Assembly (NCBI GenBank): GCA_026874595.1
Contig: CM049314.1
Span: 35,321,229 to 35,385,228, forward strand
Length of the DNA: 64,000 nucleotides
DNA from: Sipunculus nudus
Taxonomy: Eukaryota > Annelida > Sipuncula > Golfingiida > Sipunculidae
Direction: 5' to 3'
Every line of letters begins with the position of its first letter. Within the stretch, counting starts at the first letter, position 1. Shown piece after piece: positions 1 to 64,000 of the stretch. A program made the translations under genes and the position numbers. Under the pieces are notes generated by a model that was not told where the DNA came from, did not search any database, and saw only the letters and a program-made list of their open reading frames with translations.

Positions 1-499
1 AAAATATATTACATATGTATATATAATTCCTGGACCCAGATAATGACCACGATAGCCCCCAAGATGTAATCAATTAAAGAGCCTCCAACGAGTGTGTTGT
101 ACTCGCGACCCGAATATAACCTTATGTTTTGCACTCACGACACGTGAAAGGTCCATGTGGACATCATATCTACCTGGTTTAATGGTATGAAAGTTGTAAA
201 CCGATCGAGTAATGCGATGTCTAAAATGCCTGGTTTGTCCTACACGGCTTGTAGTTGTTTTCCCAAGCACAAGACTAATCTGGTTTGAAAATGACGAAGT
301 AGCCGTTAAAAACGGCGAAGTTTATGGTAAATGCCGATCATCCTGTCGTACACCCGGTTCCGGTTTCAGCATACAAGTTACTAAGTCACAGCAAATATGT
401 CAAATACATGGTTTTCCAGCGGAGTAAAATAGAATAAGACAATTTTGATAGGTATGTTTAATTCTTTGATAGGTATGTTAAATTCTCACTACAAGTCGA

Positions 500-690
500 G
501 AATGATCTTTTAACTTTTAGGATAACTCGGCAATGATAAAAGGAATAATTGGGTAAATTTTGGGGGTGATCACCATCAGGATCAAGGGATTCTTATTATG
601 AAAAATGCTGCATTTCCGGCTATGCCATATGGTGTGAGCTGACTTGATGGAGGTCTGCCCTCTCTTAGTTATTTTCGAGTTTTATATTAT
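500..690 (+). repeat. Dispersed MITE/SINE-like repeat R1, diverged partial copy
   Basis: Contains the GGATAACTCGGCAATGATAA, GGGGGTGATCACCATC and GGAGGTCTGCCCTCTC blocks of a roughly 280-bp family whose best copies lie in the 32-53 kb array. Confidence 0.55.
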
Positions 691-722
691 GTTTAACAGT
701 CCTTGAAAGTAACAACCCTTAC

Positions 723-850
723 CGGAGTGGTCTATGGCCATCCCGTTTGGCCACACCATGTTTCCCGTTACAAACACCTTCATGTTAGAGCCTGCCATAT
801 CAGCACGGTAGATCTTGGCCGGCACTACCCAGTCAGTTATATACATTTGT
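723..850 (-). CDS. LRP exon: second-propeller blade (MYITDW)
   Basis: The exon has 1 + 126 + 1 coding bases, acceptor TATTTTAG and donor TCCG|GTAAGG. It encodes [20 protein letters not shown] and ends [11 protein letters not shown]. The PNG..ID signature is a strong class B repeat match. No following exon was found in the remaining 722 bases, so the gene continues beyond the window. Confidence 0.88.
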
Positions 851-3800
851 CTAAAATAGGAAACCGACAATATATAATAAACCAATATAAATTACACACA
901 ACCAGTTGATTCTGTTAGTCAAATATAAAACGTTGTGCAATCAATTATTTACATTTTTTTCAAGAACCACAAAGTAAGATTAAGGATGCAGAATTATTTT
1001 ACTGCTAACTTTTAAATGGTTATGCCTTGTCAGGTAATAAATTTAACTTGTTTATAACGCTGGTCTGTTACTCTAAGTAGAACTAGGTATTTTCAGTCGA
1101 GGACAAGGAGTGTTAGTTATAATATTTTAAGGAGTGAAAATGCTATCTAAATAATTTCTCAGACACATTGTTTTGTTTTGTTCATGTGTACTAGATCTCT
1201 GTGCGGTGTGTCAGATCAGGTGTTAAGTGTGCCCTATTGAAATAATCGATACTGACGTACTATAGGAACATAGGGAACTACATATACAAGTATATAACTG
1301 TATTTGGATTTGTCACTAAAGCCATCGTTACAATTTAAAGAGTATAATAGAGAGAGGAAAGATTGCGCTACATCAGTTTAGTAGCTGAGTCTGGAACTTC
1401 TATTATTAATATACTTTTTAATTCCAGCTGTTATCATTGTAAAGGAAAGCGCGTGTTGTAAATCTGTAACACAGAGTTTCATGAATGCCATGAGAGAAAT
1501 GGGGTTCTCTCTACGAAATAAGGATTCCTCAACCATATTGTGGTATGCCCCTTGCTCTTGTTTCTGTGAATGTTGAAACGACTAAATTTGAGCTTCTTTT
1601 TCACACATAAATTCCTGTGAATGTTGAGCATTTTGAATCTGGCAGAGATGTGCGCTCTAAGAGTGCGGTTTCAGTGTAAAGTGTACTGACCTTTGACCTA
1701 CATCCAGTTCAATATCTCTCGGTTTAGAGAGCGGACTTGTAATCAGCGTCTTGGTTTTCAGCCCTTGTAAAGGCATCACTCCAACAGATCCAACCAGTAT
1801 ATTTGCATAGTATAGAAGATTGGCTGTGTGGTCCAACGCAATACCATCCGCGGCGATACCTGTTAAGTTAGTAGTACAGTCGGTCCTGCTTATTGCATAT
1901 CTTAAAACTGCATATCCCTATTAATTGAATAGAACAATGAAAACCTAAACCATTTTCGATATTCTTTTAATCATATTTCCCGTTTTACGAATATCTGATA
2001 AATGTATATATCCGTTTTTTGTAGCGTATAATCCGTCAATAATGCAAGAAAATCCCTGATATTAAATGTTCGACAACCATCTCATGGAACACTGACCACC
2101 GGGTGCACTAATTAACCTTTGAAATATCTGGCTCTATCGGCTCCAATGGGTGACCTCATTTGATTACATGCTTGATTAAATGTGTTTGACGCATTTACTC
2201 TACACGTGCTCTCGGGAAGAAATGTCACAGGGTTTGTTGCATAATCAACACGCGAAACACTAAAACATGGTTTTATGTAAATATCTAAATCTTGAATGAC
2301 GTTTCAGTTTCAATGTTCTTTAATATTGATATTGCTGAATAAAATGCGCAGAACTGTTTTCTCTTTATCTCGCTGTCTCTCTCTCTCTCTTTCTCATGGT
2401 GTAAATACAGCCACTAAGACAAACGTATATGTCCTAGATGAATTAAATAAATAGCAAGAGTGAAGCTTTCATATTCAAACTCACATAATTTACAAATGGC
2501 AATATTAAAGGAAAAGTATGAGTAAAATTAAAAATACAAACCATGAAACACAGAGGATAACTGTCTCATATCGGTTCCATTGAGAAATGCTGAATAGATA
2601 GCCCTCTCATTGACGTCACTCCAATAGACCCTCTGATGGCGACCATCATATTCAACACCTATTGGGTTCTGTAGTACAGGCAGATCTACGGCGTGAACCA
2701 GGTTGGTCTGTAGATCTACTTGCATTAACCTGTGGTGGGATGTATCCGCCACCAGCAAAAAGTTATCAGACACAGGTCCTGTTGGATGAAAAATAGCATA
2801 AACTTGTAGTCCAATAATAATATCAGAACACAGTACAAATTATATGGTTAAATTTGTTAGAAAATTACAGATAAAAAAGTGCCACAAATTATATCGTTAA
2901 ATTTGTCAGAAAATTATAGATAAAAAGTGCCTCTAATTATATAGTAACATTTTTGATAATTATAGATAAAAAAGTGTTTTGTGTATCTTAAGAAATTTGT
3001 TGTCATAACAAGCTGCTTGCAATGTTAACTGAGCTGGATTTTCCTGTTATTCAATTTGACCTTTTCGACTTTCCGATGAATATGGATTTTTCCCCATACA
3101 CGCATTTGTATGTTTAGAAGAAAGCCACCTCTCTCAACATTAACAACGATATGACTTGTATAGTATGAAAAGACTCTCCTACCAGCTCGGAGTTTACCCT
3201 GTCAGACTGGGATCTAAGGGCCCAATGCATGCCAGCAGTAAACGAAACATTTTCCCCTTTAATCGGCCCAGGATGAGTGTTTCCTCTAATGCACCATATA
3301 TAAAACAGCTACCGGTAGCTGATTATGATAACGTTGTACTAGCAGTCCTTTGTGGGTATCAGTAGACCTTACACTGATGTGGGACATTTCAAGTATTATG
3401 ACGTACATGAAAATCAAACGGCTGCCAAAAGCTGCTGCGACCACGGCGAAAAAGGTTCAAAGCTTCTACTCACGTGACACACATGTTCCATCTGCCGACA
3501 GGGTGTAACCATGGGAACATCTGCAGACTTTGGCAGACGAACTTGTTAGCAAACAGAGGTGTTCACAGCCGCCATTTCTGATTCCACACGGATTGCTACC
3601 TGCATTAATGTGGACAATCGGCGATTTTAATCACAGGGAATGCTTTATAAGGTTATAATCATGTTATTACAATATTTTTCGTGCTTAGTATGTTATTATA
3701 ACAGTTATAACAGTTATTTTTACAATTTAATTGTTTGTATGGTAATTACTGTCTATTTTAATTGATGACTTTTTTTTACAATATTGGCCGTCCATCGCAT

Positions 3801-6743
3801 ATATTGCCCGTTATTTAAATTTTGTTCATGGTATTTAATCATTGCCTCGGTAATCGCATTTATCAGACGGGATCTTATGGCCCCTGCATCCTAGGACTAA
3901 ATGAAATCTTTTGTGTTCTCTTTAGTGTAGTTTTGTTAATATAATCACGTTTATCTAAAAACCTAAAATGGAGAAAATGAAAAGAAATACTATAGAGTTT
4001 TCACTTGTTATGTTAAACACTGTTAGAACATGTCTAGTTACCCCGAACTCCATGTGAGAAAAACAACGATAAAAAAACACCATCAAGTATAGGTTTTTAA
4101 TAACTAAGTCGTGTAACCAGCTGCATTTTGTTTGGCATAGTGAGCAAAATGTTTAGTACCTAATAAACATTTATTGATGTGCCAATTAATCAATTATATC
4201 GATGATTTGTCGTTTTCTTTCAGAATCGATTAAACTTTGTTACATTTTTACTCAATTCATTGAGAAGTATTAGGTAGCACATGCAAAAGTCATACCAACG
4301 AGGAAATGTATTCTAATATTGTCAAAAATATAAGAAAGACGGAACACAAACGTTTAAACAACATTTAAACTGAACCTGGTGTAACGAAAAATTGCCAACA
4401 ACCTGACGGATACCGCGACTTTTCAAAGATTTCAACAGATTTCATGGTAAAACACTAGACACATTAAATATTTGATTTTTTAATCGATGATAAGTCGGTT
4501 TTTTACCTTCAGTCATCCAACAAGATTTTACAACCTATTCCGACCACTAACGAACATTTCTTATCTTGTCCTGTAAACCGATCAAACAATCAGCCGTCTA
4601 TTTTACTGGTTCAAGAGGTGGTTTTATTTTCGAGATTAGGGGCGGATCCAGGATTTTTCCGATGGGATGTTACCATTTACTATAAAGTACTAAACCCCTA
4701 CATAAAGGTCCACAGGAGTTAGTAGTAAAGATATAGTGGAAACAGTAAGGGTGTTCGTTTAAATTCCATAGCCCTTTGGATAAGCCTCTGCAGATAAGAT
4801 ACTCTACCTGAACTGGGCTGAGCCTGCGTGTCATAAGCTATGACGTCATATCCGTTATTAGACTGTACTCTGAGCGTTGATGAGTCAGACCCGTTCAACC
4901 TCCGCCAGTGTAGGCCGGTCGCTGGAGATGACTCGGTCCACGCCACGAAACCCTGGGCGGGTAGCCAACATTAAAAGAAGCACCAGTTAAATATGTATTG
5001 TTCATTCCTTGTTCCAGAGATAATAATATTTTTTTATTGATGAAACATAAAACTGTGTATTTATTATTTTTTTAATGTTGCAAAATATAAAATTACATAG
5101 TTATGTTATAGTTATTAGTTTGTACCCTCAAAGCATTCATAAGAAATTTATTTTTAAATGTTCACTGTTTAATACTAAATAAATACACTTGTCATCGCTT
5201 TTAGACCTAGGATAGGATAGAAATAAAAAAAAGTAGAATAGTATAACGATTCACATTTATTGAGCTTTAATATTTAGGAACAACAAATAAACAGTAAGTG
5301 ATAACAAAAACGTTTCTTCTGTTTAACTATATAACATGCAACACCTGCAATAACATACAAATATATTTCAGATATTACCTGAACAGCATAATACTGGATA
5401 AAATCAACGTACCTGCACATTGGTAAACAATAAACCAAAGACAATATATAACGTTTATTAAGGATACCGCGTCCTCATCCGCAAATTATATTCTTCTTCT
5501 TCTTGTAATTATTATCATTGTTATCAACATTATTAACCATGCTCGAAGTTTTCATGAGCCATTTGGGAAAAAGGTGGCAGAAAGTTGACAAACGTCATTG
5601 TGATTTTAGGTATATATTGAATGGCAACAACATAAAAGCTTCCAGTAGTCTAGGTTTCATTTCAATACATAGGTTAACGTCCAAAGTTTAAGGGCACCAC
5701 TCCAAGTTGTATCCCGACATTAGAAGCATTTTGTTGCCTGTGCCAGGATGGTGTTTCTTCAACCCCGTTCTTTTGAGTAGGTGTGTGTCTTTGTTCCCGA
5801 CACAGCTCACGCAGTCATGAACGGAATCTAATGAAATTTTTCAAGGCATTCGGGTGTTGGCCAACAAAGAAGCGATTAGATTTTGGTTATGGATCCGGTG
5901 GAGGATCTCGAGGCAGGTAAGTCATCAAGGAATTTTCACAAAAGTACAGTCACTTAAGCATGAATGAGCCTTATATATGCATGAATGCAAATACGATTTT
6001 GGGCGTATCACCAAGAATGATCTTAAACACGGCGGAGGTTTGCATTCCTCAAAATGCAGGTAACTGTTAATTATGATAATTACCCAACCTATGAATTACA
6101 GTGAAACCACACAATTACGACCATCTTGGGGACTGACCATAGTGGTGGTAAACTAGGGGTGGTCGTATTTCTGAAATTCTAATTTACCTGGATCATATAC
6201 TCGGCACCAAGATAAATTGTCGTGATTGCGAGGGTGGTCGCAATTGTGCGGTGATCGCAAGGCGGGGTACCCTTGTATGATTTATTTATGAATATTATTT
6301 ACCTGGAATAATGCCACTCCCCAGATCTGAGCCCCAGGTTTGCTTATGACGGTTTTCCTGTCACTTGGTGAGCTAATGGATACTGAAGTAACAGTTGACG
6401 CATCGGAGTCGCTCCAGAACAGCCTGCGAGTAGAAAAGCAAATAATATAAATAAAATATCACAAGGGCGTCAAAACAGGGGTAATGGGGCATGTATCGTG
6501 GTCATTTTAATCACCCCCTGCTATTCAGATATTAACATCAAGATACTGGAAATGAAATATATTAATAATTAGAATTGTAGACTTCCATTTCTAAGTTTAA
6601 TATGAAATATTATATATCTTAACCTGGTTTAGAATGAACCTATCTTGGAAACATATGATAGGTTATTTCATGAAACCTATCACTTTACTGGAATATATTT
6701 GGTATGCGTCACAAAGACAATAAAATATATATGTATATATATT

Positions 6744-6801
<58 letters not shown>

Positions 6802-9768
6802 GGGTTGTTATACAAAAGCTGCCCAAATTACACTCTCACGTCTGCGAGTCATTCCGCCCCCGTCCTTGAAGATAAAATTACGCCACTGATATATCATAAA
6901 CTTGTGGCGACCTCCCAGAATAACTCCAGAGTAATCTCCTTACAGAAGAATGCAGATGATACACATAGCTATTAAAAGGTAGTTAAAAATGTATCAAGTA
7001 TTTATATAACTCTTCCGAATTGTAACAATAACGGAGAGCACAGAGCTGTGTTTCTTAGTTTTAGTCTCATATATGGAATTGGTATAATATTTCAACTGCA
7101 CAATGGGCGAAGCACGCTTCCTTTGATGATGTAGATATTGCTAGCCCACACAGGGTTAAAGATCTTTGAGACAGATAGTAGGCCCCTGCAATTGCTTGTT
7201 TACCGGCACGCTACTTCAACGGCCTTGCGGCAACCACTGTATACACACATAGCGGACAACATGGACCCTGAACACTCGAAACTCCTCGGCCGAATTCTTA
7301 TTCTCCTGAGACCACCCGAGGATGTGGCTAGATGTTCCGTGTGGGACCACCCCCCCCCCCCTCTAGATCCGCCACTTAACTACTAGGATATTCGTGGATC
7401 TACTGTAATTGTAAATAAAAGTTCTTGCAAGACCTACCTGTTTGATTCATGGTCGAGTGCCAGTTGTCGTGGCTGTCTCAGACCAGTCGTAACAAGATCA
7501 CGAAGGAACGTACCGTCCATACGGGATTCTTTAATCCGTGGACTGCTATCCATACTGCACCAATACATGCGACTGTAACGAACGTATGCTCTTTCAGTGG
7601 GGTACCTCTAAAATATGTCTTCAATATTAATTACGGTAAACCCGCTAATGTATCTCAGCGCCATCTTGTGTTCCTTTAGTGAATCACATAACTTTTGAGA
7701 AAAGCATTTAAACTAGATAATACCTTTGTATATTCTTATTCAATGAGAATATATTATGTGTCACTGCGTTTAGCTGACAATTGAAAAAGGTCAACGATTA
7801 ATCGACAAGATAGATATCTTAAACCTCGACTCGTTCAACGTTTGAACACTAGGTGGTGCTGAGAAGCAGAAGCGGGAGTTACCGTATATAGCAATAATCT
7901 TGTTCAAAGGTACACTGTTTTATATAGAAGTGAAAATCCAATAATCATTCCAAAATACAATAAATTTAATCTCGGTAATCATATGAGAATATTAAGAATA
8001 AATAAAATCCGCAAAAGAATTTTATTGGTCATAACATGAACAAGAAATTCCAGTTTGGCATTCTAATACAGAGTTTTCAAATAAAAAAGAAACTCTGTAA
8101 TACGGGTACGACAGTCGTGTTTAATATGTAGATGTGTTTAACATTTGAGACTAAAAGGAAGATTTAAAGCATTTTACTTGCCCCGTGAGTGGATTCAGTG
8201 CGAGGCCACGTGGTTTACCCTGCACTACAACGACGGGGTAGAGTCCATTGAGTCTACTGACGACAATGTGGCTGTTGGTAGGATCAGTCCAGTATAGACT
8301 ATCTGTCACCCAGTCCACGGCCAGAGCTAAAATATGAGACCACATGTACAAATTCTTTGTGACAAGGAAGGCATATAAACATCCATTTACTTGCATTTAT
8401 AAAATGCAAATTACATATTATTTAAAATAGTTTATTATCTCCCTTACTAAATGAAGTAGTAGCAAGTACTAACCCAATTGCCACCTGAAACAGGTACAGG
8501 CAACCAGGTACAGGCAATCAGTTAGATTCAAATGAGCTTCATTCTTAGAACATATAAGGTAAATATGTATATCTCTACCTATATTAAAATTTTATGAGAA
8601 AAAACTAGAATCATTCAAACAAGGCTTTGATTTAAAACTGGTACAGAATTAAATTTGAAGGCAGGAGAGTGTATGACACATTTATTTGTCAATACAGCTA
8701 GGTGGTGGGTGTAATACCAAGGCGTAACCACATGTAAAGGTAACCATATGTAAGGGTAACCGGATGTAGGCGTTACCACAAGTCGACGTAACCAAATGTA
8801 ACCGTAACCACATGTAGATCTAACCACAAGCAGACTTAACCACATGTAGACGTAACCACATGTAGGAGTGACCACATGCTTGAGAATGTCCGGATCCTGT
8901 CTATATTAAGACCTCTCCCCTTGCACACGTAGGCGTGTATAGCATTTTAACATGCATCACCTGTGATATTATTCTGAGTGAAACCTAAAAAAACGAGATT
9001 CCGAAGCACCAGAGTTTTTGGAGATCGTTATATTGATCAATAAAACACAATATATGTCTTTCGGGGCTCCTTGAAGGAAAAATCCGTTTAGTTTTTGTAA
9101 GCAAAGTTTATAACTTTCTGTATGGTTGAGGATTTCAATTATGTCAACATTACCAAGCGACGCATCAGCAACAGTCAGTGATTGAAAAACCTCCGTCTGG
9201 CGGTAGAGCAATGTAAAATTGCTGGAAGCCCGCTCCCCACAAAAATAAAAAACTATATCCTTGGTTAGCTAGTCATTTTAAGCTTACATTTACATGACTG
9301 GATAGGGGCGCGCCCATTGCCTAACCTATTAGTACGTCCCTGGAAAATGGTTTCATGGCTTGTCGGACTCTATTTCCTTCTTTCTTTCTTCCATGTTAAA
9401 AAAAAGGCTATCATCTGAACCAGTAGGTTGCTATCATATTTCATTTCATTAAACTGAAAACTCCCGATGAACGTTATAAGAACAAAATTGGTGGCGCTCA
9501 CCTTCAGCGTAGCTCCGAGTTACCACATCCGCTTTCTGACCGGGGGCGAGAGTTGCGCTCTGTATGACTGTCGGCTCATTATGTAAGCTAAAGAACAATA
9601 TCCGTTTTACCACGTGAGAAGCTATGGTCCGGATCTGATTGGAGAATCCTTTTAACAGGCATAAGGATTTGTTGCGGGTTGTGTCTTGTCCTTCCAGCAG
9701 AGGGTCATTCTGACGGCATACGGCGTCACCAACAGAGAATATAAGCAATGGCGGATCAAAGCCAGTCG
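723..9768 (-). CDS. LRP-family receptor ectodomain, partial gene (nine exons found)
   Basis: Nine exons join in phase on the minus strand: 9768-9502, 8326-8182, 7572-7438, 6423-6303, 4952-4808, 3599-3474, 2778-2542, 1859-1691 and 850-723. The conceptual protein is one LDLR class B (YWTD) six-bladed propeller, an EGF-like domain, then the first blades of a second propeller. This is the repeating module of LRP1/2/4/5/6-type endocytic or Wnt co-receptors. Family knowledge: these are type I membrane proteins that bind extracellular ligands. No signal peptide, LDLa repeats, transmembrane segment or NPxY tail is visible, so both ends are missing. The first exon found needs one base from an earlier exon. 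The paralog cannot be assigned, so no symbol is given. Introns run from about 0.5 to 1.4 kb and carry repeats. Confidence 0.88.
851..1690. other. LRP intron, no feature seen
   Basis: AT-rich intronic sequence; no exon, repeat or motif recognised. Confidence 0.6.
1691..1859 (-). CDS. LRP exon: second-propeller blade (LYYAN variant)
   Basis: The exon has 2 + 165 + 2 coding bases. It encodes [20 protein letters not shown] and [11 protein letters not shown]. The YWTD box reads YYAN. The correct donor is AAAG|GTCAGT. A nearer GTAGGT at 1701 gives the wrong phase, whereas the chosen donor gives [10 protein letters not shown] with the next exon. Confidence 0.87.
1860..2541. other. LRP intron with possible pogo-like MITE start
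   Basis: TACAGTCGGTCCTGCTTATT near 1873 resembles pogo-family ends, but no matching inverted end was found. A short (CT)n run lies near 2376. Confidence 0.4.
2542..2778 (-). CDS. LRP exon: start of second propeller
   Basis: The exon has 2 + 234 + 1 coding bases, acceptor CATCCAACAG and donor TCATG|GTTTGT. It begins [20 protein letters not shown] after a split Arg codon following the EGF exon. It contains a good blade ([20 protein letters not shown]) and an FLNGT turn. It continues through a split Gly codon to the next exon. Confidence 0.9.
3474..3599 (-). CDS. LRP exon: EGF-like domain
   Basis: The exon has 2 + 123 + 1 coding bases, acceptor ATTAATGCAG and donor TCAC|GTGAGT. It encodes a complete six-cysteine EGF-like domain beginning [16 protein letters not shown], with [15 protein letters not shown] at the end. 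The NPC..NGGC.HLC pattern is diagnostic of the EGF modules between LRP propellers. It joins in phase on both sides. Confidence 0.92.
3600..4807. other. LRP intron, nothing recognised
   Basis: AT-rich sequence between the EGF exon and the last blade of the first propeller. Confidence 0.6.
4808..4952 (-). CDS. LRP exon: last blade of first propeller
   Basis: The acceptor is CCGCCCAG and the donor is TTCAG|GTAGAG, with 145 coding bases starting in phase 0 and ending with one base. It begins GFVAWTESS, in the YVYWTDW position, and ends [13 protein letters not shown]. The split Gly codon leads directly into the EGF exon (PSS-G-SNPC), exactly where LRP propellers meet their EGF module. The Tyr of YWTD is replaced by Ala. 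Confidence 0.87.
4953..6302. other. LRP intron with small MITE-like segment
   Basis: TACAGTGAAACCACACAATT near 6099 starts a segment of about 170 bp rich in GGTGGTCG words, resembling a pogo-type MITE. The rest is featureless. Confidence 0.4.
6303..6423 (-). CDS. LRP exon: YWTD-like blade with LFWSD motif
   Basis: The acceptor is CTCGCAG and the donor is CCAG|GTAAAT, with 1 + 120 coding bases ending on a complete codon. It encodes [15 protein letters not shown] and ends IWGVALFQ. That matches the transition into the last blade (GIALFEDYVYWTD-type) of LRP propellers. It is too short and divergent to be found as a long ORF, and was recognised from the flanking phase logic and the LFWSD motif. 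Confidence 0.85.
7438..7572 (-). CDS. LRP exon: YWTD-like blade with MYWCSMD motif
   Basis: The acceptor is GTTACAG and the donor is ACAG|GTAGGT, with 1 + 132 + 2 coding bases. It encodes [20 protein letters not shown] and [13 protein letters not shown]. The YWTD motif has become YWCS, but the MDGT turn and the P-R-LALD signature are kept. The split Arg codon joins to the following exon as ESN-R-LFWSD. The opposite-strand ORF over this interval is a shadow. Confidence 0.87.
8182..8326 (-). CDS. LRP exon: YWTD blade with LYWTD motif
   Basis: The exon has 2 + 141 + 2 coding bases and encodes [19 protein letters not shown] followed by [12 protein letters not shown], a textbook LDLR class B repeat. 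The acceptor is ATATTTTAG. In-frame joining to the next exon works only with a GC donor (ACGGG|GCAAGT). That yields LTG-R-MYW, the usual sequence between blades. A GT donor two bases downstream gives the wrong phase. Confidence 0.88.
8724..8883. repeat. 16-bp minisatellite, ten units, in an LRP intron
   Basis: Ten consecutive 16-bp units resemble GTAACCACATGTAGAC, with no length change. The translated minus-strand ORF (repeated Gly-Tyr-Trp-Leu words) is produced by the repeat. It lies in the intron between exons 9502-9768 and 8182-8326. Confidence 0.85.
9502..9768 (-). CDS. LRP exon: start of first beta-propeller
   Basis: The acceptor is TTATTTCAG and the donor is GAAG|GTGAGC. The exon has 2 + 264 + 1 coding bases (88 codons). 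It opens with [14 protein letters not shown], which resembles the strand that begins LRP propellers after an EGF module or signal peptide. It ends with RSYAE and joins the next exon through a split Ala codon to give YAEALAVDW. The YWTD of this blade is degenerate (RILFFS). The preceding exon was not found. Confidence 0.85.
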
Positions 9769-9861
9769 CTGAAATAATAGTTTGATATCAGTTTTATAAA
9801 TGACCAAAGGAAAACAGGTTCTCCACCACATAGGTTACATGCCTAGCTACATCCAGTTGTG

Positions 9862-10245
9862 GCCCTGTAGTATATACAGAGCCACAGGCCTCTGCCTTCA
9901 TTTATCCAGCTGACCGAGCGGGTGCAAATGCTGCGCAGCATTTTGTGACCCCGTGTGTTAATTCGGTGCCTATCCTAGTGAGCTGACAACTGTTTACACA
10001 AGCGATTTGTTTCAACCTGTGGGTTCATGTAATACATTTCAGCTGGGCGGACCAGGAGGCTAACAGTATTGATGTAACACATGCCCACCGCTGGCTGAGC
10101 AAATCCGAACACCAGGACATGCACACAACACACAGGGTCACAACATGTGCTTCGAAGCCCATTGTATTTCCTCCGTCCACTAGATAAATGAAGGCAGAGA
10201 CCTGTTGCCCTGCAGGCCACAGGCACTCGAATCCAGCACTAAAAT
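9862..10245. repeat. Foldback repeat family R3, copy 1
   Basis: CACAGGCCTCTGCCTTCATTTATC near 9882 is inverted as GATAAATGAAGGCAGAGACCTG near 10180, so the segment is an imperfect foldback. It shares GCTGCGCAGCA and ACCCCGTGT blocks with 62.6 kb, and TTCGGTTTCTAGGCCATTTTAG (opposite strand, near 10260) with 15.25 kb. The minus-strand ORFs across it are not credible genes. Confidence 0.5.
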
Positions 10246-11269
10246 GGCCTAGAAACCGAAAACACACGTACGACCCCCCCAAATTTTTCAAAAGGTCCAC
10301 ATTTTTGTCCAAAGACATTTTTTTCAAGGGGCTTTTCACAATGACATAAATGAAAAAGCATTGATACCAGCTATGAGTCTAAAGATAAACTGAGCCATCC
10401 GATTCAAGCTGGTGGCACTCATTGTGAAAACAGAGGCGTGTTAAGAGGGCCGCAAAAGCCTCCCCCCCCCCCAAAAAAAATCGGTTCAACAAATTTTTAG
10501 GGGCACCAAATTTGGTAAATTGTCTGTGCGTGCCTTAAACGTTTGCAAAATAAGCTCATCAAGTTATAACTGTTACAATTCAGTAATAGTATAGGATGAC
10601 ACCCTCTCGTACTAGTAGCTATGTTGGACAAACAATGGCCTCATTGGAAGATGCTGATCACCCATAGGTCATGTCGTGTTTTGTATGGTGCACGACAGTC
10701 CTGGGGTTAGCAAATAGATACCGGTTCTGTGATTGGTTCAGGTAACGTCAGAGTGTGGTATAGAATTTCGCCATGGTTTAGCTAACTTAAGTCACATTCA
10801 GAACGTCAACATATTATCTCCAGAAAACTGAATAAAATAAATCCTTTCTATACTCAAACATCACTGATTAATCTTAATAATTTGATTGAATAGACACCTT
10901 ACCAACAGGCGCGAATCCAGGAATCCCCCCCTCCGGACCTGGCCAATCGTCAGTGATTGTCACCCCTGAGGTAAAGTCGTTCTAACTCTATGCATAGGCA
11001 AAAACAAGTAGAAACTGAGCCTTTGTATGTTGAACAACAACATTGGACCTTTGACCTAGGCTAGCTTGCTTTTGCCTTCTTGATCAAAAGTTAAAGCCAC
11101 TTTTCATGCACAATTGCTGAACACAATACAGAACAGCATGAGAACAGCCTTTGCAAACTATTGGTCATAAGTAGCTAACCTAGTTTTTGCGCCTGTGTAC
11201 AGCCTGTATATATGTATTGATTGAGAAAAATAGAATATCCAAAACAAAATTTTAGACTTCTGCCCACAA

Positions 11270-11790
11270 TCTCTGAGAGCGTAAGTTTTTTGTCACCTAA
11301 ATGTCATATGAACCGAAACCGTATCTGTTAGGTTTAGAATCTTCAAACGCTACTCAGGGAATTTCTAGGCAAGTCTCCTTGGAAACATACAGTCTTCTAA
11401 TGTAATATTAACGGAGGCCCTGGGTTAATGTTCGTGGAAGCATGAAATTAGGTCACTGTGGATTTATGGGAAAACCATCACCTATATTCTGTCAGATAAG
11501 CAAAAGACATGATTTGAGCATTTTGGTACAAATGTTAGCAGTTGGACCTAGAAACTTCTATTTTAATTAAGGTCCAGGGAGAGCCCTGTAAAATGTTCTT
11601 AGAAACCCTATATCAGGTCACTGTGACCCATATTCTGTTATCATATAGCGCCCTGTAAGCTAAAGATGTGTGCAAATCGTAGCAAACTACATAGAACTTA
11701 GCATCTAGGGAGGTCTTAGTAAAATTTTCTTGAAAACCCTAAATAAGGTCACTGTATCATATTTTCTAAGGTCTATTTGCAAAACGCCTT
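11270..11790. repeat. Degenerate tandem repeat, about 150 bp
   Basis: GGTCACTGTG recurs at about 11452, 11617 and 11747, with GGACCTAGAAACTTC-like and AAACCCTA-like words at similar offsets. Copies are strongly diverged. No gene seen between 10.5 and 13.2 kb. Confidence 0.45.
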
Positions 11791-13299
11791 ATTCTGAGCA
11801 CTCTGGAAGTCATTCTATCTTTAACAAATATATATCATAAATCATTAATATAATAATAATTTATATATGCATCGCCTGTTTGTCAAATTCAGCTGAGAGT
11901 CATGGCCCATGGGTCAGTTGTTTATTATCGTTGTGGATACAATATGCGTGGAAATGTGCATGTTTATCAGGACAAATACGAAATCCTATTCAATTCAATA
12001 TATGGTGCATGTAATCTACACAAAAGTAGTCATTTTTCAATACCTTTAAGATTTCTTTTGAAGAAATCAAAGCAAGAAAACAAATTAGCAACATAGTCCT
12101 CATTTTGCCACAAAAATACACTAGAAACTGGAGCGGCAGTTGAATTTTTTTGGCGCACTTCCTATTCGAAGCAAAGTCCACAGCCTAACTAGCTCAGGTA
12201 CGAGTCCTAGCAAGTCTTTTCCCATGCCAATGTCATATTCAATCGAGTCGAGCGTGCTAATTGCAAGACATTGCATATTACTTGTACGCAGTTATATACA
12301 AGTTGGTCATCGCTGATGCAGCCCCCGTTATGACATCGACTTGACATGGAGTAACATCAGCTTGTACACATCAGGGCATATCGGGTGACATATGGAGGAT
12401 ATTTTTTTAACATTTTCAAAAATGTTAAGTGTCGGGGTCACTCCGGAACATATCGGGGTTACATCGGCTTGGCATCGGGAATAGATGGGAACAGCCTACT
12501 GGCACACATCACGGTGAATTCGACGATGTGTAAGCCAGTCTTAAAGCGGGAAAGTCAATATTAATATGATTTGGTAGGTAAACGAAAACAGAACTAAAAG
12601 TACCCAGAAACAAAACCCAAAGGCAACCGCTTAAGACAATATATATGATAGAACAACCTGCAAACACTTAAACACAGAATAAATACATAAACCAAAAATA
12701 TATCTTAACAAGCGAACTCGGACAAGCAATATGGCCAAAATATAAATTTCATTTTCTCTTTAAATAATCCTCTAAAATCAGACTACCATCACACCAGTTA
12801 AGTTAGCAAACTTGTAAAGTGAGCTGGACTTTTCATAAATCACCATTTATGGAGCTATTATCTATATTTCTAACTGAAATGTTTAACTTTATGGTTTGGC
12901 TAATATTTTTTATCTGTTTAATGCTCGATTATCCTCAAATGAAATGTAAAAAAGATATCCTTTCAAAGAGCAACATGACAACACATCTATATGTAATAAA
13001 AAAACTGCGGGTAGTTGGAAAACCGTTGTCCCTGTTAACTTATTTTACTAAAAAATCAAAGTCCAATTAAATATTGTTGTGCATATACGATCGAAATGAT
13101 ATGTAAGTTTAAACCCACGTGTATACTGATATTACATGATTATAATGTTAATCATTGAGCTACAAGCAACAACATATGTAATTATTTATTAATCTTTTGC
13201 CTTTCGACTTTTAGACCTACGGGGTGGCCGCATGGATAACATTTACATACTAGATGTGTCGGAACAACAAGAATGTCCCTGCCTGGAGCAATTTAGAAA

Positions 13300-14165
13300 T
13301 ATTTGTTAAAGTTTGTAAAATTTCCTATGTTCAGGAGCTGTCATACTGTTAGAAGTAGGTGAACCAGGACAAAATACAAAGTCGATCTGTAAGTGGTCAT
13401 TATGCACCAACACACCAAAAATTAGGCAATATCTGCAAGCATTCGGATAAAAAGGCCGTACATGTGCATTTCTCTTGAAAATTTCGATTTTTATGAAATT
13501 TCTATGTTCAGGAGCTGTCATACGATCAAAGTAAGACAACTGCGACGAAATGAAAACTTAATCTGTAACTGGTCATGATCTGGCGAGGTACAATAAATCA
13601 GGTCGATTTCTGCTAGCACTGGGGAAAAAAGTCCGTACACGTGAATTTATCATGAAAATTTCTATTTGCATGAAATTTTCTGTTCTTTGGCCGTCATACG
13701 GGACAAAATGCAAACTCGATCTGTAAGTGGTAATTATGCACTCACACACCAAAAATTAGGCCAATATCTGCAAGCATTGCGAAAAAAAGTCCGTACATGT
13801 GCATTTGTCATGAACATTTTTTTTATATGAAATTTTCTAAATCCAGGAGCCGGCATACGATCAAACGTAGGTCAACCGGGCCAAAACGCAAACTCGATCT
13901 GTAAGTGATCATTTTGCTGCAATACATCCAAAATTAGGCCAATATCTGCGGGCATTACGAAAAAAAGTCCGTACATGTGCATTTGTCTGGAAAATTCTAT
14001 TTTTTCATGAAATTTTCTCTGTTCAGGAGCCCTCATACGGTTAAAAATAGGTCAAGCGCGACGAAACGCAAACTCGATCTGTAATTTATCTGCCCACCAA
14101 AATTCAGGCTAATATCTGCAGGCATTGCGAAAAAAGTCCGTACATGTGCATTTATCATGAAAATT
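13300..14165. repeat. Tandem repeat, about 170-178 bp, five copies
   Basis: TTCAGGAGCTGTCATAC-type words occur near 13331, 13509, 13688, 13846 and 14020. Each is followed by AAACTCGATCTGTAAGTG, CCAAAAATTAGGCCAATATC and AAAAAGTCCGTACATGTGCA. Confidence 0.8.
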
Positions 14166-14199
14166 AGTAAAAATGCATATTGGGCATAAAAATGCGAAT

Positions 14200-16020
14200 T
14201 GGGCTACATGACAAAATAAGTAATATATAAGACATGTATCGATGTAATTAACAGAGTTTTCAGCAGCTAACTCTGACAAAATCCCCTGAGTTTTCCTGGT
14301 TCAATCCCTGACATCAGAATCATGCATCAGATCTTGCATTCTTTATATTACTGCTCAATAACAGAATCGGTCCATCATTAATTGCTGGTGTTATATGTTG
14401 TGTATCCATGCTCTGCATCAATCAAACTTAGATTTGTGTACAAATATTTAAAGAAAACAAGAGTAAATCCTTCAAACTTACCACATTTTTATCAGACATG
14501 CCAAACTCTTTCAACATGATAACAAAATGCGACGACAAAGCCATTGAAAATTCCCTCACCTTTCCCCGACTTCCAAAACTATCAAAGAATTCCCTGACTT
14601 TTACCTGACCTTGCAAAATAACTCGTACCCTGACCCTGCATGATTAACATTGAGCTTAAACCTGTCCAGAGATGATGCCATTTTTTTAACCCATTCTCCT
14701 TGACAGGGGCTTCCCACTTTCTGGTATTTCTCGCATTTACAAGTGAGCTCCCCCTCCCAACTTTGGCTAAAATCCTGCGCAGGTCCTTGAAAAAGGTCCA
14801 AAATATTATGATCACGACCCACCCAGAAAAAAATCCTGGATACACCCCTGCTAATCGCGAATTCAAACACGTTTATTTCAGCTGGGACGCCGTCATTTGG
14901 CATGTATACAGTTACTAGTTGCGGAAGTTGACATCACCCCGGGCATAATGTATGTTATGGTTATAGAACAGACGTTAATGTATACAAAACAAGTGATTTA
15001 ATGGTCCTGGTTGTGTTTGCATGCCATGCCCACTGATTTTCAACTTCACTGACAATTTGACAGCTGTTTCAATTGTGCGCCTAAAAGAGATGTAGAAAAC
15101 GACTGGTACCATGCAGCCAATCACAGACGCCAGCTGAGGGGGAAATCCATTCAGCCCGGGGTGACGTGTGAAAAAAAGTTGTCTTGCCCGCGTAGCGGTG
15201 GAGTTCATAACCTTGTTCTTTTATAATGGGTATATCGCCCATACTCAATGTGTTTTCGGTTTCTAGGCCATTTTAGGGCTGGAAACGAGTGCCTGTGCTG
15301 CAGGCCTATTCACTACAGAGCCACGACTTGGTCTAATGCATGTCTGCCCATTTTCCCGATGCCTATGTTCTCGGAGTACGACGTGCTTAAAAAGGGCAAT
15401 GTAATTTAGTCAGAAAACGGGATTTTCGGTTTATTTAAACATATTTCCACTACGACAGGTCGACAAAACTTGACAGGTCAGTTTCCACTGACAACCATTA
15501 ATTTAAATTTAGGGCTGAAAAAAAACTGGCGCGATCCATGGACGAAAAAGTTAAAGTTAGGGCCACTCTTTTCTTATTAGAAGAACCCAAATTAGTGAAC
15601 TCTCTTATTGAATATTCATCATTAGATCCTTATTTCATTGATTTTTTTAAATGACCAAAAGAGGCAAATGCGTTATCAACTATTTTGGAAATAATAATAT
15701 ACCTTTTTTCATTTTCTTGTAAACAATTTAAAACTTGCTCCCAACGTATGAAATGGACATGACAGAAACAGTGATGTCGTCATAATAGACGTTTTGCACA
15801 AAAGAAGGCACCAATATTCACGGGACCAACTTACATCCACCCACACATACATACATATATATATATATATATAACTATATAAATATAATATATATGGAAC
15901 TATGAATTACGCATTTTTCTCTTTCTGTTATTTTTAGTGCACGTTTTGTTTGGAAATTTTGTGTTTCCTATATATAATCGAGAAAAATCAGGTGGATAGA
16001 GGGAGTGGAAGGACAATAGC
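14200..16020. other. Intergenic repeats, no gene
   Basis: Short, diverged repetitive segments near 14.28-14.64 and 14.82 kb (CCCTGACTTTT- and ATCCTGGATACACCC-type words), the R3 copy and a short AT array near 15.86 kb. No credible ORF. Confidence 0.5.
14975..15335. repeat. Foldback repeat family R3, related copy
   Basis: TGTGTTTTCGGTTTCTAGGC near 15250 is the inverse of the sequence at about 10260. GTGCCTGTGCTGCAGGCC follows, as in the other copy. Flanking sequence holds nothing recognisable. Confidence 0.4.
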
Positions 16021-16025
16021 TTTTC

Positions 16026-16244
16026 TTATCGTTCTTTGTCGTTGAATGGAAGTTCTAGAACTGTAACCACACTATCATTAGACGAAGGCTTACTATACTC
16101 ATCCCACAACCCCTGTCCACCTGTTCTATCGTGATAATTTTTATACAATGCACTAAAACTTACTAGATTTACCTCAGAGGTAAAACAGAAAAATGTGGCG
16201 ATTATCCAACAGAAAAATAATGCTCTCCCATGTATGGATTCCAT
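16026..16244 (-). CDS. Possible small ORF with signal-peptide-like start, unrecognised
   Basis: A 72-codon ORF starts MESIHGRALFFCWIIATFFC, so it has a charged-poor n-region followed by a strong hydrophobic stretch and then polar sequence. Internal GTAAAT and GTAAGT sites could end a signal-peptide exon after TSE or VNL. It lies next to a satellite block, upstream of the LRP exons on the same strand. Both donor options are phase 0, however, and cannot join directly to the 9768 exon. It could be chance or part of a repeat. Confidence 0.22.
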   Translation of the reverse strand: MESIHGRALFFCWIIATFFCFTSEVNLVSFSALYKNYHDRTGGQGLWDEYSKPSSNDSVVTVLELPFNDKER

Positions 16245-16269
16245 GTGATTAATTGTATCCGCCAAAACA

Positions 16270-17465
16270 GAGTTTAGCTTTTCTGATTTTATGACAGGTG
16301 GCGCCACCTACATTCACGTTTACGCTGCAGACATCCAAGCTCATATCTCGGGAACCGTTTGACCGATCAGGAAATTTTTTTTTGCACAAATGTAGCCCTT
16401 GGAGAGCTTTATAACATACACAAAAAATGGTGGCGCCACCTGCAATCATGTTTGCACAGTGTCCATCTGTTCGTCTGCCTTGGGTTAAAATCACTCATAT
16501 CTCTGCAGTGACTTGACTAATTCACCTGAAATTTGGCATGCATATACATCCTGGATAGCTTTTCTGATTTGTGACAGGTGGCGCCACCTACATTCACGTT
16601 TACGCTGCAGACATCCAAGCTATTATCTCGGGAACCGTTTGACCGATCAGGAAAATTTTTTTTGCACAAATGTAGCCCTTGGAGAGCTTTATAACATACA
16701 CAAAAAATGGTGGCGCCACCTGCAACCATGTTTGCACAGTGTCCATCTGTTTGTCTGCCATGGGTTAAAATCACTCATATCTCTGCAGTGACTTGACTAA
16801 TTCACCTGAAATTTGGCATGCGTATACATCCTGGATAGCTTTTCTGATTTTATGACAGGTGGCGCCACCTACATTCAAGTTTACGCTGCAGACATCCAAG
16901 CTCATATCTCGGGAACCGTTTGACCGATCAGGAAAATTTTTTTGCCCAAATGTAGCCGTTGGAGAGCTTTATAACATACGCAAAACTGGTGGCGCAACCT
17001 GCAGCCATTTTTGCACAGCTCCTGTCTGTTTGTCTGCCATGGGATAAAATCACTCATATCTCGGCAGTGGTTTGACATATCTGGCTAAAATTTTGCAGGT
17101 TTATACATCCCCGACAGCTCTCTTGATTTTATGACAGGTGGAGCCACCTGCATTCTACTTTATGCAGCAGACATCCAAGCTCATATCTTGGGAACCGTTT
17201 GACCGATTGGGCCAAAGTTTTGCATGTGTATAGTTCTCACATAGCTCTTTATCATACGCAAAACTGGTGCCGTCACCTGCAACCATTTTTGCTCAGCGTC
17301 CATCTGATTGTCTGCCACGGGCTAAAATCACTCATATACATGAAGTGGATTGACTTATCTGCCTTAAATTTTGCATATGTATACAACTGGGACGGCTTTC
17401 TGGATTTTGTGGTAGGGGGGGGGGGGGGCAACCTTCATACACAATTTGGCTGCAGACATCCATGC
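16270..17465. repeat. 280-bp dimeric satellite, four-plus units with GGTGGCGCCACC palindromes
   Basis: Units repeat every 280-281 bp. Each is itself two diverged halves of about 140 bp, both starting at the perfect palindrome GGTGGCGCCACC (exact at 16297, 16429, 16577, 16709 and 16858) and sharing CTCATATCTC. Later units decay. The several ORFs over this block are artefacts. Confidence 0.85.
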
Positions 17466-18414
17466 TAATATGCAACACTTCACTCTATTTCCCCTTGCCA
17501 CTTCATCCATGCCTCACTTCACCCGTTCCACTCTGATTTAGGCGGATACACGTAGTCGCTTGTCGACTACCCGTATTCTAGTTTAGAAATAAATATGACT
17601 TAAGGGATGTACGGTCTTGGGACATATTAGTGACGACCTAAGCCGACGACCTAAAACTACATACATTTGGCGATTCATAGTGATGATGTCACAAAATGAT
17701 TCGCACGTCACACGTTACGTCACACATACGTCCCTCTAAAATCTCATGGATTAAAAAATGGCCATTTGAACCTTTTTGTAGCTCTTTCTAGTTTCTAGAG
17801 AGGTCAACACCGTTCCGGCGTCACAAAGGAACATATATATATTTCATGCTTATGTAGATCATCATAAATCCCTACATTACCTGCTTTGATAAAAGATAAT
17901 TGGTATCACATTGGCAAACAAAATATATTTGAAAGAAATGGACAGGGATGGTGGAACAGAATTTAGATGGCGGATTTAGACGAGGGCGCCCTACGGAATC
18001 TGGTGATGCAGAATAAATTTCGTATAATATCGCGCCAGATGCCTGGCACCATTAATTTCCTAACAATTCTGTATGCGAGAGCTATACAGTAACGTACTCA
18101 AGGCTTGTGTCGGGGTGCCGTGTCCCTTATTTTATAGGATCCTGCGATAAACAACTGTGAAGAAACTTCCTGGTTTCTACCGTCACGGTGTTGGTAACTT
18201 AAGCAAATGTATACACCCACTGGCATTGTATCTATTGAAAGTATTTTCAATGACCGGCCAATTATATAGACCAACACGCGTGTCGTATAAATGAGCGGGC
18301 CATACAGATCCTGTATAAAAAGCACATTTCTCTCAATTTTCCTAGCCTTTTCATGAAGATAATTCATACATCATGTGCTGCCTATTAGTGTCACGTTATG
18401 TTGATACGCGGTGG

Positions 18415-18463
<49 letters not shown>

Positions 18464-18465
<2 letters not shown>

Positions 18466-18632
18466 GGATGGGGTAATAGTAATATGTAATAGTAACAGCA
18501 AATTACAGGTTTCAAAGTAGTTGTAATAGTAATATACAATAAATTTTAACCTGTAATTATAATAGTAATAGTAATAGAACCACAAGTAATAAAATAATAG
18601 CTATTACTTTAACTATTACAAACCTTGACTTA
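18464..18632. mobile_element. Palindromic TAATAG-rich MITE-like element
   Basis: Ends CAGGGATGGGGTAATAG and, inverted, CAAGGTTTGTAATAG enclose runs of GTAATAGTAATA on one side and CTATTACT on the other, so the whole element can fold back. It is inserted at the edge of an (AT)n array. Flanking duplications cannot be read because of the array. Confidence 0.4.
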
Positions 18633-18894
18633 AACAGGTTAGGGGTACATCGTTAGCTGTCATGGTCCAGTAGGCACAGCAGGGGCATCAGGCTTGAGAT
18701 GATTACGAATTAGATATACCCTGTTTGCAGACTCATTGATTAGGTTTGTCAGTAATATTGCTGTAGTTCCTGGCCAGCTTACACATTATCTAGGACCAGT
18801 TATTGTCAGCTGAGGCTAGACAGTGCTGCTGCAGTGCTGCTGATGTTTGAGTACTTCAGAGGTAAACAGTCTAATTAACCTATCCACCACAACC

Positions 18895-19290
18895 CAAATG
18901 CTCCGCCCTTTTAACTTATTAAAATGAGCCCCTTAAACGCTCCTACACAGAAGGTTTTCCATGGCAATGATAACGAGAGCTGCATATACCATAATAATGA
19001 CGTCACAAAGGTCGATGACGCATGACGTCGTATTGACTGTCGTCATCAACTGGTACCGCTTGACCATTGTTTACTATATCGCAGTAATCGACCTATCGAC
19101 CACAGCCCAAATGCTCCGCCCTTTTACCCTAATTATTATAATGAGCCCCCAAAACGCTCCTACACAGAAGGTCTTCTATGCCCATGGCAGCGAGAGCTGC
19201 ATGATTACAACATAATAATGACGTCACAAAGGTCGAGGAAGTATGGCGTCGCATTGACTGACGTCATCAACTGGTATCGCTGTTGAATAA
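18895..19290. repeat. Duplicated CRE-rich block, about 212-bp units
   Basis: CAAATGCTCCGCCCTTTTA begins two direct copies, at about 18895 and 19107. The block holds perfect TGACGTCA sites at 18998, 19219 and 19259 and a TGACGTCG at 19023. No transcript start was recognised beside it. Confidence 0.7.
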
Positions 19291-20069
19291 ATCGCAGTCA
19301 TTGTGATTTGTGAATTGTCTGCAATATTCTGGTGGAGAATGTTTGATGTCCTATCCTTCCGATTCCCTGTATATATTTAATTATATATAGTTTTTCAGGT
19401 ATCTAGATTGTGCCTTTACGGTACCAGCCCAATGCACTGACTTTAATGCAATCCGGTTCCTCGGATATATTGATTCCCTATATTACCAAACAAAAAAAAA
19501 TCCCTTATTGACAAAAAAGCGTTTACTTTAAATTGCTTAAACAGCTCTTATTAAAAGATTAACACGCACTAACTAACGCACGAAAACCCTTAATTTTCTT
19601 ACATGCTCGATTAAATACCACATTGATCTTCCTTTTATGCGCGTATCATTCAACTGGAGCAATCTGATTATATCGCCGTTCACTTGAGGGAACATTAAAA
19701 AGGTAATAACACATAGAAGTCAGCCTTTCTCATGAATATTTATACCTAAACATGCAAAAAATCTACCCCTCAAAAGAGTTTAAAGCACTCTCCTGATTGC
19801 AGCCTTGTTGTTGATCTCACTGAGTAATGTTTGTACAGGCCGTGACAGGGACAGAACTCCTGTGATGCGTGTATGGCCCACTTAGCTATAGCATGACTTT
19901 GTCTACTACTGCCACACAGATATTAACCAAAACAAAGTCGTTGGAAAATTTTCAACACTAACCATATATCATCATTCTAATAAATGCAAGTCTCCGTCCT
20001 CCACTCATTTGGCCAACACTTACAGTTTTTTCTAGCATAAGTGACCTTAAATTTGTGACTATTAACAGA

Positions 20070-20262
20070 TGACGTTCCTGGACCCGGATCATGTTCCGGT
20101 TGCACACACCAAAAGCTAATTGATTAGCCTATTCCCAAATTATTCTGAACGTTTCATGAGATTCCGTTTCATGGTTGCGTAAGCAAACACACAAACACAC
20201 GAACGGGGATGAAGCACTTATAACCTCCGGGCGGAGGCAAATATCCCACATAACAATGAGCG
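20070..20262 (+). repeat. CA-tailed dispersed repeat R2
   Basis: Contains TTCCTGGACCCGGATCATGT near the start and ends with AAACACACAAACACACGAAC, GGGGATGAA and CTCCGGGCGGAGG. A second member is at 25.08-25.33 kb, and the bases around 28-60 carry the same CCTGGACCC start. Confidence 0.5.
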
Positions 20263-20895
20263 AAAAAAAAAATCAGGCTAAGGCAGAAAAGGGTACGTTT
20301 ATTGATGAAAAGAGTGAAAATATCGCACAGTAAGACAACTATGAAAAATAGTTATAAAATATAATATTCCCATTTTGAACTCGTAGACAGCGATGTCTTT
20401 ACTGAATTAAAATACATTACTCATAATGTTTACCTCTTGTTTATATGGAGGCTTTATCACTGACTGGTTATTTAAAAAAAAAACATGGGAATATTCTTAT
20501 CACTCATGGGTTCGTCTTAAAATCTAAGTTGCTATTTTATTGTTGTTGTGTCCATCTTGGACGCTCTGATATCAGTGGGTTGCCTTCCATGTCACACACA
20601 CACAGTTCTAAATCTTCAAAGGATCCATCAATAAATCTTGTTATTTATCCGCGCGCAGATTTATTTGTGAAATGGAGAGGATAAAACGTAAAAGGTAAAT
20701 GTATAAAAACACACCGGCTACTGTATAAATCAATTCTACCTTCGTAGATATACTTAATACCCACAAGTAAGAAAATGTAACCTTGCTTTTTGATTCAACG
20801 AAACGGGATAATGTCACAGATATTAACATGAAAACATGCTATCAAAACAAACCGATTGTTTCATGTTTATTTTAGTGCGTTCTTATATGGTTTGG

Positions 20896-20957
<62 letters not shown>

Positions 20958-21720
20958 ACAAAATGTATATGTTTATATGTACGGAATTCTCATCATTAAA
21001 CTTATATATCTTCCACTTTGCATACACAGAATATCTAAATACACTTAAAATTAAAAACATAAAGTAAACTTACGAAAAGCTTGCTTGATTGTAATGCATA
21101 GAATGAAAGCTTTGACGATCCACAATAATAGTCTGGCCATAATTGCACTATGAAGTGTTTAAAACGCCATTCAAATGGATACACTTCCAGATAGTTCCCT
21201 TAAATATCAACTTGCCTCGAGACCAGGAAGTTGAACGTGATTCGCTCGCTGCCAGGCCGTGTTTATTCACTTTACCTGTTTGTATTCGTTCACTATGCCA
21301 GGCAGTTATGTAGAACCAAATGCCATAACGGATTAATAAAAATTCATAGATCTGTGTATTTTTTAGTAGCTGTGGAACAAATACAAACTGCGTCTGTAAC
21401 AAAATACTTATGTATACAGACACCTATTGGTACACGTGATGACTATAGCTTACAAAATATTTCTGCGGGTCATGTGGAATGTGTTCTTGAGCTTAGATAT
21501 AAGAGATTTAGGATTTTTTTATGGGTGACTCGCCATGCATCCCTGAATGGAATAATAATAATAAAGCTTCGGGCTGCTCTATTCAAGCAAGTGCACATAA
21601 CCATTTGCTGTATGCAGTATTTACAGGCTGTTCACTCAAGCATGCCCATGTATAAACACACCTCATTTTTATGGCTATCTACGATACAAAAAAACCTTAT
21701 AAATCTTGTTGAAGACACAC

Positions 21721-21768
<48 letters not shown>

Positions 21769-21854
21769 CCCGTTCCTCAAGGGTTGGTGGGGGGGGGGGG
21801 GGGTGACTCGGAGTTAGCGAGTCATCAAAGTTGGGACAACACACACACACACAC

Positions 21855-21896
<42 letters not shown>

Positions 21897-24623
21897 ATAC
21901 ATTTGAAGGTATTTTTTATATATATGCAGTCGAGCCCACTTTGTGCCATATCGGTAAATGGAAAATCCTGTTCATTGTAAATCAGAAATCTCAAACCATT
22001 TCTAATATAAACAATGGTAAATTTGACAGTTTTATATAATTGAATATTGTCAAAATTCCCGTTAATTGTCATGCTTGGAACCCTTGACAGTGATACCAGT
22101 TCGCAGTTAATATCACATCAAACGCCGGCACGACGATCAACGATGCCCTGAGCAGGTAATAGGTCAGACGTATCAAAAGATGGCATTTCTAACCTGTGTG
22201 CAGCGGGCAAGTGCAGCGATGCATGCGGGTTACTCCCCCAAGATGATTACGTTTCTTCGTACGTTAACAAGGGCGATGATAGCGATCACGTCATACATAA
22301 TGAACTCCTGGCCTTTGCAAAGCCGCGGATAAAACATCGGTGACGTTTTGCCGAGATAATATGAAGCACGAGCTCTATTTAGTCTCTCCAACAGACACCA
22401 GGTGCCGCTACCGCTTTGCACAAGTACGTCTGTTATTGGACGTCATTTTTTTAAGAACGGAAGTGTGGTTTGACATGCGCAAGGAATCCCCTGTTATACC
22501 AACCTTGCAATAGACCAGCAAAAGTGGATTATTTTTGCCACACAAGCAACAATATTGTTTACTTGTCTTAAAATAAATAAATAGATTGTCAGGTACGCAT
22601 AAACGTAATTTGATATGCCAGTTTGCAGTAAAAATATTCAAAAACGTTTCATGTTTCCTTTTTATTGACTATTTATTGAATATCATATGAGACATAACGC
22701 TTCTACTATGACCCAAAAGGACATCAATGTTGAAGCCGCATATTGTCACATCCCGGTTATTATCATAATTTATGCATGCATCACCGACATGACAATAAGC
22801 GGGCTTGACTGTATACCGTATCGACGTAATGAGCGCCCCCCCCCCCCCCACATGGAATTTAAGGGCTCTCCTTAAGAAAGTGGGTGGAATGAGCCTCCGT
22901 TTCTCACCTAAAAATCTATGGCAGTCACAGTTATTTTCCCTGCCTCACTTGATGATTTCGAGGGCGTGCAAATATGACTTTTTGTCATGGTATCCCTAAA
23001 CCCATTAATATTGGCTAGCGACAGGAAATTTCCCTTAAAATTGCATCTATTAGTTTCCCCATATTCCTAAAAAAGTTATATCTTAACATAGTCTTGATCA
23101 AGACTAAAGTGACTAGGCTACTTCAGCCTATGAAAAACATTCATTTTCCGAGGGGCATAATACCTCCAATAAATTTGGGCGATGAAAATTTTTAATATAA
23201 AAGTGACAAAAGGGTGTAAATATGCATCATTTTCGTTCCATAGATATTTTAACAAGGATAAAAAAATGATACTTGCCGCGGTATCTGAAACTGTTTACAG
23301 TCTTATTTTACAACCCAGAATGGACTTCTCAGATCTCGATCTTTCTGCTTGCCATTATCCCGGCAAGCCTTTTTCCTATGAGCCAATGTGTCACAACAAA
23401 CTGCATCATTTGAATGGATATGTTGACAACGCACTGAGTTTACTGAATAGGCCTATGCACAACGGTCAAATCATTGTCATAAATCGTGATTAAGGCGATC
23501 TAACTTATAACAGCTTGTTATAGCCCACCAGGCTGTTCACTGAAAACTTTCCATGATGAAAATTGAATATATTTAAGATAAACACACACTTTTAGGCCGA
23601 AGCGGACTATGGGCTGTGCGCACGCCGCCTAGTGGGAAAAGGCCGTACCGCTTAATTATATGCATGCATGGTCAATTGGCTGCATGATGGTTGATAGCCG
23701 TCAGCCGACAAATGGATAATAATACAGTGCGTTTAGGAAGTATTAAGTCGAGTTAAAAGCATTTCTTGTCTAAAACCGTTGAAATAAACATCTTTAAACC
23801 ATTTGTGAACATAATTAATGTGCATTGGCAGATATCTGGCGGGTTTCGAGTTATTATCGTTCGAGGGAGCTTGCTCTCTATTCCGTGAAACAAGTTTTCA
23901 TGACGTTAATGTTATTAAACGTCAGGTCCAATGACAAATTTTAACCTTGAACAGAACCACATTTATTTTATGTAATCGTCCATACCGTATTTACAATTAA
24001 CATCGTCACTTTCCGCCCCAAATATATCTCAACGATCTGTACTATCCATGTTCTCGCGCGGACTTATCAGCGTTTTGGCCGGCTGCGTTAATTTTGCGTC
24101 GTATAGGTCACGCCAGTTCACTAACTTTTGCAGAGCGTTACATCAAATTATGTCAGTTTTGCCGGATTCACTCGAGAAAAATGTTGTCGTTATAAAAAAG
24201 TACCCGAGTTTGAAACGTGCCAGCACCTTCCAGGCTACATAAACGTTTGATTCTTTTGACACATTGAAACCGTGTTAGCTTTTCAGCAATTAACAGATGA
24301 CGTTCGACTGACTTATTCCTAAGAAATGTTTGGATGTGAATTGTCTCTTGGTCTTTCGGTTGACCGTATCAACAGAGCTCTAATATGGGTAACTTCGGCT
24401 GTCATCGAGCCTTACGTGTACAGTTTCTTTAGCCGAAGGGAATGATTGGCTAACGCGCATGATATAAATTCAATGGCTGTTACGTCTTATGTGTGGCACC
24501 TCCTGGATATAACATAGTGCGTTAATACTTTAGAAATGAAAGATGTGTCACCTCACAAGTCGTCAGTGAATATCAGTGAACATTCAATTTTGAGAGCGCC
24601 GGGCGTTTATTACGTCACATCGG

Positions 24624-24626
<3 letters not shown>

Positions 24627-24678
<52 letters not shown>
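24627..24678. repeat. (AT)n microsatellite
   Basis: Run of about 52 bp; no gene recognised in the surrounding 22.1-25.0 kb. Confidence 0.95.
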
Positions 24679-24680
<2 letters not shown>

Positions 24681-25077
24681 TTTGTTTGTGAGACACGTTT
24701 CAAATTAATTGTAATTAAGTATAAGGTTTTATAAAAATTAGGTATTATGTTAACTGTATATATAAATGATAAATCTGTGCAAATATATAATATTTGAGTA
24801 AACTCAGAAATGGAACTCTTATTCTTATTTTCAATATACTCATTTCCAATATATAGATATAATTCTCTGAATAACAGGGGGGATGAGCACTTGCTTGTGT
24901 AAATTGGCGAGGCAATTTTGAACTCGGTTAAGATTCACCGTCTTTAAATGTATTATCTTTTGCTTAGATTTGTTCCCAGTAATATATATATATATCGATT
25001 CTTATAAATGTGGAGAAACGTTAGGAAAATTGCAAATTTGCATTCTATGGAATGCTCCCAAAACCCTGTTTGCATAC

Positions 25078-25335
25078 ACTTATTCGGACCATATTCCCAG
25101 ATTAATACGTGCATGAGTGACTTTAATATATGTGAATGTTCCTTTATGACGTTCGTGAATCCATATAATGTGCCGATTCCACACCAATATCCGATGGATT
25201 CTTTATTGATCCATTCCCGAAATGCACTTATTATGACATTCCGTTGTGAACAAACACACACACACACACACAAAAGCACACACAAAATCACACATACACG
25301 AACAGGGGTGAACGTATACCCTCCTGGTAGAAGCA
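25078..25335 (+). repeat. CA-tailed dispersed repeat R2, second copy
   Basis: Ends with a long ACACAC run, then CACGAACAGGGGTGAACGTA and CCCTCC, matching the 3' structure of the 20-kb copy. ORFs on both strands here are by-products. Confidence 0.45.
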
Positions 25336-25448
25336 TATAGTATGAAACAATAGTCTGAAAGCGTTCGATAATTACTTTTTAATCAATAAGCTATAAACGA
25401 GATGTCACTGAAGACAAAAGGAAATCCACTAACTCTTATTATACATAT

Positions 25449-26205
25449 CGGTGTTGTAGTCGAGTCAAGGCCCACCCACACCGAGGCCTAGTCACCAACG
25501 TCCCCGTCAAAGTCCATAAAACTAGAATTCAATGTCTGAATTTCCGGTACGAGTAACAACTCATGAGGCCATAATTGGTCAATTATGTTTGTAAAACGAA
25601 GCTGCAACATTTTAATAGCAGAAAAAGGGGATATTACATTCCAAATGTATACAAAATAAGTCAAACTGTGGCGGCCTCCAGCCGGCCCCCGCCCATGTCA
25701 TCGAGGCCGGAAGGCTCGACTCCGAGTCTTAACCTTGACCTTGGGCTGAAAGGAGTACTCGAATTTGGACTCGAGTACTCGTGAATGTACATGCATATCT
25801 GAATATAACTGCAAATTAACGGGCAGTCTGTAGACTGTACGTGTATCTGAGTTAAAGTTATACATGATAATCTTACTGTACAGTTTATTTCGAAGGGACT
25901 TACATTTATGAGTTAATTGCTTTCGAATGGATTTTTCCACTCAATATAATTTTAGTATTTATATTTATTCCTTCGTTGGGATAAAGTTAAGTCGTCACGA
26001 AGTCAAATTTATGCATATTTTGCATCGGTAAACAGATGTCCGTTTTATCTTAACAGGGTTACTATAGTAACGAGTACTCGAGTCCGAGTATGGTAATGCC
26101 TATCGGGTAATCGAGTCAAAAACGTTGTACCCGTTTCAGCCCTACGTCCGAGGCCAAGGCCGAATCCAAGGCAGCTGAACCCGGGCCTCGAGACCTCCAA
26201 CACTG
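25449..26205. mobile_element. hAT-like non-autonomous element, 757 bp
   Basis: The ends are CGGTGTTGTAGTCGAGTCAA and, inverted, CAGTGTTGGAGGTCTCGAGG. They are flanked by 8-bp direct repeats ATACATAT (25441-25448) and ATGCATAT (26206-26213), 7 of 8 matching. An 8-bp duplication with CAGTGTTG-type ends is the hAT signature. The interior is rich in GAGTACTCGAGTCC-type words. No transposase reading frame was seen. Confidence 0.6.
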
Positions 26206-26470
26206 ATGCATATATATACTGATATATATACTAATGCAGACATATAAAGTCTGTTTCAGGGGATGGAACTTGAGGTGAATGTTATTTGGATGGATCGGAC
26301 GGCATGGTTTGCAAAGCCGAGACATTGCGAGATCATGAATTGTTCGTATCGGAGACAGATACGTAAATGACTGGCATTTGATCCTGTTGTCCCCGGTGAG
26401 CACAATACGATTTTTCCGCGGAACACGCGCGGTGTAAAAACCAAACGGAGGAATAAAGGTTGTATGAATT

Positions 26471-27790
26471 CTAAGTTTTAAAACATTTAAAAGTGAATTT
26501 GTTTTGATGGCAGCACTTGGAGAGAATTTCAGCTCTTGAGTTCAGCAATGATCCAGGGGCGGCAGTTGCTATAAGTAGCTTATCAGACAAACAGAGGTCA
26601 CACTTTCTTGTCCAATCGAAATACGATGATGCCATAGCGGCGATTTCCGAGGAAAACGTGTAATTTATATCACTGTCCTTAAGGGTTTAGATATATTTGG
26701 ACAGCTCAGTGTTTTTTTTTGCGTGGGATCTGGTACGGAAGGATTGTTTGTAGTTGTCGTACCGGGTCTTAATTTCACCTTCAGTACACCCTATGTAGCA
26801 TTTCTCGCCGTTGTCCGTTCTTATAGCCAATTTTCAAATTGTCTTGTTGAGTAGCTTGTGGTATCTGTGATGCTTTCGAAAGTGTCATTCAACTAGCCTC
26901 ATTCACTTCCTTCCAATGTTGGATTCTACATTAGGACTGTAAGGAGGACTGAACCATAATATCTTCCTTTTTCTGTGCCGTTTGCTTTTCACTGTAGTTT
27001 CGACATATTTAAGCTTTCTTAGAATCTGGTTTTTACTTAAGCTTTGTCGTACATAGGTTTAGCTTTCGTGAATAGCTCTTCAATACAAGAGATGTCGGAT
27101 ACATGCTTCCTGATAAGTGAAGTCAAACCCGTCTTGATCTTATTTTACCCAGAAAAATTGCCAGCGAGTAAGCTAATCCCGCTGTGCAGAATGTTTTTGA
27201 TAACATCACCTGGGCAGGAGACAATGGTTTTGGCAAAGTTGAGGACTTTCCTAAGTAAGTCTTCTGTGATCGAAGGATAAAAATCAACGATATCAAACTT
27301 TATAAACTTACTTGTGCTATATTAAGCCACTGGTTCATTTTGTTTTCAATCTCCATTGGCTGTCTATTATATTCCAGCTGTTTTTTGCTCATGATTCCTA
27401 TTTCAGATTTTGCTGGGTTTATCAGTCTACACTTAGGGTTTAGCTCAAAATTGTGGTCTTTCAAAGTGATGTAAGCATTGCGCTCGGACAGGACTTCGAT
27501 ACGACCCGCAAGGTCAAGAGAAACGGCAATTTCTTTGGCTTCTGCACTGATATTTTTAGAGACCTTATGATCTGCTATTTTGTATGTGTCTGTGATGTTG
27601 TGTGTTAGGAGTTTGGCATAGTCTTCAATTGGCATGCTCTACAGATGGGTGGTCGTATCTGCTTGGACTAGGAGCTTGCCTGACTGTCTGATGTCTTAAC
27701 GTCACTGGCCATTTGTCTCTGGAATGCATTGTGCGAGCGTTGGAATTGTGTTCTTTGTTACGGAGCATTTCGTATGAATCACTTTCAAAT
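26471..27790 (-). mobile_element. Broken Penelope-like retroelement (reverse transcriptase + GIY-YIG remnants)
   Basis: The minus strand encodes, in broken frames, an N-terminal RT part with NAYITLKDHNFELNPKCRLI (27635-27300), the palm motif FDIVDFYPSI (about 27300-27270) and KRHRKRKILWFSPPYSPN (about 26.95 kb). A GIY-YIG nuclease follows with KCYIGCTEGEIKTRYDNYKQ (26.80 kb), ending HQNKFTFKCFKT at 26471. The RT + GIY-YIG order is typical of Penelope-like elements. Only about 0.3 kb separates the first palm motif from the thumb-like region, so the catalytic YxDD part is deleted. Frameshifts and stops make it non-autonomous. Confidence 0.72.
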
Positions 27791-27879
27791 ACCCTGAGGT
27801 GTTCACTTTGAGGGGGTTTATATGTAGTTTTGAAGCCATAATTTTGCTTACATGGAACTTGTCCAGGGTTTTTGTGATG

Positions 27880-27881
<2 letters not shown>

Positions 27882-27944
<63 letters not shown>
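27882..27944. repeat. (AT)n microsatellite
   Basis: Uninterrupted dinucleotide run of about 63 bp immediately upstream of the broken Penelope-like element. Confidence 0.95.
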
Positions 27945-27945
<1 letters not shown>

Positions 27946-30690
27946 CGCCGTTTTTCCGATTGCCCTATTTCCGAAATATTCGGTTTTTCGAAATTACCGC
28001 AGTAGTTGCTCTAATTGATTAGTTCTGTGCCGATTTTATCCCCGGGGCAAAGGTGTTAAAAATTCAGCAATCCCCGCAACGCTAGGCTCCATGTACCCTT
28101 AGATAGTGGCTGAGAAGATTATCCAAAAGCACTTGTGAGTATTTCAATCATTTCTCGTTTGTACTCTAGCAAGCATAATCCGTCGGCTTCGTCCTGGATG
28201 TCAGGGCAAACAACTGAGCAGTGGACTCGCATTGATATAAGTGAAGTATCATTCATACATCGATTGTGCTCAAGCAGGTTTATGTGTGAGTCCATAGCAT
28301 GCGGGCTGGGGTATTCAATTAGAGTAAACCTACATTAGATCCAAAATTTATAAATTATCTATTTTAATTGATAGGCTCTGTGGTCGTTTAAATACTTTTT
28401 AATTCCCTTGCCTAACACTCGTTAAAACGTGTACCGCACTGGCGCCGCCTGCGGGCTGTTAAAGGAACTAACTGAGCTTCACTTAATGGCGATGTCATTT
28501 GACCTTTCCCCTCCAGTAAATTTCTTGATAAAAAGGGCACTGACGTATTCTTAAAACCGGTTAGAATGATCTTTACCAATCAAACTCTGCAATAAATCCG
28601 ATGTTCCGGTCGTCAATTGCGTAGGTCGAAAAGAAACACCGTGTTCCCCATGTAAAATGCGTTAAGGTAATCATTAATTAACTGTCGTGCGAACTTGCCC
28701 CCAGATCCCAGACTGTTTTTCCGAAAGTTCGTTTTATGGGTGTCTACTGTATATATATATCCACGCGGTGGACATATAAATCCCGGGAACTTTCTCGCAA
28801 AAGTCCAACAAATCTCTCAGTCTGGAGCTTTTTAACGAAACAAATTTTTTTCAAAGAAACGTCCGAATGGTTTTCGCCCACCGTTGACTGGTTCCAGTCG
28901 TAAAGACAATAGTATCTTCAGTCGTCTCTACACTTCTCTACATGGAATTTACCAACTAAGCCTCCTAGAATCGTCTGGAATCTTCTCTCAGCTGGATCAT
29001 AACAAACCGTGGTCTAGTAAGTTCTAACACAAACAAATCGATCCACTGATCAACACAACTAATGATACAAATAAACACAATATTATTCAGTATTATTAAT
29101 CAAATCTTCCCTGGTAATATCCAATCATCCTATTGGGCTTTCTTAGCCTAACAAGTACATTTGTGTAATTATATATCTGGGACTTCCTGTTTAAATCTGT
29201 TTACGTATCATCCCATAGATGATATCGTTCTTGCATACTTCCGGTTTTAGGAACCCTTAGAAAGGGATTCAAACCTTCATCTCCGTGGTGCACTGGCCTT
29301 GACACCCGCATGAAAACATGAAAAGTTTAGAGAAATAGCGAGAATGTGAATCCTGTAGCGAGCAAAAAAAATCATATAAAATTGTTATGTGTGACAGGGA
29401 AACTTCGTGAGCAGAAAGTGTTATCGAATGACCGAGAAATTTCTCTGAAATTTCTGCTGTACTGTCTAAGCCGTACGTTCTTTAAATCTTTAGATTCCCT
29501 TGGGCTTACAGTTGTTCCTACAGTTGTGACAAGCACCAGGTGGCGCGTATGATGCATCATTCTCCTAACAGAATATTTATCTATGTATATCAAGGATAAA
29601 CAGAACAGATATTGACCCTGCGCTGGAGCTTTGATGACGCGTGTGACGTGTAATGCGGGGGAAACCCAGGGAATTCCCCACCAGATACTTTTGTTGTTTC
29701 AGCACCAGATGGCGACTTGCCTGCTTCGATTATCTAAGGGACATAACGCTGTCAAAGTGGTATGTTATAGTACCTTATGCTCATAATCGGTTTCCAATTT
29801 TTACATTTGACACCATTTTAGCCGGGGTATTATATTTTTATTGTCCATCGCAATGTCTCCAGTTGTCAGAGAGCAGCGCAGAGCAAGGAAGGGAGAGAGA
29901 ACGGAAGTAAAGCTACAGATTTTGTCAAATGAATTAAAAAAAAGAACCAGAAACTCAGAGAGGAAAAATATGGTATGTTTGTTAATACGAATCATCTGAG
30001 ACATAAAAAATTACAATATCTTTTCGGGATAAAGGACATGAATATACAGTCCTTACTGACACCAACATGTGTCGCAAATATGAGGGGAATTATCTTTTTG
30101 CCCGATGTCACTATAAATCTGACAAAGGGGCACAATCAGTTTCTGAGATTGAGCGAACACCGCTAGGTTCGGTAAGAGGAATATCTCCTCAATGGTACTC
30201 CGGGCAAACTAAGAACGCTCCCTCTTAACAACCTCAACAAATGAAATAAATATGGATTTAAACTCAACAACCCCTAGAAGCTTTTCTAGCGGGGTTGGGT
30301 GGGGGCAGTCAAAGCGAAACGTTATTTTCTTTTTCATGTCATCGGGCCGTTACCTCATCGGGCCGTTACCTCTATAGTATCACGTCGTAACAGGACATGG
30401 TGGTATGGTAAAGGATTTGTTATGTTTTGGGTGTCGGTACATATAGGCTACACTGATCACAATGAAGATAACGGTATCCTGTTACACTAATTGCTAAAAC
30501 AATCCATTGTTAGAGATTTCCACGCCACGCTCCTTAAGCTGCCCCTGGGAAATCCCCGTTAACTGTTATATGCTATCTTACTGATCACAAGTGTATACTT
30601 CCTGCAGCAGTTAATATATTTACATGCAGAGTAATACCATGTAAATAGATGTCATCAGCACCTAAAAGGGATGTGAGAGAATTTTTTTTT
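27945..30690. other. Intergenic region, no gene recognised
   Basis: Unique-looking sequence. CCACGCGGTGG is a small palindrome near 28762, and a 16-bp direct duplication (ATCGGGCCGTTACCTC) lies at about 30341-30372. No ORF with a family motif. Confidence 0.45.
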
Positions 30691-30775
30691 CGGGGGCAGT
30701 GGGAGGGGGGGGGGGGTGTGGTTCGAGGGGTGGGGGGGGGGGGTGGGTGTGGGGGGCGGTGTTGGGGGCCTCAAC
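30690..30775 (+). other. G-rich cluster with quadruplex potential
   Basis: Contains many runs of three to eleven G separated by short T/C loops on the plus strand; no coding sense. A similar cluster is at 31832-31878. Confidence 0.6.
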
Positions 30776-30921
30776 ACCTGCCCCACGTGAACCCGTCAAG
30801 TGTGGAGAGAATTGCAATGGACATTATACATGACATACATTACGTATTGGTGACGTATGTATGGCCATGCTGGTTCATTGTACTGAGATATAGAAAATTT
30901 ATACACAGAACAGTCGGTTCA

Positions 30922-30990
30922 CTCCGTTTGGGAATCGAACCCATGACTTTCCTATTGGCGGTCGTTTGCTAAACCACTTAGCTAACGGAG
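30922..30990 (-). repeat. tRNA-like Pol III promoter module (SINE head or tRNA pseudogene)
   Basis: The minus strand shows A box TAGCTAAGTGG and exact B box GGTTCGATTCC. The ends pair as a seven-base acceptor-like stem (CTCCGTT/AACGGAG), and CTAA/TTAG makes a D-like stem. A five-base-pair anticodon stem cannot be formed and the T stem has a mismatch. It is probably not a working tRNA. Confidence 0.5.
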
Positions 30991-31609
30991 TTCCTCAAAC
31001 TGTGTATAAGCACGCTTTTATAGGAACCAGCGAAGTGACATCATTGTCATGACGTCAGAGTACTACCTACTACAAGTCTCGCCACAGCGACTTTGCATGC
31101 CGCAGGGAGAACTGGTGGCCTTTTATGGCGTGAGGTATATATTTTTTAGATAGATGTATGAATTGCCGTGCTCATAGAAATGGAGCTTGATCATAAAATA
31201 AATGGTATACTCATATAAGTATCCTTCAGACTCCTTCGCAATCAGACTTAAAGAAGCAGAAGGTGTTAAATGCAAATCAGAACTTTTTTGGCAAAAGCGT
31301 TTACTGTTCTATTTTGCAGATATTTTAAGATCATAACAGGTCCTCCTTAAAAATTCATTACCTGTCTGACGTAACATTTCAGACAACAGAGATATTTTGC
31401 CCATTTTACACCAAATGTTTTCCTTATTAGAAGTAAATGACGACGGCCCCCTGGCCGGAAAACCAGATTTCTATATGTCACAATGGTAAAGAATTACATA
31501 ACATAGATTTTAATTATGGGGACCTAGACTACCTTATAAATTAATTGTATTGCTTTTTAACTTACCTTTTGAAAAGAAAATGTGTTAAATCTTGTTTTAA
31601 AATGGTAAC

Positions 31610-31690
31610 AAACCAACTAGCCGAGCGGGCGGTAAAACGCTTTGCTCTCTCCGCTGGCGACCCAGGTTCGATTCCCGGAGCGGCTTGTAG
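31610..31690 (+). repeat. tRNA-derived A/B-box module
   Basis: TAGCCGAGCGG (31618) and GGTTCGATTCC (31665-31675) are good A and B boxes, 47 bp apart. The expected acceptor stem does not pair, so this is likely a SINE head or pseudo-tRNA. Confidence 0.45.
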
Positions 31691-31942
31691 TTTCCTGTCC
31701 AAGGTCGAGATTTTCTCGGTGTTCTACGGTTTCCTAAAACCCCATAGACTATCGAACGCCACCATCTGAGTCATGAAGATTGCCTTGTATTAATAATTGT
31801 GACCATTTTTATACGGGGGCGTAGCCTGGAGGAGGGGTGGGTGGGGGGGGGGGGAGGGGGGGTTGGGGGGGGGGGGTAGGGAAGCCCCGACACCACCTGA
31901 AACAAAACATTAGTATATCGTTGTGGGGATTTTTTGTGAGGT

Positions 31943-31997
<55 letters not shown>

Positions 31998-32663
31998 TCC
32001 ATTGCCCTTTGTTTTGATTCTTGATGACCTTTTATAGAAATAAATAATAAAATAATGAATTGGAAAAATCTTTATAAATCAAACTTAAATGTATTATATC
32101 AGAAATTTGAAAATTTAGTATCCGCAGTACTTCTATTCAAATATTTATAGTCCTAAGTAGATTTCAGTGCTTGCAGTGTAGTGCTCGATATAGCAAAGAT
32201 AGAGCAGATTAAGTATCTGAATGCTATGGATGTTGGAGTATCTTGGTATTGCTCTGAGTGTGACGCTGGTGCACAAGATGGTATCAGCATCCAGGCGATC
32301 ATTAGATAAATGACGCTTTTGGAAAACCGTGCTATTACTGTTGGTACTAACTGGTGTCGGCATGCTGTTATACGTCCGGGTCTTACACGAATTTCCTGCA
32401 GTTTCATCTTCGAAATGCACAGATCAGATAATACCGATAGCACTGATACCAATTATTAAATGGCCTGTTAAAATGATCTCTGTATATCAAGAGTGCTATC
32501 AGCATGACACAGTATATGTTAGATATACACTTTTGAACGTATTTTAAAGGGATTAGGGGTTGAAATTGAAACCGGTCTTTGCGCCATCTATAATGTAAGA
32601 GAAATTATAAACTAGCCAGGATTTATTCTCCTGATTTTAACATTGCAAGTAATATGCAGGATA

Positions 32664-32942
32664 TAACCTCCGCCTAGGAGGCTATGTTTCTGCCGGCAAT
32701 GGTTTGTTAGCAACATTACTCAAAAAGTTATTTAAGTATTTTCATGGAATTTTCAGGATAACTGGGAAATAATTAATGAACAATTGACTAAATTGTGGGG
32801 GTGATCCGGATCATCACATGGTTCCAGGATTTTTTTTAAAAGGAGAATGTGCTGTATTTCTGACAATGTCTTATGCGAGAAGTGAGCTGCCTTGGCCGAG
32901 GTCTGCGCTCTCTGAGTGCTTTTCTAGTTGGATACTGTATTG
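32664..32942 (+). repeat. Dispersed repeat R1, near full length
   Basis: Runs from AACCTCCGCCTAGGAGGC through GTTAGCAACATTACTCAAAA, GGGGGTGATCCGGATCA and ends GGTCTGCGCTCTCTGAGTGC. No coding capacity. Confidence 0.65.
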
Positions 32943-33465
32943 TCTGACATACGCACAGCCACACATCCCAATCCACACATTATTACTACTTGATTAATAA
33001 CATAAATATAATCTAGCACACACATACACTATCACTATGTGAATAAAAAATAAATATAAATATTTCCTTATTTCGAAACTTTTACTTGAAAATGACAAAT
33101 AAAAGTAAATATATTGGCATGATGTATTTAAATACTCCCTGAGCATCATTTAATAAGTAATATCACAACATGATTGCTTAATTGCTTAAATCAGTAAAGA
33201 AAAATGGTGATTGATAAAAAGTCTGCATGTTACAAACACCCAGTTTACGAGTATACATGAATTATACTGGTATATGAATACTGAACTTTTCCCTCAATCA
33301 CGATGTTTTAATATTGTCAAGTATAATCTGGTACGCGCGCCTCACAGATATCACGTAATGCGTCACTCGGTTTTTAACTGATGCAGATGTGTGCGTGTGA
33401 GTAGGAAACCGGTATCCGTTGGCTTTTATATCTGTCTTGAAACACTACAAACGAAAACAAAGATT

Positions 33466-33523
33466 TTATATATATATATATGATATATATATTTATATAT
33501 ATTCATGACATAACGATGATAAT

Positions 33524-33614
<91 letters not shown>
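33466..33614. repeat. Compound (AT)n array
   Basis: Several AT runs broken by short interruptions, 3' of copy A. Tyr-Ile-Tyr-Ile ORFs here are spurious. Confidence 0.95.
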
Positions 33615-33618
<4 letters not shown>

Positions 33619-33783
33619 ATACAATGAAACTCCGCTTAGACGAACAACCCCGCTCAAACGACCCCTTATATGGTTAAAGACTAGCGTAAACCATCATAAA
33701 AACCCCGCTAACCCTACCATCCCGCTGACAAGATCACTTTGGCTGTTCCCCGCGTGTGATGCTGTCGAACTTTTCCTCCCTCT

Positions 33784-33785
<2 letters not shown>

Positions 33786-33843
<58 letters not shown>
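33786..33843. repeat. (AT)n array just 3' of copy A
   Basis: Perfect AT run of 58 bp about 75 bp downstream of the copy A stop. Homologous arrays follow copies B and C. Confidence 0.95.
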
Positions 33844-33846
<3 letters not shown>

Positions 33847-33919
33847 TGTGAATGACGCAGAGAGAGAGAGACAGAAGTACCACATAAATTGGAAACCTCC
33901 CACCCATGCATCCAAGGGG

Positions 33920-36414
33920 TTAAACGTCATAAATTTTGAATATACTCTGAATATACAACTTATATAAAGATAAAACAAGTAAATGCTAAGTTAAATACAC
34001 GATGCGCTTGTTCATGTTGAAACCAAATGAATACCGTTCATATCGACGTCTTTCTATGAATTAAAAGGTACTCTTTAGGGTAGTTTTATTTACCATTAAT
34101 ATCAATAATTGAAGACAATGTCGAAGGCCCATTACCTTTTTATTTTCCATTTCAGTGACTATACGCATGATATCTTCATGCATCAAGTAGAAACCATTGT
34201 CGGGGTCTTCGGTGCTTCTTCCTGGATACCCGCAGGTGGTAGAAAAAGGCAAGCTATAATTCTTTAATGTGTTGAGGGTGTCGAGTACATCCTGAAAGCA
34301 TTACCACAGAAATGCATTAAGAATTGTGTATAAAAAAAAAACAGATGAAAGGATAAATAATTAGGACTAATAGAGCCCTGAAGGAAATAAAAACAAAATC
34401 AAAACGGATACCTTGTTTCTCTGGAGCCCATGACGATTACAGATATTTGTGAACTTTTGTTTATATGATCAAGACGGAAGTTACTTAACGGTTCCACGTG
34501 TCAAGTTACATTTCAGTGCATCCATGCGTCTAATTCATCCTTGTCAGTGAGAATTCTTGTTGGTACCGATACTCGTTATTCTCCCTGTTTAGTTAAAATC
34601 ATCTTCATTATAGTTACTCAGGTTCTGTTACCTCGATTTCGGTTTCTTGAAATCACTGGTTGATCAAACGTAACAGATCGGCCGATGTTACACAGCACGT
34701 GTGTTATTAGATACATTAGATACATCAATAAACAACGTGAATGATCTGACCAAATATTAGACCAATCGGGTGTTATATAACCAGTACAAACCTGTAAAGT
34801 AGACGTGCTTGGATCAATAGTCATATTTTCTAACGGTGTTGGTGGTGTGTAGTCGGGCGTGTCAGCATCGCATACATCATCTATCTCCACCAGATTGGAG
34901 TAGTCGCTACACTGTAGGTTAAAAGAAAAATAAGATGATTTATTCGGATTTCAGGACAGGGTAATGTTATGACACACACGGACACACACGCACGCGTTAT
35001 TTTACGGACTCCGAGAACAAGGAATATAATGCGAGCGGGAAAAAATTTTTTCTTCGCCTTCCCTTTTGAGACAAAAAAACGTGAAACTTTGCCAGTTTGC
35101 CAATAGGAATTGCTCCCAGAAGATTTCCTCAAAAAATGCTCCAGCACTTGACATGGTGTGTATGATAACCCACAATTAGTCAGTTTTCCATAGTTTAAAC
35201 AAATCTTGTAAGACCTTTCTGCCATTTCATAAATTACCGTATTGCCAATAAACTAGCCTTAAATTGCAGAAAATAGAATATTAATACACGAAAAATTGGA
35301 GTATTATTTTTTTGCAAGGCATTAGGGCCTGTAAAACAAATAATTGCACTACTTATATTTTTGAAAATGATAATTCGAAATGTCAGTGTAGTTATAAATT
35401 GCAAAATGGAAAATATCCGGCGGAGAGTACAGTGTAAACATAGCTTACGTAGTCGGGTAAATAGTCCCAGTGTATAGCTTCGGCCATGATTGTACATGTT
35501 TCTGAGAGACTTGCTGGCGCACAGGAGCAACCGGTGAAGAAAAGGATCCCCAGGATTATAACAGCTATAAAAGAAGAGTGTTTTTATTATTATCAACCAA
35601 AGACAATAGAAAAAGACCTACAATAATAATGCATTAATATTATGATAACAGACAGATCGGTCGTGTCAAAGAAATCATCTGTGTCACGGTCTGTCTGTCT
35701 GTCTGTCTATTCCTCTTTCTGTTCACAACTAATACTGAGCTTCAATTAAAACGAACTTGACTCACGGCATACAGACTTACCGGAACAACATTATTTAATA
35801 GCTACCTAAAACATAATAGCCATGGAAGGACATCACAGACAGTTAGTCATTGAATACACAGTTAACCAGGTAACGCGGGTGTCTGTCTACATAACGTACT
35901 GGACGAATCCTCTATAATTCAGTCAATTAACTACAACTTCTGTTATACTTTGATTTTTTAATAATTTAAAAGTAATTATGACTGTTCATGGACTCATACC
36001 TGTTAGGGAGCTTTAAGCATATGGATATTATATATTTTTCAGACTACCGTGACTCTTCAAGTCAAATTAAACATTGGAAACATTAAACAAATTAAACATT
36101 AAATATTTTAAAATTAAAAATCATCAACAATCATAATCATGTGACCACTCCAATAAAATAAATTTATATCTTTTTGCACTCCACTTGTGAAATAACGTTT
36201 TATGAGGTGAAATTAAAGTTTCAAGTATAGTTCACAAGTGGTCACCAAAGTTAACAGTATTAGAAACAAATCGTGTGATTTATATAAAATGTCCTAACTT
36301 AAGTTAAACTTTACTTATGGGATATCTTTCGAATAATTTAAAACCTGAGCTCTCTTTTTATGCACAAATCGTATTTAACTTACCTGTCATATTTAGTGTA
36401 TGCATTTTAACCAT
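33920..36414 (-). CDS. Secreted cytokine-like family protein, copy A (C-terminal truncation)
   Basis: Exons are 36414-36384, 35564-35449, 34911-34792, 34291-34136 and 33946-33920, with intron phases 1-0-0-0 and consensus GT-AG sites. The predicted protein is 149 residues. Exons 1-2 encode a signal peptide (hydrophobic VIILGILFFTG, then GCSCA before the likely cleavage). The mature part has four Cys, an acidic Pro-rich linker from exon 3 (TPDYTPPTP), N-glycosylation sequons NMT and NYS, and an amphipathic segment HEDIMRIVTEMENKK. In exon 5 a TTA seen in the other copies reads TAA, ending the protein after SIFKIYDV, ten residues early. I recognise no homolog. The five-exon layout resembles helical cytokine/hormone genes, which is inference only. 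Intron 1 is 819 bp. Confidence 0.68.
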
Positions 36415-36471
36415 CAAAGGTGTCACATCAAACGTATGCTTACAAGTTAAAGTCAATCATTATACATATGT

Positions 36472-36665
36472 GTATATATATATATAACTTACACGGAAGT
36501 AGAAACTTTGATCCAACGGGTGGGGAGAGCAGGAGATCGACTGATAACAGCTCACGCAGCGTTTTAGAGCTAATGGTGGGAGGCGTAAAATGGTTATGAT
36601 ATTTGTTTCTGTTTCTGTCATGAAAGGAAGGGTGATGAAGACGCTATTTTTATTTAAGGCTACCA
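36472..36665 (-). promoter_or_regulatory. Putative promoter of copy A
   Basis: A TATA-like stretch (about 36472-36487) lies 58-73 bp upstream of the ATG. At 36605-36620 the coding-strand motif TGACAGAAACAGAAAC fits GAAANNGAAA, the IRF/ISRE core, 191 bp upstream of the ATG. An ETS-type ACTTCCG precedes the TATA. The whole block is shared with copies B and C. Because introns are shared too, conservation alone does not prove function. Confidence 0.45.
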
Positions 36666-36922
36666 CTTAACCTCAATGACGTCACTATCTTTTTTACAAA
36701 TGATCAAAAATTTGACCTAAAGGTATCAAGTAGACATTAAAAGTAACCGTTTATAATGATTCTAGACCCAATATATTTTTAGACAACCGAGCGCGTATCA
36801 TGTGCAATTAATAATATACATATCGGAATAAATAATACTACGTAAACAAATGGTACTGTTAGATGGGTTTGATCACATAGTGTGAAACATTAAGGTTCAC
36901 AGTGGGAATAATGATGTTATTA

Positions 36923-37175
36923 CCACCGCAAAGGGCGGGGGTTATTTTTGCCATCGATGGTTTGTTTGTCTGTTTGTTGGATTGTTTGTTAGCAACTTTA
37001 CACAAAAAGTTATAAACAGATTTTGGTGAAACTTTACGAAAAGATACACAGCTAAATTTGGTGGGTGATCCGGATCACCATCTTGATCCAGGTTTTTTCA
37101 AAGGAAAAATGCCATATGGGGGTAATGAGGTGCCTTGGCCGAGGTCTGTGTTCTCCGAGTGATTTTTAGTTTTGT
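36923..37175 (+). repeat. Dispersed repeat R1
   Basis: Same family, from ACCACCGCAAAGGG to TCTCCGAGTGATTTTTAG. It lies 0.5 kb upstream of copy A, and related copies sit at the same place upstream of copies B and C. The insertion therefore predates the gene duplications. Confidence 0.65.
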
Positions 37176-37799
37176 TTCGTGCAACACACGAGTAGACTGT
37201 ACTCCTAAATTATAGCCCTTAACGTTATTTAAACCAATTACGGTTGATTATTTTATGTAATTTATTATTTGTAAGTCAAAGACAGGTATGGATGTTCAGT
37301 AGATTTGATTGTTTTAATTGTGTCTTTGTAGTTGATACATTTTAAAATTTAACAGTAGAATTTTATAAATTTTTTTTGTATGACAATAAAAAGTATTTTT
37401 ATAAAGGCTATGTAATATTCATTTAAAGTAGGATAATTTCCAATTAAACTTGGAAAATACTCATTCAGCGGAAATTTGGCAAAAGAAACGGTGACAGATA
37501 AAATGCTTTGAAAATACCCCTTTTTGGTGGAGATCATGAATCACTGGTGTAGTTTTGTAATCATCCCAATACTTTTGAAGACATAATGTCACAATGCATA
37601 TGCTTCAATTCCAATATAAAAATACAAAACGGAACAATCATTTTCAAAAATGTTCTACAATGATGGCATATTATATATATAGGACCTAATTAAACACTCT
37701 CAATCAAAACATTTTTTTATGAGTCATAAAGAATTACGTGATAAATACAAATATAAATATAACTTCCTTATATATGCTAGTTTATTCAAAGTGATACCA

Positions 37800-38460
37800 C
37801 AAAGATAGAGAAAGATTGTAAAGGAGGTAGGTCTACATATGCCTGCACAAATAGAATTAAATTTTAATATGAATGCTTTTCTTAATACCCAGAAATGGAT
37901 AAAGCAGATTTAATATTATTGACAAACACATAAATGCACCAAAAAGGCAATACTTTAATAGGTAATTGATTTAAGTTGAAAAAAGACTTTATCAGGGATT
38001 TTCTTAATTGTATAAAACTACAATATCATCTTAACTTTGCATGTTTGAATATTATATATTACACAGAAGGCTTACTATGAATACTTTCCTTAATAAATTG
38101 AATATTTTTGATACAAGTAAATGTACTTTTTGTGGTGAAATAGATGAAACCCTGAAACACATTTTCTGGTAATCCCCTTTTACTGTTATATTATAGACAG
38201 AGATCTCGAGAGCCAGAGTAAATTCTCCAATAGATTAGCAATGGAGCTGTCTAGCAGCACTTCTCTTCTTGGAAATAGTAAGTTGATGTTACAAGAAAAA
38301 CAACACTCCAGGGCTTCATATTATTTATAAATGAGATATATTTTATTGAAAAAAAGATGAAAACCAAACGATGCAAACTCGGTAAACAATCAGGAGAATG
38401 GGAAAACCTACTCTGTTTTATTTTCGGAATAGTAATAAGTATATTCCATTTTTGCATCAA
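37800..38460 (+). mobile_element. Decayed LINE 3' fragment
   Basis: Around 38117-38169 the plus strand encodes SKCTFCGEIDETLKHIFW, the zinc-binding motif (CxxC...HxxFW) found at the C-terminus of L1-type LINE reverse transcriptases. Further downstream one reading frame gives NEIYFIEKKMKTKRC, resembling the usual C-terminal tail. Stops and frameshifts are frequent. It lies in the upstream flank of copy A and interrupts similarity to the other array units. Confidence 0.45.
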
Positions 38461-38469
38461 CCTAATGAT

Positions 38470-40070
38470 AAATTAAATGTATTAAGTTTCAAATGAGCCA
38501 TATAACTATATGACAGCAATAGCTACCATGCAAGTGGCATGTATGTATTCATTCTCTTTAGCAACTATGTATGTCCTGTTGTTCGATTCCTTTGTCATTG
38601 TGTATCTGTACTGTAAGTGTTATTAGTCTCTATGTGTACGATGCATGGTTGTTACTTGTCACTTTTTTAAGATAAAATAAATGCACAGGGCCTTCTGAAT
38701 ATTCCAGTGGCCTTTGTAAGCAGGAGAATATTTATAAAGGCATTTTTTAAATCCTATAGTAGATTTGTTTTAAGGTAAAATACATATGCAAACAACACTT
38801 TTGGAAGCCCATAATAAAATAAAATAATATTTGGCGTGCAGCGAGTGTGACAGTTAGGAAAAGTAGCCCCATTAGTCCCATAAATCCTAACTGACAGTTT
38901 TTTTTTAAATAATAAAAACAGACACTTGTGGTAGGGTAGACCCTGTATTGCCTCTGTGATAAATACACATGCCCTGCTTCATGCATTCACAGGCTCAGCG
39001 CACGGGGCTAGGATTGATCAGATACTGATTCTGCTCATACTTAATATTCCTGTCTCTCCTTAAATTGTTTTAAGGAAATGTATACACAGATCAGCCGAAC
39101 AATTCTGGACGATCATTCTATTTTGACCATAAAATCAGGGGTTAAATAGCACCCTACAAGGACAAACCGCCCCTTTTTAAAGATATTTTTTTCCTTTTTT
39201 TTGTGGGGGGGGGGGGGATTGGGTGTAAAAGGCCTAAGTTTTCGGTAGTATTGTTGTTATATTGTGCTATAACTAGAGTTGTTGCATACATTTGAGTACT
39301 TCCGGGTGGCTGGAAAATGTTACACGTTATTTGAATCGACCGGTTTATTTAAAAGAGGTGTATGTGTGTTGGAATGGGGAAGTGAGGAATATATTTTGTA
39401 GCGAGATGTCTCATTAGCCTTACTTGTTTATTGAATAAATATAGAATATGAAACGGGTACTTTTCCGGGCCTTGCATTGGTTAATGCTTTACCATGAGTA
39501 GGCGGCAGGATTTTTTAAGAAAGATACTGCAGATATGACTTTTTTATTTCTCTATCTTGTAAAACTGATATTTCTAATTTTAAATAAAACTTTAATATAT
39601 TCTTATGGGTAATTATGTGGGGTATTTTTATATATATTATATATATAATAATATATATATATATTTATATATAGACATCAGTTATATAGCCATCTTTGTC
39701 AAATATATTGAACCCTACCTAAATCCTGGCTACGTCCCTGTTTAATATATATATCCAACAAAAGCAAACGATGGCGGGAAAATCAAAAGGTATAACGCAT
39801 AGTAGTATAAAAAAAACCCTGCCGGATTTAGTGAAAAACTAAAATCGAAGAATGATGAAACGCAGGCGTATCCACAGTCATTATATTTTTCATGCGACAG
39901 AAAAAAATCTTCCTAAAAGGAAACACTTTCGGTGTTTTATTAATACATTTAATTTGAATCAGGCAGGTGGTAATTTACTTTTCGAAAATTGTGATACAAG
40001 GCTTAGCTGCAAATATGATTTGGAATGCAAGTCTGATTTGTCTCCTGACGACTTTGTATCGCAATAATGA
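38470..40070. other. Array flank between copies A and B
   Basis: Duplicated non-coding flank, including the GGGCCTTCTGAATAT and CTCAGCGCACGGGGC landmarks and a short G run at 39.2 kb. No gene. Confidence 0.6.
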
Positions 40071-40463
40071 ATAATATTATAAATTTGAAAAATCTTCACA
40101 AATCATATTTTAATGTATTATATCATTATTTTGAAATTTCGGTATCTGCAGTACACGAGTACGGGTTAACCACGAATTTCTAGCGGGTTCATCATCGATA
40201 TGCGTTGATCAGATAACACCAACAGCACCGATATCAATGATTAAATGACCTGCTAACATGATCTCTGTCTATCAACTGTGTTATCAGCACGACAAGTGTA
40301 TATGTTAGTTCTTCACTTTATGAACGTAATTCAAAGATGATTCGGGCTGAAAATGTAACCAGCCCGTTGTCTTTATGTCATCTATATTGTGAGAGTTAAT
40401 AAGTTAGCCAGGGAATTTTTTCGTGATTTTCGGACATATTGCAAATAATATGCAAGTTATTAC

Positions 40464-40735
40464 CTTCGCTTAGCGTTTCGCCAGCGTTGGTTTGTTTGTC
40501 GTTCTGCCTGTCAGTTTGCAACATTACTTAAAAGGTTATAAAGTATTTTAAAGTATTTTTTTTAGGATAGATTGGGAACAATACAAGGAAAAATTGGCTA
40601 AATCATGGGGATGATCCCGCTAAACATATTGATCTAGGAACTGTTTAAAGGAACATTCTGCATTTCTGACAATATCATTTGCGGTGAATTAGCTGCCTTG
40701 GCGGAGGTCTACGCTAGGTGCTCTTCTAGTTGGAG
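40464..40735 (+). repeat. Dispersed repeat R1
   Basis: Counterpart of the 32.66-kb copy one array unit later. Blocks GTTTGCAACATTACTTAAAA and GGCGGAGGTCTACGC are recognisable. Confidence 0.6.
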
Positions 40736-41358
40736 AGTGTATTGTCTAACACACGCACATCCACATACCTCCACCTGCACATATGCTACATGATTAATCA
40801 TATATATATATATAATCGAGCACACACATATACTCTTACCATGTAAATAAAAAATAAAATTGAGTAAATCCTTTTTTTCGGAACCTTTACTTTAAAATGA
40901 CAAATAAAAGTAAATATATTGGCATGGTGTATTTAAATACACATTGAGCATCATTCAATAAATAATATCACAACCCGATTGCTAAAATGGTAAAACCATT
41001 ATAGAAAAATAATAATTGATAAAAAATCTGCATGGTACAAACACCCAGTAACAGGTATACATAAATTATACTGGCATATGAATGTTGAACTTTTCCTGAA
41101 TCACGATGTCTTGATGTTGTCATGTATTATCTTGTATGCCCGCCTCACAGATATCACGTAATGTGTGACGCGGTTTTTCATGGATGCAGCTGTGTCCGTG
41201 TGAGTTGGAAACAGGTATCCGTTGGACCTGATGTCTGTCTTGAAACACTACAAAGGAAAACCAAGATTAGTTATTTTATATATATTTTTTATTATATATA
41301 TTTTTATATTTTATAAATTTTATATATTTTATATATTAATAATAAAAAAAACTGATGA

Positions 41359-41359
<1 letters not shown>

Positions 41360-41407
<48 letters not shown>
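41360..41407. repeat. (AT)n array beside the foldback element
   Basis: AT run ending 40 bp before the 32-bp inverted repeat. Confidence 0.95.
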
Positions 41408-41409
<2 letters not shown>

Positions 41410-41446
41410 GCATGTAGCCGTGTTAGTTTCTTGGTGTATAGATAAA

Positions 41447-41795
41447 AGGATGAAGACGCCGTACTGTTGACTAACTGTCTAATTCATCCACGAGCTTCTG
41501 AAGCCTATAGCTCCTTCATCAGGTGTCAAGTGGAAAGGTATAGAAATCGGCTGTATATATAGGTTAGATAAACAATATTATTGACCATAATGCATAGTAT
41601 AGTGTGATGGATCTGTGATTGGCTACTCTGAATTTGTACCATGTTGACCCGGGTTCCGAGTGTGTCATTGTTATTTACCATAATGCTCGGTTATGTTTAG
41701 TTCATGTCCTCTGACACATTAAAGGTTTGAAGTTCATAATGCTCATGCTCGTGGTTGAATTAAACAGTTAGTCAACACTAAGGCGTCTTCATCCT
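41447..41795. mobile_element. Foldback element with 32-bp inverted repeats and Penelope-like terminal sequence
   Basis: 41447-41478 and 41764-41795 are near-perfect 32-bp inverted repeats beginning AGGATGAAGACGCC. The minus strand next to the first repeat reads CTGATGAAGGAGCTATAGG, a string I associate with terminal repeats of Penelope-like elements. It is flanked by (AT)n arrays on both sides and lies in the copy A/B interval only. Confidence 0.5.
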
Positions 41796-41799
41796 GTTT

Positions 41800-41800
41800 T

Positions 41801-41846
<46 letters not shown>

Positions 41847-41897
41847 CAAGACAGATTCGCAATCACAATCTCTAGTCCCCCATGTGAAGATGTCAGC

Positions 41898-41942
<45 letters not shown>

Positions 41943-41969
41943 TTATATATAAATATATATATATATATA

Positions 41970-42023
<54 letters not shown>

Positions 42024-42025
42024 GA
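41800..42025. repeat. (AT)n / (CT)n compound array 3' of copy B
   Basis: Three AT runs with a (CT)n segment near 41970-42000, ending 40 bp from the copy B stop codon. Confidence 0.95.
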
Positions 42026-42065
42026 TAATGTGTGATGCACAGAGCGACAAAGGTAACACATACAT

Positions 42066-44252
42066 TTAAAATCTCGCATCCAAATAACCAAGTGGTAAAA
42101 CGTCAAGAATTGTGAATATACCCTGAATATACAACTTGTATAAAGTTGATTGAAAAATTCAGTACTTTCCCAATTAAACTATACGATGCGCTCGATCATG
42201 TTGAACCCAAATGAAATACCGTACATATCGACCTCTCTATGAATTAAAAGTTATTCTTTTACGGTAGTGTTATTTTACAATGAATATCAATAATCAACCA
42301 CGCTGGTGAATACCCATTACCTTTTTATCTGCCATTTGAGTGACTACACGTATAATATCTTTATGCATCAAGTAGAAATCCTTGTCGGGGTCCTCGGTGC
42401 TTCTTCCTGGATACCCGCAGGTGGTAGAAAAAGGCAAGCTATAATTCTTTAATGTGTTGAGGGTGTCGAGTACATCCTGAAAGCATTACCACATTAATGC
42501 ATTAAGAATTGTATATGAAACATAAAAACAAATGAAAGGAAAAAATAAATCAGGACTTACAGAGCCCAGAAGGAAATAAAAACAAAATCAAAACAGACAC
42601 TTTTTTCTCCGGAATCCACGAGCATGACAGATATTTGTAAATTTTTGTTTATATAATCAGAACTGGAGATACATAATGATTCCATGTGTCAAGTTACATT
42701 TCAGTGCATCCATGCGTCTAATGCATCCTGGTCAGTGAGAACTCTTGTATGTAAAGATAGTCATTATTTCCCCTGTTGAGTTGAAAGCATCTTCATTATA
42801 GCTTCTCAGAATTTGTTACCTTGTTTACAGTTTCTTGATTTAACTAGCTGACCAAACGTAACAAAACGGCCCATGTTACAGAGCACGTGTTATTAGATAC
42901 ATTAGATACATTACAAAACAGCGTGTATTATCTGACCGAAAATTAGACCAATCAGATGTTAAAATAAAAGTACAAACTTGTAAAGCAGACGTGTTTGAAT
43001 CAATATTCATATTCTCAAACGGTGTTGGTGGTGTGTAGTCGGCCGGGTCAGCATCGCATGCATCATCTAACTCCACCAGATCGGAATAGTCGTCACACTG
43101 TAGGTTATAAGAAAATAAGATGATTTATTCAGATTTTAGGACAGGATAACTGTTATGACACAAACGGACACACACACACGCTTTGTTTTATAGAACAACC
43201 AAAATAAAGCGAGCTGGCACTTCGTTTATTTTCCCTTTCGAGACAAAACACGTGTTGCCAGTTTGTCTAGAAAAATTGCTCCTAGAGGAATTGTTCAACA
43301 AAAATGTTCTAGTTCTTGGTGTGTATGATAACCCACAATTTACTTATTTCTGATAGTTTTAACAACACATGTAGGACCTTTCTGTCATTTCACAAATTGC
43401 AATATTGTCAATGAACTAGTCTTGAATTGCAGTTAAATGTTAATCCAAGAAATTTGGAGCGGCGATCCGTAATAAAATCTTTTTGCAAGGCCTTGGGCTT
43501 TTTAGAAATAATTGCTTTTCTGATAATTTTTAGATTAATAATTCGGCAGGTCACTGTAGATATAAATTGCAAAAGTGAAAAAAAAATCCGGCGCAGAGTA
43601 CAGCGTGAACATAGCTTACGTAATTTGGTAAATAGTCCAAGTGTATAGCTTCGGCCATGATTGTACATGTTTTTGTGAGACTTGCTGGCGCACAGGAGCA
43701 ACCGGCGAAGAAAAGGATCCCCAGGATTATAACAGCTATAAAAAGAAGAGTGTTTTTATTATTATCGACCAAAGACAATAGAAAAAGACCTATAATAATA
43801 ATGTATAAATATCACGATAACAGACAGATCGGTCGTGTCAAAGATATCATCTGTGTCACGGTCTGTCTGTCTGTCTCTCCCTCTCTATCTGTCCAAAATA
43901 ACTACTTAACTGCAATTAAACCAACATCTTCACGCATACATACTTACTGAACCAAATCTTTGATAGCTACTCAAAACATTGAAGCCGTGGAAAGACATCA
44001 CAGACAGTTAAGTCGTTAAATACACATAAACCGTGTTACCCGGGTGCCTGTCAACATAATTTACAGGACATATCCTCTATAATTCTGTCAATAACTACTA
44101 TCCTGTTATACTCTGACTTTTTTGTCTTTTTGATTATTAAATTATTTTAACAAAAAATTAATTATGATTGTTCATGGACCTAAGGAAATCTTTCTAATAA
44201 GTCAAAACTCCAGCAACTTACCTTTCATATTTGTTGTATATATTGTAACCAT
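42066..44252 (-). CDS. Secreted cytokine-like family protein, copy B (intact)
   Basis: Exons are 44252-44222, 43735-43620, 43097-42978, 42476-42321 and 42122-42066. All junctions are in phase (1-0-0-0), giving 159 residues plus stop. Start MVTIYTTNMK lies on exon 1. Exon 2 supplies the hydrophobic core VIILGILFFAG and a likely cleavage after CSCA. The mature protein is about 133 residues with four Cys (KTCTIM, NYCDDY, DACDAD, TTCGYP), sequons NTS and NYS, and predicted helical stretches TCTIMAEAIHLDYL, ALQDVLDTLNTLKN and HKDIIRVVTQMADKK. The last exon encodes GIFTILDVLPLGYLDARF. This is the only copy of the three with no disabling change, so it is the best candidate for a working gene. Function is unknown; a secreted signalling ligand is the leading idea, and a secreted effector or hormone is an alternative. 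Confidence 0.75.
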
Positions 44253-44308
44253 CAAAGGTGTCACATCAAACGTATGCTAACAAGTAACTGTCAATCATTA
44301 TATTTCAG

Positions 44309-44515
44309 TATATATATAAGAGAGCTAAACGGAAGTAGAAACTTTGATTCAGCGGGTGGGGAGAACAGGAGATCGACTGATAACAGCTCACGCAGCGTTT
44401 TATGGCTTCATTTGTTGGAGGCGTAAAAATGGTTATGATATTTGTTTCTGTTTCTGTCATGAAAGGAAGGATGATGAAGACGCTGTTTTTATTGAAGGCT
44501 ACCATTTTACCTCAA
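44309..44515 (-). promoter_or_regulatory. Putative promoter of copy B
   Basis: The TATATATA element at 44309-44318 sits 57-66 bp upstream of the ATG. The GAAACAGAAAC motif (44444-44459 on the opposite strand) lies 192 bp upstream, almost the same spacing as in copy A. A GTAAGT-like string next to the TATA in copies A and C is absent here, which argues against it being a conserved splice donor of a 5' exon. Confidence 0.45.
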
Positions 44516-44756
44516 TATCACATCTTTTTTATCTAGTGATCGAAGACTTCCCATAAGGTGTCAGAGAGACATTAACATTAACCCGCTTATAATGATTCTA
44601 GACCCAGTAGGTTTTTGGAGAAATCGAGCCCGCATCCATGTGCGATTGATTATATAGATATCGTAATAAATATAATTGGGTAAACGAATGGTACAAGTAA
44701 ATGGGCATGTTCAAATAATTTAAAAGTTTTAGGTTCACAGTGGATATATTGATATT

Positions 44757-45098
44757 TTTACCACCGCCAAGGAGACTGGGTTATGTTTTTGCCGGCGTTG
44801 ATATGTTTGTCTGCTTGTTTGATCGTCTGTTTGCGACATTGCTCAAAAAGTCATGACGGATTTTGAAGAAACTTTCAGGATAGATACAATGATAAATTTT
44901 GAGGGCGATCCGGATCGACATCTGGATCCAGTAATTTGTTATTAACGGATTTTGAAGAAACTGTCAGGATAGATACAATGATAAATTTTGGATCCAGGAT
45001 TTTTAAAGAAAAAATAATGCATTTCGGACAAAGCCATATGGGGGTAATGAGGTGCCTTGCCGGAGGTCTGCGCTCTCTGAGTGATCTTCTAGTTTTGT
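44757..45098 (+). repeat. Dispersed repeat R1 with internal duplication
   Basis: Upstream of copy B. The GATTTTGAAGAAACTTTCAGGATAG block occurs twice, at about 44858 and 44945, so this copy carries an internal tandem duplication of about 85 bp. Confidence 0.65.
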
Positions 45099-45256
45099 TT
45101 CTTGCAGGACACGAGTAAATTGTACTCCTAAATTATAGCCCTTAACATGATCTAAACCAAAACGGTTGATTTGTATATGTAACTAATTATATATATGTCA
45201 GAAAGAGGGATGAATGTTCCGTAGATTTGTTTGTTTGTATACAATATATTTTAAGA

Positions 45257-45257
<1 letters not shown>

Positions 45258-45306
<49 letters not shown>

Positions 45307-45353
45307 CTTTGACCAATTCTGATAGAGAAAGGATTCTACCATACGCCTTTCAG

Positions 45354-45400
<47 letters not shown>

Positions 45401-45402
45401 TT
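45258..45402. repeat. Paired (AT)n arrays with duplicated spacer
   Basis: Two AT runs (45258-45303 and 45356-45400) are each followed by the same sequence, TTCTGATAGAGAAAGGATTC. The array and its flank were therefore duplicated together. A single counterpart is at 52.82-52.90 kb. Confidence 0.85.
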
Positions 45403-45727
45403 TGTCCAATTCTGATAGAGAAAGGATTCTACCATACGCCTTTTAAATTCAAAAGATTTCATGAAACTTAAATTATTCCTACATGCTTTCTTTCAAACTA
45501 ATCAGATTAATCTGGAATAAAATTGTTTAAATTGTAAAGAAAGGGATTTCATTTACTATTGCACAGAAACACCTAAAGCTCTCTTTATCGGTCACTGTTA
45601 ACACTCATTCACCCGTAAACATACGTGATCAATCAAAACAAAAGTGATTAAGTTACACTAATGTTATCTGCCCTGCTATCTCAGCTATAACATCCGCTTC
45701 TGAGCACCCACAGAAACATATTAATAA

Positions 45728-46336
45728 CTGCTATGCTAAATACAGCGGATACGGAAACCCCCGTTTGTAAATAAATCTGTCTCCCTGGTTAACTCGTCTC
45801 TCCGGGATTGTCATAACCCAGCCATTGGGGAAAGGAAAACTACCCAAGCCGCGGGCTTTAAACTTAATAAAATGTTTATAAATGCTATCATTTGTTTTTT
45901 GATAGAAGGAAAAATAACAAAATATATAAGTACAACATTATATGAAGTGTACTAGCTATTGATCAACTTAAAAACTGGAGTGTTTAGATTCTTTGTGTGT
46001 CCTTCAATGCTAAATACAGCGGATACGGATACCCCCGTTTGTAAATAAATCTGTCTCCCTGGTTAACTCGTCTCTCCGGGATTGTCATAACCCAGCCATT
46101 GGGGAAAGGAAAACTACCCAAGCCGCGGGCCTCATAGGGTCGTGTCGTGTCAGCTCTGAGGTTACTCCCCGTGGTAGGCCTTCATTATTTTAAACTTAAT
46201 AAAATGTTTATAAATGCTATCATTTGTTTTTGGATAGAAGGAAAAATAACAAAATATATAAGTACAACATTATATGTGTACTAGCTATTGATCAACTTAA
46301 AAACTGGAGTGTTTAGATTCTTTGTGTGTCCTTCAG
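45728..46336. repeat. Local tandem duplication of about 300 bp upstream of copy B
   Basis: The block starting TGCTATGCTAAATACAGCGG, and the following AACTTAATAAAATGTTTATA block, occur twice in a row with very few differences. One difference is an extra segment of about 55 bp in the second copy (46130-46190). The other array units carry it once. Confidence 0.75.
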
Positions 46337-46560
46337 GACTAATTTACCAAACGAAAGAGACGAAAAAGATTGAGGCTTTTTATATACAATTTATGCTTCT
46401 CTGAAGCATGTGAAAAATGAAAGCTAAGAACATGAAAATTTATCTAAAATTCGATATAAACCAACTTGTTAAGCATTAGTTGTCTTGTTTTTATATGTTT
46501 AATGAAATACTTATATTTAAGTAAATCTTCTGAATATTTATTTTCAGTTTAGTCGCATAT

Positions 46561-46602
<42 letters not shown>

Positions 46603-46606
<4 letters not shown>

Positions 46607-47452
46607 ACGGAACCTTATAATAACAAATCACATAATCGCGAGGAGTATAAGATTTGTTATGGAGATAAAAATATTAGATTCCGCAACACTAGGCAGCGTG
46701 AAATTTCTAGTGGAATGAATAACGAAATCAGTGTTTTTTTTGTAAATAAAAATTATAATTTATTCTTAGAAAAATCCAAACATTACAATACACTAAATCA
46801 ATACAATTACAAAGTTTTTAAGACTATTAAGATTATTATTATTACAATAATAAAAATATACATCAGAGAGTCCGAAACCTAGGCTTTGATTTCTGGATAC
46901 CACGACTGTCACAGTGCAACAAGAGCCTTTTAACACAAATAATCCACGTGAACAATTCCAGTAAACCTTCCCGGTGAATAGCCAATTTAATCTCGAAGAC
47001 AATATGTTTTAATTCAGGAATGAAGTCCAGGTAAAATCCCAAAGGCAAACTGAAGACAATTTGTATAAAATCTGTATGCAAACTCTGTATAAAGTCTGTA
47101 TAAAGTGCGTAGAATATCTGTATGGAATTATCGGAGTAGGTTCCAAGACTGACGAGAAAGTCGCACCCTTTAGTGCCCGCTTGATTTTTTCTTCCTCTCG
47201 GCTCCAAACACAGCACCTATTCATATCTTTTCCCACGAAGTCTAGAAACTGTAAGGCACGGAAAATTCCAAAGAACAGACTCGAAGCATTTAGACACAAC
47301 GAACGCGCTGTTTGTTTACACTTTGCGAGCAAGCCAGAGTTCAACCAGTGCGGTCCCCTTAGCAACGCACAGGGCTTGCGCCTAATACGAATCTGAATGC
47401 CAAGCACATGTTAAACTATGTAAAATACTGAGCATAAGAAACAAATACATGT

Positions 47453-47456
<4 letters not shown>
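46603..47456. mobile_element. Candidate solo LTR, 854 bp, between two (AT)n arrays
   Basis: The segment begins TGTTACGGAACC and ends ATGTAACA, so it has TG...CA ends with a six-base inverted match TGTTAC/GTAACA. It is flanked by ATAT on both sides, compatible with a 4-bp duplication but uninformative inside (AT)n. Base composition is richer in GC than the surroundings. It interrupts the copy B upstream flank and is absent from the corresponding parts of the other units. Its two long minus-strand ORFs are probably chance. Confidence 0.45.
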
Positions 47457-47501
<45 letters not shown>

Positions 47502-47780
47502 ACACTGCTTATTATTTAATGAATGATTGCCTGATTGGACATGACTGGTTGTTTAGATGGTCCTATATTTCACCGGTTACTAGTCTGCTTATTTGGAAGG
47601 TGTTAAAACACTCTACAAAAGATAGTACGCAATTCAATGTACTCATATTAGTAATATTACTATTAGTAATATTACGCTTTTGTTAGTAAAGGACTGTAAA
47701 TGAAGAAACAATTCCCCCCCCCCCCAAAAAAAAAATCACAGGGCCTTCTGAATATACCAGTGGTCTTGGGTTGATCGAGG

Positions 47781-47882
<102 letters not shown>

Positions 47883-48265
47883 GTCATTGTTTCGTCTTAT
47901 ATAAGAACTTTTTCAAGGGAAATGGGAAAATCGGTAAGATTGCTTATGTGCAGCGTTTAAAAGAAGGGAGTATAAACAGAAGAGAGTAGTCCCATTAGTC
48001 CCGCAATCATCAACTAAAAATTAATGGTGTTAGGGTAGACCCTGTATTGCTTCTGGAAAAAACACAGACACCCTGTATCATGCATGCAAAGGCTCAGCGC
48101 ACGGGGCTACGATTAACCGGAAACCGACCGTACTCGCACTTTATACTTTATCTTTTCTTGTTTTTAGGAAAAGTAGGTACAGATCCGGCAACAAATTTGG
48201 ACTGTCAGTCTATTTTGAATATAAAATAAGGTGTTAAATAGCACCCGACTAGGGTACACCGCTCC

Positions 48266-48392
48266 GTTTTGTGGGGGGCTGGGGTGGGGCGGGGGTTGGT
48301 AGGGTGGTGGTGGTAGAGCGGGGGTCGGTTGTTTTGGGGGCGGGGGTGGTGGTTGAGCGTGGGGGGGGGGGGGGGGGGGAGGGGGGCGGTGT
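48266..48392 (+). other. G-rich cluster with quadruplex potential
   Basis: About 125 bp of G runs, including one run of roughly 18 G. Homologous positions in other units (39.2 and 60.44 kb) hold shorter G runs preceded by T runs, so this expanded locally. Confidence 0.6.
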
Positions 48393-49475
48393 TAGCGAAA
48401 GAGCCTTAAGGTTTCAGTTGATTTGTCGCTATCTTGTGCTAAAATCATACTTATGTGATACGTTTGAGTACTTCCGGGTTGCTAGAAAATCTTACACGTA
48501 ATTTGAATAGCCTATAGCTAAAACCATAGTCATGCCATATTTGTGTACTTCCAGGTTGCTAAAAGCTACATGATTTATAACAAATATATAATCGAGCACA
48601 CACATATACTATTACCATATAATTAAAAAAATAATATATATATATATATCCTTTTCTTCGGAACCTTTACTTGAAAATGACAAATAAAAGTTTACATATA
48701 TCGGCATGATTTATTAAAATACACATTGAGCATCATCGAATAAATAATATCACAACCCGATTGCTAAAAAGCTAATATCATTATAGAAAAATAATTATTG
48801 ATAAAAAGTGCGATTGCTAAAAACACCCAGGTTACAAGCATATATGAATTATACTGGCAAATGAATGTTGATCGTTTTTCTGAATCACTATGTCTTGATG
48901 CTGTATGATATCACGTAATGTGTGACGCGGTTTTTTATGGATGCAGCTGTGTCCGTGTGAGTTGGAAACAGGTATCCATTGGATTTGATATCTGTCTTGA
49001 AACACTACAAACGAAAACCACGATTATTTATATATTTATAATACAATACTGATGATAATACCACACACTGAAATAGATATATTTATATATATATAATTAT
49101 ACAGAATGAAAACTCAACAATCTTGGTTACATGTGACACAACAGGACATTAACATACATACCATCTTGGTCGCATATCTCTGTAACACGTAGATACCGGT
49201 ATGATCTAGTCAATTTTAGCCAGACAGCCTTACCTGATGAGTGCAACAACATGTTGCATGAAACTACGTGGTAGTAAAATGTCCGGAAATAATTGATTCG
49301 TCCTTATTTTGTATAATTATAAAGCTTTGGTGAAATGCCATAGAGCACTTTAGTAGTTGTTGATTGCAGAAAATCAGAAAAAAAACTATTCACACACACA
49401 TACACATATATACACACGACCAGCTGCCTCACACCATCTCTTTGGCTAGTCAACCATGTGATGATGTCAGCGAGA

Positions 49476-49534
<59 letters not shown>

Positions 49535-49576
49535 CAAAGGAGTGATGCAGAGAGAGAGACAGAGGTACGACAAAAT

Positions 49577-52122
49577 TTAAAATCTCGCATCCAAGCAACC
49601 AAGTGGTAAAACGTCAAAATTTGTGAATATACCCTGAATATACAACTTATATGAAGTTGATAATAGAATTGAGAATGCTCAGTTAACTACACGATGTTCT
49701 TGTTCATGATAAAACCAAATGAAATACCGTGCATGTTGACGTCTCTCTATGAATTTAAAGTTACTCTTACAGGGCAGTGTTATTTTTACAATACATATGA
49801 ATGATGAAAGACAATGGCGAATGCCCTTGACCTTTTTATTTGCCATTTGAGTGACTACACGCATTATATCTTTAAGCATCAAGTAGAAATCCTTGTCGGG
49901 GTCTTCGGTGCTTTTTCCTGGATAACCGCAGGTGGTAGAAAAAGGTAAGCTATAATTCTTTAATGTGTTGAGGGTGTCGACCACATCCTGAAAGTATAAC
50001 CACAATAATGCAATAAGTATTGAATAAGAAAACAAAAACAGAAGAAGGTATAATAAATCAGGACATTATAGAGCCCAGAAGGAAATAAAACCCAAATCGG
50101 CACATTGTTTCTTTGGATCCTTTGACGATGACAGATGTTTGCGAACTATTGTTTATATAATCAGGACTGATGGCACTAAACGATTTCATCTGTTACTTTA
50201 CATCTTAGTGCATCCATGCGTCTAATGCATCCTTGTCAGTGAGAACTTTTGTTAGTAAATATAATCATTGTTCTCCATGTTGAAATAAAAGCTTCTTCAT
50301 TATAGCTTTTTAGATTCTGTTACCGTGATTTCGGTTTCTTGAAATCACTGGTTGACTAAACGTAACATCGGCCCATGTTACACAGCACGTGTGTTATTAG
50401 ATACATTAGATACATCAATAAACAGCGTGAATTATCTGGCAGAAAATCAAACCAATCAGGTGTTATTATAAAAGTAAAAACCTGTAAAGTAGACGTGCTT
50501 GATTCAATATTCATATTCTCAAACGGTGTGGTGGTGTGTAGTCGGCCGGGTCAGCATGGTATGCATGGTCTATCTCCACTAGATCGGAGTAGTCGTCACA
50601 CTGTAAGTTAAAAGAAAATAAGATGAATATTCAGATTTCAGAACAGGATAACTGTTATGACACACACGGGCACACACACACACGCGTTGTTTTATGGACT
50701 CTAAGAACAAGGAATATAATGCTAGCATGCAATACTTTTCCTTTGCATTCGTTCTCATGACAAAACACGTGGAATTTTGCCAATTTGTCCAGAAGAATTC
50801 CTCCTAGAGGATTTCCTAAAAAAGGCCCAAGTTCTTGAAATGGTGGGTATCATAACCCACAATTTAGTCATCTATATTTTTAAAACTCAATTTAAAAAAA
50901 AAATTACAATATTTATTAATGAACTAACCTTAATTTGCAGATAAAGAATTAATCCACGAAAAATTGGAGCATCGATTGTACAATATTTATGCAAGGCCTT
51001 AGGGCCCAATAAAAATAATTGCATTTCTTTTACATGTATTTATGAAATTAGTAATTCAAAAGGTTACTGTAGTTATTAACTGGAACAGTGTAAACATGCA
51101 GCGGGGAGTACAGTTTGAACATAGCTTACGTAGTCGGGTAAATATTCATAGTGTATATCTTCGGCCATGAATGTACATTTGTCTGTGAGACTTGGTAGAG
51201 CAGAGGAGCAACCGGTGAAGAAAAGAATTCCCAGGATTAAAACAACTATGAAAGAAGAGTGTATTTATTATTATCTACCAAAGACAATAGAAAAAAGACC
51301 TATAATAATGATTTAATAATATTAAGATAACAAAGAAATCATCTGTGTCACGGTCTGTCTGTCTATCTCTCTCTCTGTCCACAACTGCTACTGAGCTACA
51401 ATTAAAACGAACTTGAATCACGGCATACCGGAAGTACCGGAACAACATTTTAATAGCTACGCAAACCATAATAGCCGTGTAAGGCTATCACAGACAGTTA
51501 GCCGTTGAATACACAGTTAACCAGGTAACGCTGGTGTCTGTCAACATAACGTACCGCATGAATCCTCTATAATTCTGGCATTTAACTATACAACTTCTGT
51601 TTAATATGATTTTTATTTGTCTTATTTTTTATTAAATTATGAAAGTAAATTCTCACAATAGAATATTATCACATGAAAGTAATTGTGATTGTGCATAGAC
51701 TCATTTCTGTTTGAGAGCTTTAAGCATACGAATATTATATATTTTTTAGACTACCATGTCTTTTCCAGGCAAATTAAACAATTTCACATTGGAAAAATTA
51801 AAATAATTAAACATTAAATATTTAAAAATAAAAACTCACCAACAGTCAGAAACACATGACCACTCCAATAAAATAAACTTATATATCTTCGCACCCCACT
51901 TGTAAAATAACGTTTTATGAGGTTAAATCAAACGTTTCAAGTATAGTTTAGAAGTCGTCACTTTAATTAATAGTATTAGAAAGAAATCATGTCATTTATA
52001 TAAAATGTCCAAACTAAAGTTAAACTTCACTTACAGGATATCTTTCTAATAAGATAAAACCCCAGCTCATCATTGATAGATTAATACTTACCGTTTATAG
52101 TTATTTTATGCATTTTTACCAT
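49577..52122 (-). pseudogene. Secreted cytokine-like family protein, copy C (frameshifted)
   Basis: Exons are 52122-52092, 51245-51130, 50600-50482, 49987-49832 and 49633-49577. Splice sites and exons 1, 2, 4 and 5 are intact (ending GIFTNFDVLPLGCLDARF). Exon 3 is 119 bp instead of 120, because one T in the GGTGTTGGTGG run of the plus strand is missing. The frame shifts inside the TPP linker and hits a stop soon after. The Cys of the DDxCDAD motif is Tyr here (HAYHAD), and a Cys appears in exon 5 (PLGC instead of PLGY). The exon 4 donor is the weaker GTCAAG. It may be a recent pseudogene, or the deletion may be an assembly error. Confidence 0.65.
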
Positions 52123-52179
52123 TAAAGGTGTAACATCAAATGTATCCTTACAAGTTAATACCAATCATTATACATTTGT

Positions 52180-52385
52180 ATATGTATAAATATAACTTAC
52201 ACGGAAGTAGAAACTTTGATCCAGCTGGTGGGGAGCGCAAGAGATCGACTGATAATGGCTCACGGAGCGTTATACGGCTTTAATGGTGGGAGGCGTAAAA
52301 ATGATCATGACACTCGTTGTTTCTGTTTCTGTCATGAAAGGATGGGTAATGAAGACGCTTTTTTATATTTACGACTACCACTTTA
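52180..52385 (-). promoter_or_regulatory. Putative promoter of copy C
   Basis: The block is the same as in copies A and B. It has an AT-rich TATA-like stretch near 52181-52195 and the GAAACAGAAAC motif at 52319-52334, 197 bp upstream of the ATG. Motif and spacing persist although the coding region is frameshifted. Confidence 0.4.
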
Positions 52386-52605
52386 GCTCAATTTTACTAT
52401 TTTTTAACAGGTAATCAGGTATCGTAGAGATATAAAAATTGACCCGCTTATAATGATTCTAGACCCAGTATGTTTTTGGACAAATCGAGCGCGCATCTAT
52501 GTGCGTTTGATTATATACCTATCGGAATAAATATTATTGAGTGAACAAATGGGTTTGTTCGAATAATGTAAAACTTTTAGGTTCACAGTGGATATATTAA
52601 TGTTA

Positions 52606-52809
52606 TTACCACCGCCAAGGGGACTGGGTCATGTTTGCACCGGCGTTGGTATTTTTGTCTGCTTGTTTGCTTGTCTGTTAGCAACATTGCCTAAAAAGTT
52701 ATGAAAGAATTTGGCTGAAACTTCCAGGATAGATACAATGATAAATTTTTGGGGGTGATCCGGATCACCATCTCGATGCAGGATTTTTAAAGAATAAATG
52801 CTGCATTTC

Positions 52810-52815
<6 letters not shown>
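52606..52815 (+). repeat. Dispersed repeat R1, interrupted by (AT)n
   Basis: Upstream of copy C. The element stops at GCATTTCGGACATATATATA, where an AT array replaces its 3' third. Confidence 0.6.
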
Positions 52816-52846
<31 letters not shown>

Positions 52847-54600
52847 AATATATATTTTGTCAAATTCTGGTAGAGAAAGGATTCTACCATACGCCTTTGC
52901 GATTCGTGAGATTAAGATATCAATTCTACGTGTTTTCTTACAAAGATAATTAGATTAATCTGCAATAAAATTGTTTAAATTATACAAAAAGGGATTTCAT
53001 CTACTATTGCACAGAAATACCTAAAGCTCTTTATCGTTCACTGTAAACACTCATTGACCCTTAAACAAACGTGATCAATCAAGACAATAGTGGTTAAGTT
53101 ACAACGATGTTATCTGCCCTGCTATCTCAGCTATAACATCCGCTTCTGAGCATCCACAGAAACATATCAATTACTGCTATGCTAAATACAGCGGATACGG
53201 ATACCCCCGTTTGTAAATAAATCTGTCTTCCTGGTTATCTTGTCACTCAGGAATTGTCATAACCCAGCTATTGGTGAACGGAAAACTACCCAAGCCGCGA
53301 GCCCCATAGGGTCGTGTCATGTCAACTCTGAGGTTACTCGCCCAGGGAGGCCATCATTATTGTTAACTAATTGAAATGTTTATATATGCTATTTTGTGAT
53401 TTCATTTGTTTTTGGATAGAGGGAAGAATAACAAAAGAAATAAGTACAACATAATATGAAGCGTACTAGTTGAAACCTTTGTATATATGTTGATCATCTA
53501 AAAATACTAGGGTGTGCAGGTTCTATGTAGTCATTCAGGACACATCTACCAAACGAAACCGACGGAAAAAAGATTGAGGCTTTTCATGTACAATTAATAA
53601 GTCTCCTAAGCATGTGACAAATGAAAGCTAATAATTATATAGAAATATACCTTACATTCGATATAAACCTACTTGTTCAGTAAAAGTTATCCAGTTTTTA
53701 TATGTTTAATGAAATATTTTTATATAAATGAATCTTCTTAATATTTATTTCTAGTTTAGTCGCATATACATACACAAACATATATATATTTATATAAATT
53801 GATATATGAGATACTTTGTTGTTTTATGAATTATTCCCTGATTTGTCTTATATTTCAGCGGTTACCAGTCTGCTTATTTGCAAGGTGTTAACACACTCTA
53901 CAAAAAGATAGTGCACACTTTAATTTACTAAAAATAGTAAAAGTACGCCTTGGTTAGTTGAGGATTGTAAATGAAGAAAACTCCCCCCCCCCCAAAAAAA
54001 AATACACAGCACCTACGAAATACACCAATGGCATTGGGTAGCACGAGGATTGAGCCCTAGAGACAGCAGATTATTTATTTGGCGTGGCCTAGTGACAGGC
54101 ATCGTTTAAGAAATGTAGAATTAACCACGGAATGTCCGGTTCCATCGGTAACTGTATCCTATCTTTTCAATTATTCTCTGTCATTATATGAGTACTTTAA
54201 TGCACGCGTGTATATTTGTTTATAGAAATTGTAATACACTTGTGATGTTTCATTGTTTAATATTTATGTAGTATATTTTTCATTTGCTACTCTTAGGGTA
54301 AAAATATCAATGAAAATTATGGATGGAATCAATACTATAAAAGAAAATACAAAAGATGAAGAGCAGATCCTGTTTATGCAATCACCGTTCCTTAACATTG
54401 TTATGCTGCCAATGCTAACCACAGATTTTCCAACACTGAAGTATTAACCCCAAGTCTCAATATTTAATATGTTTACAATTATATCTTCTTACTGGCTATG
54501 TTATTTATGTTGTATACTATTATCACTGTTACATTATGTTATATATGTATTCTCTAGGTAAAGAAACAACCACAAATAAAATCGGGATAATTATAATATA

Positions 54601-55577
54601 CAGTGAACTCCCGCATGACGACCACCCCGTTAATACGACTACCCCGCTTACACGACCACTTTTCTGGGTCCCAGAAATTTCTAATATAGATCGTCATATA
54701 AAAAATTTGGTAACACGACCACCCCGGCCGCCATCATGACCAACGACCACCTTTTTTGGTCCCGACCTTCAGATGAGCCCCCGTATCACGACCACAAGCC
54801 AGTGGCGACCGCGGCCCGTGAAGCAGATGACACGCTCATCGCCCAGCTTGGACTTAGATAATAGCCCGTAATTAATTAGCCCTATCACGACCACTAGCCC
54901 GTGGCGACAGCGGCACGTTGAACAGATGACATCCTCTTCGCCCAGCTTTGACGTAGATAATAGTCCTTAATAAATTAGCCAGGCACGTGGAAATGTTCTC
55001 TTTCTTCTACCCAGCATTGGTTAGGCTTGTTTATAATGCCGCCCAACCTGTTAGCCAAAGTATACGCATCAATAGATATTGGAGTCCATGGTCCGTTACA
55101 TTGTTTGTTGAGTAAGGCTGTTAGATTAGCATTTAACATGCTGATCAAAAAGGAGTTTGGCAAACATAACTGACACCACACGTATGCATTCAGGTGAGCA
55201 AAGCACATTTCAATGATCAAGCAGGAACCATATGAATAACACTTCATTCTGCTCTCACAAGGTGTTTGACATCAGACCATCTTCGTGTTAAGACCAATGC
55301 TGCGAGAATGACTAAAATGCCAACTCGTAAAAACCTATAGAGCTCAGCCTCAAGGAGAGGATAGAACTAATCAAGACCGCCAAGACTCGGTACAAGTCAA
55401 AGAAAACTAGCCACTCAGTATGGGATTTTAATTAAAACGGGACAAAAACTTAACATTTACTTGAAATACCCTTATTATCGCCTGCGTTATTATTGGCAGT
55501 CTAATGTACAAGGATCCCGCTAACACGACCACCCCGCTAACACGAACGCTTTGCCTGGTCCCGCAGGGGTTTAACTG
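54601..55577 (+). mobile_element. pogo/Tigger-like DNA transposon remnant, 977 bp
   Basis: The termini are CAGTGAACTCCCGC and, inverted, CAGTTAAACCCCTGC, each flanked by TA, the target duplication of this superfamily. Inside at about 55330-55436 the plus strand encodes IELSLKERIELIKTAKTRYK, which matches the CENP-B-type DNA-binding N-terminus of pogo transposases. The catalytic domain is absent. Repeated ACGACCACCCCG words near both ends belong to the subterminal repeats. Confidence 0.65.
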
Positions 55578-55599
55578 TATACTCATCCTCACACTGTTA

Positions 55600-58500
55600 T
55601 CGACCAATGTGGCCTTTTCAAATACCCATAGTCTGTATGCAGGCTATGTCGGATATGTATTGCTATCTTCATGCGGAATCACTGATCAACAGCTATATAA
55701 ATATGGGCAAATAACAGGTAGCCCTAGTGAGTGAGTGTTATATAATGTATATACACAATGAATGATACAAGATAATAGCTGTGTTCCTTATCCTTGATTA
55801 TCTGTCTTGATTCACGAAACAGATAATTTCCTCCGATATAACGATGAATGTTTGTGAGTGGAAAACAGGCTAATTAAGGAGGCATGTTCCGATATCTGAC
55901 CTTTATTATCTAGCGGTAATCCCTTGGAGGCTATGTGAAAATAATCTATGAAACGTGGATGTCAGCGCACAGAGTGTGTCTGTATTGTTTATATCAACGA
56001 GTTTATAATATGTGGGGGCCCGAATTAAACATATTCAACATGGGCATCTGGCGGCAAGTCAGATAGGCCAGGGCTTTTTAAAATAGCGTTTTAAGCCGAT
56101 TGATGTTCTTACATGAACATGTCTAGCTGAACAACAGTATCAAGTTATAATCAACTGCCTACATTTATCACACGTGTCAATGGACAAAAGGCTTGAGTGT
56201 CTCACGTGTGTTCAATTTGCATCTTAGCTCATTATTCTGTTGTCCGCTGGCCACTGACTTCTGCTCCGCACCCACAGAATGAGTAGGAAGCCTCTTGTCT
56301 TTCATGTTACTCTACTGGCTGTAATTATGTTCCGAATGCGATGTTTCATCTTTATTACATCATCCTCTAATGTTTGTTTCCGCACCCTTTTCACAGCAAC
56401 AATGAAGGAGCATGCTTTCATAACTTCCATTGAATGTAGATTTGCATCATGACTGGCTGCTTACTTATAAAAACCACCTTACCACTACCACATTAGTCCG
56501 AAACTAGCTTGAGACAGGAAAGTTTTCACATATTGTATAAAGTGGCTCTTAATGGAAACTTTTAGATTGATAACAATTATCACTGTGTATACAAATGTAT
56601 ACAATAAATAACTTGACTTATTGTTTACACCTCACTCAAATTTAATTTACAGATGTTAATCGTTAACTATATCACACATGACAGGATTTATAGTGGGTTT
56701 ATAAATAAATAATAAGTATGAACTGCAGTTATTTATATTTCTACGTTAATAACAGTTTACAGTTATTTATAGGTTTTCTGTGTAATTTAAAAATAGGTTT
56801 TTAACCGTAAATGTAGAAATGCTGATGACGCCAATATTTAGACTACTTTATGAAAATCTTACATAATTAAAAGTTTTTAAATCAATAAATATGTAATTAC
56901 TTACAACAAAGCGGCATATTGTCAGGCAAGATGCTTCTTCCCGTGTGGGTACAGGCTGATTTGATTACCAAAAATTGCATGAACTGCCTTACAGAATGAA
57001 ATAGTAACTGTGCCATTTACTGGCAACACTAGCAATTATCTACTGAAAAAAAATTTCTTTGCAACCACCCGGAAGCGAGAAAATATATGAATCTTGCCAA
57101 TTGTATGCCAAAGAATCCTGGTTTGATGTGTAAGTTTACATATATTTACCACAAATTTAACGACAAATACTCCAGCAATAATAATAAAGACAAGCTACCA
57201 ATTATTCTTCACTGACACTGAAGGATCCCTATTTCTTTAGCTATAAAGGATTTTCTTTTTATATAATTTTAAAAGAAGATCAACGCAAATAGTGCATTAT
57301 ATGCCCAAAACACATCATTTGACTCTTGTCCTTATTAAACATGCGTGAATTTTGCTGAATATTGGTTAATATTCTTAATGAGTTTAATAAAAATCCATTA
57401 GATTTTCGGAAAGTCATTAAAGCCCCACCAAATTAATGTGACCTCCGACCTCATTAGATATACATGAATTTTGACGGATATCGATCATATATGAGATATT
57501 ATATTGGTTAATATTTTTTTCTAGTTTAATCGAATCCATCATTTTCCTGGTTCGTTATCTCAGCAACACTCGAAGTAGCCTAGTGACCTCTGGCATTATT
57601 AGGTATGCGTGAATTTGCCCATATTTGAACTCGAGGGAGAAAATCTATTGGTAAGTAGTTATGATGATTTTCGTGAAAATCTTTCAAAGCCCTGGTAAGT
57701 TATTGCGGCGACACACAATGTGAACGTACGGACGAACAAGCGGGCGTAACGTGGGTATACCAAAATACGTCCCGTCATAGACTGGTGTATTTAAATATCG
57801 ACATCACTTTTCACTCTAACTACATGTTAATTTATACAATTACTTACATTCCCCATTAACAACTGTTAATTATGCCAACTGACGGTTTCCATGTTAAGAC
57901 CCTGAGGAAATGTGATTTTGTAACAATAACTTACAGATATTTCAGAGCAATGTTTCATACGGAGAGGAAGAACAGATGGTGTGCATGATCAACCTCATGT
58001 GTACATCAAAAGGCTGCAATCATTGAGCAATACAATTGACACTATATCTTCCTCAGGTTATTAAAGGGTGTAACTACAATATTAAATAATGATAAAAAAA
58101 TAATGATTATATATACTTAATATGTTGAGCCCTATTTTCTGTATCTTTGTGAAATCATATAAGCTTGAAACAATGCATTTTGGGGTACATTTGCTATTAT
58201 TATTCTTAAAACATTTACCCCCAAAATCTGTTACTATATCCAAAGAAAGCTTCGAATGACCTATAAATCTTACATGGTATCCTGGTGATATATCTGGCGT
58301 AAACGGATAAATCTAAAATATATCACATACATACACTAAAATATGTCCCATCCCGTTTCTTTTTACCATCTTGCACTGAATGTTGAGAGGAAATGTGTCT
58401 GGAATTTCAATTTTGGTACAACAGACAAGCATGGCATTAAAAGCACATGTACACTCACGTGTATGTGTATATTCATGATTTCGTGTGAATATAGAAAAAC

Positions 58501-58830
58501 CGGTTATTAATCTCGGAATATAATTAATAAGAATGCAAATAATCGCATTTCATTGTTTTCATTAACACCACGTCTATAAGGATCAGCATACGCCTCATCA
58601 TTAGTTCAGATGAATGGGGCTGAAAATGGCGTGATAACGGACAGCATATAAAGCGCATGCGACTACCCATTGTGACCGGAACGTAGCTGCACCACAATTC
58701 TCTTAATGCAACAGGCGTTAAAGCAAATATTACATACTTGACACTTATTATAAAATCAGATACGGGGCATCCTTCGTGTCTTTATTTTCCAAATATTTTG
58801 TTCCTTGGGGTTGTGGTATTGCCGTCGGGT
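55600..58830. other. No gene seen
   Basis: Contains the flank block GAACATGTCTAGCTGAAC (56.12 kb), which is repeated at 60.6 kb. Otherwise it is AT-rich, with no exon of the secreted-protein family despite lying where a fourth gene would be expected. Confidence 0.5.
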
Positions 58831-59960
58831 TGATACAGTTAAATATTATATGTAACTATTTATATATGTCAGAAAGAGGTGTGAATTTTCCTTAGGTTAT
58901 ACCATGTTAAATATTGTTTTTCCATTTAATATATTTTAAAATCATATAAATATACCTTGTTTAATTCTGATAAAAAATGTATTATACTTTTTGCTTTTTT
59001 TATACATTGTACTTATAAGCCTTTTCGATTCACGAGTTTTCATGAAACTTAATTATGTATGCTATCTTTATTTATATTTCTTCAAAGCTAATCAGATAAA
59101 CATGCAAAACGTGTTAAAACTGTATAGAAAGGGATTTCATTTCGATTTCACATATATGTAAACCTATGTTTATCGGTATGCACTCATGCACCTTCTAATT
59201 AAACAAAAGTGATTAATCAAAACGAAAGTAGTTACACTGATGAAATCTGCCCTGCAATCTCAGCTATATACAACCATTCCTGAGCACCCATAGAAACATT
59301 AACTACTGCCATGTTAAATTCAGCGTATGCAGATATCCTTGTTTGTCTTCTTGGTAATAATATCAATCAGGCATCATCCTATTGATGAACGGAAAAGTAC
59401 CGAAGCTGCGGGCGTCTAAGTTCCGTGCCATGTCAACTCTAAGGTTACTTGCCCAGGTCGGCTATCATTATTTCTATACGAACTGAAATGCTTATAAATG
59501 CTGTTTGGTGATTGTTTTTGGATAGAAAGAAGATGAACAATAAAAATTAATTCAACATTAAAGATGCTTACATGTAGATCAACATAAGATACTGGGTGTG
59601 TACATTCTTTGTTTTGATCAAAACGAAACAGACGGAATGAATATTAAGGGTTTTTCATGTTCATTTCACGCATCTCCGCAGCATGTGAAAAATGAAAGCT
59701 AAAAACATGAAAGTATTTCTAAAATTCTATCTGTACAACCTTGTTTCTCGATTTCTCGATGAAATAACTGACATATTTATATATACATGAATCCCTTAAA
59801 CATATATTTCCAGTTTAGTCGCATATATATATAAATATATATAAGACACTGCTTGTTGTTTTATAAAAGATCCCCTGATCGGAACTGTATTTATATTTAG
59901 ATGGTCGTAAATCTGTATATTTTAGCGGTTACCAGTCTGCCTATTTTCATGGTGTTTAAA

Positions 59961-60020
<60 letters not shown>

Positions 60021-60890
60021 ATATATATATATATATATCTTGTATTAGAGTAGTTTCAAGGGAAATGCAATATGCATACAACAGTTTTGGTAGGTCATAA
60101 TGAAAACAATAACATCTGACATGTCTGCGTATGTGCCGGGTAAAAAGAAGTGAGTGTGACAGTTGAGAAAAAACAAAAATAAACACAGACGTTTGTGGTA
60201 GTGTAGACCCTATTATGTCTGTGATAAACACAGAGACCCTGCTTCAGGCACTCACCGGCTCAGCGCACGGGGCAACGATAAATCAGAAACTAACGCTACT
60301 CACACTTCATATTTCTATCTCTTCTTGTTTTTAGGCAAATTATGCACAAATCAGCCGAAACTGGCGGAATGTCAGTCTATTTTGACTACAAAATAAGGTG
60401 TTAAATAGCACTCGACCAGGGCACACCGCACCTTTTTTTTCGGGGGGGGGGGGTAAAAGAGACCTAAATCATCAGTTGTATTGTTGCTTTCGGATGCTAT
60501 TACTAGGGTTGTAGCATAAATTTGAATTTGAGTATAATTTGAGAATTATGAGTATAAAAAATATTGTTTTTTCACTCCCTTGTGTAGAAAACTGTTAAAA
60601 CTTAAATTTTGTTCTTACCTGAACATGTCTAGCTGAAAAACATTTTCAAGTAATGATCAACTGTTTATCTTAATCCGAATTTTATCACGTGTAAATAGAC
60701 AATAGGCTTGAGTGTCTTCTGTATGTTTAATTTGCAACGTGGGTCATTATTCCCTTGTCAGCTAGCCATTGATTTGTGCTCTGCTACAATAAAATGTGTT
60801 AGAGTCCTCTTATGTTTTATGTTACTCTACTGACAGTAATAATGTTCTAAATGGGATGTATCATGTTTACTGCATCATCCTCACATGTTA
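58830..60890. repeat. Fourth array unit lacking a gene
   Basis: From about 58.83 kb the sequence matches the region that starts about 0.9 kb upstream of copy B (TATATGTCAGAAAGAGG). It continues through the homologous flanks to about 60.9 kb. At the position where exon 1 should lie (about 57.9 kb) I see no exon, signal peptide or promoter block. Either the gene was lost or the duplication breakpoint fell upstream of it. Confidence 0.6.
59963..60039. repeat. (AT)n array in the gene-less fourth unit
   Basis: Run of about 77 bp, corresponding in position to the array at 47.8 kb. Confidence 0.95.
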
Positions 60891-60899
60891 TGTACTTAT

Positions 60900-61378
60900 G
60901 GACGGGCTACAGGGTCGCTTAAGCAACCTTATTTCAAGGAACCCTTCAGGGCTGTGATGCTAGGAATCTAGTGAATAGTGTGAAGGAGTTTCACGATCTT
61001 GTTTGCGAAATGTTTGCTTAATCCATAATACCGTTCTTTATGCATGTTTTTCAACAAGGAAGTGAAACTACGCGTGTAGTATTCTGAACAGATACAGGTC
61101 ATCCAAGTAGCCCTAAATGCTTAAAATGACAGATTTTTAACTCTCAAAATGGATGAAAACAGGTGATGAATTCTTTAAATATTCATTGTGTAACTCAATG
61201 TTATCCAAGGTACATTTCGCATTTCACATGAACCTCGAGCTATTTCTTATGCCTGTTAGAATATGTGAAGCTATCGTTTTCCCATGTGTCCATTTCGACG
61301 TTCGTCTAAACTTCTACATATCACACGGGCCACTCTCTAAAACAATGAGCAGACTAAAGTGATCCGAGAGTCACGTCA

Positions 61379-61422
<44 letters not shown>

Positions 61423-62560
61423 TTTTCAGAAACATAATAAACACTGTTTACCAGGCAAACGCCTCACTCTAAACCTCAGTGGGAAATGTCTTTGCAGGCA
61501 CAGAAAACTTGATTAATTTATGACCTCAGTGGCTCGATTACGGGTTGGTGTAGTGTCAAAACACAAGTTAGTGTACACTTAATTTAAACTGGAGTCAGCG
61601 ATAGCAATGCGATATCTAGAAAAGTTAGATACTGCTTCACTTAGAACGATCAAACATATTGTTTCTCCTATGGAAATCGAAGAAAATCTAACACTTATAT
61701 GCTGCATGACAACAAAGTGAGAAATATGTAAACCATATTGCCCATTGGCAGTTTAAGAGATTGTAATTGTAGATGCCTACAACAACGTTATTTTTGCTGT
61801 AAGATGTGGAATTAGAGGCCTCTGATTTGTCATTTGCACTTCAAGTTCAAAAATAATTTTTCAAAATGAAAGGGGCTGCCAATATAGAGAACTTCCTCAT
61901 GCTGTCGAAATAAAAAGGAAAATTTCCGAATAGTATCCATGTGGAATTATCAAAATATTATAATTATTTAAAGTTCACAAGTGCATGCAAATCATATCAC
62001 TATATTTGAGTTTCAGATAAACTGTTGTGATCAATCAAGTCAATATTTTATATGAAAAGTTACCAAGCTATTATATTACTAAACACATGCGTACCTACGT
62101 AAATGTACCTTACCGGCACTCATTTAGCCGCAAACGCGGTTTTGGAAGTCCTCGGGTGCAGTAAAATTAACTGAGACAAATCTTTTAGCTTGAACCACAT
62201 AGACTAATCCGATGCCTTCCATACGTCTGAGTGGATGAGGGATGATCAAAATGTTATATATATTGTTAAGGGAATTTGGTTGAACCGTAATAAACTAATA
62301 TTCATTGAATCCTGGGAATTAGGTTGTGCATTTCATTGATATGTTGTTTTGGTTAACTATTTTTTATATGGCAGCTCGACACATATCAAATATTCTCACC
62401 AGCAACACCATTTTCAATCAAATCCAGTATAAATAATAACACCAACACTGCGAACTATGTTAATGTATGTAACGTTTCATATTACAAATCGGTCACAACC
62501 AATATATTTATCCCTCATGCTTGTTGTCTTGCAGACCAACTTATTTCTATATAGTATATA
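60900..62560. other. No gene seen
   Basis: AT-rich sequence with an (AT)n array at about 61.38-61.41 kb. Small ORFs lack motifs. Confidence 0.5.
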
Positions 62561-62569
62561 CATTTATTA

Positions 62570-62880
62570 AGCGGATGGAGCGCGTACAACGGGCTGCGCA
62601 GCACTTGTTTGACCCCGTGTCTTTGATGCCTTTCATGGTGAGCCGGAACGATTTTGTGTTCAGCAAGACATATGTTACATCATTACTGATAACCGCTAGC
62701 TGGATCTCCCAGCTGAAATGTGACACCTTTACCCCCCAGGCTAAAAACAATCGCCCACTAGGACCGGCACCTATGCCTCATGTCACAACAAGTGCTGCGC
62801 TTTTTGCATGCACCCAGTCCGTAAGATAAATGAAGGCATAGGCCTGTGGTTCTGTATATACTGCGGAGCCACAAACGGGT
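62570..62880. repeat. Foldback repeat family R3, third copy
   Basis: GATAAATGAAGGCATAGGCC near 62825 and GTTCTGTATATACTGCGGAG are inverse to 9866-9914. GCTGCGCAGCACTTG is direct to 9930. This family occurs at both ends of the window. Confidence 0.5.
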
Positions 62881-62959
62881 CTGTCTTGCAGTATCCACTG
62901 TTATTGTCACATAAAAAAAAACAAAACCTGGCCAAAAGTAAACGAACACGGTATTCGGT

Positions 62960-63425
62960 ATTTATTTAAACTTAATATTTACTTGAATGATTCGTGTGCC
63001 TTTGTTGTGCCCCTTCCTACAATGTACGTGTTGGATAGCATACTCCGACTCGCTTTCAACATTAATAAACACTGGCACACGTGGGCTTCGGAACTGGAGA
63101 GGGTGGGGTTAACTCTCAACATGTTGGTTGAAGTGGACCATGGGGGAATTGAGATGGAGATGCCAATAATGATATAACCTCTGCAGAGAGTGGCGATCGT
63201 CGGGCGAGTGGACTGTCGTGTTTTTGCAAGGGACGCTGTAAACCCTTTTTGGGATCCGGTGGTTTGGATCGCCACCTTGTATGGTGGTGGAAACCAATGG
63301 TAGTCACCTTTTAAGGAGATGGAAACCAATAGTAGCCGAACGCACCGTTATGGAAGTACACTTTAACAGGCTCCACTCTCTAGTAACATGCACTTTAGCT
63401 GGAATTGACTCTCTCTCCCTCTCTC

Positions 63426-63474
<49 letters not shown>

Positions 63475-64000
63475 TATATATGTAACGGATGTGGAAATAT
63501 ATATTGTCTGGGATATAAATTTGCACGTCTCGCTTCTAGCTTTCTGGTTTCATACTTTTGCCTTTAATTGCCTGGTTTGCTTAGATTGAATCTTTAACGA
63601 TCATCTCCGATTCGTGGTTTTGGTAATAGTGGGGATGCAGCGCTTCAGACATGGAAGCGAAAGGCGTAATTGGTCTTGACACTAGCTGCAAATTTTACCG
63701 GTTGACACCATCATTTGGTGTCTTCATGCTACACAAGAAATGTGTCCCCTTAACTTATTTGAACAGTTCTGTTCAACCATCTGTGAGTTAGACTTTCACC
63801 GTACCAAGTTGTACCTTCTGTGTCAAGCGGTGCTATTTTTATCCAGCCTGGCAGCAGTTATTGTGCTACCCTTCCCACTGCTGAAGAATTTTTTGGCGTT
63901 TATTATGATCGGTGATCGGCTTTAATCAAAATGAACCAATCGAGTATAATTGGTGTCCCTTACGCAAATAGACATCTGTCGGCAAACATGGAAACTACTA
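62960..64000. other. Unassigned region with simple repeats
   Basis: 62.98-63.36 kb has higher GC and internal direct repeats (GGAAACCAATGGTAG / GGAAACCAATAGTAG). A (CT)n(AT)n array follows at 63.41-63.48 kb. Overlapping ORFs on both strands give no recognisable domain; transposon-derived sequence is possible. Confidence 0.35.

Follow-up and report, generated by a model that had tools for sequence, protein, structure and literature searches.

What do the short, regularly spliced exons repeated along this stretch of the Sipunculus nudus genome encode, and to which kind of system do their products belong? The window, by which we mean the whole stretch of 64,000 nucleotides that was analysed (contig CM049314.1, positions 35,321,229 to 35,385,228), had been described from its letters as carrying a tandem family of three five-exon genes for a small secreted protein of no recognised family. 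In this work, we re-examined the gene models, searched the genome for further members, compared their upstream regions, and weighed the resulting gene plan against those of known secreted proteins.

Exon structure of the tandem copies and replacement of the last exon

The minus strand carries three tandem units, referred to as copies A, B and C, with a spacing of 7.5-8.2 kb, and self-comparison of the window revealed a similarity of ~78-80% among them across 2.2 kb. Exons 1 to 4 were recovered in all three copies on the minus strand, at the coordinates collected in Table 1 and with GT-AG borders, and the signal-peptide-like start of copies A-C was borne out together with them. The preliminary description had the same 159-codon plan occurring three times, which does not apply to copy C, where exon 3 measures 119 nt versus 120 nt, introducing a frameshift, and where the plan is also broken at exon 5 (117 nt versus 147 nt). 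Similarly, of the statement that all splice sites agree across copies, the positions do agree, but two donors of copy C deviate, namely that of exon 3 (GTTTTT in C, GTTTGT in A and B) and that of exon 4 (GTCAAG in C, GTAATG in A and B). Copy C is probably a pseudogene, given its frameshifted exon 3 and shortened exon 5. A read-through past exon 4 of this copy (open reading frame 49679-50035) was considered and discarded, being absent from A and B as judged by eye.

Table 1. Family features located in the window, numbered from its first letter
Copy	Feature	Position	Strand	Remarks
A	Exon 1	36384..36414	-	10 codons + 1 nt, phase 1
A	Exon 2	35449..35564	-	signal peptide end and putative helix A segment, phase 0
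A	Exon 3	34792..34911	-	acidic Pro-containing putative A-B loop, phase 0
A	Exon 4	34136..34291	-	putative helix B and C segments, phase 0
A	Exon 5 (CF)	33298..33444	-	true exon 5, putative helix D segment, stop
A	LDARF exon 5	33920..33946	-	rejected, stop inside
A	GAAACAGAAA (IRF/ISRE core)	36606..36615	-	-201 from ATG
B	Exon 1	44222..44252	-	
B	Exon 2	43620..43735	-	
B	Exon 3	42978..43097	-	
B	Exon 4	42321..42476	-	
B	Exon 5 (CF)	41101..41247	-	true exon 5
B	LDARF exon 5	42066..42122	-	rejected
B	GAAACAGAAA (IRF/ISRE core)	44445..44454	-	-202 from ATG
C	Exon 1	52092..52122	-	
C	Exon 2	51130..51245	-	
C	Exon 3	50482..50600	-	119 nt, frameshift
C	Exon 4	49832..49987	-	
C	Exon 5	48888..49004	-	shortened, 117 nt
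C	LDARF exon 5	49577..49633	-	rejected
C	GAAACAGAAA (IRF/ISRE core)	52320..52329	-	-207 from ATG

The last exon required a different assignment. Each gene had been closed with a short exon ending in LDARF; with this exon, copy A ends after 149 codons at a stop at 33920-33922, copy B comprises 159 codons, and the frame is lost in copy C. B and C differ at four nucleotides of this exon, each of which alters a residue (by eye), and a whole-genome search with the 159-codon B protein matched the LDARF stretch in B itself only. Alignment of the three units revealed a further conserved block downstream, preceded by the acceptor TTTGTAG, corresponding to an exon that lies 0.7-1.1 kb past exon 4, starts with the residues CF and ends in a stop, and that encodes 48 residues in A and in B. 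In this CF exon, 14.5 silent and 8.5 replacement changes separate A from B (dS 0.65, dN 0.08), an excess of silent changes with P=0.00012. Because a homologous exon recurs after exon 4 in six further members of the family (D, E, F, G, H and J, see below), which was taken as decisive, the CF exon was adopted as the true exon 5. The protein length was corrected from 159 to 189 residues for each of A and B, both of which are intact. An inverted repeat at 41440-41802 in copy B, with 56-nt arms that are 89% complementary and 251 nt apart, sits between the rejected LDARF exon and the true exon 5.

Between A and B, dN is 0.095 as against 0.186-0.231 in introns 1-3. Within exons 2-4, 7 of the 32 changes between these copies are silent, which amounts to no silent excess (P=0.53) and is the outcome that an absence of selection on the protein would give, although silent and replacement rates both reach only some 50% of that in the introns; this pattern could stem from fast evolution or from gene conversion.

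Other features of the window include tandem-repeat arrays at 13318-14165 and 16275-17471, with units of ~180 and ~280 nt according to self-matches, and a tRNA-like Rfam match at 30920-30991 on the minus strand (38.6 bits) that was not called by ARAGORN and is possibly a SINE remnant. At 58834-60451, the intergenic portion of the tandem unit occurs a fourth time, as a remnant, and tblastn with A and B retrieved no fourth gene beside it. Ten open frames of the window compared with Pfam matched three families, none over the cut-off, and none of 46 pattern matches to viral contigs was confirmed. The CpG observed/expected ratio of the window is 0.83.

A wider family and its sequence matches

The family had been counted as three genes. 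Searches of the species' own genome (1.43 Gb), using B, E and H as queries, brought at least six further members, designated D, E, F, G, H and J. Members D, E, F and G are found on the chromosome of the window (C9) at 35.26-35.59 Mb; a different chromosome, C1, carries H and J. Beyond A and B, complete five-exon models were obtained for D, E, F and H, of which E, F and H are intact and D carries a stop in exon 2. For G, exons 4 and 5 alone were recognised, the former interrupted by a stop, and the reading of J covered the same two exons. Broken members are therefore C, D and, in its exon 4, G.

The six complete models (A, B, D, E, F and H) all display intron phases 1-0-0-0, with a first exon of 4-31 nt, an exon 3 of 105-120 nt and an exon 4 of 150-168 nt. 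E, F and H each share 27% identity with B, and the alignment of A, B, E, F and H contains 25 invariant columns, of which five are Cys. These intact members measure 182-191 residues, and masses of 18.5-19.8 kDa and pI values of 4.7-7.8 were obtained for them; a hydrophobic N-terminus, judged by eye, is completed in exon 2, and the mature part comprises ~160-170 residues with 5-6 Cys, the cleavage site being assumed. A dibasic KR follows closely on the signal peptide, at residues 24-25, in E and F and is absent in A, B and H; it might delimit a short propeptide in the former two.

A lone exon-5-like stretch, most similar to that of F, was located at C9:33976248-33976394 on the plus strand, 1.3 Mb from the cluster; the 3.5 kb examined around it contained no other family exon, and it was not counted as a gene. 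Weak matches on C3, C4, C5, C6, C7, C11, C14, C15, C16 and at C1:72.77 Mb were likewise kept outside the member count.

The earlier view of small secreted proteins assembled from short exons and belonging to no recognised family was upheld, as A and B matched no Pfam family. When five members were compared with Pfam, three families appeared at chance level (E 0.11-0.2, one member each); NCBIfam yielded no family, and the best match among PDB sequences had E 0.11. The family is unrecognised in prokaryote, viral and PDB-type libraries, and uncharacterised eukaryotic protein records of it may well exist. Within the accessible portions of open-licence PMC papers, no such invertebrate family is reported besides the Upd ligands of insects and an interferon-like protein of the oyster.

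An interferon-response-type element upstream of the genes

In copies A-C, the sequence GAAACAGAAA is embedded in a conserved block ~200 nt upstream of the ATG. Its IRF/ISRE core, GAAANNGAAA, was found on either strand between -100 and -257 in the proximal promoter of all seven members with a located first exon (A, B, C, D, E, F and H; G and J were left out of this count), compared with a background of 5.55% of random 300-nt windows drawn from the window and the further loci examined. Since the core had been noticed before being tested, all 4-N2-4 dyads were then run unselected, with A-C treated as one group and with random sets of five windows. GAAANNGAAA was the sole 4-N2-4 dyad common to the upstream regions of all seven members. 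Five random windows are expected to have 0.00015 equally rare dyads in common, and such a dyad was shared in 2 of 5000 random sets. Further, a TATA-like box is present at -66 to -80 in five of the seven regions. As far as sequence can tell, this upstream layout is that of an IRF-driven immune gene.

Elsewhere in the genome, IRF domains scored over the cut-off at two loci and the JAK FERM_F2 domain at one, both counts being lower bounds. Taken with the CpG ratio given above, these domains are what one would look for in an invertebrate genome. A six-frame unspliced scan with PF09240 (IL6Ra-bind) found no class I receptor and gave one sub-threshold match, on C16, which was dropped after reading as it did not have the look of a receptor.

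Comparison with helical cytokines and other secreted proteins

Four conserved amphipathic segments with helical periodicity were distinguished, exon 4 containing two of them and exons 2 and 5 one each; four or more amphipathic windows were reached in 13 of 2000 column shuffles, at a threshold chosen by us. Chou-Fasman values were mixed, with beta exceeding helix along the greater part of the last segment and in places within the other three. The genes of EPO, GH/prolactin, IL-6 and G-CSF have a tiny phase-1 exon 1 followed by introns of phase 0; their exon 2 encodes the end of the signal peptide and helix A, exon 3 the A-B loop, exon 4 helices B and C, and exon 5 helix D. In the present family, all six complete models combine five coding exons, phases 1-0-0-0 and a tiny first exon, with products of ~190 residues as in these class I cytokines, and the signal peptide precedes a mature part within the ~160-190 residues of this class, as judged by eye and with cleavage assumed. 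The A, loop, B plus C and D segments would be distributed over exons 2-5 in the same manner as in the vertebrate plan. The likeness is one of gene plan and periodicity, without detectable sequence similarity, and neither Pfam nor PDB sequences gave a match to a named cytokine family; this lack is compatible with class I membership, because helical cytokine families often share no detectable similarity with one another. The IRF/ISRE core in seven of seven promoters is a difference, as such an element is not known to be typical of the EPO and GH genes. For avian GH, a gene of five exons and four introns has been described, in which exon 1 is very short (PMC10016047).

On these grounds, the reading that we favour, at somewhat better than even probability, is that the family encodes secreted four-helix cytokines of the class I long-chain plan under IRF control. 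Infection or nucleic-acid sensing would lead to IRF activation, and the activated IRF would bind GAAANNGAAA near the TATA box; the secreted protein would then fold as an up-up-down-down bundle and engage a class I-type receptor (IL6R/Domeless-like or CRLF3-like), resulting in JAK signalling. Weighing against this reading are the mixed Chou-Fasman values, the lack of a silent excess in exons 2-4 between A and B, the negative searches for a cytokine family match and for a class I receptor, and the broken members C, D and G.

The duplication in tandem, the presence of broken copies and the rapid change of the protein are in keeping with an immune ligand. The IRF-type promoter, the fast change in exons 2-4, the tandem and broken copies and the absence of a family match would also suit a fast-evolving, IRF-induced immune effector or binding protein that is not a cytokine; however, the exon-to-segment plan and the phases closely match the class I plan outlined above, and we regard such an effector as unlikely. 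Sperm lysins, which are reproductive proteins that evolve fast and are helical, secreted and duplicated, offer another model, in line with the helical periodicity together with the tandem copies and fast change. Lysins are strongly basic, whereas the five intact members are acidic to slightly basic (pI 4.7-7.8) and have 5-6 mature Cys; moreover, one would hardly expect an IRF-type element in the promoter of such a protein, and we consider this model very improbable here.

A class II helical cytokine of the interferon/IL-10 type, that is, an interferon homologue, would be in keeping with the IRF-type element in seven of seven upstream regions, the helical periodicity and the five exons; fish type I interferons are likewise clustered five-exon genes for secreted helical proteins, with the IRF-type control of vertebrate interferon genes. 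Nevertheless, the introns of fish type I interferon genes are four in number and all of phase 0 (PMC4929537; 0-0-0-0 versus 1-0-0-0 here), whereas intron 1 is of phase 1 in 6/6 of our models; the family is therefore set apart from class II. The lack of a Pfam match also speaks against an interferon homologue, which we consider quite unlikely. Among invertebrate proteins, compared by description only, the oyster CgIFNLP is a secreted immune protein acting in a pathway with IRF-1 and IRF-8, and differs in its ~15 kDa band (PMC8218723) versus 18.5-19.8 kDa here. The insect Upd proteins, ligands of Domeless, would be the functional counterpart, again by description only, as secreted invertebrate ligands of a class I-type receptor (PMC13203501).

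If the class I reading holds, these genes may bear on receptors for which ligands are being sought. A 2026 survey traces IL6R to molluscs, together with JAK and STAT, and IL6 to vertebrates only, and suggests alternative IL6R ligands (PMC13203501). CRLF3, another class I receptor, is described as present in every major eumetazoan group and as an orphan with respect to endogenous ligands (PMC8063046), and one study anticipates that its insect ligand will resemble EPO in some structural features (PMC6797617). We tentatively put forward a narrower proposal, possible though to be held with more doubt than belief, that the family members could be the missing endogenous ligands for which an invertebrate class I receptor, either IL6R/Domeless-like or CRLF3, has been waiting; induced by IRF, they would do the work of interferon with the gene plan of EPO, GH and IL-6. 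If true, the class I cytokine gene would predate the protostome/vertebrate split, and a sequence-defined candidate combining a class I plan with an interferon-type element would allow the IL6R and CRLF3 ligand questions to become binding experiments.
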